DNA of 64,000 nt. It comes from Melampsora larici-populina 98AG31 (Eukaryota > Basidiomycota > Pucciniomycetes > Pucciniales > Melampsoraceae). The position numbers and the translations under genes are program-made. The stretch is from positions 1,885,681 through 1,949,680 of the forward strand of contig NW_006768771.1 of assembly GCF_000204055.1 (NCBI RefSeq), read 5' to 3'. The notes beneath the pieces were generated by a model. The model did not search any database, was not told the DNA's origin, and was given only the letters and a program-made list of their open reading frames with translations. This document shows, in pieces, positions 1-64,000 of the stretch (positions are counted from its first letter, which is position 1; each line of letters begins with the position of its first letter).

Positions 1-988
1 AATCTTTTGCCGCCTCAACTGACTCTTCAAATGAGGCCATCACTCCTGCATATGTGGTGCACCTAGAATTGCAGCTGAATGCTATGAAAATATGGCTTCA
101 GACCCAGACTCCGACCAGCTCGTTATTCTTCGGCTTTATCGTGCGTATTACCAATCCATTGACAATGTCATTCTCCGGAGCTTCGCGTGTTATGATCTAT
201 GCGATTTCTCCTGTTGAAAAGATGGAGAAATCCTACACCGTTTTCGATCAAAGCGACAAACTCGCATAACTCGACGATATGCAGTGTCTTTCGGGGAATC
301 AAGGCTCTTCACGGAGATGTGTTTGTCTTGAAACTTATGTACCTAGGATGCATATGGTCACTCCATTGGCGACTTCACTGGAGTCCAGACCTTCGCGTGT
401 CATGATTTGCAAGATCGTGAAGAAACAAAGAAATAATCGTACACAATGTTCGATCTATACCACAAACTTACGCAACTCGACGACATCTCGATCGGGGAGT
501 CAAGTTCCCCTCAGCGGGAAGATACTTGTGATCTAAGTCAAAGGATTTCACATTTGAGATGTGAGAAGTGTAAAAAAAACTCCATCGGCCTCCTCTCGTG
601 GTGTTCAATGTTCTTCATCTGTATCATTTTGACTTTTGTTGGTGCCGAATTATGATCCCCATGGTCGAGGTAATTTACTTTCTCAACAATTTATTCCCTT
701 CCATGTCTAATTGCTGAAACTTTGCATCAAGTTTAGAAATCATACCTGTTTCAATTTTTCCACCAGGAAAGATAGGTCGGTGCCATCGGAATAGACCGAT
801 GACATGGTTCATCTTTCTGGAACCCCCATGAATCCGATCGATAGGTATTCGCTCATTATCGGGTCAAAAAAAAATCTATATAACCCTTGCCGGTTGTTGG
901 GAAAGACCTTGTAGGTATAATCTATTCATCTCTTCATTCTAAAATAGTATATTCTCATCTTTCTTCGCCTCTAAATAAACCTCATATC
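1..988. repeat. Gene-free left edge with a diverged tandem repeat
   Basis: No gene is supported here. Positions about 100-303 and 300-505 are two diverged copies of one roughly 200-bp unit: both carry the words CTTCGCGTGT (181 and 391), a stretch around GACAAACTCGCATAACTCGACGA / CAAACTTACGCAACTCGACGA, and end in CGGGGARTCAAG (about 293 and 493). Short open frames across it are not conserved between the copies, so it reads as decayed repeat or old coding remnant rather than a gene. The last 150 bases are probably the 5' untranslated region and promoter of the decarboxylase gene. Confidence 0.4.
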
Positions 989-3580
989 ATGGATGTTTCA
1001 GGGTAATTGATAAATCTATCTGGCGCCTGGTTTAATTCTTTCTAGAGTCTGGTACTAACTCCTGATCTTGTTACGCGGTTGTGATGGTTACTTTTTTTCA
1101 TTTTTTACTTAGATTTCGTAAAGCAGGCCACGAGGCCGTTGAGAAGTATATTACCAAAATCTTATACGATCATAAATCCATCTTTTTAACATCCTTGTCA
1201 CCTTTATGTATGGGGTATCTTTCGAAATAGGATTGCACAATATTATGAGAGATTAGGAAATCTACCGGTGGCTTCTTTATCCGAACCAGGAGATGTGAAA
1301 GCTTTAGTTTCAGGTATGAATTGATTTTTTATGTTGACGTCTGCTGAACAATCATCATATTGAACCATGTGGATTTGTTTCTTTTGAAAATCAGGAAAAC
1401 CTCCTTTGAAAGGTGTGCCATTCGATGAGATATCCGACGACTTTGAAAAAATAATCCTACCTGGGTATGTTGTGAACGTCTCGCCAAATTCTCATATCTT
1501 GCTCACATATGATCTTTCCTTAGGATTACACATTGGCAGGTATAAGTGTTTCCCAATCATGTGACCAGAAATACTTCAACCTAGTAGGAAGCTATTGCTC
1601 ATATTTTGAACATCACTTATCGTTCTTTATAGCATCCATCATTTTTTGCGCTATATCCAGCAAACTCCACTTTCGAATCTATCATTGCAGACATGTACTC
1701 TGCAGCCGTGAATAACCCTGGATTCAACGTCAGTATCTCATCTTATCATCGGGAATACGTTGATCGAGAGAGTGAAATTGACTATCCATATCGTCAAAGT
1801 GGTCTTGCTCTCCAGTCACAAGTAAGTTTAAGAACCCATCCATGATGTGTGACGGTTGTACTTGACGCATCGATCATTTACGCGCTTGTTTTGGCTACAT
1901 GCACAGCCGACCTCGAGGTGGTAATGATGGATTGGGTTGCCGAGCTCTTGGGGCTTGGTGAAATCTACAAGTCAGCTTCCAAAAAAGGAGGGGGGACAAT
2001 AGTGGTAAGTAAATTTAGCACAGATTGCAATAAAACGCGACAAATTCTAAAGAGACTTCATGACTCATTCTCTAGGGTACCGCTTCAGAAGCTTGCTTGA
2101 CTGTAGCCATAGCAGCCAGAGAAAGGACCTTGAGATACGAGTCTTCCAGGATGTTTCCAAAAATGAAAGAATTACGTCTCTCAGACTTGAGCGACATCGA
2201 AGTTCCACCTGTAGCTGGAAGAGTGCATCTAACAGCCAGGGAACGCTCTGAGTTTACCGGAAAATTGGTGATGTATGGAACCAGTGAGACTCATAGTATG
2301 GGAGAAAAGTCAGCTCTCGTACTTGGTCTTCGATGGAGACCTTTGCCAGTCAAGAGTCAGGATGGATGGAGTTTGAGAGGGGATACCTTACGTCAAGCTC
2401 TGGAGGATGACGTTGCCAATGGATTAATTCCATGCATGCTAGGTAAATATCCGTGAATACTCATTGCATAAAAATCTGACGCCATCTTTCCAAAACACGT
2501 CAATAGTTGCAACTCTAGGTACCACAAACGCAGGCGCGATGGACACACTTGATGAAATAGTAGAAGTTGCAAAAGATTATCCAACTTTATGGATTCATGT
2601 GGACGCAGCTTGGGCAGGAGTATATCTAAGCTTACCTGAATATAGATCAAACCTATACCTCGATACGATCAATCAAGACCATCAGTTTGACTCAGTTTCC
2701 GAAAACCAATCAGACAACATCTGGTCTGAAGAAGTTCAAAGCATACTCAAAACACCTCCAGGTGTTGTGAATAGTTTTTGTACAAACTTTCATAAATCTG
2801 GTTTAGTTTCTTTTGATTGTAGTACTTTCTTTATCAGAGATAGAAGCTCCTTAACCGAGGCTCTTGAACTCACTCCTCATTATTTGAAATCAAAGGAAGG
2901 AGATTCAAGTGAGTTTTATGATTTTTCTTTACTTCTTTGGATGAACCATTATTACTTTTGTTCTTGAACAATATATTGACAACACCTTAAATCTCTTTGA
3001 AACAATTGCACCCACAGATGTCAATCTGGATTTCCGAAATTGGGGAATTCCTTTAGGACGTCGATTTAGATCTTTAAAACTTTACTTCGTTTTAAGATCC
3101 TTTGGTGTAGAAGGATTTCAAAATGAATTAAGACGTACTATAGATTTAACAAACTATTTTGGAAAGTTAATAAAACAAGATGATTGGTTTGAAACTGTTC
3201 AAGAGAATTCATTAGCGCTTGCAATCTTTAGAATGAAACCACCTCAAGGATACCTAGAAACCAATCAATCTAATCATTCAAATCAAAAGACTTCTCAAGC
3301 TAATCAAATCATTGATGCTCTTAATCAAAGACTTGGTTTATTGGTACAAGCTACCAACAAGATCAGTCTTACTTCAACCATCTTAGATGACAAATTTTGT
3401 TTTCGTTTGGCTATCGGTAGAATGTCAGAAAAGTTTCACATTGATGAAGCTTTTAAATTGTTTCAAGATTGTTTAGAGACTTTAAAATTAGAATTAAAAC
3501 TTGATGAACTTCTTTCTAAGATTGAAATCAATGAAGGTCTTGATCATGAACTTGATCCAATGGGAATTTCAGAGAAGTGA
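989..3580 (+). CDS. PLP-dependent aromatic amino-acid decarboxylase family (group II); possible aromatic acetaldehyde synthase
   Basis: Eleven exons: 989-1002, 1113-1145, 1231-1313, 1395-1464, 1524-1539, 1633-1728, 1800-1821, 1907-2004, 2076-2442, 2507-2908, 3018-3580, giving 587 aa. Family landmarks appear in order and cross the splice sites: N-terminal FRKAGHEAVEKIAQYY, PGITHWQHPSFFALYPANS, the TDLEVVMMDWVAELLG stretch, GTASEACL, the cofactor-stacking His in SETHSMGEK (about residue 217), WIHVDAAWAG, the PLP lysine in FHKSGLVSFDCS (Lys363), and RNWGIPLGRRFRSLKLYFV. Start chosen because the 14-nt first exon splices directly onto the conserved N-terminus. The enzymes are cytosolic and act on tyrosine, DOPA, tryptophan or phenylalanine. 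In the mobile catalytic loop the usual tyrosine (DYR.W) is phenylalanine (LDFRNW, Phe406), which in plant relatives converts the enzyme from decarboxylase to acetaldehyde synthase. Family call is firm; substrate is not determinable here. Confidence 0.93.
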
Positions 3581-4634
3581 TTTTAAAATTCTTTCCTTTT
3601 TTTGATATTCTTTACCATTTGATAGATTTCCATAAACATCTGTTAAAATGCTCTACTTAGCTCATCATGATCATCTTACCAATGAACATGTTATCGTGTT
3701 TTTTTGCTGATGAAGCATTCTCTTTTTGTTTTTTGTGGCCTGCATATTTCCCAAGACTGTAAATACTAGACTTGATCTAACTTCATACACGAATTCAATC
3801 TTTGCAGAATCATCTCATCCATGTGGTAAAAATTAAAAGTATGACCTTTAAGGACCTGTAATTGAGTCTTCAGAGAGATGTTGGGCAAATTCCACCAACA
3901 GGATATGCATTCCCTTGAGGCTTGGACTGGGTGTCCGAGTAATTGATCCGAGCCAACCTTTGGGGTCAAAAGGCCAAAGAAAGCCTCGGATCAATTACTC
4001 GAGAGCCGCGTCCGAGGCCATTGCCATCCTGATCCGAGGATACCTCGAAGTTGATCCTCATTGCTCTTCATTGACGCTATGCATCAGACTTTGAATTCAA
4101 TAGAGGTCTTGATGGAAAACTTGATTGGATGGGAATTTCAGTGAGATCCATGACTTGAAATTACAAGTATAAGTGTGATGACATTCATGTCCAAGAAGCC
4201 TCATGGCCATCTTAATCTTCCTCTAATCAGGATGTTCTTTTGGGAGCATCAACTCAGAAATTGAGAACTCTATCACAAACCACAATAAGCTTATGGGGTT
4301 CATACATTTCTCGATGTCACCTCTGGAATGTATTTTGATTGTGACTGACTGACCAACAAGAAGTGATCAGGATCTTGAGAATAGACAAAGTAGATTATAA
4401 ACTAGTACTGATAATATAGCAAGGCACATTTATTACATACTTTCAAGAAAGGGATGAGAGAACCAGTAATTTGATAATCTCAATCCATCAATCCTTCATT
4501 TCGATATCCTGCATCATCCATCCATCCATCATCAACATTCAGTTTGTATAACTTATTTGACTGTGTTACTGTTTACCCTTTCATCTGAATCTTGACTTGC
4601 ATTCTTCTACCTAGTTCCATCAGAACAAAACAAA
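3581..4634. repeat. Intergenic region with a perfect inverted repeat
   Basis: No gene. A 17-bp perfect inverted repeat, CGAGTAATTGATCCGAG, lies at 3936-3952 with its complement at 3985-4001 (32-bp spacer). Flanks on both arms also share CTCGG/CCGAGG words (about 4013 and 4036). It could be the core of a small MITE or a hairpin in the 3' region of the decarboxylase. Bases after about 4480 (CT-rich, repeated ATCCATCC) are the likely promoter and leader of the downstream oxygenase. Confidence 0.5.
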
Positions 4635-6812
4635 ATGATCACACCCTTCATCAATCAACTTCATTCTAAACTGAGTTTACTTTCAGATCATCCTAATGTC
4701 AAACATTCATCTCAAGACAAGATCAAACCCTCTTCGATTCATCCATTCTTAAGTGGAAACTTTGCTCCAGTCCATATTGAACATTCTTTAACACTTTGTC
4801 AATTCTCAGGTGGTTTACCTGATGAACTAGTAGGTGGTCAATACTTGAGGAATGGTGCTAATCCACTTCATTTACCTACTCCTGATCAACCTTATCATTG
4901 GTTTGATGGTGATGGAATGATTCATGGTGTTTATTTCTCTTCATCCTCTGCACCACTCTATGTGAATCGATTCGTGGATACTGATATTTATCGAGCCAGT
5001 AAACGTCGTGGAAATTCAATCTTACCTTCAATTGCTTCACTCATCTCACCCATCAGCTCTCCTGCTTCTCTTCTAGCTACTATTCTTCGAGCTGTCTTTA
5101 TCAATTGGCTATCGAATGTTTCTCGACTCACAGTGGCCAATACTGCTCTTGTCTTTCACGATCGACGGTTATTAGCTACATGCGAATCGGGTCCAACTGT
5201 GGCTATTCATGCTCCTCAACTAGATACCATCGATTATCATGTCTTTCCGGATGAAGCGACTGGTAAAAACGGTTTAGGTCAAGCGCCTTTGGTCGTAGGT
5301 GCTGAATCTACAGCAGCAGGTCATCCTATCGGTGGTATGCTAGAAGAATGGACAAGTGGTCATCCAAAGGTCGACCCGATCAATGGCGAGCTAGTCTTCA
5401 TTGGTTGTAATGTTCGTAAACTCTTACTCTTTTGTTCATCGCGATACTTATAAGATTTGTTTTGTTTTCCTCAGATCTTTGCTCGACCTTTTGTTACTCA
5501 TTCTGTAGTCTCTCATACCGGTCATCATGTCTCTTTCAAAAAACCTATCCATGACGTCATTCAACCCAAGATGATGCATGATTTCGGTGCATCTCATGGT
5601 CATACCGTGATTCTTGATTTACCTCTTACGATGGATCCCATCAATTTACTCAAACCAGGTGCCCCACCGATTGTTCACTTTGATCGAACACTTTCTAGTC
5701 GATTTGGTGTTTTACCTCGTTATGATCCGACTGCTACTCGATGGTTTACCGCTTCACCCTGTTTGATTCTTCATACTGCTAATACTTGGGATTCGACTAG
5801 ATCTTCAACTTTACGTGATTTAGGACTTCGATCTAAAGAATCTGAACATGAAAATTATGTTGCAGTCAATATGCTAGCCTGTCGATTTCGAACTGCTAAA
5901 CTGGTTTACACGGCTGGTGATCTAGAACCTCCTTTGGCCGAACAGACAGATCAAGATATCGTTAGACTTACTTATTATCGATTCAGCTTGAGTGAAGATG
6001 ATCCGCTTTGGTCTGGTCCAGATTCTATCACTCAACCTTCTCACCTCTTTGCACTTTCAGCTATCCCCTTCGAATTCCCAGTACTTCCTCCGAATAAGTT
6101 GATGAGTGAAGTTCAATGGGTTTATGGCTGCTCAATGGCATCGGGTAGTTTTGATGCAGGTCTTCGTGGTGGTGCACGTCCTAATGTTCTAGTGAAGATG
6201 AATGTACGTGAATTAATCAAACGTGGTATAAAATCAGTCAAATCAGGCAAAACCGGACCCAAAGATCAAGACGGAATTTTTGAAGTAGACTCAAGAACGA
6301 TGCCAGACCTACTTAAAAGTGAACCAGACTCATCAATCCGGTTACTAGAATTACCCAAAGGATTTTACTTACAAGAACCGAGTTTTATCCCAAGAAAAGA
6401 AGCTACAAGAGAAGATCAAGGATGGTTAGTTTGTTATGTGTTTGATGAAAACCAATTAGAAGAAAACGGACAAGCCTCTTTGAAAGCGTATTCAGAACTA
6501 TGGGTTTTAGATGCCGAATTGATTGGAGAAGGTAGATCATGGGAAGAAGTTTTGGTTTGTAGAGTTAGATTACCTTCGAGAGTTCCTTATGGATTACATT
6601 CTACTTTTCTTAATTCTGAAGAAATCCAAAATCAACGTTCGAACTCAAGATCAAACGTTAGGCTTCATGAGCATGAAAAGAATGGTAAAGTCGTTCTGGC
6701 TTCAAGGTTTCAGGAGGGTTTGGTTTGGGTCTTTGGGTTGGTCTTGGTTTGGATTTTTCCGGTTTTTGGACTTGGACTTGGAAGTGGTGAAGATGAATTG
6801 GAAGATTTATAA
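4635..6812 (+). CDS. Carotenoid cleavage oxygenase (RPE65/CCD family)
   Basis: Two exons, 4635-5411 and 5475-6812, 704 aa. The four iron-binding histidines of the seven-bladed propeller are all present: His243 in SGHPKVDP, His294 in KMMHDFGASHGH, His359 in LILHTANTWD and His634 in RVPYGLHSTF. N-terminal landmarks GQYLRNGANP and HWFDGDGMIHGV are also typical. It should use non-haem Fe(II) and O2 to cleave carotenoids or related polyenes to apocarotenoids, sensible in a carotenoid-coloured rust. The intron begins GTTCGT, a non-consensus donor, but the join is forced because protein conservation resumes exactly at ATC TTT GCT CGA. The protein ends with an unusual hydrophobic stretch (about residues 675-694, rich in V, L, W, F, G) and an acidic tail, suggesting membrane anchoring. 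Substrate and cleavage site cannot be told from sequence. Confidence 0.93.
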
Positions 6813-7947
6813 ATATCATAAATCTTTATAATCTTAAGTCAAATCTTCTCATCAGATCAATTAATTTTAAAGTCACCATAATGCATGTTTTATGAAGTTG
6901 AAGAAGGTGGATCTTTTATGTTGGTTGGTACAGTCGGTTTGAATAAAATGTTTTCTTTTCTTTTGTCATTCTTGTTAAGTTTGTAATCAGTACTTCAAAT
7001 CAATCCGCATTTCAAATCATCATCATTGCAATTTGTTTATTTGTTTTATCATCTAATCATCGTCTTGCTTGTTTTTTTTTTATTCTGATGTATTTCTAGA
7101 AACCAAAATCTGTTAGTTTTAATGATCATTTGTATACTCAATAGCAAATTCTTCTTCTTCTTCTTCTTTTTTGTTGTTGTTTTCTTTATGAATTAATTGA
7201 TGATTTTTAAAAATAGTATACATGAAATCATTGGATCATGATTGTTCTTTTTGACTGTGATCACATTTTTAAACAGAAAGCATCTAAACTCTTTTCAATA
7301 AGTTTTTTCACCTGGAATATAGTTTTTCAAGGAGTTCAGTAGATGTGTGAGTAAAACAACTGATCTAGATGGAAGAAAACAGAAAATATGAATGATAAAT
7401 ACCATGAATTGAGTTAATTTGTATAATAAACATCAAACAAGAAGAAATCTTCAAAGAGTAACAAACAGACATATGGATTTATCCATCATAATTTTTATAT
7501 CCACCCAGGAGAGATCAAAGAAGGAATTCGAGTCAAGGAAGGATTCCAGACTGTATAGCTTTAAAATGTAATCTTTATAGCCATCAAGTAGAAACAGCAT
7601 AAGGCAAAGAACTTGTATACCGTGCAGACTACGATAATGGCCACCATTTGCAACCAAACCTAGAACTTGAAGAAGGCATTCTACCCAAAGGTGGAGCCAG
7701 TAGCAGCCACTCATACAAATCTTCCCAGCTTTTGATATGTTTGATATTACGAGTATCGGGGCCGATGAATGTGTGACCGACGCGTGAGGACGTCCGAGTG
7801 AGGCCGCACGCGGCACGCGACGCTTTATTTATCCTGTGTTATGGCCGAATTCTCATTGAACCTCATTTCTCAACAATCTTTCAATTTCGATATCAAGCTC
7901 ACTCATTCATCATCTAGATACTCTGACTTCATACCCCAATTTGGCAG
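6813..7947. other. Intergenic, AT-rich
   Basis: About 1.1 kb of AT-rich sequence with poly-T runs and a short TTC microsatellite near 7150. The longest open frame here (minus strand, 7451-7816) has no recognisable domain, poor composition and no splice partners, so I do not call it. The last 100 bases probably serve as the CDC45 promoter and leader. Confidence 0.6.
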
Positions 7948-10545
7948 ATGTAGTAAGCGTCCTTGAGCGTTGCTTCCAATTTATTTGCGTCAATGATTAT
8001 GATTGATAACAGAAAGACATTTCTTCCTTTCGGATTCACCTCACAGTATCAAACCCAATCGATATGGACATACTTACGAAACTATCATCACAGCAGCAAG
8101 AGTGGCCCAAGCCAAAGGAATGTCAACTTGTCCAGTTCTCTTAATCGTTTCAATGGACGTGGACGCTCTATGTGGCTGTAAAATTTTACAATATTTACTG
8201 AAACAAGATTCCATCAAGTTTAGAGTGATTCCTGTTCCTGGTTGGAAAGAACTTTCAAAGATCACAGAACAGATTAGAGAAGGTAATAGTGGATATCGTG
8301 AAGTGGTTTTGTTTAATTTAGGTGGACAAGTGAACTTGTGGGAATTATTTGATTTACCTCGTGGGGTTAGATTACATGTGATTGATAGTCATCGACCTTA
8401 TTCTTTGGAAAACTTATTTGAATCTGGTTTTAATCCTGAAGATGATGATCCAAGTCCTCCAGCTGAAATTATCGTGTGGGATGATGATGTGGCGGAAGAC
8501 GAAATTCAAAACGAAAGAGACGCTTATGAGGCTATACGTTATGTTCCTGATACAGATAGTGAAGGATCGAGTGATGAGAGTGAAGATGAGCTGGGAATCG
8601 GGTGTAGACGAAGAGATGATAGTGATGAAGAAGAAGATCTGGACGAAGAGGATGTAGGGTCAGATGGTGAAGTCAGACCGGGCGGACGGAAGAGGAAGAA
8701 AAAGTCAGAAGAAGATCAAGTTTTAACTAAACGACAACGTCATAAGTATCGAGCTCGGATTCGAAAATATTATGAAAGTGGTGTCCATTTTGGACAATCA
8801 GTTGCTTGTCAACTTTATCTTTTAGCCACTTTGAGGGGTTGTGAAGATAATGACTTGCTTTGGTATGTATTAGTCTTCCAGTTTCGTTTTTCTTGTAAAG
8901 CTATCCTCTAATATTGATATATTTACGATCAACCGCTCTCGCTCTCACAGGCTAGGGATTATCGGTCTTACCTATCAATTCACATCTTCTTTAATTGATC
9001 GAGAAAGTTACGATGCTCAAGCCACACTCTTTCAACGCGAAGTCGACAGGATCAATATCATTTCTGAAGAACCTGCCGATCCTCAAGCATGTCAAGTCAA
9101 ACTTTCAGGTCCTGATGATCGAAATATTAGAAACTCTGAGGAACTTCGGTTTATGCTCTTTAGACATTGGAATCTGTATGATTCGATGTTTCATAGTGGT
9201 TATGTTGCTGGTAAACTTAAATTGTGGCGCGAAAGAGGAAGAAAAAACTTGCAAGGGATGTTTGCTAAGATGGGGTAAGCTTATTTCTAAGTGATTTGAC
9301 CTCCTACTTCCTCATACCGAATCTTCAAATGTTTTGAAGCTGATCCTTTTTCTGCGTCTCAGTTACTCTTTATCTCAATGTCAACAGAGCTATGCACATA
9401 TGGATATGGATCTCAAACGTACATTGCGATCAAAGGTGGAATCTATCGCACCCGAGTATGGTTTATTCGATCTCTCCTTTGCATCATTTGTGCGAGCCTA
9501 TGGGTACCAGTCAGTGCTTTCGGCTAGCGATTGTGTTGAATCGATCAATGCGGTCCTCGAAGTGGCTACCGGAGTGAAGCTTGATTTCCATGCACTTCAT
9601 GGTGGAAATGGAATGAGTAGTGTAGATGATGGAGGTCAGGGTGGTACTTTTTGGGATGCTGGTAAAGGAGTTAAACGATGGACAGAGGTGTCAAATGAAG
9701 CGGTGAAAATTTCAGATAAAGAAAACACTCGGCCTGATTCATTGGAGGCAAGTGAAAATGCTGCGAAGACAAATGCCGCGAAGAAACCTAAGGAAGATGC
9801 CTGGTGGGTAGAGAACTTTTGGATGGCATCTGATGCACTATCAACAGAGTAAGTTGATTGATTTTTTTCTCTCTCGACTTTTAGTTTTCAATAACTTAAC
9901 GCTAATCATTTTTCGAAAATGATATAGCCCTACATTCCTTAAATCAGCCTTACCTCTCAGTATGGCCCTTCAAAAATCCATCATACGACAAGGAACCTCA
10001 ATGTTAGACAAACAAGCGATCAAAACCCTACGATCCTTTAGACTAGGAGTGATTAAAGATGGACCTGATCTACATGTCTTTAGTCATCCAGCCACACTGA
10101 CTAGATTAGGTGTTTGGTTAGTAGATGCAGTAAGAGATTTGATTAGTGGATCGAATGGAAAAAGTACAGATCAAAGCTCGAGTAAGAAAAAACCAAAAAG
10201 CTTTCCATTTGTGATTGCAAGTTTAGACGAAATTAGAGATTGTTATTTAGTAGTCGGTGTTAATGGTGCAGCTCAATATGGTGATGTTAGAAGAAAGTAA
10301 GTTTTTTTTCTCTCTTTCTCTCTCTTAATCATGATGATCAATTTGTTATAAATCAAAAAAAGGTTTACTAATTTTTTTTTGGTATTGATGTGATTGGCAA
10401 AATATAGTAAATTCGGGATGGCATTTCAAGAAGCAGCTCAAATTTCTGGTGCTAGAGCTAGACATGATAGGTTTGAAGAAAGTGTAATTGAAGTTAGAAA
10501 AGATGATTTAATGAGTTTTGTACAAAAATTACATCTTGGTCTTTA
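7948..10545 (+). CDS. CDC45: Cdc45, DNA replication initiation and fork factor
   Basis: Six exons: 7948-7952, 8047-8872, 8951-9274, 9363-9848, 9928-10296, 10408-10545; 715 aa. The first exon is only five nucleotides (ATG TA), but it splices to give MYIKPNRYGHTYETI, the standard Cdc45 N-terminus, whereas no in-frame ATG lies at the start of exon 2. Diagnostic DHH-like features follow: VLLIVSMDVDALCGCKIL, VVLFNLGG and LHVIDSHRPYSLENLF. An acidic, low-complexity insert (about residues 165-230, many D/E/S) precedes KRKKK, as in other Cdc45 proteins. C-terminal markers FRLGVIKDGPDLHVF and NKFGMAFQEAA are present. Cdc45 joins Mcm2-7 and GINS in the nuclear CMG helicase and is essential for origin firing and elongation. 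Confidence 0.95.
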
Positions 10546-11847
10546 ACCCCCCCAAAAAAAAAGTTTCTCTCTTCTCTCTTTGATCATCTTTGTTTTTTAA
10601 TTTAGGTTTGCTTTTTTCGTTCCTTTTCTGGTGTGTGTTTGTGTTTGTGTGTGTGGGGGGGAGTTGGAATGGAGTCTTGGTTTTCGGTTTGTGGAAGTAT
10701 ATAAATTTTTATATATAGATTGATTAACTTGTATTAGTAATATGATTGAAATTGGATTTGGCATTTGTATACCCATCATCAGCTAATTAGTAATAACTTC
10801 TTTTCATGCAAAGGGTTTTTTTCTTTATGCATTACATTTATTTTATTTCTAGAAGTTTTCATTTGCATTGTTTTGTGTTGCTTTGTCTGATTGATTGAGA
10901 ATATATACAAAGTTGAATGATTTGAAGTTCAATGTTCATCTTCACTCTTGAGCTTGAATAAACAAAGCCTTTGTTTAAATACAAGCCAATACGTGTTGTG
11001 GAAGCGAGGGATCTGGTGATGCGCCCGGAAAGAGCAATCTTGCTCCAATCCACCAGCCCGTAGCAGGTTACTTTGCGTAAAGTTATTCCTTACGATAAGA
11101 CTTTTGTGGAAGGCATCGGTATCGGAATCGTCCTTGACTTTTCATACCGAGACTACGGAACACCTGCGACATAAATCATGGACCAGGCTCTCTTCCAAGG
11201 TCTGCTTGCTGAGACCTAGGAGAGAGACATGTAAGTTGATGCGGACCATAGCCAGTGAAGGCTTGGATGTCTTCACAAGGAAATGTTACATATCTGCAAA
11301 CCGCCCATATGAACTTTTGGTCCTGGCATTCGAATTCAGCAACACCTGACCATGAACATTTTGTCTGTTTGTGCGCGTGCACTGTTTTGGAAAAATAACA
11401 TGAGCACTCGAGGGTTCAGTTGGCCGCGCAGAAATTCATTGTAGCCAGTTCACATTAGAATTTTCACATTTGATTAGGGCATCGTAACCGTCCCGCTGAA
11501 GTGACATGCGAATAACGCCAAGGTCCTGATAATTGTGATCAGAGTGAGTCAAACTGCCTGCTAATGCATCGTCACCAGGCGTCACCTGTGATCATGCTGC
11601 CCTGACTGCAACTTCATGACGATCCCATCGAAAGATAGCACATGCCGATATTGTTGATGAACTGATGAATTCCCGTTCATAAGTAAAACTGAGAGAATCC
11701 ATCTCATCTTTTGAGAGCCTTCCACCCTTCCCCTTCGTCGTATTTTCAGACTTTTAAATTTCCTAGGCATTCAACCATCAGGTTGTCAACTTATCTATTC
11801 ATTGCAACCGATCGTTGCATTCATTCGGCTGAATCTTTCTGGTCATC
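10546..11847. other. Intergenic, 1.3 kb
   Basis: 3' region of CDC45 with C, A and GT-rich short repeats (a GTGTGTTTGTG tract near 10630) followed by unique sequence. Overlapping short frames on both strands at 11100-11380 do not look coding. The last 100 bases or so, with the AUG context GTCATCATG, should be the leader of the next gene. Nothing else recognised. Confidence 0.5.
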
Positions 11848-14682
11848 ATGAGTTACGTGTCGCCACCCCGGCTGCCCGGCATCATCGACAAAACTGGACA
11901 AATCACCGTAGATTCACCCGTGCCTGACTTCTATGAACGTGTTCGGCAAGAAAGTTTAGAGGACTCTGTCGATTCGGCAAATACCTCGTTTAGTTCTTAT
12001 TCCGGTATTTCAGAAGAATGTTTAACACCTTTAATCCCTTCGGAAGAAAATCCACATAAATCTCATTATAGTCACGATGGAAGTGAGATCTTACTCGATT
12101 CCAGAAAACCTTTGGGTGAAATTTGCTTAAATGCAATTCAAATCGATCCAAGTCTTCCTATCAGCGTCCCGCCAAGAAAACTTTCTGACCCATTTGCTTG
12201 GTCTCCTAACCAAGCCATCCAAATACTCCAACCGTCCCCGGATTCGAGCAATAAGAACAGTGTCCCGAGTATTGATGATCTATTAGAAACTAAAGTACAG
12301 TCAAGACCAATTAATAGGTTAAGGTCAGGTAGTGAGAGTAAAGCTCAAAGTCTTCAACCAGTCGAAATCAAATGTACGGACGGTCAGAAGATCTTAACTA
12401 TTTGTCCTTCTCTCTTCACCGTCAAAGAAGGTTTAACGGACAAGTCTGAGGTGGAGAAAACGGCACCGAATGGATTTGAATGGAGACAGGTTCAAGAGTT
12501 GAATGAAGAAAATCTTCGACGTCTCAATGAGCTACTTGAAAGTGAAGAACACGGCGACTCTCTAGGCTCTTCATTCATCAAGCTAGAACAAGGAGACGCG
12601 GAAAGTGCTAAGTTTTTGGATAGTGATGATGATGAGGATGATCATGTGTTGATTAATGGACGATCCAGGCATACTGAAAGCGGCGCCCCTCGAGATTGCA
12701 GCACTAACCTCAGCATCGTACCCACTATAGCTAGCCCACCCAGTTTTATTCACTCGCCATTTGTGAACGACTCGACAGACATTGCCGAATCAGTTTCTCC
12801 AAAAGGTTCGAAAGTGGCATCAGATCGTTTTTTGAAAGTTGATTCCTCGTCCAAGAAAGTCTCTACGTTTTTCGACCATGACGTCGTTTTACCACTCCCA
12901 TCAAATGATCCAACTCTCAAGTCTAACAAAACTACGCGCGATCCAAAAGTAGTCAAGTCTGGTGTGAACATCTCATTGGAGCGCTTGAGTACAATGCTTC
13001 TTAAACAGAGGAAGGTGGATTTTGAGTATGATGATACTGAATCTTTCCTCAGTCAAGATAGTCCGCCTGAAAACTCTGCTGAAGAGGTTTCTACTGACGA
13101 GGGCAACAAATCTAAAAGGGGCAAGTCAAGGAGGAAGGTGGGGAAAGTAAGATGTACATTATCAAAAGACGAGCGAATGTTAGGAATCAGATGGCTTCAT
13201 CTCGTGTGTAGATATTTCTTTTTCCTTCTAGTCAGCGTTCTTCGTATTCTGATGTAGCAGTATACTGACAGTCGGCCTGTATTGACATCCTTTCTAGGTT
13301 GACACCAGCACCACGACTAATCCCAACATCACTCCAGAAGTTCGATACCATGCCAGCATTCTTTTCTCGCTTTACTGGGGTTCTAGAACTGGCAACTCAA
13401 GTCCTGATCAGTCAAAGAGTACAGAGGATTCAGACGTACCACTGAAAGAAGGTCGTCACTCACAATCAAAGAAAAAGGAAAACGTTGAGACTTCACGAGA
13501 AAAAAGAAAGAAGAGTAAATTGATTGCTGCTACCGCAATGGCATCTCTTACATTGGCCACCAAGGTATGTTGTTCTGCTTCCGTACCTATCTTTTTTGTA
13601 CATTACTCATCCGTATTCTTATCGCGTGATCTTTGAACAACAGTGGCATTTTGATTTTTGCAAGCCGCTCTTCACTGTACAGCTCAAAAGCTTTTGTCAG
13701 ACGACGAACTTTGGCTCGTTCAAAGTAACTCCGGAGAATCTGATTGTGATTATTAATCCTTTTTCTCTTTAATTGCTTCTCCAGTTCTTCTTCGAGCCAC
13801 AATCACTGACTGAAATCTCCTTGAATTTAAACTAGATGGCAGAAAGAGCTATTCTATTTTCTTACCCAGTAGCCGGTGGATTATGGCTCGATTGTCCACA
13901 CGCATTTCTCGAAGAACTTATCAATGTGGTTCCAACGTTGAACATACTCAGTTCAATTCCTGAATATATCCTTCGAAAGAATTATTATAATGTGGGACAA
14001 AGTTTAAGATATTATGATGAACAGAAGAATGTGAAGGAGATTGATTCGGATGGAGTTTGGGATTGGCCTGATGTGATGCATGAGTTTGATTTGGCTTTGG
14101 AAAAAGTAACAACAGGTGAGTAGTAATGTATAAAGGATTGAATTTGATTTGAACAAATCATATCAAAACAGAAGACTGACGAGTTTGATTTCGAACAACT
14201 TGATATCGTTCTAGTCCAAGAATTCCTTGCCTTTAATCCGGCAGTATTTTGCGTGATCGCATTATACTTAGCTTTAGTAGAAGTCGAACCTGGATATTAT
14301 GAAAAGAAACAAGATTCACGAAAGAAGAAGGATGAGTTATTAGATACATCGAAAGATATCACAGATGAAACGATTATGACCTCTGAAAATATTCAAGATA
14401 CGTTAAAGAAGTTATTGATTGAAGAAGAACATTCGGAGTTATGGGTATGGAAGTTTATTGATGTGAATGATACCATGAACCAAGTCTGTGAAGCATTAAG
14501 AGTCTCTGCTGTAAGTCTTTTTGGAGCCTCCTTACACCTCGAGTGCTTTGATTACAAGCAAACAAGCTGATTCTCATCATTCTTCTTCTTTGCTGCCTGT
14601 TTGGATGGATTCATAGAGGGACGTCGAGGAATGTCTTAATTGGTATTCGGAAGTTGGATTCGCTAACATCCATTTCCCTTGA
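11848..14682 (+). CDS. Conserved-looking hypothetical protein, 754 aa, not recognised
   Basis: Five exons fit: 11848-13203, 13298-13564, 13836-14115, 14215-14510, 14617-14682, all joining in frame. I do not recognise the family. Residues 1-452 are hydrophilic, rich in S, D, P and E, with an acidic DSDDDEDDH run and basic KRGKSRRK segment, and look disordered. Exon 2 ends in a basic patch (KKKENVETSREKRKKSKL) followed by a small-residue helix. The C-terminal 200 residues look folded: a membrane-associating or buried segment ILFSYPVAGGLWLDCPHAF, then EFLAFNPAVFCVIALYLALV, and a short C-terminal helix with WKFIDVNDTMNQVCEAL. The donor of intron 1 (GTGTGT) is the least certain junction. Could be an organelle-membrane or regulatory protein; no function is assigned. 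Confidence 0.65.
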
Positions 14683-16727
14683 TCTTCTGTGGTACAACCT
14701 TTAACAGGCCTACTTTTCATATTCTGTTATTTTGCCTGACTAGCTCTTTATTTTTTGTTTTCTTATCATTCTCTTTACTATTTAAAAAATTTAAACCATC
14801 CATCATTTGTAAATCTCACTGATCTTCTTGATTTTCACTTTTCTGTTCTTTTCTGTTTCTCTTTCACTTTCTCGCTTTTTCACTTTTTCACTTTTTCACA
14901 TATTCGATTTTTCACTTCTTCACTTCTTCACGTTTTCGATTTTTCAATTCATCACGTTTTCGATTCTACGCCTTCTCTCTCTATCTCTTTGGATGTTTCT
15001 TTTATTTTGATTCCCTTTCTTTTTCCGATGGTTTTATACTTTTTAACTTTTCTTATCTTAGTATTTTTTTGTGAAATGTATCTTGGGTTCGTGAGATGTT
15101 ATTCACTGGATTTTGACCAATGCTTCTTTTTCACAACTCGTTGTGCTTCTTAACACACGATGGTTTATCAGGAAGCTGAACAGAAGTAGACCAGCTAAAA
15201 GCAGTGCGCTTTATGCAGAATTTGTAATCAAATCATCAGGTACATAATCTTAACATCTCTTTCACTTGTAGGTAGACTTGTTTCGCAGAGTAGTAACCAC
15301 CAAATAGATGTGAACCCCAAATGCATGATATCATCTTTACAAAACTCTGAATGGATTGCCTCAATTTCAAACTTCAAAGTGTCAGATATAAACAAATAAA
15401 TTGCATTGAGCCAGAGTTTGCAAACACTGCCAGTGTGAGATCAGGGTCGTTGAAATCGGCATTGTTATGTTACCGATCGCTTTAGGTCACCTTAATTTAG
15501 TCATTTAAGCTGTCAAACAAAACTAAAATTGTTAAAATGAGATTAAACTGGTGACCTCACTGAACTAATTTGAAGGTTTTGAACGAATTGAAGTTCTTCT
15601 TGACCACTCTATCATTGACTCATTAGCACTGCAGATGGTCAATCAAAAGAAATCAAGACTATCAACTACATCGAAGAAAAACTTATCAGGCTCCAAGTAT
15701 CATCCATCAACTACCTTCAACCTCAAAAACTAAACCAACACAGAGTGTTCGAACAAGGAACTGATAAGGTCAGCAACTTATCGATCGATCGAAGGCAAAC
15801 AGGTATGTACTTAAGATATCCTAGCTAAAAAAACCTTTATAAACCCATTTGATACTATCTCATCAAAACCCATTGACCACCATCCACCAATTATCACCAC
15901 CAAGTTCCAACATCACCAAAACTAACATCAACACCGTCATCATCATCACCAAAACCACTTCACTGACACCGCTTGACCTTGACCATCAAACCAAATTCAT
16001 ATTTCAACATTAAGAACTAAAATAGAAATCAAGACCAAGGTATGTCATTCTACTTGACTTTGTTTTCCGTCCAACAACCCATCAACCTGATTGACTGACT
16101 CCAGCCGCCACCAACGAGATTCTTACTAATCCTTGCTGACCATTTGTTTTGATCTCCTTTTCATCTGTATAAATCAATCAGTCTTCCCCGTATCGATCCA
16201 CATATTATCAACCCCCTTCTCAATCCAAGCAGTTCAACTATCACCAACTGTTTGTCTTGTGCACTCAACTTGGTTGGACGCATCCACACAATCATCTCAT
16301 TCATAGATCATGGTCAGTGGTTTGTTCTGGCTTTCTCCTTTCCGATTCACATTTGAGTCAGTTGCTCCATCATCGGATCACTCACCTACAACCACACGCG
16401 ATGATCGAGCTCAGTCCGTTCATCTCATACAATCTCGATCATTTTCACGCACCACAATATAAGCCTTGGCTCTCAGGTCACCTTTTTATATAGGCGTTTG
16501 TCAACTCGTCGATTGAATATTGAACGTCCAAGCTATCTTTTCAACTCGCACTCACTCAAAACGCTCTTTCCAAGAAATATCCTCACACAAGCTCATCCAG
16601 CATCCGTTTATCACATCCTTACTGATCTCATATTTCATCTTACCCTTCTCCTCAAATTCTCAACATCCTTATCGAATCGCCTCATCAGGACCCACTCGAA
16701 GGACCGTCGACGATCGTACAAGATTCA
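14683..16727. repeat. Intergenic, with TTTTTCAC-type low-complexity tract
   Basis: About 2 kb without a supported gene. Positions 14830-14985 are a degenerate tandem array of TTTTTCAC / CTTCTTCAC / GTTTTCGATT words. Long open frames over this tract (for instance 14755-15153) are pure F/S/L low complexity and are rejected. From 15840 to 16240 there is CACC- and CATCA-rich sequence, probably promoter and leader of the deubiquitinase gene. Confidence 0.55.
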
Positions 16728-21222
<4,495 letters not shown>

Positions 21223-23023
21223 TTCGTTTTCTTTTGATGATTGTTTTCATTTTGATTTGATTCTTCCTGATGTCTACTCTCTCTGTCTTCTATCTGAATG
21301 CTCTTCTCCGTTTATTTTATGTGATTTGGTTTGATTGTCTCACTTGATGCGAAACTTTTCTTTATTCTTTTTTTTGTGATTGTTGTGTATCTTCAAAAAG
21401 AAAAAAAAGTAACTTTTTTTTATTGTTTTTTTTTTTCGTCCAATTTGTTTTTTTTTGTTGATTGTTTGGTTTCTTTATGTGTCTGTGTGTGGGTGGGTGG
21501 GTGTGTGGTGATTGTCGTTTTTTTTTAAACAGAAGAGGGTTAAGTGCAACTGAAAAGAGAAGAAGGGAAAATGAACAAAAAATAATGGAGTGTTTCTTCT
21601 TCGATGATTTTTATTTATTTGGGTTTAGATGGTGGAAAAGGTGGAAGGAAAGGGATTGGTAACCAAAGTTTAAAGATTTTAGGTTTGCTGGGTTAGTATA
21701 TGCATAGTATATATAAAAATTAAATCTAGATGCTCTGTTGCAAGTTTGCATACGAGTAAAACTGTGTTTTTGAATCTTGAGGTGATTGAACTCAAGGAAA
21801 AAAGAGTTGAATTTTATGGAAGCTCTAATTGAGATATCTTGTTTGAATAGGTAACTTGATAATATCTATCTGAATTTCTCAAAAGAAAAAGAAAATTGGT
21901 CTCAATGTGAGTTGATAGAACTTTTGATCAGCCCTCAGGCTCACTGATACATACAACATTTTGTAAGGTATTCAAAGGATCAAACTCATCAAAGCAGTAA
22001 GGTATTACTATGGGTTGAAATTCAATCTGGTATTAAAAGATAAAGTAAGAAGTCATTGTGTCATAGAGTTTAAGAAGATAAAGATGGATAATTGGTCCAT
22101 GAGATGAGTCTTTGTAAGATATTAGTTGAGTGTTGCATGAAGAAAATTGAATGTGATCTATATAAGAGCTTCTTCTCTAATACTCCTACATATCAGGATT
22201 AACTTCAAGGTATTATTGTGGTACAAATTTCTACCTCAACATCTTATGTCAACAGTTTTTCAAGTTTTGAAAAATCAGAATCAACATACTTTCTAGGTAT
22301 TTGTACAAAATGGCAATGCCAATAGACATAAAAATTGTCTCTTAGGGTCTATTTAAATATAAGTATCCTCAAGATACAAGACTAATTTGAGAGGAAGTGG
22401 TTTAAGATAATTTCTGGGTATCATTCCAATCATCTAGCTTTTGACACTTGGTTCAAAGGGAACTGTTTTGAAGATCAAGTATAAATCAGAGGAAAGAACA
22501 ACTTGAAAGTCAAAGAAAGGTGGGGTTAACTTCAAGTATGATAGACCAGTACATATTTCAAAACATGCTCAAAGCTTCCAAAGGTATGCTTTCTGTGATA
22601 AATTGGTTTTGTTGATGTGGACCTTACCTGTAGAATTCATCTGTCTCCTCCAGGAACCAAAGATCCCCAGAATAATCAACTCTATGTACCCGCTGATCAA
22701 ACATCAATGGCGGGTTCTTGAAGCGTGCCCATGTGGCATGAATAAAAGGTGAGCTCGGACCGAATCCGTAGATGTGCATATGTAATTATTCCAGTGGTTG
22801 CCTTGGTATGTATTAGGTAAGTTGACTTGTAACTAGGTTTCTGCCCTGTATCGGAAATACAGGTCGTTGCAAATTTTCATTCACCCACCAACTGAACTCA
22901 ATCAAGAGTGGTCTCTTCTCTCTCTCTTTCACCCTCTCCTTCAGATCGCTACCTCAACCATTCCTCCTTCCCTTCTTACTCTACAGATAGACTGCATTAG
23001 ATTATCATAACACCACATTCATA
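21223..23023. promoter_or_regulatory. Intergenic; pyrimidine-rich promoter/leader of the eEF3 gene at its right end
   Basis: 1.8 kb without a gene. The left third is T- and G-rich low complexity after the deubiquitinase stop. The final 110 bases (about 22910-23015) are strongly CT-rich (TCTCTTCTCTCTCTCTTTC and similar), typical of promoters and leaders of highly expressed fungal translation genes, and lie directly upstream of the eEF3 start. No convincing TATA box was identified. Confidence 0.45.
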
Positions 23024-26000
23024 ATGGCATCAGCCGTACCTACCCCCGCTCGAGTTAACCCTGAAGACATCCCAGGCAGTCACGCTGCTGCTGCTGCTCA
23101 AGCCGATGGTTCCAAGGCTGAAGCCAAGGTCAGACTCTTCTTTCTCCTTTTCTTTTAAATTCGGGTCAACCTTTTCCTGTTTTTCCTTTTCCTGTTTTTC
23201 CTCTTGATTCGATCTCTTACATCAGTTTTTTTACCTTATCTTCACCGTAGATGGACATCAACGTCCTTCTCACCAACACTGACAAAGCTGCCCGCGACAG
23301 CGCTGCAAGCGAGTTAGTTAACATTGTCAAAGTAAGTCATCATGGTCTCATCAAAATTATTTCTTGTCCGACTTTATTTTGACTTCAAAAACTTTTCTAG
23401 ATCGAAGGTCCCCAGGCTTTTGTTCGTCTCGGTCTTTCTGACGCGATCGTCAAAGGTTTGACCGACAAGAAAAACGCCACCGCTCGTGAGGGTGCCTGCA
23501 CACTTTTGAGCAGTTTGTGCGAAGCTGGCGTTGGTCATGCTGTCGAACCGTTCGTTTTCACTCACAGCGACTCGGTGGTACTTAACGAGCTTTTGGAGGT
23601 TCTCGGTGACAAACTTCCGGTCGTCCGTGATTCTGCCCTCGCCGCTCTCAAGAGCCTCGTCAAGATCATGACCCCATGGGCCTTGCACTTGATTCTCCCC
23701 GTCTTACTCACTCAAATCGCCAATGCCGGTAAATGGCAAGTCAAGACTGGTGCTCTCGAAATCTTGGACGAGCTTGTCGTCAGTTCTGCCGATCAAATGT
23801 CCAAAGCAATGCCCGACATCGTACCTGTTTTGGCTGCTGCCATCTGGGATACGAAAGCCGATGTCAAAAAGGCAGCTCGTGCCTCTTTGACTAGGGCTTG
23901 TGCTGTTAGTATTTGCTCCTCTCTTTGTATCCTCCAGTTTTAGCCTCAAGACTGACTCTTTGTTTTACACCCTTCCTCAGTTGGTATCGAACAAGGATAT
24001 CGAAAAATTCATTCCTGCTTTGATCTCTGCTTTGATCAACCCGGTCGAAGAAGTACCAAAGTGTATCCAGCTGTTAGCTGCTACCACTTTCGTATCCGAA
24101 GTCGATGCACCAACGCTTTCTCTCATGGTACCTCTTCTTACAAGAGGATGTAACGAGCGACCTACACCTACCAAGCGTAAAGTCGCCGTGATCACGGACA
24201 ACATGGCCAAACTTGTCGACTCGGAGGTCACTGTCCGACCCTTCATTCCCCAACTCCTTCCCGCCCTCATGAAGATGGCCGATGTCACCGGTGATCCTGA
24301 AGCGCGTGGTGTTGTCAACAAAGCCATCGCAACCGTCCGTGAGGTCGGAAAAGTCCCAGCCGACTCTGATGGAACCAACATGCCGCCTTTCAAGAAGCAC
24401 TCTCCTGCTGACACGGCTAAGGCATTTGTCGCATCCATCAAGAAGGCCGGTGGTAGCAGCCAACGGGCCGCCACCAGCACAGACTCTCCCCTTGTCATCT
24501 TTATCTCTGAGATCGGAGCTGCGCTAGTGAACGCTCGTAACTACGAGCTCACCGAGTGGGAGTCCGCCCTTGTCCCATATGTCACCTTGGCCTTCGATCC
24601 TACAATTGCCGTTCAGAAAGCTCCAGGTGTCGTACGAGAAGTGCTCGAGCAAAGTGCCAAGGAAGAAGGTGACGTCGTTGAAGTATTTGAAGATGAAGAA
24701 GAGGGCGAGGACTTGTGTAACTGTACCTTCTCTCTTGCTTACGGAGCCAAGATTCTTCTCAACACCGCCACTTTACGATTGAAGCGAGGTCACCGTTATG
24801 GGCTTTGTGGAAGAAACGGTTCTGGCAAATCTACTCTCATGGTATGTTTTGTATCTTTATACTCTTTCACACCTGGCACTGATGAATGCTATCCGCCCTC
24901 TGTGTTCACTAGCGTGCCATCCACAACGGACAAGTTGAAGGCTTTCCGTCCCCCGATGAAGTTCGAACATTCTACGTTGAACACGATATTGACGGATCCG
25001 AGGCCGAGATTGCAATCATTGATTGGATAGACTCTGACACCCGTATCCAAGCCACTCGAGACGAGAAATCCAAGGCGCTAGCTGAGGTCGGTTTCTCTCC
25101 GGACCGACAAGGACATGCCATCGGATCACTCTCTGGTGGTTGGAAGATGAAACTTGCTCTTGCCCGAGCAATTCTTTTCAAGGCCGATATCTTGCTGCTT
25201 GATGAGCCTACCAACCATTTGGATGTGCTCAACGTTCAATGGCTGATGGACTACTTGAAGTCTCTTGAGACTTGTACCTCGATCATCGTCTCTCACGACT
25301 CAGGCTTCTTGGACAATGTTTGTACCGACATCATTCACTTGAACCGATTCAAGATCAAACGTTATCCTGGTAACTTGCAAGCCTTTGTTCAACGTGTACC
25401 GGAGGCCAAGGCCTATTACGAACTCTCAGCTCTTGAAGAATATCAATTCAAGTTCCCTGACCCACCTTTCTTAGATGGTGTCAAGACCAAGGAAAAGGCG
25501 CTGATGAAGATGAGGAAAGTCGGATTCCAATACCCTGGCTCTCCTGCTCAACAATTGTACGATGTTACCCTGCAAGTCTCCCTCAGTTCGCGTGTCGCCG
25601 TCTTGGGTCCCAATGGAGCTGGTAAATCTACCTTGGTGAAGTTATTGATTGGTCAACTCGAACCGAACAAGGGTGGTGATGTATGGAAGCATCCTAACTT
25701 GGTCATTGGATACGTTGCCCAACATGCTTTCCGTGAGTTTCTCGATCTCTCGTGACGTGTCTCTGCACACCTTCTGAATCGTATTTCTATCATCCAGACC
25801 ACATCGATAACCATCTAGACGACACCCCGCTCCAGTACCTCCTCAACCGATACCAAACTGGAGAAGATATCGAGGAATTGCAAGCTGCCAACCGACAGTT
25901 GACTGCAGAGGAAGAGAAGAAGATGAAGGAAGGTGGAGTAGTGGTAGTCGAAGGCCAAAAACGATTCATCGAAGACATTACCAACCGAAAGAAATTGAAA

Positions 26001-26806
26001 CAATCCTTCGAGTATGAATGTTCTTTCAAAGGCTTGTCCTCATCAGAGAACATCTGGCTTGCAAGAGATGAGTTGATCAAGAGAGGTTTCGAGAAGAAGA
26101 TTATTGAAGTTGATAGTCGTGAAGCTCAAAAGGCTGGATTATTGAGACCCTTGGTCCGAAAGGAAATTGAAAACCACATGTCTATGTTTGGTCTTGAGGC
26201 TGAGTTTGTTACTCACAACGTTAGTATTCCTATCTTTATCCTTGAATGTCTTACTTTAGCTAACTTTGATACGCCTGTAGACAATGCGTGGTCTGTCTGG
26301 AGGTCAAAAAGTCAAGGTTGTGTTAGCTGCTGCTACATGGCGACGACCTCATGTGGTGATCTTGGACGAACCTACCAATTATCTTGATCGAGAGTCGCTC
26401 GCCGCGTTGATCGAGTCATTGAAGACATTTGAAGGTGGTGTCTTGGTGATCACTCACAACGTAAGTTATCCTCTTCCGTCTTTGATTTCATATACACTAA
26501 CAGAGCCCTGTTTATTTCCGTCTTCAGCGAGAATTCTCGGAATCGATCTGTTCTGAAGTATGGGCAATGAGAGATGGTTACCTTGAAGCCTCTGGTCACA
26601 ACTGGACCGAAGGACAAGGATCAGGTCCAAGAATCGATAAAGGCAAAGAAGATGAGGAAGATCACTTTGATGCCTTGGGTAACAAGATTGATGCTCCAAA
26701 GAAAGCCAAGAAATTGACTTCTAAAGATGAGCGAAAGAAGAAGAAAGAGAGGATGGCCAGAAAGAAAGCTGGAATCGAAAGTGATGAAGAGGATGTAGGT
26801 TTTTAG
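23024..26806 (+). CDS. TEF3: Translation elongation factor 3 (eEF3), ABC-F ATPase
   Basis: Eight exons: 23024-23128, 23251-23331, 23401-23904, 23981-24841, 24913-25732, 25798-26219, 26281-26460, 26528-26806; 1083 aa. N-terminal HEAT repeats (about residues 40-350) are followed by two ABC domains: Walker [11 protein letters not shown] (about 507-516) with signature [14 protein letters not shown] and Walker [13 protein letters not shown], then [29 protein letters not shown] and [13 protein letters not shown] lysine-rich tail ([16 protein letters not shown]) is the usual ribosome-binding C-terminus. eEF3 is a ribosome-bound ATPase needed in fungi for E-site tRNA release and translocation. G/C-ending codons and the CT-rich leader fit high expression. 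Two introns start GTTAGT. Confidence 0.97.
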
Positions 26807-28509
26807 TCTTGCTTTACATTTAGGTAACCAGTGATATCAAATACTAATGTGGATTGGCTTTCTTTGACAGCTTTGAGACCAAAACGGCTGTGAAAAGGGG
26901 GAGTTATATCTAGCTCACCCTGTCGATCATTCCATTCAGTCTTTTTCATTCTTCATTGCAGTTTTGTGATTTCCATTTTGTTTGTCAAATGATTGATTGA
27001 ATTAGAATCATCATCATGATCATGATCACATAGAGTACTTGGTTTCTTTTCTGTTCTCAATCCATTTGAATCAATTAAAAAAGCTCACTTGTTCACGCGT
27101 ATAGAGTATACCACCAGCAAAAAGAATAGATTTATGATGTAGAATTGAGAACATTCTTTTCTTAATATTTCTTTTAGCACTGAAAGATAATATTTGTGAT
27201 GACTACATACATGCTTGGATGATTGGAAAAGACTTCTTTTGAAATGTTGGTCTTGGTTGAGGTATGTGTGTGATTGTTTGACAGATCGTCGCAAGATTAT
27301 GTCCCTGGTTAAAGTCTTGTGGATGGTATGTATGATGAGAGTGAAGGAATTGAGGAAATTCAAAAATTACCTATGAAGTTAAGTGAGCTACAAATCTTGG
27401 GCTTTTGCTCTGTTTGAGTTCAACTTCAATTCACATTTTACATTTCATATTTGAGCTACTCATTTGATGAATGTAGGAGAAAAGAACACTGGCAGTTTCA
27501 GTCAAAAAATTGAAAGTTGAAGGAATTGTCTGGGTGCTTAGGATGGTCAAGGATACTTGCTAAGATCATACCCCAATGATGAACAGAACCACTATGAAAG
27601 CACAATGACAAACATATCACCTGACAAGATCATTGCCACCATCTCCCTTCATCTCTGATGTAAAAGTGAAAAGTATGAACATGTGACCCTTCGAGAAACT
27701 TTGTTGTAGCAGGGATCCAATTCAAATCATCCATATATGCACAACACAAGGTATTAAAGGGCCTCACATGAAGTCAACAAAGTTTGGTATTCTGCTTGTC
27801 TTTTAGGGTCACCAGCAGATGGTGTCTTTAACCAAGATATTGGTGAGTTTTTGCAAGATTAACTTGTTATTGAGTCACTCATATAGCATATGAATAAGAT
27901 GAAATGTGATGTGTCACCTTTTTATGTAGCTCCAAGGTTTTCCCCTCAAAACCCAACAAGCAGACAATGGATTCAGAGTTGCTTATACAAAATTGATTTA
28001 GTGTTTACCCTCCAGAATTCAAGCAGCGCGTCATGGCTAAATGTGTTCAAGCTTCCATGTTGGGTCATTGAATGGGGGATTTTATTATGTCATGGCTTTA
28101 AGACTTGGTGTTGGCTCGCAACTCTTGTACACACATATACGTACACAATCCTATTGACACATTAAGCAACAAATTAAAGCTTTCAAGATATGAACAAACC
28201 GAGAGTTATTTGACACAAAATATGAAAGTAGATAACCAAAAGACCAAAAATGATGCGCGCATCTGTTCATTAGAATTCATTGTCATAAGTTTTACATTCT
28301 GTAAATTTTCATCTTCATACCTCGCTGAATAAATGTAATTGGTCATCGAAGAACAGTAGCTTTGGGGTTAAGGAGAGGCTTGAACAAATAGATTGGCATA
28401 GCTTCAAGAGATGACTCAGAGTACTAATGAGTGGGAGAAGTCCGAATTTCATTTTTTCCAATACTAGCAGGGATGGACAACGCACCGGAAAGATGGCCAC
28501 AAATCAGTT
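26807..28509. other. Intergenic, 1.7 kb
   Basis: Sequence between the eEF3 stop and the 3' end of the minus-strand membrane-protein gene. AT-rich, no domain-bearing frame on either strand, no clear repeat. It must contain the two convergent 3' ends. A possible extra 3' exon of the minus-strand gene could lie at 28315-28500, but I cannot support it. Confidence 0.5.
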
Positions 28510-29996
28510 TCAATGGCAGAGCAAGATATCTTGAGCTTTGCTGAAGAAGAATCGTCTTACCTGACTTTCCGACCCCCAATTATGCAGGGTAGCGAAACCA
28601 CCGAGTGGATGCATGTATCCTGTTCCAGCTTCTGCTTTTGCCGCCTTCTCGTTCATTGTCATCTTATCAGATGAATGGGTACCTTGAGTTCCATCTAACC
28701 GAGCTTCTGCATCGTCCCGAACTTGCCTACGCACAAATGACTCCAAAACTCGACCCCCAGCCGCACTAGCAGCGGTCGAGGTTGCTGCTGAGATACCGGC
28801 TAGTCGTCGCAAGATACGGCGTTGAAGGTTGGGTCGAGCTTGTAAGTAAGCCGGATCTGGTACAGTTGTTTCTCCGCCTAGTGCGTTGTCTTTCTCATCA
28901 GAATTAAACATAGGATGATGACCCCCTCCTTCAAGCGCAGCCGGTGAGAGCTCAGATTTTTCATGACCGAACTTGACCCAAGGTGTTATGGAATGCTTTG
29001 AGCTTCCAGAAGATGGAGGTGTCAAGCGCTCAGATCGGATGGTCGGGTTTGGTTTGCGAAGCAGTCTGAATTTTCGGATTAAGAGGTAAATGCCACATCC
29101 AATCACGACCAAGCAAGATGCGATGATCATGCAGACGTCTTTGGAGGCCAGGTTTCCATGAGCATGGCGATTGTTTGCCGGAGTAGAAGTTGACTCTTTG
29201 GTTGATCTGGATGGAGACTCGTCAACTTTTCTGCCGGGTGAAGAGGTCGAGGAAGCGGGAGGCACCACCGCGTTTTTGATCGGCGCTTGGGGTTGAGTAC
29301 TGAGTGCCTTCTCTCGATTCCCTGCAACAACGGATTTTTGGGCTGCAAAAATAAGTCAGCGAGTATTTCGATGAGGGGTGTCAGATGGGTGTGCGTCGAA
29401 TTTGCAAGCTTACCAGACTTTTCAGGTTTTCCGGGAGTGTTTGGACTGGACCGTACCGCTGTGACAGGGTCCGCTTTCAACTTGAATTCCTCTCCGGTAG
29501 TGCTGTCCTGGCCTTGTGTCCTATTGGGTATGGTATCCTTAGAAGTCGTGCGGACTGGTGAATTCGTCCCTTTAACTGTTGAAACGATAGGGGTGGTTGC
29601 GCCACTGCTCGCATGGGAGATGTGACTGTCGGACGAGTTGGCTGTAGTTAAATCGACGGGACGTGTGATTGGTGTTGATGGTGATTTTAAGTGAATGTCA
29701 GCGAAAGGCGAACCTCTGGCGATGAGACGGTGTGATATAGGTGATGAGTTGTGAACTGTTTGCTCAGTTCCTCCAGCGTCTATGCCTAACCAGAGTGACT
29801 CTTCCTCCTCGCCTAGTTTGTTTGACTGGGATGCCTTGTTTTTGATTGAGGGATTGACGATAGTTTGTAACAACGCATTTGTCATTGAGTGAGGTACGAT
29901 GTGAGAGTGCTGTGCCACATATCCATTAATCTCGTATATTGACCAGAAGAACGAGACACATGTGCAGCACGTCCATAGAAGACAGTGCCATGCCAT
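28510..29996 (-). CDS. Single-pass membrane protein with Ser/Thr-rich ectodomain, function unknown
   Basis: Minus strand, two exons: 29996-29414 and 29342-28510, 471 aa. The first 20 or so residues (MAWHCLLWTCCTCVSFFW) are hydrophobic and could be a signal sequence. Residues about 60-250 are rich in S, T, P and N. A clear membrane helix (DVCMIIASCLVVIGCGIYLL, about 263-282) is followed at once by the stop-transfer cluster RKFRLLRK, so the Ser/Thr-rich part should face outside and the 190-residue tail the cytosol. The layout resembles fungal wall-stress sensors or other type I surface proteins, but no family is recognised. A consensus donor (GTAAGA) lies just before the stop, so the extreme C-terminus could be spliced differently. 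Confidence 0.7.
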
Positions 29997-31583
29997 CAAC
30001 TGAACATAGACTTGTAGCGATTTGATAGTGTGGAGCTGCACAGGCAAGTGTCCGGCCAGCCAAACGTTGCTGACACCTTTCCTTGCTTTGAAACAAAAGG
30101 CCAATCGCCTTCAAAAGATGGTGTAACCTTGAAGGCAGAAACAAATAGAACAGGTGCTTGAAGATGCGCTGCTCTGTATCACTATCAACTTTATTTGCGC
30201 CAAACTAGAAGCCGAATGAGTAAGGGCATGTCAATGTAACGTAAAAGGGAAAAGGATGATATTGATATTGATGAGCGACTGTCAAGCCCCTCCGTGTGTA
30301 TATTTGAACCTCAAATCGTGAAATCAAGGAGGAGCAAGAAGTCGATGTGACCGACTATGAATGAATCAGGAGGTTGGATAATCACATAAATTGAATTACT
30401 CATCTCTTGTCGGCTCGAGGAAACGGAAATGTGGCAACAATTTATCTGGTCGAGATTTCATTGTTTTCAAAAGAGTGGTGTGCTGATCTCGAGATCGGTA
30501 GCACACAATGATTATACGAGACATCCCTCGGAATCAGCCAGGAAGACTGTTGTAACGAGGTGTCAACAGAATCAGTGGCCGTCGTTGAACGACCGAGACT
30601 CGATAGCTGAGAAGTTTATGTCTATGCAGACGCCGATCACAAGGTGAGGCTTAAGAGATGGCAACGCGCATTATTGTCGATTAGTAAAGATACAATCTGA
30701 ACGACACTTTTGACGACGAAAGGTGATATCAATCAATCCCCTCATCCTCAATCCAATCCTGTGTTGGATAACATTCGGAAAAAAGAGCTTCAAGTTCCTG
30801 TGCATCAATGTTTGAAATGATCTCAAATACGGCGTTGAATGGCTCACCTCGTTCAATTTAAAAACCTACAGCGGTTGCAAAGCTTTATACCCATCACCGT
30901 GACGTCTAGAGCAAACTCATCGTATCCAATTGTCCTGCAGATGGTTTCGATGCAAACAACGAACCCAAATGAATGCTGTTCACAAGCAGAAAAGTTTCAT
31001 ACATTCGTAATGTTTTTTGGTAAAAGCACCTCGTCTGCCTACCACCAACGCTCAGGAGATGACTTCTCCAATTCAGGCTGAATTTGTAGATTGGCCCATC
31101 TCTGGCCTTTTATACATCTATGATTTATTTCTAAAGCTCAGCTGACACAGTAAACACCTTCAGTTTTTCCATACATTTTTGCTACATGATCATCTTGGTG
31201 CCCCAACGCACGAGGAACTTTGTGGACTTGCGAGTGCATTTGTTGCATTCCATCAAGCACTTCAGTAAACTTCTCCTGTGATATGGCAACAAGAAAAAAT
31301 TGCAAGATATGAGAACTATATGCGGCCTGTTAATGCCATCCTTTGCATCCTCCTGTCACCTCATATTCAGGACACAAGAGGCGTTGAGCGAAGGGTTTGT
31401 CTTCACCTATATAAACACATATGTACTAGTCATGGGTTGATGTAGGTTGATGTCCCAGCACTGGCTAAACACATAAATACAGGCTGTACATAGTCGCATT
31501 TTAAAATATTTATGTTTGAGGCTATTGCTTGATACACGGCCGAGTTGTGGTTCTGAAGCGCTCCCCTATAAAAGTTTTCCTAC
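29997..31583. other. Intergenic between divergent genes, 1.6 kb
   Basis: Holds the promoters of the minus-strand membrane-protein gene (left) and the plus-strand Rrn11-like gene (right). Short frames such as 30429-30647 and 30839-31081 show no domain and no coding composition. No repeats recognised. Confidence 0.45.
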
Positions 31584-32596
31584 ATGCCTCGCTGGGACCA
31601 ACCATATGCCAACCTCGACCCTCAATTCCGTACGAATAACATGCCACCTCAATGATATCATCATCAGATCTCAAACATTGTTCCGTCATCTTTGAGCTTC
31701 CCACTGCCCGCCGATGCGTTGATCGGTATTCTCTCTATCCTATCAGAGGTGGCCTGCGCAAGCTTCATCTCCGCCGTCTCTTTGATCTACTTCATCTTTG
31801 CCTCCTTCGTCACGATTACGATCGCGCCAATCGCATTTGGCGAGTTCTGATTCGTTGTCGCGAGCTCGACTTTGGTCAGCTGTGGCATCTGGGTCTTCGT
31901 ATCCTCTTCTCATCATCGAGACAAGTAGATACAGATGAAGATGATCGAACCTCAAAGCTAGAAAGTAGTCTCAAGTATCTCAAGGCGTGTCAAAGCATTG
32001 ACCCTCAGGAGGTTAGCACTTCTCGTTCTATCCCTTGCTAACAAACCCAAAATCTCAACCATGTCTCTTTTCCTTCTACAAACGCACCCACAGTGTTCCA
32101 ACATCCTGATTGAATATATCTGCACGTTGATCGTTTTGCGCCGTCATCGCCACGCACTTGACGAGTTAGAGCTGTACTTGTCCCTTCCGCCTTACTCTCA
32201 GCATGCTGGCTTACACGAGTACGCGGGCATGCTTGCTCTCTATCTTGCTCAGCCGCTTGCATCTGACGATGAGATGAACGACCTGCAAGTCGTCAATATA
32301 CCAAGTATGCCACAAGTTTTTTTCTGTCGACTACTCGTCTTTTCTCTCACTTTCACTCTTGAATACCAGCATATATGGCTACCATTTCCACGTCTGCGTA
32401 TTTTGGACGCGCTCGAGCCTATTTTGACCGTGCTCATGGACTTGATCCCACCAGCCCGGTAGCCAACAACTATCTTGAACTTGTTAGTGCTCATCGTACT
32501 CGTCTTTATGAGGCGCAGAATTTCAGCTTGACTCTTCGTTCTTGGCTTGATTTCACCTTTTTTCATCAAGATGACATCTGCACAAGCATCTCATGA
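31584..32596 (+). CDS. RNA polymerase I transcription initiation factor, Rrn11/TAF1A-like
   Basis: Four exons fit: 31584-31629, 31749-32011, 32094-32304, 32370-32596, 248 aa. The conserved-looking part starts LHLRRLFDLLHLCLLRHDY, followed by DRANRIWRVLIRCRELDF, a helical-repeat signature like that of basidiomycete Rrn11 (core factor/SL1 subunit, TPR-like fold). Later helices (IEYICTLIVLRRHRHALDE, YFGRARAYFDRAHGLDP) also fit TPR-type repeats. Rrn11 helps recruit RNA polymerase I to rDNA promoters. An unspliced start at 31652 is an alternative to the two-exon N-terminus given here; both reach the same conserved core. The family assignment rests on pattern memory and is moderate. Confidence 0.6.
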
Positions 32597-33521
32597 CGAT
32601 GATCATGACAAGGATTGAGCAATGGACCCATTCGAAGCCCCTCCTCGAATTCCCGGCCGTCCTCTCCGTTCTTGCTTTGTCAACTCTCCTGTTGTGAAGT
32701 TCGGCTTTGCAGGGTTAACAGCGGATTGAGGGCATATGCCATTGCGTCAGGATGGGGTCAAAATGTACGGCCCAGATCAAGGTTTTCTCCGTCCCTCGAT
32801 TAAGGTCGCGCTTGGCTTCAATTCCTCTAGAGTCATTCGCATCTACCCACGGTGGTCACAACTTTTTATCCTCTCTGGCTGTGTATTATAATATGTATGT
32901 CTTTGATGCAAATATGATTTTCACCTATATTCCCAACCTCGAGTCCCATTCACATTCCTCCCCAATCCCCGTTGCCCTTCTCCTGCCCACTTCTTTGATG
33001 AGACTGTGGCACCCTTTGGGGCAACTTTGCACCCACAGCCTCGTCACTCAGTGGGCAAATATCAAAGTTTTTAATGTCCTCTTTTTCGCTATCGCCCGTA
33101 TTGGTCCTCATGGATGATGATCGGTGATTGATAGTAGAGGATCGACATTTTGCCTGTTTGTATCTCTCGATGCTGTACCTAAATGAATGAGTAATAAAAA
33201 ATTGCGTTTATCATCACTAAAAAATTGAGCGATTGAACCTCCGTCAAAATATTGTACGTGTCCGACGACCATTAGCCACAGCTCAAATGCGCCAGTAGCT
33301 GTTCTTTCCTTGCGCTGGAGTTCTGAACCCGAAGCCTGCGTATACTCTGAATGTGGGCTTCCTGGGGTGAGATGTCATGAGATTTAGAAGGGAAAAATTG
33401 GACTTGGAAAAAATGGACTTGGAAAAAAAGTGCGATCACAAAGTTTTCTGAATTTCCTCTTGAGCCGTCAAAGTGCTGCTTCCTACTGGCAAGACCCTTT
33501 TTTCATATTGTCCATATGCTA
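32597..33521. other. Intergenic, left flank of the large transposon
   Basis: No supported gene. Position 33400-33435 repeats GGACTTGGAAAAAATG/A twice. The last two bases, TA at 33520-33521, are the left target-site copy for the element that starts at 33522. Confidence 0.5.
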
Positions 33522-33616
33522 CAGCCGTTCCAAGAATTATCGGCAGATTTTGGGCAAAACCCTGTAAGTTTGGCAAAAACCCAAACGGACAAAACTCAAA
33601 ATAAAACTAGATTTTG
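33522..33616 (+). repeat. Left 95-bp terminal inverted repeat
   Basis: Matches the reverse complement of 48491-48585 at 94 of 95 bases (the mismatch is A at 33600 against G in the other arm's reading). It starts CAGCCG directly after TA (33520-33521). CAG is a usual Tc1/mariner terminus. Confidence 0.93.
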
Positions 33617-34090
33617 ACCAAAAACTAGTTTCTCAGGCGCCTGAATCTCTCTGTTTCCACCATACCACATGTTCACGATTGTCCAAGCCCGCTTCAATGG
33701 CACCTGTCAAAGATTCACACGGTTCTCACAATTGGATTCTCACGCTTCATCATCTGTCTTGTTTGTACTGGTATTCAACACATGTTCGTGGCTCCAGGGC
33801 TTGAGCCTCCACTCCTCCCTACTCCTCATCATCAGGACCAGGTATGATCTCAATATCCGTGTTTCCTGGACTTACCACTCGACTTCTTCTTTCAAGCAGA
33901 CGGATTGTTCCCAACTTCAGACCATCAGATCAGCACGTCCTCATCATTGAAAGGTACGTTTTTCATGACTTTGGCACTTTTGTTTTTGAATGTATTGAGC
34001 CAAAGCTCACATCAATTTGATATTGTTATTAACTTTTCACTTCCCATGCCGATGTTTCTTTGCAAGAAGGGCCCTTGGATTTTGTTAATA

Positions 34091-34264
34091 CAGTCAACTC
34101 CCTCTAATTACATACAGTTTGGCGGGTGTTTTTTTCATGCACTTAAAGGAATATGCACTTATAGACCTCATTTTGGCTGGCAAACCCCTTTTTGGCGGCA
34201 AAAAATCCTATGCACATAGAGAATTATGCACTTACAGGGAGATCAACTTAGAGGGAGTTGACTG
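34091..34264. mobile_element. 174-bp MITE nested inside the large transposon
   Basis: Ends are CAGTCAACTCCCTCTAA and its complement TTAGAGGGAGTTGACTG (one base off in the inner part), flanked by TA at 34089-34090 and 34265-34266. The interior repeats TATGCACTTA/AATTATGCACTTACAG motifs on opposite strands, so much of the element is palindromic. This is a second, unrelated Tc1/pogo-type terminus and has no coding capacity. Confidence 0.8.
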
Positions 34265-34360
34265 TATACAGTCTAGATACGCCGGTTCCTCTTCCGATAA
34301 GCCCACGAAGTGCAACTTCCGACATTTCTTTCCAAGACTACTCCCATTTATTCTGTGATC

Positions 34361-34702
34361 GAAGATTCCTTTAGAAGAACTCCATTTGTCTAGTCAACAG
34401 TGAGTCGTCACTTTCATTCGTACCAAAGATTCATTTCAAAGAAGACCCCAAATTCCTTGATACTGACATTTATTGAGTGTTTGAAGATTCCATTTGAAAA
34501 ACTCCATTCGTCTAGTCAAAGTGAGTCGTCACTTTCTTTCGTACTAACCAAAGATTCGTTTCAAAGAAGACCCCAAATTCCTTGATCCTGACATTTATTG
34601 AATTTTCGAAGATTCCATTTGAAAAACTCCATTTGTCTAGTCAAAGTGAGTCGTCACTTTCAATCATACCAAAGAACCATTTCAAGAAGACCCCAAATCA
34701 TT
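34361..34702. repeat. Three-copy tandem repeat, about 123-bp unit
   Basis: Units begin GAAGATTCC at 34361, 34483 and 34608 and each holds, in order, ACTCCATTTGTCTAGTCAA, GTGAGTCGTCACTTTC, a CCAAAGATTC word, and GAAGACCCCAAAT. The TGAGTCGTCA core is a near-palindrome resembling a bZIP (AP-1/CRE-like) site, present three times upstream of the companion gene start at 35060, so it may act in its promoter; that role is inference. Confidence 0.75.
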
Positions 34703-35059
34703 CGATTCATTCTTTTTGCGCGGATACAAACTTTGGTCAACTACGCAAGAAGAACCTCGTTTTCTTTCTGGCCGGCCAATCTTGGGATCCAACGCCTATA
34801 AAACCTCACTGGTGTTCCAACAGAGCATCACTTTTTTCTTCATCAGCTTATTGATAACCGCTTCCATCTTGAATACTTTTCACTCAAAATCTCCCCCAAG
34901 ATTTATTGACTGCTCCAGCAATCATTTTTTGAGACCTTAGATATCAGTCTGTCCCCTTGTTTATTTCATATTTCATATGTATATGGCGGCTTTTTTCTTT
35001 TGGATAACTGATATTATAATTCTTTTTTTTATTCTTGTTTTTCAATATATAGAACCACC

Positions 35060-37535
35060 ATGTCCAACTCCAACTTGTTGATTTCAAACTTGTCTGCTGT
35101 GTCCTCGCAAAATGAGGCCAATATCGTAGCGTCCGTGGTTACCGAGGAGACTGCTCCACGTCCAAGCGTGAATGATGCCTTGGGTGAAGAACGTAGGTGA
35201 CCATTTTGCTGATCTTGCTGATTCGGATAACCAACTGATTGATTAATTTTGGCCTTCAGCACTTGAAGCCTCTGCCACTATCACCACCGGTGATGATGCC
35301 GCCGCAACTGGTTGGATGAACGCTTGTAAGTTTTTTTCCACATATCAAATGTTATCATAGCACTGACTATCATTTGAGTTTCAGTCTTTGAGCCACCCAC
35401 CCCTCATCTCATGGGTGCGGATGCCCCTGCCCATCTTGTTGATATGGGACCATTGCATCGTCCTGGGACCTCTGAGCGTGATCAATTTAATTGCGCTCAC
35501 GAGGTTGTTGTTCAAGTGTTGTTTAAGATACACACTGAGAACGAGGTCGTGCTCACCAACCCAGACAATTCCACCAACTCGACTTCGACCAAACCATCTA
35601 CTGGCCGCCGCTCAGTTGGAACTACGATCAACGTCATTGATTCTAAGGTCTTCAACGAGGGTGCCATTCATGAGTTACGAGCTTGCCTGGTTGGTGTCTC
35701 CTTGAATCAATTCAAGGTGATGTGCGCCGAGTTGTGCGAGCGCTATGCGCCCGGTATGCATCAAATGGTCCTCCATTCGGACGTGGCATCCAATCTCACT
35801 TGGAAGGCCTCCGTTGGCCGAACTTCTCCGGCCTTTGTGCTGGGTGACCCGCTCCAGTTTTTCAACTTTGTCAACGGTGTCACCAAGTCGCGAACTCGCC
35901 GGGCATCCCTTTTAATTCATACCGAAAGCTCCAAGGTGGCTGCCAAGAAGAAGGCCCAGGTAAGTTTTTTGGACTTGTTTCGTTTCTATCCAACTTCTTG
36001 ATGCAAGTTTTTTTCTGGTTTTTTAACGTTGTTTTTTTATCTTTATTTGTATGTTTCTACTCGCTCCACTTAGGCCTCTGCTGCAAAACAGCTGATCGCA
36101 TCTGCCAACGGCCCTTTGGCTTTGGAACTTGACCTTGCCAAATCTAACGAGCGTTTGCAAGTATGTAGCTTTTCCTGACTTTCATGCGAGCCGTTACAAA
36201 CTGACTCTGATTTGGAATCCGACTTGCAGGCCTCTGAAAAACTAGTGGCTTTGCACAAGTTGACAGCTGAATTGTTCCACATGTACGCTGAATCGGGCAA
36301 CGCCGGCGGCGATGGAGTGGTTATGGTAGCTCCATGGGATCCTAACTTTCACTATTGCTTCACCCTGGCTTGTGCCTTTATTTGGGCCCAAGCAATCGTA
36401 AGTCTTTTAATAGTTTATTTCTAATGTTATCATTCTAAAACGTATGCTACCTTTGCATGAAACCAGGAGCGTTCTGAGGCGAACAAACACATGCCTCCCA
36501 ATTCCAGCGAGTTCAAATCCGAAATAGCAAAAACCCGAGTCTTACATCCGGGTTTAAAGTTGAAAGACCGGTTGAAACTGTGTTTTCCATCTCTTAAGAT
36601 ACATCGTGTTACTAATGTTGGCGCTTCTAAAAAGCGCCAGGTTGAAATGTCACCTACTAAGAAACAGGGTAAATACCGGACTTTGGGTTATGGCTTGGTT
36701 TCCCCCTCCTCGCGTGCAACCGCAAGCAATAAGAAGACTGGTAAGCATTACAACTGTTGTTTGATTGTGTTTTCCAATTGATGTTTTCGATTTTTCTCAT
36801 GTTTGGCCTTTCTTTTCCGTCCATCAGAAAAATTGAATAACATCGATTTAATTTCTTCGTCCGATGAAGAAGACCTCAAACCATTGAAATTGAAAACTGG
36901 TAAGCTCGTGTTTTTTGACCTCCAAATGTTGCAACTAGTTTTGACGTTTCCAATTATTATTCAGAAGGCGTCAAAATAGGATCTCCTTCCATCCGACGCT
37001 ATAAGCGAAATGAGCTTTCGGGAAAAGCTTCGTCCACCAAGAAGGCTAAGGTTGAGCCAGGTAAGACGTGTTGCAACTTTTCGTGAAAAGACTTACCGGA
37101 AAAACTAATCCAGTATTGCGTCTTTTTAATGAGCAGAATTCAAGACCGAGCTCAATTCAGGTGAGTGCTTGTCATGAATGTAATCCATTCATTATCTTGC
37201 TGATGTCTGATGTCTGCGTTTGATATCAGACGGCTTTTTGCCACCCCCTGATCGATTCTATTATCTAGAAGAAGACAAGGCTGTCTACTCCGATGCCGTT
37301 ATGTCTGCTGCCGATAACGATGAGCTCGAGCTCCTCATGGAGCACATGAGGAGCTCGAGCTCCTCCTTGATCAGTTTGTGAAGGAGTGTGGTGTCACCAA
37401 GAACTTCAACCACACGCGCAACATCTTGCTCAACTTGGGGATCAAGTCATGGATTGACCTTGTGCCCAGTGTAAAGATGACTGAGGCGGTTTTGATAGAG
37501 TATGGTATTCCTCGCGAGCTTGCTACCCGTATGTT
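35060..37535 (+). pseudogene. Transposon companion gene, 5' part (exons 1-10), disrupted
   Basis: Exons 35060-35192, 35260-35325, 35385-35959, 36074-36160, 36230-36397, 36467-36740, 36828-36899, 36965-37060, 37137-37160 and 37230-37535 join in frame. The product is of unknown family: an acidic Ser/Thr-rich N-terminus, a folded-looking central part (residues about 75-350, with FNEGAIHELRACLVGVSL and CTLACAFIWAQAI-like segments), then basic, SDEED-containing linkers suggestive of a nuclear protein, and a C-terminal SAM-like domain (LDQFVKECGVT, NILLNLGIKSWIDLVP, VLIEYGIPRELATRML). Two lesions break it: a 29-bp palindromic insertion (37337-37365) that shifts the frame to a TGA at 37379, and the Copia insertion after 37535. 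Removing both and continuing from 44280 leaves 611 codons in one frame. Confidence 0.8.
37322..37365. repeat. 29-bp insertion forming a perfect hairpin
   Basis: GAGCTCGAGCTCCTC occurs at 37322-37336 and again at 37351-37365, separated by ATGGAGCACATGAG. The result is an 18-bp perfect inverted repeat (37322-37339 against 37345-37362) with a 5-base loop. The extra 29 bp shift the companion gene's frame by two. Confidence 0.85.
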
Positions 37536-38807
37536 TGTTAAGATACTATCTTGATTATGTAGTCAAAGATACATTTTCCCTATTTTGGTAATTGAGGAGG
37601 TTTAGAAGAATGCAGTGACTGATGTGCAGTGGGTACGAGTAGTGTGTTTGTTAGTGGGTATTACTGAGATGAATAAAGGGGTAAATTATGGAAGTTGGAA
37701 TCAAAGGGGTGATGGAATTATTTGGGGGTTAACTGGACTCTTTTGTAATTTCTCTTTGTCTCTTTTTCTGATTCTTTTCGTGTCGAAAAGAATCAGTGAG
37801 TCTTTCCTCAATTTCATTATACATCACTTTTAAGACTATGTGTCCTTACTAATCTCATTGCTGCCATTGTAGAAACTGTTTATTTTATCTTCTATTAACC
37901 TTTACGCGCGCTCTCTCATTTCCTGACGAGCACGCAGGTAGAGACTCTTTTATAACTTATCAAAATCTCTTTTCTGATAGTTCTCTTTATCTCACACTAT
38001 ATCCTTTTTATGTTGTTAGGTTTGTCTGTTCTTGTTCTCGAAGTCTGACTAGCGAAAACGATGAATAAAGGGGTAAATTATGGAAGTGGAAATCAAAGGG
38101 GTGATGGAATTATTTGGGGGTAACTGGTCTCTTTTGTAATTTCTCTTTGTCTCTTTTTCTGATTCTTTTCGTGTCGAAAAGAATCAGTGAGTCTTTCCTC
38201 AATTTCATTATACATCACTTTTAAGACTATGTGTCCTTACTAATCTCATTGCTGCCATTGTAGAAACTGTTTATTTTATCTTCTATTAACCTTTACGCGC
38301 GCTCTCTCATTTCCTGACGAGCACGCAGGTAGAGACTCTTTTATAACTTATCAAAATCTCTTTTCTGATAGTTCTCTTTATCTCACACTATATCCTTTTT
38401 ATGTTGTTAGGTTTGTCTGTTCTTGTTCTCGAAGTCTGACTAGCGAAAACGCTGTAGTCTGATTTGGAACCTGTGCCCTCAGGTTAGTGTCGTGTCGAAA
38501 AGAATCAAAACTGTTTATTTTATCTTCTATTAACCTTTACGCGCGCTCTCTCATTTCCTGACGAGCACGCAGGTTTGTCTGTTCTTGTTCTCGAAGTCTG
38601 ACTAGCGAAAACGCTGTAGTCTGATTTGGAACCTGTGCCCTCAGGTTTGTCTGTTCTTGTTCTCGAAGTCTGACTAGCGAAAACGCTGTAGTCTGATTTG
38701 GAACCTGTGCCCTCAGTGTTCTTTCTTTACTGTAGCGTTTTCAAGCAGAGACGTCAGCTCAAGATTCTTTTGGAATCTCGAGACCTTCAACTTCGAGAAA
38801 CTTTATA
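37536..38807 (+). repeat. 5' LTR of the Copia element with internal duplication
   Basis: 1272 nt, starting TGTTAAGATACTATC and ending CTTTATA, against 881 nt for the 3' LTR. The excess is a tandem duplication of about 391 bp: the stretch from GATGAATAAAGGGG at 37668 is repeated from 38060. Each copy has a perfect hairpin (CTGATTCTTTTCG, 3-base loop, complement; 37768-37796 in the first). The distal end contains two to three tandem copies of a 74-bp unit starting AGGTTTGTCTGTTC. Confidence 0.92.
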
Positions 38808-38849
38808 TGGTAGCAAGAGTGAATACGATCTCTTCGACCGATTGCTTGT

Positions 38850-41800
38850 ATGAGTTCTAGTTCTGAAAACTTCGATATCTCAACTGTCGACGATTCTCAA
38901 GACAATAGCTCAACTGTTACCGGAGGCTCAAGCACCTCAAGTTCTGCCGATTCCTTTGGAACGGTTAAACAATCTTTGTCAGATCCTAAGTCTTTGGACG
39001 ATCAACCTGGTCCATCTGATAACCCCGAGTCTTCGATACTCAATCTCAAAATGTCAGAAAATACTGATTCACGAGTTTTCGGTGACTCTATTCAAAAATA
39101 CTCTCAGATTATGACAAATGCGCTTAGTAAATACAAAGTATCAGATGATCTAACTGATGAAAACTATACCGAGTGGAGTCAGTCGTTGATGGAGGTGTTC
39201 CGTTCTCTGGAGCTTCATCAATATGTCAAAACAAAAGATTTTCAAAAATCAACTCTCACTCCTGAAGAGCAAGAAAAGACGCGATTCAATCTTACCACCT
39301 ACATCTTAAATCGCTTGGACTCAGTCAATAAAGTCAGAACTCGAAACCGACTGACTGATCCCGAAGATCCTTCCGAACTGATCTATGATCCATACTTGTG
39401 CTGGAATTTTCTTAAGGAATATCACAACCGCATCTCCGAAGATAAATTGGAAACTGTTACTCGCGCTCTGTACTCATGTCAAATCATCAAGACAGATTCT
39501 CTCTCATCCTTTGTGGATAAATTTGAAAACTTGATTTGTGAATTTTATCGCCTGAAGGGCGAATTGTCTGATGCGCAGTCGGCGCGAATGTTACTGGGCG
39601 CTATTCCCGCACTGTCAATTGAGACAAAGGAATACATTCACAACACTGTGGTTCCTTTGACTCGGGAAGGCGTAGCATTGTATCTTCGCAAGTACGAAGA
39701 AAGACATGGTTGGACTTGTGCGGCCATTCGCGAAGTCCATGCAGTCAATGTGGTATTGGTTCGCCCTGGAAAGAAGACGTCTGGTGAATGTACTCCGGAT
39801 GAATGCTTTGGACCCCATCTAGCGAAAAACTGTTGGTCGAAACCTGAAAACGCAGACAAGCGACTTGCTTTCTTGGCCAAAATTCGCGGAAAATCAGGGG
39901 GTGGTAGTTCATCTTCGTCAGCTCCAACTTCTCAATCATCACCATCAGTCAGAGGTGTGAAGAAAGTCTTCGATTCAAGCGTGAATACTGCTTCGGCCAG
40001 CATGGCTTTTCTGTCGCTTAATGTTGAATTCATTGAAGACGACGTTTCCGAACTTGAAAATCCTGAAGCGACTGCATCGCCGTCCGAATTCGACGAAGAT
40101 CCTGTCATTAGCGCGTCTGTTTCCGCCGCTCTCTCATCTTCAAGAGACTGGGCTCTACATGATACAGGTGCAACTCACCATATGTTCAAGGACATCAAGT
40201 TTTTTGATCAAACCTCTTTGACTAAGTTTGATGATGCAAGTAAACGCCTTAAGCTGGCTGGTGGCGATATTTCTTTAGCGGTTCACAGTCGTGGTATCAC
40301 AAAACTCTTGGCAGGTGACGATTCTGTCTTCGAACTCAAAAACTGTCTGTACGTTCCGGAACTGTCAAGAAACCTCGTCGCCGGAGGATTACTGAAGAAG
40401 CAAGGAGTACGAGAAATTTTCCACGATAGCAAGAATTTCTCATTAGTTTTGAATGACTTAGCTATTTTCAATGGGTTCATTTCAGACAACAATCTCATGT
40501 TTATCTTACTCGAACCCGTGAGTGGATCACATTCGTCATCAATCTCATCTTCAGTCACTGAGATATCCTCATCACTTCAACACCGACGATTAGGGCATGT
40601 AAGCAATAAATACCTGAAACTAATGGCCAAACTCGATAGTGTGGAGGAATTTGAGTACTTGGAGGAAGATTTAAACTGTGAAATTTGTTCCTTATCTAAA
40701 AATACAAAACTTCCTCACAATAAAACCAGGCCTCGTGCCCGAACTTTCCTTGAAAATGTGCATGTGGATTTAAGTGGTATTATTCGAACCACTGGTGTGA
40801 ACAATGAAAAATATTTTATTCTATTTTGTGATGACTACTCTGCATTCCGACACATCTATCCTCTAAATGATAAGACCAAAGAAGAAGTGTACGATGCTTT
40901 CATGGCCTACATAGCCGTTGCCGAAAGGCAGACAGGATGTTCTTTGAAACAATTCACACTTGATCGTGGTAGTGAATTTTTGAACAATCTACTTGGTCCT
41001 AAACTTAAGGAGCTTGGAGTTGTTCTTCATCTGACCTCAGGCTACGCTCCTGAGGAGAATGGGGTTTCCGAACGTGGTATGTGAATCGTAAATACCAGGG
41101 CACGTTCGTTAATGCTTGAATCTGCTATGCCAATTCGTTTTTGGTACTATGCTTGTAGTGCAGCTGTGTTCTTAACAAATCGTTGTGTCACTGCTGCTCT
41201 TGAAGGGGGTAAAACTCCATTCGAAATGTGGTATTTTCGGAAACCGTCGGTTAATCATATACGTGTTTTTGGATGCCAAGCGTTTGGTCTAATTCGAAAG
41301 GAACTTCGCGAATCAAAGTTTTCACCAGTCAGCTCTGAGGGTGTGTTGGTGGGATTTGAAAGTGACAATTTCAATTATCAAATCTTTGACCTGTCCTCTA
41401 GAAAGGTGTATATCACGCATCACGCAACTTTCAACAAAGATATTTTTCCATTCAAATCTCTACCGGCATCTTCTACAAGTGTTCCAGTTGAACAGGACAG
41501 ACGCTCAGTCAAAGTACTCTTCTTTGACGATGAAGATGATGTCGTCAATGAGCCAGTCTCTTTAGCTCCAACTTTTAACGACAACTCTCATATTTCAGAT
41601 CAGCCTGTTCCTTCTTCAATAATCAATCCGAGTGGGAAACAGGCAGAAGATGCACCTCGTCGTTCAAACCGAGCTTCAAAGAAGATTCACGATTCACTTA
41701 GTGGAATGTGTTCAGGTGCTGAATTTGAGGATGATTTTGTTACAGGATCTTTCTTTTCCTGTCTTCCTGTGGAGTGTAACATGGTGTCCATACATTCAAC

Positions 41801-43376
41801 TCCTGATCCAAAGTCATACAAACGGGCAATGGCTTCATCTGAGGCTGATTTGTGGAAGGCCGCCTGCGACAAAGAGTTTAACTCTCTCAAGAAAAAGGAG
41901 GTCTGGGAGCTAGTCCTTAGACCTAAGGATCATAACGTAATCAGGGGTCTGTGGGTGTTCAGAAAGAAGCCGTTGGTGGATGGAAGCATCAAGTATAAAG
42001 CTCGATTTGTTGCAATGGGTAATACTCAGATACCGGGTCAAGATTACGGTGAAACTTTCGCACCAACCGGGAAACCAGGCTCTTTACGAATTCTGATAGC
42101 CATTGCCTCAATAAATGGTTGGGAGGTTCATCAAATGGACGCTGTGACCGCTTTCCTTAACGGTATTCTAGAAGAGGAATTGTATGTTGAAATACCTGAA
42201 GGGTATCGGACTGCGTCAACTGTAGGAAAAGTGTGGAGAATGAAGAGATCACTCTATGGATTTAAACAATCTCCGAAAATCTGGCAAGACAATGTTGAAG
42301 AGTTCCTCATTGAAATCGGTTTTTACCAGTGTGAAATTGATCACTGCATCTATATTCGCTCAGTTGGTAAATTATTCACTGCTGTTTATGTTCATGTCGA
42401 CGACTTAGCCATTACAGGCAATGATATTTCAACATTCAAAACTCAAATTGCTGCTAAATGGGAAATGGAAGATTTGGGTATAGCTCATACTGTAGTTGGT
42501 ATTCAAATTCAAAGAATTGATAATTTTACTTACTCAATGAGTCAACAACAATATGCGTTAACTGTTCTCAAAAGATTCAACATGACCGATTCAAAACCAG
42601 CAATTACACCGCTTTCTCCTAACGTCAAAATCTTAAAATCAACTGAAGAAGAAGCGGCCGAATTCGCCAAGACCAAACTTCCATACAGAAGTGTGGTTGG
42701 ATCTTTGATGTACCTAGCTCAGTGTACGCGTCCTGACATGGCTCATGCTGTTGGTGTTCTTTCACAACATCTTGAAACTCCCAACAAGCTTCATTGGGAT
42801 TCAGCCATGCATGTACTTCGATACTTATGTCATACTATCAACATTGGCATTGTGTACTCTGGAAATGCACCAAAAGTGGTTGCCGGTCAACGGAGTTTTC
42901 AATGTCCTGTTTCTCATTGTGATGCTGACTGGGCCGGAGACGTGAACACCCGAAGATCCACAACAGGTTATGTATTTGTGCTTGCCGGCGGTCCTATATC
43001 CTGGAGAAGTCGTCTTCAACCTACAGTGGCCTTGTCATCGACGGAAGCTGAGTACAGAGCTATTACTGAAGCTGGTCAAGAGCTGTTGTGGTTGAGAAAC
43101 ATGATGGAACGGTTTGGCTTTAGTGATCCTAATCCTACGGTGCTTCAAAGTGATAACTTGGGGGCAATTCATTTGACTTCTAAATCAATTTTTCATGCAA
43201 GAACTAAACACATTGAAATTCATTATCACTGGATTCGTGAGGTGGTCAAGAAAGGTGATCTGGTTTTAAAACATTGTCCAACTCACTTAATGGTGGCTGA
43301 TCTCTTAACTAAACAACTTCCAAAGGAACAATTTTCAATTCTCAGAAAAGGTTTGGGTTTAAGGTTTTTGGGATAA
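38850..43376 (+). pseudogene. Copia Gag-Pol polyprotein with one in-frame stop
   Basis: 1508 codons in one frame, broken once by TGA at 41082-41084. In order: Gag (TDENYTEWSQSLMEVF), a zinc-knuckle-like CTPDECFGPHLAKNC with unusual C-X4-C-X3-H-X4-C spacing, aspartic protease (ALHDTGATHHMF), integrase zinc finger (HRRLGHVS, CEIC) and catalytic residues (VHVDLSG, LDRGSEF, EENGVSE), reverse transcriptase (HQMDAVTAFLNG, VYVHVDDLAIT) and RNase H (ALSSTEAEYRAI, ARTKHIEIHYHWIRE). The stop falls right after the third integrase catalytic residue, at a position usually Arg, consistent with CGA to TGA. Otherwise the frame is intact. Confidence 0.93.
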
Positions 43377-43393
43377 TGCTCTTTGAGGGGGTG

Positions 43394-44274
43394 TGTTAAG
43401 ATACTATCTTGATTATGTAGTCAAAGATACATTTTCCCTATTTTGGTAATTGAGGAGGTTTAGAAGAATGCAGTGACTGATGTGCAGTGGGTACGAGTAG
43501 TGTGTTTGTTAGTGGGTATTACTGAGATGAATAAAGGGGTAAATTATGGAAGTTGGAATCAAAGGGGTGATGGAATTATTTGGGGGTTAACTGGTCTCTT
43601 TTGTAATTTCTCTTTGTCTCTTTTTCTGATTCTTTTCGTGTCGAAAAGAATCAGTGAGTCTTTCCTCAATTTCATTATACATCACTTTTAAGACTATGTG
43701 TCCTTACTAATCTCATTGCTGCCATTGTAGAAACTGTTTATTTTATCTTCTATTAACCTTTACGCGCGCTCTCTCATTTCCTGACGAGCACGCAGGTAGA
43801 GACTCTTTTATAACTTATCAAAATCTCTTTTCTGATAGTTCTCTTTATCTCACACTATATCCTTTTTATGTTGTTAGGTTTGTCTGTTCTTGTTCTCGAA
43901 GTCTGACTAGCGAAAACGCTGTAGTCTGATTTGGAACCTGTGCCCTCAGGTTAGTGTCGTGTCGAAAAGAATCAAAACTGTTTATTTTATCTTCTATTAA
44001 CCTTTACGCGCGCTCTCTCATTTCCTGACAAGCACACAGGTTTGTCTGTTCTTGTTCTCGAAGTCTGACTAGCAAAAACGCTGTAGTCTGATTTGGAACC
44101 TGTGCCCTCAGGTTTGTCTGTTCTTGTTCTCGAAGTCTGACTAGCGAAAACGCTGTAGTCTGATTTGGAACCTGTGCCCTCAGTGTTCTTTCTTTACTGT
44201 AGCGTTTTCAAGCAGAGACGTCAGCTCAAGATTCTTTTGGAATCTCGAGACCTTCAACTTCGAGAAACTTTATA
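43394..44274 (+). repeat. 3' LTR of the Copia element
   Basis: 881 nt, same termini as the 5' LTR but with a single copy of the 391-bp segment. Differences include three G to A changes at CpG sites (CACGCAGG to CACACAGG, GACGAGC to GACAAGC, AGCGAAAA to AGCAAAA in the distal repeats, about 44028-44075), fitting methyl-CpG decay. Short frames across it are not genes. Confidence 0.93.
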
Positions 44275-44418
44275 ATGTTGCATAAGGCTGAGGAACGTAG
44301 CCTTGCGCAAAAGGCAGGTATGTTACACTTCCTGGTCTTCACCGTGTTTCCATTACCCTACTGACCATGATCTCTCTTTGTGTCTGTCCACACAGAAGTC
44401 AAAGAAGAGGCCAAATGA
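44275..44418 (+). pseudogene. Companion gene, 3' part beyond the Copia insertion
   Basis: Begins with the second ATGTT target copy and resumes the coding frame broken at 37535 (MLHKAEERSLAQKA), with an intron 44318-44395 and the terminal exon 44396-44418 ending TGA. Splice donor GTATGT and acceptor ACACAG are normal. It closes the SAM-like domain with a short acidic-basic tail (EVKEEAK). Confidence 0.8.
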
Positions 44419-45392
44419 ATCAAATCGTCGAGATAAGCCAAATTTCCAAGTATGTTGCAATTTTCCTTGTTGATCATCACTGTTTGGCTTTCATAGTACT
44501 GACATACCATCATCTTCCTCTCGTGTGTACACACAGCAATTGATCTTTTGGCTATTCGATTTCACTTGATGTTCCTCACTCAATTTTTGTCACCACTGTG
44601 ATATGATATTCAATTCCCCATTTCCAATATCCCCCCTTCCCTTTGTGTCTTTCTTAGTGTTCTATTGATTTGCAGCTTGTAATTCATCAGCCCGTTTAAC
44701 CTTGACCAAGCAAAGAATAAGTTGTATCCCATCCGCTAGAAATGAAATAGTACCACAAACGTATCCTGTCCTCACGTAGTGTTCAAACATCTTCTCGCGC
44801 CCAATTGAGAGATCTTGAGAACCATTGCATATGTGCCATCACATATAGTTCACCATTATATTCATCGTGGCCAAAGTGACCTTCAATGATGAATAAAAAG
44901 GATGACTTTTGAAAAGATTTCATGTTTCACTCACTCCTATCTTTTGATGTGAGTGAGTAAAACATGGAATCGTGTTTTCCATAGAGACTAAGTTATGGAA
45001 ATTTCAGTTTCCATAACTATTTAAACTTGTCACTGGGTCTTGTTCCTATTTGCGTGAACATGACTCATTTATAGAGAACTTTTCAAATCAAAAGTCGATT
45101 ACTGATCCGACAGAAAAGTCTCACTTGATGTCTCAATTAAAGGAGCGTCTCGGTCATGAGGGCATGCGACTTGAAGGATTTGCAAATAGAGGCTTTCAAT
45201 ATTACTAAATTGAAGACACAAAAAGGCATGCGAACACAAGTTGGAAGATTACACTAATCAAGGGACCACAAGATGATAACGAAACTGCACTCTAAGGTTC
45301 AATAAGATTGGAAAAGTTGAATCCACTTGGCAAACAAAACAACCTTTTTAATAATTCTCAAACAAGTAGACAACGCACACAATATGAAATCA
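44419..45392. repeat. Spacer between the two convergent transposon genes, with two hairpins
   Basis: No gene. A 16-bp inverted repeat (CATGTTTCACTCACTC at 44921-44936, complement at 44951-44966, one mismatch) and an 11-bp one (AGTTATGGAAA at 44991-45001, complement TTTCCATAACT at 45008-45018) sit close together. They could be transcription-termination structures or a small MITE. Confidence 0.6.
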
Positions 45393-45599
45393 CTATAAAT
45401 AACTGCACCCTTTAAAGAGTGACTCACACAAGTCAGAAGTAAACAACTCCATACATGTCACAAAAATTCTCGCCTCTTCCTCTTCAGCATTCAAACAGTT
45501 TTGCATCTCTTGAGTTCTTCTTAATCTCGCCTTCATTGGTGAAAATCCTTTTTCAATTGGATTAAAGTCCGGGCTGTAAGCCGGGAGTTAGATGAGTCG
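45393..45599 (-). pseudogene. Transposase, C-terminal fragment
   Basis: Minus strand reading gives LPAYSPDFNPIEKGFSPMKA, the third catalytic (E) block of IS630/Tc1 transposases, followed by about 45 residues and TAG at 45393. It is the missing end of the transposase at 47237-48149. An in-frame TAA replaces the codon before LPAYSP (usually Tyr) and a small frame change is needed at the junction, so the gene carries at least two lesions besides the insertion. Confidence 0.85.
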
Positions 45600-45605
45600 T
45601 CACCA

Positions 45606-47230
45606 ATATGTAGAACTTATAACCCAACAAGGGTTATACAGAGCTGGAAGAGGATAATCTACTAATAAAATGACTAGTAGAAGTTGTCTAAGGACTGCTC
45701 TTCTAAAACAACACAATCAGAAAGAGCTCTGTTGTATTGAGTACTGATAAGGCACCAGAGAAATATAACTTCACACGTAATTTTAACTTCAAAAGCACAC
45801 TTTGTATTACTATCAACACTGCTATAGTGTTATTCCCAATTGATAACTGAAAAAAAATAAGCAATATCTGATTGATATTATTCCCAATAAGTCTTTATGA
45901 CTATAAAACTAAAGTAAATTTCTCTTTATAACTGTAATAAAGGGCGTATTTAAGTGAACAGGTACTATTAAAATAAGTTTATGATGATAAACAAAATAAT
46001 AATGGCGTAAATGATAAAGAAAAAAAAAGGGAACAACAGTCCCAAAACCCTCTCAAAGTATATATAACAATGTACTAGAACTTTTACAATGGTCAACAGC
46101 CTCAAAACCAATCAAATCCGCCCAAAATTCCCTAAAAACCCTATGATGACGCAATGTAATGGTTTTGTTACTAATAAATGATGTAATTTTCACAGCTAAA
46201 AGTGATCAATGACGCAATAATATGATGTACAGCACTTCTTATGATGAATACAGGTGATTTTTTCCTTGTAAACTAGCTGAAAACCAATTTTTTGAGATTA
46301 CGAATTTTTTCAGATGTGCTCCAATTTTTGATTACTAAAGTGCATCTTGTAGTCCACGTGTTACTGATCATTTCTGACACCTACATGACCTACTTCTGAT
46401 GAGTGATGAGTAAGATATTGAGTTGTGAAGTTAAGGTTTTTAGTGTTACATATGACTTGTGACTGTAAATTCGAGATTCACACCAATTCTTTATTTGCCT
46501 TATAACTTTTTACACACACCTCCGTTACTAATGATTTAAAGTTTGTACATTATGTAATCCACTCTTCTGCGTTGAATGAGCCATCTACCAACCTATTCTG
46601 ACGTCATTTGACATATGTAATTAGCTGAAAACCTCCATTTTCCACGAATTTCACCCATTTTCTTCACTTTTCACAGCTACTACTAAGCCTTTCTTGCTCA
46701 TGTAATATTACATCATCATCTATAGCCTTAAAAATCCCGGAAAATCCTCTTGGCAACCTTAAATTCCATCACTACCACTATTACACAACCAAACTACACG
46801 TGTACCTCTTGTTTACCAACTTCGAAAAAGTGCTTTCTTCCTAATAACTTCTGTTTCTACTTATCAACCTTGAAGATTAAAATTTTCATAGTATCATATA
46901 ATGTTGTTCTTTCATATTCTAACCTCATAATACCCATAACTTTATTTTTACTAACCTAAAAACCATTTTCCAACCTTTATACCTATAATTTCGAATTTTT
47001 CTTATGTTTTTCTTTCTTTCTTTTTGTAATAAATTTGTAAGTAAACTATAATGATCTTAATATATAATGTGAAATAAAATAATGTAATGTTGACCTAATG
47101 ACCAATACATAAGCCTACAAGAGCTTCAATTGATCAAAAACCTCCATTTCGAATTTTCTTTCCTGCTGAATCCTGCTAATAAACTGGTAAACTGGTAATT
47201 GTGAATTTTTTAATTGATCCCATAAATTGA
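45606..47230. mobile_element. 1.63-kb AT-rich insertion splitting the transposase
   Basis: Lies between the second and third catalytic blocks of the transposase. The hexamer TCACCA stands at both junctions (45600-45605 and 47231-47236), consistent with a target-site duplication. The insert is markedly AT-rich, has no long frame with a domain, and I find no convincing terminal repeat, so its class (degenerate LTR, non-autonomous DNA element or other) stays open. Confidence 0.7.
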
Positions 47231-47236
47231 TCACCA

Positions 47237-48149
47237 CAACGTGCCGCACAGAGGGGTGCCACATTTCCTCCATGATGTATTGGAGCGTTGTCCATGACTA
47301 GGACGCTGTTGCGTTGAGGCCACGGGTTCATCGCCGGTAACTGCAAGTCACAGTGTTAGTCTCGTAATCAACTTGAGAAATTATAGGTAGGGAAACCAAT
47401 TTACCAAATGGTTTTCCAAAAAGTCCTCAAAATCGAGCCTCGAGTAACCGCCCTTTCTGGTCTGAACGGCGAGAATCCCATCAAGCGATATCGCCGGCAA
47501 AACGGACCAGCGAGTCGCTCGAGTAGGTCTTTGGAGTCTGACTGTACGTTCCCCAACGGGCGCTCGGGCAAACTCGCGATAAAGCCTTCTTTTGCTCAGA
47601 GCAGTCTCGTCTAGAATGATGTGAGACAGCGCAGTTATCAGTAAGTAACAAGACAGTTAAAACAGATGCCAATGGGAAATGCGTACCTGTGAAAACCAAG
47701 CACCGGGGGTCGATGTTGTGGACGGCCGCAATGTAGGCACCTCGAGCCTCCGCAGATTGATTCGGATTCACAGTGTGAGCCTTCTTTCGAGTCCAGAGAA
47801 GGCGGTCTCGGAGCTCGTTTGAAAGTGTTTGAATAGAGACTTGGACCCCATGAGCATTTTGGATTCGTTCTTGAAGCTCGTCAAGGTACAAGGTCGGATC
47901 GTGACAAAGAGATTCAAGGATGAATTCGCGTTGAGCCGCACCTAACGAGGTTGGTTGACCACGCCGCATGTGGTCAAGGGGATTGGTGATAACAGCACGG
48001 GTGGTTCGATAGAGCTCGAACCATCGTCGAACAGAGGTGAGGGAGACATCAACCCCAAGGGATCGAACAATCTCTTGGAAGCGCAAACCACGCAACACCA
48101 TGCGCACGACAACTACCTTGATATCGGCACTGTAGAGATTGACGGGCAT
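47237..48149 (-). pseudogene. Tc1/mariner (IS630) DD34E transposase, N-terminal and central part
   Basis: Minus strand, exons 48149-47687, 47610-47405 and 47340-47237, joining in frame. An N-terminal helix-turn-helix (YSADIKVVVVRMVLRG, FQEIVRSLGVDVSLTSVRRW) binds the TIRs; the catalytic core has first Asp in CLVFTDETAL and second in NSVLVMDNAPIHHG, with the Glu block in the separate fragment at 45393-45599. Counting across the insert gives 34 residues between the second Asp and Glu (DD34E). Two introns of 76 and 64 nt split it. Start chosen at MPVNLYSADI. The right TIR begins 340 bp upstream. Interrupted, so probably inactive, but able to be served in trans. Confidence 0.9.
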
Positions 48150-48490
48150 CCCTAAAAGCAAAAGTGGTGGGTGAGTAAGGTGTTGAGCCAGTAGTAGGGT
48201 AGATAGAAAACGAACTGACTGAATTGTCAAGGATTAATACGATGTGGATAGTAGGATTGGATGGATACAATGTGGATGATGGATGATTGGGGGAAAAATT
48301 CGAAGGAATTAGAAAAAAAAATCAGAGAGAAATGGGGGCAAATGATTGGAAAATGAGGAAAACATCCGGATGAGAAAAGAATATGTCAAAAGAACATGTG
48401 GCAACCTCGGAAAGGGATACTATGGATATCCAAAGAGAACTGTCAATGAATCTTGACGTTCTCTCACAAATGACGTCAAATCTAGATTTG

Positions 48491-48585
48491 CAAAATCTAG
48501 TTTTATCTTGAGTTTTGTCCGTTTGGGTTTTTGCCAAACTTACAGGGTTTTGCCCAAAATCTGCCGATAATTCTTGGAACGGCTG
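48491..48585 (-). repeat. Right 95-bp terminal inverted repeat
   Basis: Reverse complement of 33522-33616 with one mismatch. It ends GGCTG and is followed by TA at 48586-48587. Confidence 0.93.
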
Positions 48586-49060
48586 TAAGCCATTCTCAAA
48601 CTTTCATTGTTGTCCAAATTGTGTCTTTTGAATCTTTACATACAAATGTGTCATTTGTGTGAAATTGTGTCCTGCTCTAGATGTTTGAAAATCAAAGTTA
48701 AGCTTGTTGATCATCAATAAAATCCTGAAAATGGCTCAAGTTGTCAGGGAAGAAGCAGGACTTCAATTTTGTCAGGAAGAATCTGAAAAAGTCTTCTGTG
48801 GTGAAAGTCTTTTATGTGCCAGTTTTCCCCTACTAAAACGTACAAAGCCTTGTGATTGGTAACTTAGTATTATTAACAAAGGGGAACAGGGATAAATTTG
48901 GACTTATTTGTTTGACAGTACTGACCTTGTTGGATACTTTACAGTTCTATCTAGTTGACTTCAATGAGCTCATAGCTGTTGGCCACCAGCTCTTTACCAC
49001 CAAGTCAAATTTTATCCCATTGAGTTCACCTTCATCCAGATATTTCATTTCAGCTAGTTA
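48586..49060. other. Intergenic, right flank of the large transposon
   Basis: About 470 bases with no supported gene or repeat between the transposon's TA and the next MITE. Confidence 0.5.
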
Positions 49061-49550
49061 GAGCATCTCCAACGCAGGGTGCGAACGTAACAAATCGGAC
49101 GCACATGTAAGCTGTATGTTACGTCTACCAACCTTGGTCACAAAACGGCCATCCAGCGGGGTCTGAATAGTTGACAGCTTACCATGTGTGTGAGTTTGAA
49201 TTTCCAGCAAAATGCCTTTCACACAGTTGGTACTCCAAATATGGAGTACCAACTGAACTTTTACAGCAAGCTACATTGGCCCAGTATTGGACAGGCATTT
49301 AGCACATGTGGTGATAAAGTCACCACATGTGTCCTATCCTCTTGTTGTCCAGCCAATTGATGGCTATTTGGTGGCTCAATTGGGTGAGGGTTTGGCAACT
49401 TGGGCAGCTCAAAGCAACTCAAAAACTTATACCTCATGTGCGCGCTGGATGCAACAAAGCTGAAAATGAAATACAGCTGTCATAATTTTTCCAGCAATTT
49501 TTTTTGGGTCTGTATTTGGTTTACAGAACAGGTCCGCATTGGAGATGCTC
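49061..49550. mobile_element. PIF/Harbinger-type MITE, 490 bp
   Basis: Termini GAGCATCTCCAA and its complement TTGGAGATGCTC, with the 3-bp direct repeat TTA at 49058-49060 and 49551-49553. Trinucleotide T(T/A)A duplication and this terminal word are typical of PIF/Harbinger MITEs. No transposase inside. Confidence 0.82.
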
Positions 49551-49925
49551 TTATCACTTTATCTTATCACTTTTTTGTGTCCCAACCACCCTCCTTGCTA
49601 AATGTAGTGATTTCATTTTATGTAATATCTTTTCTTTGAAAAAAAAGTTGAATGAAAAATGGTATTATTTTTGTGGTTGTTTTGGTTGATTTATATTTTG
49701 TTATCATTTTGTTGATAGAATCTTTGATTTTTCAGATTTGCCTTATGTTATAAATTTATTTTATACTGTGCTGAACATTTTTTATCTTTGCTTTTATTTT
49801 AGTCATTTGTTTCTGTTTCTGCCCCATAGGGTGTTGTTATTATTGTGGTAAAGATATCACCCCTTGGCATTCACCCTGGGGGATTTTGCCCAAACATGTA
49901 CTTCCTAATTTTGAAGCTTTCAGTT

Positions 49926-50212
49926 AGGGCATGTTCACTTAAGCAATTCCTGGTCAGAAATTGCATTCTGAAGTATTTAGGGTGCGTTCACTTAAGGAAT
50001 TTCTGACCAGAAATCACATTATGTAAAATTTTTAATGCAAAAATGAAACATACACCACCAAATAGACACTTTAAATTTTGCAGAATGTGATTTCTCACCA
50101 GAAATTGCTTAAGTGAACACGCCCTTAAAGTGCTGGTTTGGTGGAGTGTGGTTCGTTTTAAAATTTACAGAATGCAATTGCTGTCCAGAAATTGCTTAAG
50201 TGAACACACCCT
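49926..50212. mobile_element. MITE nested in a related MITE
   Basis: Outer element 49926-50212 begins AGGGCATGTTCACTTAAGCA and ends TGCTTAAGTGAACACACCCT. Within it 49979-50125 begins AGGGTGCGTTCACTTAAGGA and ends TGCTTAAGTGAACACGCCCT. The shared TTCACTTAAG terminus shows two members of one family, one having landed in the other. Subterminal GGTCAGAAATTGCATTCTG words match on both sides. Superfamily is uncertain (hAT-like ends); target duplications are not clear. Confidence 0.75.
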
Positions 50213-50734
50213 TAGTTCATTAGTAAGTTTTTCCTTTTTCATGTTTCCACATTCACAGTAAGCCCCTAGAGAAGCTTTGAGTTTACCATCCAAGAGAAAA
50301 TCTGCTCCACACCGTCTTGCTTTGTATGTAGCCCTCTTAACTAAACAAAACCTTAAGCTCTAGCAAAGTTTTGAGCATGGGACACATGGCTGTATAATCA
50401 CATATTCCTGGTGAGAGGCCTTTGAGTGTTAGGTCCTGTTAAGTGTTTTTCACATGTAGCAAATGAAGTGTATTGGAAGTGTTTACAACAGAGAGCAAAT
50501 TGTGGCCTTTTGAGATTGTACAAGTTTAAGCCTTGAATGACTGCTCATACTGGACTTTCTGACAAGGCGGTTCCTTTCAAATCACATACAGAGTATTCCA
50601 AGTCTGGAATAACAGCTATGAAACTTGTGTTGAGACCAGAATCATGAAGAAGTCTTTCCAGCTTGATGAGTGGGGAAGTACATTTAGAAACAAAGGTCAA
50701 ACAACTTTTCCTGCAGGATAAAGTGGTATTTATC

Positions 50735-50872
50735 ACAGTACAAAGTAAGTCCATATGTGCATGCACATAATTTTCAAAACATAAACATTTAGATTTTTCC
50801 CCTCCATAAAAAAAAGAATGTTTCACAAGTTTTGAAAACTATGCACATGTGCATACTTACTTTGAGTACTGT
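50735..50872. mobile_element. Palindromic MITE, 138 bp
   Basis: Left ACAGTACAAAGTAAGTCCAT and right CTTACTTTGAGTACTGT are inverted, and the pairing continues inward through GTGCATG and TTTTCAAAAC, about 43 bp per arm with small gaps. The centre is poly-A rich (CCATAAAAAAAAGAATG). It could form a long hairpin transcript. The open frame 50545-50826 across it is not a gene. Confidence 0.75.
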
Positions 50873-52041
50873 CTTTGGAAAGTGGGAAATTTCTAAAAAT
50901 CACTCAACATCACCTAACACTTGGAGGCCACACACCAGGAATTGACAATTGGCTGTATAGGTCATCACATCAAGATTGTATAAGCAGTACCAGATGTGTT
51001 TTCCCTTTGGGTAGAGTCTGGCCAAATTTCAGAGGAGAAAAAACATATGACTCATGCCTGTCATAAGGCTAGAATGATCCATCAATCACCTGCCTGATTG
51101 CTTTACCATCTCCTATTGATCTAAAGAAATGTGTTCTCATTATAGAGTACACCCATATTCCACCTCAACATCTTTTAGTCTGATGCCAGGACCCTCTTGC
51201 TTTGCCTTGATCAATGCTGAGTAGTTGACCAAGTTACCACTTGGGATTGATAACAATGCTCATGCATGAAGTTGATGCCTCACAATGAAAGGCTCTATCA
51301 AGTTAGATCATCTTGATAATTCAATTGCTGATGGGATTTGACTTGTGAGTGCATTCCCCAATCTTCTAGCTCCAAATGACAGCTTCCAAAAGCTGATTGG
51401 CTGTTCACAGCGGGACATGGTCAAAACGACCCCCTTATTTCGACGATGGATACAGGCAATTTCCAACATTCTTTCTACATGACATGGCTAGTGAAGCTCA
51501 TGTTTTGAACGCTCTCAATTTCCATTTCATTCACACATGTCAATGAAAAATTGATGCATGGCAAGAGCGAGAGGGCGCAGTATTGGCTGGTTCTGTCCGC
51601 TCGACTTGGGGAAGAATGAGGAGAAATAAGAAAAATCGGAAAATTTAATTCAAAACCAACCCAATAGCTCGCCTCAACATTCATTGGACAGACAAAATAG
51701 AGGCACGGCGTTCTTGAGCTATTGAACGACACGAAAATAGCTTGGTACAAGAGCGAGTACTGTATCTAGTGAGATGAAATTCAGAACCCAAATTGAAAAG
51801 AAAAGCAAGCACAGTAAAATAGATATGATTGTCCACGTTTAAATAGGAATGAGATAGAGTGTGCAGGTCGAGTGATCATGGCACTAAGACAGTTACAATT
51901 TCACTATAGTCTAAGCGGATAAATAGTAATGTCGATGGAATGACAGGTGTGGCGTGGATTGGGCATTCCACATGCAGTAATGAGCATGAATATTACATGC
52001 GATGGAGTTATGCTTTAAGCTGCAAAAATTACTCTCGTGGC
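50873..52041. other. Intergenic, 1.2 kb
   Basis: No supported gene; unique-looking sequence with short non-coding frames. Contains the 3' region of the minus-strand secreted-protein gene at its right end. Confidence 0.5.
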
Positions 52042-53017
52042 TTAAGATGAATAGGTCTGAACGACCTCGAGGATGGCTTCGAACCCGAAACCAAATGATT
52101 GAACGGACTTCAAGGCGTGAGCTCCGATCTGAGATAAGATGGTTACTGAACCCTGAACGTTCACGTTGACTGCAACAATGATCTCGCTGACTGAGCTTGT
52201 CAGGCGATGAAGAACATCTGGTATTTTTATGCAAGTTAGTATGATGAAAGTGGAAGGCTGTGTGATGGTTACTCACCTCCGCACTGATTACGCACAGACT
52301 CCTCGTCAATGAATTCTAGCATCTCCAAAATGGTAATCTTGACGAGGATGATGAGTTGCAACACGATCTCAATGACGTCGTTCTAAAGAGATTGACACAA
52401 TGTTGTCAGATTCGGAAATTAGACTACCGGAAGGAATATAAACAAACAATTGTTCGCGGCGTGGTGGTCGGCGTCTGCGAAGGAGTTGGGGTGTGAGAGC
52501 ATTCTTTGGTTTGAGTGACGGTTTCGTGGAAGATCACAAGCATTGCCTCGAGTTCGACCATAATACTGGTGAGGATGATTTGACGGCTCTCGGTCTTTCG
52601 GCAGTGGTGCTTGATTTTGTCAACATGTTTGGCGACGTTGTGACGGCATTGAGATAGGATAGCATGCATTTTGAGGGTGAGGCCGATGGTTTTCTTTGAT
52701 TGCGGGTTAGAAGCAGGCATAACAGTCCGGGTAGCAGGCGAATGACTGTCAGGGACCGCACGAGCTTGGAGGCTCCTACAGACGATGAAGCGAAATGTCA
52801 ATTTGGAGTTGAAGACACGAAAGAAATTCTTGACGTACGCATAAGGGTCAGCCATACGGGTAGGTTTGAGCGACCGTGCAAAGGAGTGCGTCTTAGCAGA
52901 CACTGGAGTGAATAGAGGCAGATTTAGTTACGGGAGACTGCTACGGACGCAAAACGCAGTAGTTCACTTACCGCCGGCTAGACAGAGGGCAGTCGTGAAA
53001 AGTGTAGAGAAGAGCAT
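52042..53017 (-). CDS. Candidate small secreted protein (possible effector), 260 aa
   Basis: Minus strand, four exons: 53017-52972, 52902-52448, 52382-52277, 52217-52042. The first exon encodes MLFSTLFTTALCLAGG, a good signal-peptide start, split by an intron right after it, as is common for rust secreted proteins. The mature part has Cys residues around AILSQCRHNV, IKHHCRK and KECSHTP, then amphipathic hydrophobic helices (VLQLIILVKITILEML; SEIIVAVNVNV) and ends QTYSS. No transmembrane anchor beyond these helices is certain and no enzyme motif is visible. The third junction uses a GTTTGT donor. An additional intron within 52902-52448 (GTATGG to GTAG) is possible and would remove about 110 nt. 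Function unknown. Confidence 0.65.
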
Positions 53018-55145
53018 GTTGACAAAAGTTGGATATATTAAGTTGTTAGATTAACGAGACAACGGTCGGAGATTGTGTTTTTGTAGAGTGTTTAAATATG
53101 TGATAATTATGGAGGGAAGAAGACAAATAATAGGCGACAAGAAAACACAAATTAAAGGAGGGACTGAGAGCACTGGTGCGACGAGGTGAAGATACTTGTT
53201 ATTAATGGCGAGCGGCGAGCGGGAAAGTGGAATGACTGACTGGCCCGTGGTGTATCAGGGTGCTCACTTTAGTACTAATCCGCCACGCGTCCTATCTGAG
53301 AGTGTTGTGCAGAATTTGGAAGGCCATGTTCTTTCTAGGTAAAGCCTCAAAATCCGCATCTCTATTGGATTTCAACGATGAGGCAAATTGAATTTCAAGT
53401 AAGAATTCAAGCCCGTTCATCCTTCCACAGAAATTCTTACGTCTTGATCACTTCAGCCGTATCATCTACGAATGCTAATTGTGATGCAATACGTGCTCCC
53501 GTTCATCTAACGTAAAGGTGGGCGCCACGAATGCAATCTGTATGAGACCGGGTGCAGTGGTCAACGACGTCGGCCTCGGGGATTGATATACGTTTGTTTA
53601 TTAAAGAACATACCTGGTCTGATCGCTGGCGCCAGCTACCGCAAAAATCGCAAAAATCTTGGAAGCCGGTAGAACCTCAGGCACATGGGCGAATTTCCAC
53701 CGAATACATACGATCCTTTGAATTTGTGGCGTTTGCATGTCTCCACCTCACCCATCCAAACCTCGAGCCTGAAATCCGAAATCGGCAGCCCTCAACCCCC
53801 ACCTCAAAGCCTGTTGGAGATACAGGCATCTCATTTGTAGTTGTACCGATGAATCGATCTCTGAGTTGATAATTGCACCATGCATGTATTGGACGAGGTC
53901 CCCAAAATTATATATACAAACTCACCAGATCAGGTCGTGTAGTATTCACCTTGAATTCTTGAAAAAGTGAAGGCTCCCCCATCTACCTATCCTAATACCA
54001 GCGTGTAATCTGTGGTCACTCCGAAGCTTGGCTTCTCTGAACAAGTTGCGTTTTCTTCTTACATACATTTGACGATGATTTTCTGAGTGTTGATGCAGTT
54101 CGATCAAGGTGAAGCGAAGCGTTGCCGAAAACCAAACACCAAAATAGATGACGGGCTTTTTGTATGCCAAGCTTGAGACTTGAGACTTGAGGTCTAATCA
54201 ATAAATGCCTCCCATCCGCTCATGTAAATATGACAAAACAACATGATAGATTTGATTCAATGTCATTTTCCAGATTTCAGGGTTCTTCATGTATGATGTG
54301 GGACAAGATGCATGTCCCGATCTTCGATGAGATCGGCAGTGATTTTGCCTTCGTTATCGTCTTGCTCATTGACATTTGCCCTCCAAATAGGTGCGCGTGA
54401 GTTTGATTTGACCACACATGTCTTTGCACCCCGCGATGCAACTGAGGCAGTATTTTGTGTGTGGAGTCAAATGAGGAAAAAATTGATATATCATGGTACC
54501 CCAAATAGCACTTAGGACACTTTTGAAGTCAATTCCGACATCCAATGCCGCGAAGAAAGTAGAGAGGTTTATGACGCAAGAAACTTGGTAGTCAAACACA
54601 CAAATTTGCACGCTCTCGAATTTCGGGCCTGCTTGACTGCTAGCAAAGACTCTGTGATGTTGGACCTTGAGTGGTACGCAAAACATACGACACCAGACCG
54701 ATCCATGAATATGAATGATGCCCTATGATGTCTGCTCTGGAGTCTGGACACTTCAAGACTTCTAACAACCAACAGTCGATAGTAAATGAGGTATGGATCC
54801 TCGAGGGTTCGCCCTGTTTCGCTGGAATTGAAACCCAACAAGTTCGCACCCGGCTGTGTTCCGGGACTCTCGAGGTGAAAAACTTCGACGATGAGGCTCG
54901 GAGTCGAACCCTCTGGCAGAGCAGCCGGATCACGGTGGGCAAACGGGCAACGACGCGTTATACATCGGACCGGGTTCCAACTAGATTTTCCCAACTGGTG
55001 TAATCCCATACCTAATCCCATACACGAGTTTAAAATTTTCTGCAAAGAAGCAACTTGCAAAAAAAAGACTACGACGATGACAGCAATGAATTAAACGAGG
55101 TCATGAACATTCACTTAGATCTCCAAACCACTCATACCAACTAAA
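53018..55145. other. Intergenic, 2.1 kb
   Basis: No supported gene. Open frames at 53552-53869, 53946-54201, 54366-54686 and 54569-55060 overlap on several frames and both strands without domains. GC is somewhat higher than in neighbouring spacers around 54780-54990, so an old gene or repeat remnant is possible. The final bases before ATG at 55146 are the TSR1 leader. Confidence 0.45.
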
Positions 55146-57842
55146 ATGGCACCTAAACAAACAGCTCATCACCATCGATCTACCCTGTCTCAGTCCAACA
55201 AGTCATTCAAAGCTCGACATGCAACCAAGGGAGCACTAAAACAACTATCCAAAGGTTTGTGTTATTCGTTTACACTTATTCATTCATTCCCATGTGATAT
55301 AGTGACACATTACTGATGACGTATTTCTTTAAAACTTGCAGGTCGAGTTGAAAAAGAATTGAAACAATCTCTTAAAGCACATGTTCAATCCAGTGCTGGC
55401 CAAAAGGCTGCTCGTAAAAACCATGCCAAGCAACTACAAGCTGAGAAACGTCGAGCTCAAGCAGATTCAATCAAAGTCTTCTCTGGCTCACAACCTGCGC
55501 CTCGTATCGTTCTCGTGATTGCGCTCTCAGCCGATATCGATCCATACAATGACGTCCTCGTCCGCTTCAAACTCGCTGCTGGTCTTCCCCTCGATTGTGA
55601 CGAACCAACCGCTAGCTCGTACACCTTTTCGTGGCCTACTACGAACTCATTCCAAAAGCCCAACTCAAATGGAAGCCTGCTTCAATTCATCCTGGTCCCT
55701 CACTTGACTCCGATCGCCCACGTCATTTCCCTTGCTGCTGCCGCCGATTTCTTACTCCCTGTACTATCAGCTCAAGAAGAATGCACTCCTTGGGGTGAAC
55801 GTTGTTTAAGATCAATTCAGGCTATCGGTGGACCTTCGCTTGGTACTCTTGGACTCGCCTTTGGTCTCGATACACTAAATGGACCAGATCTCCCAGTGAA
55901 ACGTCAACAATCCGCGCAAACAAGAGCAAGCTTATTGAGCTTCTTGCGATACTTCTTCCCCGATACACTTCTCTTGGCTCGTGTTAGCTCTCTTGATTCA
56001 TTAGAAGAAGTGGGCGGATTGGCACGGAGGATGCTAGAGAAAAAGCCCGCTGCAGTCTCACCTGGTTGGCGTGATGGACGAGCCCGGCTGATAGGCGAAT
56101 GTATCGAGTGGGTCGATGGAACGCTCAAAATTACAGGCCATGTTCGCGGTGGAAGGTTCAGTTCAAACAGACTTGTCCATGTACCATTTTGTGGCGACTA
56201 TCGACTGTCAAAAATCACCGTCACGAGAAATGAGAATGAAGAGGGAGAGGAAGAGGTAGTAGTCTGCAGTCCTGATCCTGAGATGGCAGATGATCTGGTC
56301 TCCGAGAACTGCCCCTCTACCGCCGATGCGATGATGGCCGAGCAAACCTGGCCAACGGAGGAAGAGATTGCTTCAGCCCCTGCAAATAAAGCTGCTTCAA
56401 AACCTAAGAGAACCCGAAAAATACCGATCGGTACAAGTGACTACCAAGCTGCATGGATTCCCGAGGGTCAAGAAGATGAATATGAAGACGAAGATGAGGC
56501 TGAGTTCGAGGACCCCCTTGGTGGTGACAGTAAACATGAAGTGACCCGGGAGGAAGAGGAAGAAGAGATGGCAGATATGGATGATGATATGTCAGAACAT
56601 GGACAATCATCGAAAGAAGTCAGGTTCATGGACTTATCGGATGATATAGAGAAACTCCAGCTAGAGGAATACCGAGCGAATCGGGAACAACAACGAACAA
56701 GCGGTGCTCGTGAGGATGAAGAATTTCCTGATGAAATCGACACTCCTCTTCATATACCTGCCCGAGAACGTTTTGCTCGTTATAGGGGCATGAAGAGCCT
56801 ACGGACTAGTCCATGGGATCCTTACGAAAATCTACCTGCGGAGTATGGGAAAGTCTTCGGCTTTCAAGACTGGAAGGTGATGAGTAAGAAGCTGTGTAAA
56901 AAAGCTAACGAGGACCAACCCGGAGCGGTGAGTGATCTGCTTCATTCATTCATCATGCCTCAGCATTTGTGACTGACTCATTCTTACAGGGTGCTGGAAT
57001 GCGCGTGACACTACATGTGGCCGAGTTCCCACAAGATGTATTTGAAAGCCTACCTCGATCCCTTCCACTCGTTGCAGTCTCCCTCCTCCAACACGAACAC
57101 AAGTATTCAGTGATGCACTTCTCTACCCAGCGCAATACGGAATACGAAGGCGAAATCAAGTCAAAGGATCAATTGGTGATCTGTGTAGGTTATAGATTCT
57201 ACAGTGTCAATCCCATCTGGTCTCAGCCTTCGGTGCGAGCAAGCAATAATGTTCATAAGTTTGAGCGGTACTTGAGACATGGTCGAATGAATGTCGGGAC
57301 TGTGTACATGCCCGTTACGTTTGGATCCACAACGCCTGTGGTTGTCCTTCAGGAGGTCAATGATGACGAGGGTACGTTGGAATTAGTTGGATCCGGCACA
57401 TTGGTAGGCAGTGAACCGAAGCGGATCGTCGTCAAGCGATTTGTCTTGACCGGTCATCCATACAAAGTACACAAGAAAACAGCTACAATCCGCTACATGG
57501 TGAGTATTGTATTCTCATGAGATTCATTTTCGCATATCTGCTCACTGTGCTGACATTGATATTGATCATGCTAAGTTTTTCAATCGAGATGATATTGAAT
57601 ACTTCAAACCGGTCGAACTACGAACCAAGAAAGGTAGAAGTGGTCATATCAAAGAGCCACTTGGTACACATGGTTACTTCAAGGCAGGATTTGATGGTCC
57701 AATCGATCAGATGGACACAATTTGTATGTCTCTCTATAAGAGATGTTTCCCAAAATGGGCTCAAGGTTGGAATGGCTCACTTAAGTCAATATGTTGGCAA
57801 GAAAAGGAAGATGGAAAGGGGATGGAAGTTGATGAAGATTAG
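55146..57842 (+). CDS. TSR1: Ribosome biogenesis protein Tsr1 (BMS1/TSR1 family)
   Basis: Four exons: 55146-55254, 55342-56927, 56990-57499, 57576-57842; 787 aa, almost the length of yeast Tsr1 (788). N-terminus MAPKQTAHHHRSTLSQSNKS plus FKARHATKGALKQ is diagnostic. A degenerate GTPase-like domain (PRIVLVIALSADIDPYNDV) lacks a usable P-loop, as expected for Tsr1, followed by the AARP2-type central domain (LIGECIEWVDGTLKITGHVRG), a long acidic region (about 360-450) and the conserved C-terminal translation-factor-like domain (WDPYENLPAEYGKVFGFQDW, HKYSVMHFSTQR, RYLRHGRMNVGTVYMP, FFNRDDIEYFKPVELRTKKG). Tsr1 binds late pre-40S particles and blocks premature initiation-factor joining. First intron donor is GTTTGT. 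Confidence 0.95.
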
Positions 57843-58252
57843 TGAGATATATCCTGCATTTTTTTTAATTTCTTACTTGAGTTTAAGTGCGTGTTTTGGA
57901 AATCGTCATATCCATATAATTGATTTTTTATAAGTGATTGAATAAGAAATATCCAAAAGTATATAATGCTCGGAGCACTGCTTGCACTCATTCGACTCCG
58001 AGTCCTTCGAATTCTGATTCAGGTTCAGCGCAGAATTATACTAGACAGTGTCCTAAAAGACCCTGAAAGAGAGTCACATAATGTTCTGTGGGTCTGCCTT
58101 TTGATTTGGACATTGACATATGCAGAATATGGCAAAGCAGTCGCATACGTTAAACCAAGAATTTGACAGTGGCTATTTGATCATAGTGATCGCGAATATT
58201 CTGTAGTGAGACTGACTCCAGAGCCCAAGCCCAAATTGTCTTTGATCCTGGT
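57843..58252. other. Intergenic between TSR1 and the retroelement repeat
   Basis: About 400 bases holding the 3' end of TSR1; no gene recognised. The 3' boundary of the retroelement is taken as the repeat start at 58253 but may lie further left. Confidence 0.45.
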
Positions 58253-58494
58253 ATCCACTCATAACTCCCTGTGTCTCTCAGGTGGACATTCATAATGTGA
58301 TTTAAATTAGTTTCAACTTATTTCTATCTAAGTTATTTGTATACTGGGTACCAGTGAAGTATATTCTTCCATCGCTGGTTGTCCCATTCAAACCTAAAGT
58401 TTCGAATGAGTAACCTTAGGTCTCTTGGGGGGGGGGCCTGCCTGGAAGAGGCTGGGGGAGGTAGGACACCGGTGACAGTCAATGGGAGATCGCC
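58253..58494. repeat. Direct repeat copy, distal (likely B2)
   Basis: Shares nearly all bases with 59072-59314, from ATCCACTCATAACTCCCTGT to TGGGAGATCGCC. The main difference is a G/C homopolymer tract (run of about ten G at 58430 against GGGGGGGCCCCC). Confidence 0.9.
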
Positions 58495-59071
58495 GAACGG
58501 TGGGCTAGGCAACCTCCCAACACAACACAAACACAGCAGTATACACAGACACAACAGTTTACTACAATAGCATACAAAGATCAGAAAACACCCAATACTT
58601 ACGCGTTGGGCCTTGTCAATTAGCCCTATTCCAGATCATCCATTGGAAACGCAGTCCCTCCATCTGATCTCAATTCAATGCTATACACCGTTAACTGTTA
58701 CGCCCTTCGAGTAGTACACGGATGAAAGTCCCTATAACCCTGTCAAACCAAGGGGGGTGGGCGGGTTCGAAAAAAGAGAGAGAGATGATAGTAAAAGCTT
58801 GTAAAGCTATACTATGGGAGAGAGAGACCTTGACAGTGAGGTAGTGAGAGATTTCCAGATGTGAGCGTGGGAGTTCGTGGAAATGGGGGTTTGGCACGTG
58901 AAGAGATTTTCAAGGTGGGAGGAATACCTTCCAACCTTGCACATGAATCTCTTGCGCCGAGAAACAAAAATATCCTTGATATAAGGCTATTTTCTAAACC
59001 CAACCATTACCCGACTGCCGCTCACATCGTGGAAATTGACGGTACCGTCGTGCCTTTGGTTACCGTCCGTC

Positions 59072-59314
59072 ATCCACTCATAACTCCCTGTGTCTCTCAG
59101 GTGGACATTCATAATGTGATTTAAATTAGTTTCAACTTATTTCTATCTAAGTTATTTGTATACTGGGTACCAGTGAAGTATATTCTTCCATTGCCGGTTG
59201 TCCCATTCAAACCTAAAGTTTCGAATGAGAAACCTTAGGTCTCTTGGGGGGGGCCCCCTGCCTGGAAGAGGCTGGGGGAGGTAGGACACCGGTGACAGTC
59301 GATGGGAGATCGCC
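59072..59314. repeat. Direct repeat copy, proximal to the recombinase (likely B1)
   Basis: Second copy in the same orientation, 577 bp from the first and 186 bp beyond the recombinase stop. Confidence 0.9.
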
Positions 59315-59499
59315 TCCCCTTGACTCAGGTTGCAGACCTGAGCCTGCGATCGCCCATTTACTGTAACCTGGGTCAAGTTACCCTTTGCCCCTCCCCTTAC
59401 GAGGGAGTAGTGCAGAGCCAATAGTTATCTAATAGAACCAGTTCGCAAATAGATATTTCCGGAAGAATTTTGAATTTAAGCCTAATAGTTTAATCTCCG

Positions 59500-60537
59500 T
59501 TAATTACTGATCCTGACATGTTCTAAAAGTCTAATTGTATCTAAGAGATCTTCCTCTGAGCATTCACGTATATACAGCTTGTATGCTTTTGACCTCCAAC
59601 GTCCTACTTTGACAATCTCTTCCAAAGGATTATTAAGATTCCACCTCAATGAGGCACCACCAACTCGAAACGAATGACCCGTAAGTTTACACTCGTTTTG
59701 CGCATTCCACGTGTCCGAGAATATCCTAAGACATCTAGGCTTTGTCAACACAACTCTTTTATTTCCTTTAGGGTACGAGAACACCGGGTCATCGTCTGTC
59801 GCACCTGTATCCTTTATCAATCTTCTGATAGCGCCTATGGGATTGAGTAAGGACAATTGGTACTGTAAGTGAATCTCTTGAATTTCCCCTACAGATGCTG
59901 TTTTTGCCTCCCTAATCTTTATCCGCACAAATTCCCCTTCTGGGTCCCAGATTAGGTCCTTCACTCTGACTTGATCTCCTTTACACGAAGCTTTTAGTAA
60001 TTCCCCTAATCGTGCCATCCCCCAGAAGGCTACGAGTGCTACTGTGTACGCCACCTGATTCTCCAAGTCTTTACCAGCTAAATCTTCTACTAACTTAAAT
60101 AAGTGCCAAATCAAAATAGGATCCTTCCTTTCAGATGGCTCCGATTGCAACTCCAGTTTCTTCGCAGCCGTCAAAATCGCCTCTATTCGCGGAGTCTCCT
60201 TGTGTGGGTAGTCGAAGCCGTGAAAGAGGTGCCAAGCCTTGATTCCAGAAAGGTACGTTCTAATGGTATTCGATTTTATCGGGATGGATGCTCCAAATTG
60301 ACTATCGGGATTTAGTTTTGGGCCTGCCCAAACCACAAAGTGATTCAAGACTTTCGGATCGATCGGAAGGAGATAGCATCTCGGCACGTTGTATTCTTGT
60401 GCGAAGTTCATAAGTTTCGACACACCAGCGTTGTAGTGCTTCAAAGTAGCAGTTGACCATGCTCCGCTAATCATGTAAGCTTTAACGACATCGGTGTTCG
60501 ACGTATCGACGCCTTCAGCATCTTTTAAGAATTCCAT
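59500..60537 (-). CDS. Tyrosine recombinase of a DIRS/Ngaro retrotransposon
   Basis: 345 aa, uninterrupted. Phage-integrase fold: N-terminal SAM-like core-binding region (ATLKHYNAGVSKLMNFAQEY, NTIRTYLSGIKAWHL), then the catalytic domain with Arg in FWGMARLGELL, HxxR as GHSFRVGGAS (His288, Arg291), Trp314 in KVGRWRS and nucleophile Tyr322 in YKLYIREC. It would join circular cDNA to the genome without target duplication. Start ATG at 60537 is the first in the frame and 218 bp from the RT end. All catalytic residues are present, so this is the only intact frame of the element. Confidence 0.92.
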   Translation of the reverse strand: MEFLKDAEGVDTSNTDVVKAYMISGAWSTATLKHYNAGVSKLMNFAQEYNVPRCYLLPIDPKVLNHFVVWAGPKLNPDSQFGASIPIKSNTIRTYLSGIKAWHLFHGFDYPHKETPRIEAILTAAKKLELQSEPSERKDPILIWHLFKLVEDLAGKDLENQVAYTVALVAFWGMARLGELLKASCKGDQVRVKDLIWDPEGEFVRIKIREAKTASVGEIQEIHLQYQLSLLNPIGAIRRLIKDTGATDDDPVFSYPKGNKRVVLTKPRCLRIFSDTWNAQNECKLTGHSFRVGGASLRWNLNNPLEEIVKVGRWRSKAYKLYIRECSEEDLLDTIRLLEHVRISN

Positions 60538-60754
60538 CTATCGAACTTATATATGAAATCTCTTTAATTTGGATGGTGTATGTAGGTTATGGCGAAGGTC
60601 AGTTGGATGAAATTGTTTCTCCGATCTTTGCAACAAATATTAAGCATAGTATGCGGGAATGATCGAAACGATTGGGACGATCGGAACTCAGCCTTAACAC
60701 TGACGTTTCAAGGGGGAACTAAAAAATTTGGTCACAAGTTTCTTAATTTCAATT

Positions 60755-62529
60755 TCATAGTACTTGTCTAATAAACAGTTCTAAATCTTTAGGTATCTCA
60801 ATGACTACCATATCTTTCATGGAACGTCTATCTTTACCTCGCGATAGCAAGTCTGCCAGGTTATCATCAGTTTTCACTCATTGAGCCACCATGTCACAAT
60901 GCAAACGTTCAAGCAACTTCTGGATAACCTTCCACTCATCATTAACAGCTCGATCACCGGACTTCTTGTTATCAACTGCCGCCTGTGATGTGGTATTGTC
61001 AGTGAGTACCAGGAAGGATTTTCCCCCTGTCTCCGTGAACGTATTGACCATAAGCAAACCCAGTCAAATAGTGACTGTTTCGGCCCAAGCGATATTTTGC
61101 TTAACTCCAACCTCGGACAACTCATTCCACCCCTCTAAGAGTTCGAATTGCGCCCACTTCGAACCAACCAAGATCCCAATGCCTGTGAGTGAAGCATCTC
61201 CCACCCAGTCTAGATCGATTGGTACTTGATCAGGAATAATTCTTCTTGGTGAAAAGTTCTTCATGGCCATATGCCATTCCTCCAAGTCTTCTCTCACATC
61301 TCCAGGTACTTTCCTTTTTGCTGACGGTACTCGCCACTCTTGCTCCCACCTATAGAGACTCGACATATAGCAACGGAGATAAGGTACAATATAAGTCGTA
61401 TGTACCAACCTTCCCACGAACTTTTCGACCCTCTTCAAGTTGAACGAAGCTTCAGGTACTAAAAATTCCTCTATCTCCTGAAACCTCTGAGTGAATTTTT
61501 CCTCCGGTAATCTAACCGTCCTTTCTCGTGCATTCCATATGAAACCAATATACCGCTGTTCCTCAGCAAATTCATGCACCTTTTCCGAGTTAGAAGTTAC
61601 ACCCATTTCAAAACTTAGTTTTACGATGTCTTTGATGGACGTAGGATTATCTATCTCTTTAACCAGTAAGTTGTCGTCCACCCACCTAAAGGCCTTTTCT
61701 AACTTAAAGACTAACACAATGATCTTCTTCCACAAATCTGCCAGCCTTCCAAAAACCCCGCATCCCGCTACTCCACCAAATTGGATTCTAGTATCTAACC
61801 ACAATCTATTTGAAAGATCCATTAAAAAAAGGTATCTCCACTGGGATGGGTGTATAGCGATTTGCCTATACGCTTTTTCCCAGTCAAACAGGGCTAGTAA
61901 GTAATTTCCTTTGTTGTCTCTGAAGAACATTGCCACAATCTTAAAATCGTCCCAAGTTGTGGCGTAATTTTTCTTGTCCACAAAACTATTTACTGATGGT
62001 ATATCTTTGTTGTCGTGGGGAAAAGACAGATCGTTAATAATCCTGAAGGAGCCGTCACCATTTATTACGCTACCCATCGGACTCGACCTGAAGAATCCAA
62101 TACTTCTTCGTGCGTAAACGGTCCAAAAATCCTGTTTGCACGCTTTTCTTTTTCTAACGTATTTTTAATCTTCTCAGACGCGAGGATGGCCGAATCGTGA
62201 TTTCCCGGAGTGAACCACCTCCTATTTCCTAAGGTATGATTGGGAATCCCTTGATGGAAACCGTCAATACACCCTTTTATGACATCTTCCGCATCATCCT
62301 TAATACCGTGAAACCTGATAAGTGACTTCCACTTCGCTAGGTTCAGATCGCACACCGCGTACTCTAGAGGCCACCTATTATCGTAGGACCTTCCGGAATT
62401 CCTATAAGGTAATAGTCTTACGATCTCTACTTGGGGAGTAACTCTCAGTTGAGGACTTATCTTCGGCGATGAAACCGCGGCCTTCCAATCAAAACTATAA
62501 CGAGAAAGGCACAGGGTGGATTCAGACAT
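60755..62529 (-). pseudogene. Reverse transcriptase / RNase H of the DIRS-type element, broken
   Basis: Minus strand. The 5' frame 62529-62065 (start MSESTLCLSRYSFDW; IKNTLEKEKRANRIFGPF) continues after a frameshift near 62065-62077 as MGSVINGDGSFRIINDLSFP, with RT motifs ALFDWEKAYRQIAIHPSQW, QFGGVAGCGVFG and FRWVDDNLLVKE. RNase H follows (WVGDASLTGIGIL, LTDNTTSQAAVDNKKSG, DDNLADLLSRGK) to TGA at 60755. In-frame TGA stops interrupt it at 61064-61066 and 60879-60881. DIRS RTs typically lack a protease and integrase, as here. Confidence 0.88.
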
Positions 62530-62848
62530 GTCAGAAGTTTGTCACCAGCAATTGTCTCACGACGTTTATTTCAACAGGACCGGACATCAGAAACCGGATA
62601 TCAACCAGGTCAAAAGGGAGAAACGACGGAAAAACGGATAATGGGCAGCTACAACTGCAGAACCCCTTCCGGACAACGTGAAGTTCAACAGAACATGTGA
62701 CCGTGGTACATATCAAGAAAGAAACAACGGTTCTAGGTCAACCACATAACCCAATATGTGTTGGGGCACTCCGATGTTGGTACGTCTTCAGACAAATGAA
62801 AGGTGTGTGGAAATTATTCATCACATAAATTCACTCCAGTTCAACGGC

Positions 62849-64000
62849 TTACTTTGCCTTTCCACTTCCCCCGTATTTTGGTCCGTTCGTATCACCTTTG
62901 CGATCATCACGTCTATTGTCACGACGCCAGGAATTACCACCTTCTCCTCTGCAATTATCATGAAGGTCATTATCACGACTTCCACCATTACGATCTTTGC
63001 GACCATCGCGACCATCACGACCATCGCGACCGTGAGACACCCAACCGCCTCCTCTACCCCTTCCACGAACATTCCGACCAGAGTTTCTACGATCCTCGTA
63101 ATGAGCGTAACTTGAGCTACCTGGTCCATCGTACACAGGGTGGTTTGAGTGCTGATTTGCGTGTTGCCAAGACCTGGCGTTAGGTTTACCATGATGGGTA
63201 GCATGCAAACCATTCCCAGAGGGAGTCGTTACATTGTAAGTATTGTAACTATTATAATTCATGACTTCGCCGGATATGGGATTAATGTGACTTTTAGGTT
63301 GACCGTCCGAATAAGGATTGATTTCAGCCCAACGAGGTAAGAGATCACCTAGTCGTTCAGTTTCATTTCAAGCTTCTCGTTCTCTATTCTCGTCTTGGAT
63401 GGCGGGGTTGGCTAACTTCCCATCTTTGTTCCTGAAAGTCATCACAGTAGTTCTGATAGCCTGGTCATATCAAAGGGCCATGATCCAGGAGACGCGCTCT
63501 CTTTTAATCGCTAGGACATTTTCGCGATGAATCAGGAATTTGTTGGCTAGACCGTTGTGATTGTAATGACGCAAATAGGCAAGGAATAAATCGAATGCAG
63601 TTACCCATTCACCAAAACTCATCTTCCACTCATCGGGGATTGCCAGGCCAGTATACTTTTCATCGTCTTTCTTATCCTTCTTGTTGCGTAAGGAATATTT
63701 CATTAATTCTTGCTTCAACCACATGGTGTTAAACACTGATAAAGGGATGTATCCGTCCATAGGCTTCATTTTAGACTCAAAATGTGGTGATAGAGCTACA
63801 AGTCCGTTGACCCCGATACCGGCTTTGCCAACTTCGACCGTTACTTTGTCTGAAGTACTAGGTGTGTCGTCTTTGGTCAAGTCGACCTGGATTCTAGTCT
63901 TATCGGCCGGGGTTCTCACTCTAGATGGGACAGCAGGAGTTGCAGCCGCAGAGATCTGGGAAAGCGGAGTCGTAGTATTTGCAAGTGCTGACGAGACATT
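62849..64000 (-). pseudogene. Gag-like ORF of the DIRS-type element, partial and broken
   Basis: Minus strand; the frame is open at the window edge, so its start is outside. N-terminal part (PHFESKMKPMDGYIPLSVFN, WKMSFGEWVTAFDLFLAYL) is the folded Gag segment; the C-terminus is low complexity and basic with RGRGRGGG and repeated RDGRDGRDGR, an RGG-like RNA-binding tail. In-frame TGA codons at 63470-63472 (ALxYDQAI, where Arg is usual) and 63368-63370 break it; downstream sequence stays in frame to 62849. Confidence 0.8.

What the first reader, a model, noticed from the sequence alone, without database searches (positions are those of the whole stretch)
33522..48585. A 15-kb Tc1/mariner-type transposon carrying a second, unknown gene
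95-bp terminal inverted repeats, one mismatch, TA on both flanks, enclose a DD34E transposase and a convergent multi-exon companion gene. After subtracting later insertions the unit is about 6.7 kb with both genes running from end to end. Tc1/mariner elements normally hold the transposase alone, so a conserved partner would be a new architecture. TIR identity says it moved recently. What the partner does (TIR binding, chromatin targeting, regulation, or host-beneficial cargo) is unknown.
Basis: partly seen in the sequence, partly recalled or inferred. Interest (0 to 1): 0.88.

Follow-up and report, generated by a model that had tools for sequence, protein, structure and literature searches.

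The report
Two-gene Tc1/mariner transposon in a fungus
The window holds a damaged copy of a jumping gene that carries, besides its own transposase, a second gene facing it; in the same genome most of the related transposases found sit next to a relative of that second gene, which suggests a transposon that relies on two proteins where one was thought enough.

Summary
Confirmed and widened. The unit is 33522-48585: 95-bp TIRs, one mismatch, TA on both sides. This copy is dead: Copia (37536-44274) sits in the companion gene and a 1.64-kb insert splits the transposase catalytic domain. The architecture is not a one-off. In the unnamed 98.3-Mb genome, 149 of 181 scored transposase loci have a convergent companion within 20 kb; of 209 companion loci 147 are convergent with such a transposase, 5 otherwise oriented, 57 without; random placement gives mean 4.5, maximum 10. 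Of 14 two-gene loci read whole, 13 gave TIR pairs, all ending TA|CAGC. Companion dN/dS is 0.08-0.20 in eight informative pairs, and its distances mirror the transposase's (r = 0.93). No Pfam match; models suggest a PB1/ubiquitin-like N-domain (moderate) and a SAM-like C-domain (weak). Best reading: a co-inherited accessory of transposition, probably an oligomeric adaptor; that function is inferred. Against a simple story: 84 of 100 listed TIR-end matches have neither gene nearby. Ciliate TBE/Tec and Fanzor-mariners are partial precedents; ten paper searches found no report of this architecture in rusts.

The parts
33520..33521 (.). left TA target duplication
33522..33616 (+). left TIR, 95 bp, begins CAGCCGTTCC
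34345..34685 (+). subterminal direct repeats (about 125-bp units, three copies) between left TIR and companion
   Evidence: D5-D7; homologous stretches in C22 and C129
35060..37535 (+). companion gene up to the Copia insertion; several exons with GT..AG introns read by eye, first ATG at 35060
   Evidence: homologous blocks in C22 and C129
35384..35959 (+). companion exon 3, 192 aa, N-terminal domain modelled as PB1/ubiquitin-like
37227..37535 (+). companion C-terminal region (SAM-like domain in relatives), frame broken by a short palindromic duplication near 37322-37364
37536..44274 (+). Ty1/copia LTR retrotransposon inserted in the companion; TSD ATGTT at 37531-37535 and 44275-44279; two open frames separated by one stop codon
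44280..44430 (+). 3' remnant of the companion beyond Copia (approximate end, read by eye)
   Evidence: against C22
45385..45596 (-). C-terminal piece of transposase (holds the catalytic E)
45597..47238 (.). 1642-bp insert that splits the transposase; 38 further near-full-length matches at 99-100% in the genome (40 of 827 candidates scored)
47239..48158 (-). N-terminal piece of transposase (ATG near 48149, HTH domains, the first two catalytic D read by eye)
48491..48585 (-). right TIR, 95 bp
48586..48587 (.). right TA target duplication

Best explanation
This is a broken member of a large two-gene Tc1/mariner (DD34E) transposon lineage. Shown: TIRs with TA|CAGC ends enclose two convergent genes, one nearer each end; the pair has been inherited together and both genes have been kept under purifying selection through deep divergence. 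Inferred: the companion is an accessory protein that acts with the transposase, most likely an oligomerising adaptor (PB1-like N-domain, linker with basic stretches seen by eye, SAM-like C-domain) that helps assemble transposase on the TIRs or hold ends and target together. I put the co-selected two-gene element at about 0.95, and transposition accessory, rather than regulator or anti-silencer, at about 0.5.
Confidence: 0.8

Rival explanations
1. Anti-silencing factor: the companion counters the host's DNA-methylation or chromatin silencing of the element, as VANC (recalled) or transposon-borne TET/JBP proteins are thought to do.
For: Rust DNA transposons of other superfamilies carry TET/JBP genes proposed to remove epigenetic marks (PMC12730594, abstract and passages). 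Subterminal repeats on the companion side would fit a protein aimed at the element's own DNA.
Against: No enzymatic domain found in the pieces scanned; PB1/SAM-like folds, if right, are adaptors, not erasers.
Confidence: 0.2
2. Copy-number regulator: the companion represses transposase activity or transcription (for example by joining transposase multimers or binding subterminal repeats) and so keeps the element tolerable.
For: Convergent genes and repeats upstream of the companion; oligomerisation folds could poison transpososomes.
Against: A repressor should be easy to lose in selfish copies, yet the companion is retained at 149 of 181 transposase loci.
Confidence: 0.12
3. Host-beneficial or captured host cargo carried by the element.
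For: 57 of 209 companion loci stand without a scored transposase, some with open frames, so domesticated copies are possible.
Against: Mirror correlation 0.93 and retention across sublineages; cargo is expected to be swapped.
Confidence: 0.05
4. Chance or nested composite of two unrelated elements.
For: The region is full of nested insertions.
Against: 147 convergent neighbours against a random mean of 4.5, and 13 units with both genes inside matched TIRs.
Confidence: 0.01

Closest known systems
Tc1/mariner single-gene transposons (Tc1, impala, Sleeping Beauty)
   Same: TA target, TIRs, HTH plus DDE_3 domain, DD34E; ends begin CAG (the Tc1 end is recalled, not from a call).
   Different: Units of 4.0-7.7 kb (11 of 13; the other two are 13.4 and 15.1 kb) instead of the usual 1.3-2.4 kb (size recalled); a second convergent gene.
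Ciliate TBE and Tec elements
   Same: Tc1/mariner with DD34E and additional genes; TBE genes have dN/dS 0.1-0.3 (PMC4724952, PMC12242761, PMC7325037: passages).
   Different: TBE extra proteins are a zinc-finger/kinase 57-kDa and a 22-kDa protein; Tec carries a site-specific recombinase. None of those domains was matched in the companion pieces scanned.
Fanzor- or methyltransferase-carrying Mariner elements (PMC3627910, passages)
   Same: Mariner transposase plus other proteins, TA TSD.
   Different: Those proteins differ between related elements; here one protein family stays with the transposase.
MuDR, Harbinger/Nuwa and other two-protein DNA transposons
   Same: Transposase plus accessory protein; convergent genes as in MuDR (recalled). 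Nuwa Harbinger encodes a Myb/SANT protein (PMC12730594, passage).
   Different: Transposase family is Tc1/mariner; no Myb/SANT match in the companion pieces scanned.
PHISTA and ESTA rust transposons with TA target sites (PMC12730594, passages)
   Same: Rust hosts, TA TSD, more than one gene.
   Different: Harbinger-like or EnSpm/RAG1-like transposase and a TET/JBP gene; here DDE_3 DD34E and no TET/JBP match in the pieces scanned. The unnamed third protein of PHISTA could not be compared.

Membership tests
Tc1/mariner | TIRs flanked by TA | tested here: met
Tc1/mariner | HTH DNA-binding domain plus DDE_3 catalytic domain | tested here: met
   window HTH_32 5e-8 and HTH_33 5e-6 above cut-off; DDE_3 1.3e-17 in C58 and 1.2e-15 in C24
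Tc1/mariner | DD34E spacing | tested here: met
   34 residues between second D and E in 8 of 13 units; the motif did not match in the other 5, of which the window copy is interrupted there
Tc1/mariner | transposase as the only gene (typical, not defining) | tested here: not met
   companion at 149 of 181 loci; TBE/Tec are filed in the superfamily with three genes (PMC7325037, passages)
TBE/Tec | zinc-finger/kinase or site-specific recombinase accessory proteins | tested here: inconclusive
   no such Pfam match in the companion pieces scanned; short exons were not scanned
PIF/Harbinger (incl. PHISTA) | Harbinger-type transposase | tested here: not met
   transposase pieces match DDE_3 and Tc1-type HTH models, no Harbinger model
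PB1 domain | PB1 fold | tested here: inconclusive
SAM domain | five-helix SAM fold | tested here: inconclusive
MuDR-like two-gene layout | two convergent genes, one nearer each TIR (recalled) | tested here: met
   layout only; transposase family differs, so not a member

The most novel reading that the evidence does not exclude
A whole Tc1/mariner lineage transposes as a two-protein machine in which a PB1-plus-SAM adaptor polymerises and gathers transposase, both ends and target, a scaffold mechanism not known to me for eukaryotic cut-and-paste transposons.
Probability: 0.3. Interest if true: 0.9.

Novelty: new variant of a known kind. Interest (0 to 1): 0.76.

Why it matters
Tc1/mariner transposases are the textbook case of self-sufficient transposition, and are used as genetic tools for that reason. 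A lineage of some 180 loci in one fungal genome that keeps a second gene under selection suggests a natural case where the transposase alone does not suffice, and gives many matched transposase-companion pairs for asking what the partner adds. It would also explain a set of about 200 repeated, unnamed genes in this genome as transposon parts.

Tried and rejected
First count misread: with the window's companion exon alone, none of 58 transposases under 53% identity had it (one search counted 1 of 58 by nearness alone). Reading units C16, C24 and C7b showed diverged companions, and further queries raised this to 11 of 13 (45-53%) and 32 of 45 (<45%); the early contrast was a sensitivity limit. 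Two companion-less transposase copies, C17 and C57, gave no match to the transposase C-terminal part either (the C17 stretch is partly masked), so they look truncated. Chance adjacency: rejected. C11 358425 (near-identical to C2) gave no TIR pair in the fetched stretch; C57 and C65 gave none bounding both ends. Single-sequence and profile searches of the PDB gave nothing convincing (best E 0.0078, a designed repeat protein). Viral, phage, plasmid and bacterial collections were not scanned. Ten paper searches gave no report of this architecture in rusts; in five of them the term 'tc1 mariner' misses the spelling with a slash, and Repbase is not held.

Rows dropped: alignment A1 has 24 exons of the 30 fetched companion loci, the window's copy included (L022, L027, L032, L039, L042, L043 left out as near-duplicates or with stops); A2 and A4 have 14 of the C-domain pieces found (21 loci).

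Pairing control: companions were placed at random over contigs whose lengths were taken as the largest coordinate seen (60.8 of 98.3 Mb), 200 draws; clustering of repeats is not modelled. Transposase counts rest on 150 of 412 and 150 of 491 candidates scored. The mirror test was not repeated without the near-identical C11.

Full report
Observation. One inverted repeat pair of at least 30 nt lies in 33000-49200: arms 33520-33616 and 48491-48587, 97 nt, one mismatch. The plus strand holds a multi-exon gene from about 35060 (exons read by eye and by matches to other copies); the minus strand holds a transposase with HTH_32 and HTH_33 matches just above cut-off.

State of the window copy. Comparison with the related units C22 and C129 places two inserts. 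A Copia element with target duplication ATGTT fills 37536-44274 inside the companion's C-terminal region. A 1642-bp insert, 45597-47238, lies between the second catalytic D and the E of the transposase; 38 further near-full-length matches at 99-100% occur in the genome, 40 of 827 candidates scored. The copy is therefore dead.

Family in the genome. The TIR finds 12 places, two of them its own. The companion exon 35384-35959 finds 106, a 152-aa transposase piece 150 scored of 412, a catalytic piece of unit C58 150 scored of 491. Of the 106 companion hits, 86 have a convergent transposase within 20 kb, one is otherwise oriented and 19 have none. The transposases under 53% identity seemed at first to have no companion. 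Reading four such units (C1, C16, C24, C7b) showed TIR-bounded elements of 4.0-4.9 kb, each with a convergent second gene. Queries from these found further sets: 25 hits, 18 convergent; 36 hits, 26 convergent, and 22 hits, 15 convergent; and 65 and 62 hits, many shared with the 25. Merged: 209 companion loci, 147 convergent with a transposase, 5 otherwise oriented, 57 without; 149 of 181 merged transposase loci have a convergent companion within 20 kb and 140 within 8 kb; random placement gives mean 4.5, maximum 10, of 209. By identity of the 152-aa piece to the window transposase, 80 of 92 (53% or more), 11 of 13 (45-53%) and 32 of 45 (<45%) have one.

Unit structure. Fourteen two-gene loci were read whole; 13 gave a TIR pair (C7, C22, C129, C58, C54, C2, C40, C4, C5, C1, C16, C24, C7b) and one, C11 at 358425, did not. 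All 13 have both ends TACAGC; lengths with the TAs are 3958 to 7712 bp apart from C7 (15,068) and C129 (13,386), which are longer. DD34E was read by motif in 8 of 13. Two other TIR-bounded places lack genes: C17 (3.9 kb, transposase N-part only) and C11 97385 (2.15 kb, a 27-aa transposase match). Among 30 companion loci fetched with 1.5 kb upstream, 14 show a TACAGC end there, including two without a transposase hit in range (L026, L046). The end pattern TACAGCYGTTNNNAGAA occurs 216 times against 4 for the reversed control. Of the 100 places listed, 22 form 11 short pairs of 207-936 bp, and 84 have neither a companion hit of the window's type nor a scored transposase within 14 kb inward: non-autonomous and relic ends are common.

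Selection and co-inheritance. Twelve loci with both genes were compared. Only pairs with pN under 0.33 were printed, 10 of 66 for the companion: eight gave dN/dS 0.08-0.20 at dS 0.8-2.7, one had saturated dS, and the near-identical pair C2-C11 gave 0.28 on a dS of 0.02, which is uninformative. Transposase values with a finite dS were 0.05-0.20, apart from C2-C11 (0.36 on 0.01). Many dS values are near saturation. Distance matrices correlate at r = 0.93, reached by 0 of 10,000 permutations.

Mechanism. Co-inheritance, purifying selection and a fixed convergent layout show that the companion is part of the element. The step from there to an oligomeric accessory of transposition is inference from adaptor-like folds and from TBE, whose extra genes are also under selection (dN/dS 0.1-0.3; PMC4724952, passages) and are called surprising for Tc1/mariner (PMC12242761, passages). 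In that paper the TBE accessory proteins did not change transposase DNA binding in E. coli, which warns that such partners may act at other steps. Tec carries a recombinase (PMC7325037, passages). Some Mariner elements carry Fanzor, nuclease or methyltransferase genes (PMC3627910, passages). Rust transposons of other superfamilies carry TET/JBP genes thought to counter silencing (PMC12730594, passages), which keeps the anti-silencing rival open. A recent survey of rust transposable elements reports Tc1-Mariner in Pucciniales without, in the passages seen, a second gene (PMC12210899, passages).

Verdict. A real and, in this genome, widespread two-gene Tc1/mariner lineage, new as a variant as far as the searches made here show, with the partner's function open.

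Noticed in passing
45597-47238: A 1.64-kb element with no stop-to-stop frame of 180 aa or more and 38 further near-full-length copies at 99-100% in the genome: probably a recently active non-autonomous element.
   Followed up: partly
37536-44274: Copia element whose 5' LTR seems enlarged by a 391-bp tandem duplication; its coding region is split by one stop codon.
   Followed up: partly
4596-6812: RPE65-like (carotenoid-cleaving) gene in two frames; likely one host gene.
   Followed up: no
23891-25030: Elongation factor 3-like gene (HEAT_EF3_GNC1, ABC_tran).
   Followed up: no
55320-56972: Tsr1-like ribosome biogenesis gene.
   Followed up: no
59500-60537: Weak tyrosine-recombinase-like match (Phage_int_SAM_5, below cut-off); possibly a Crypton.
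   Followed up: no
34345-34685: Subterminal direct repeats upstream of the companion, with related stretches in C22 and C129; candidate binding sites.
   Followed up: partly
C14:1549563, C63:190869, C1:3377548 (genome coordinates): Companion copies with open frames and no scored transposase within 20 kb; could be relics or domesticated.
   Followed up: no
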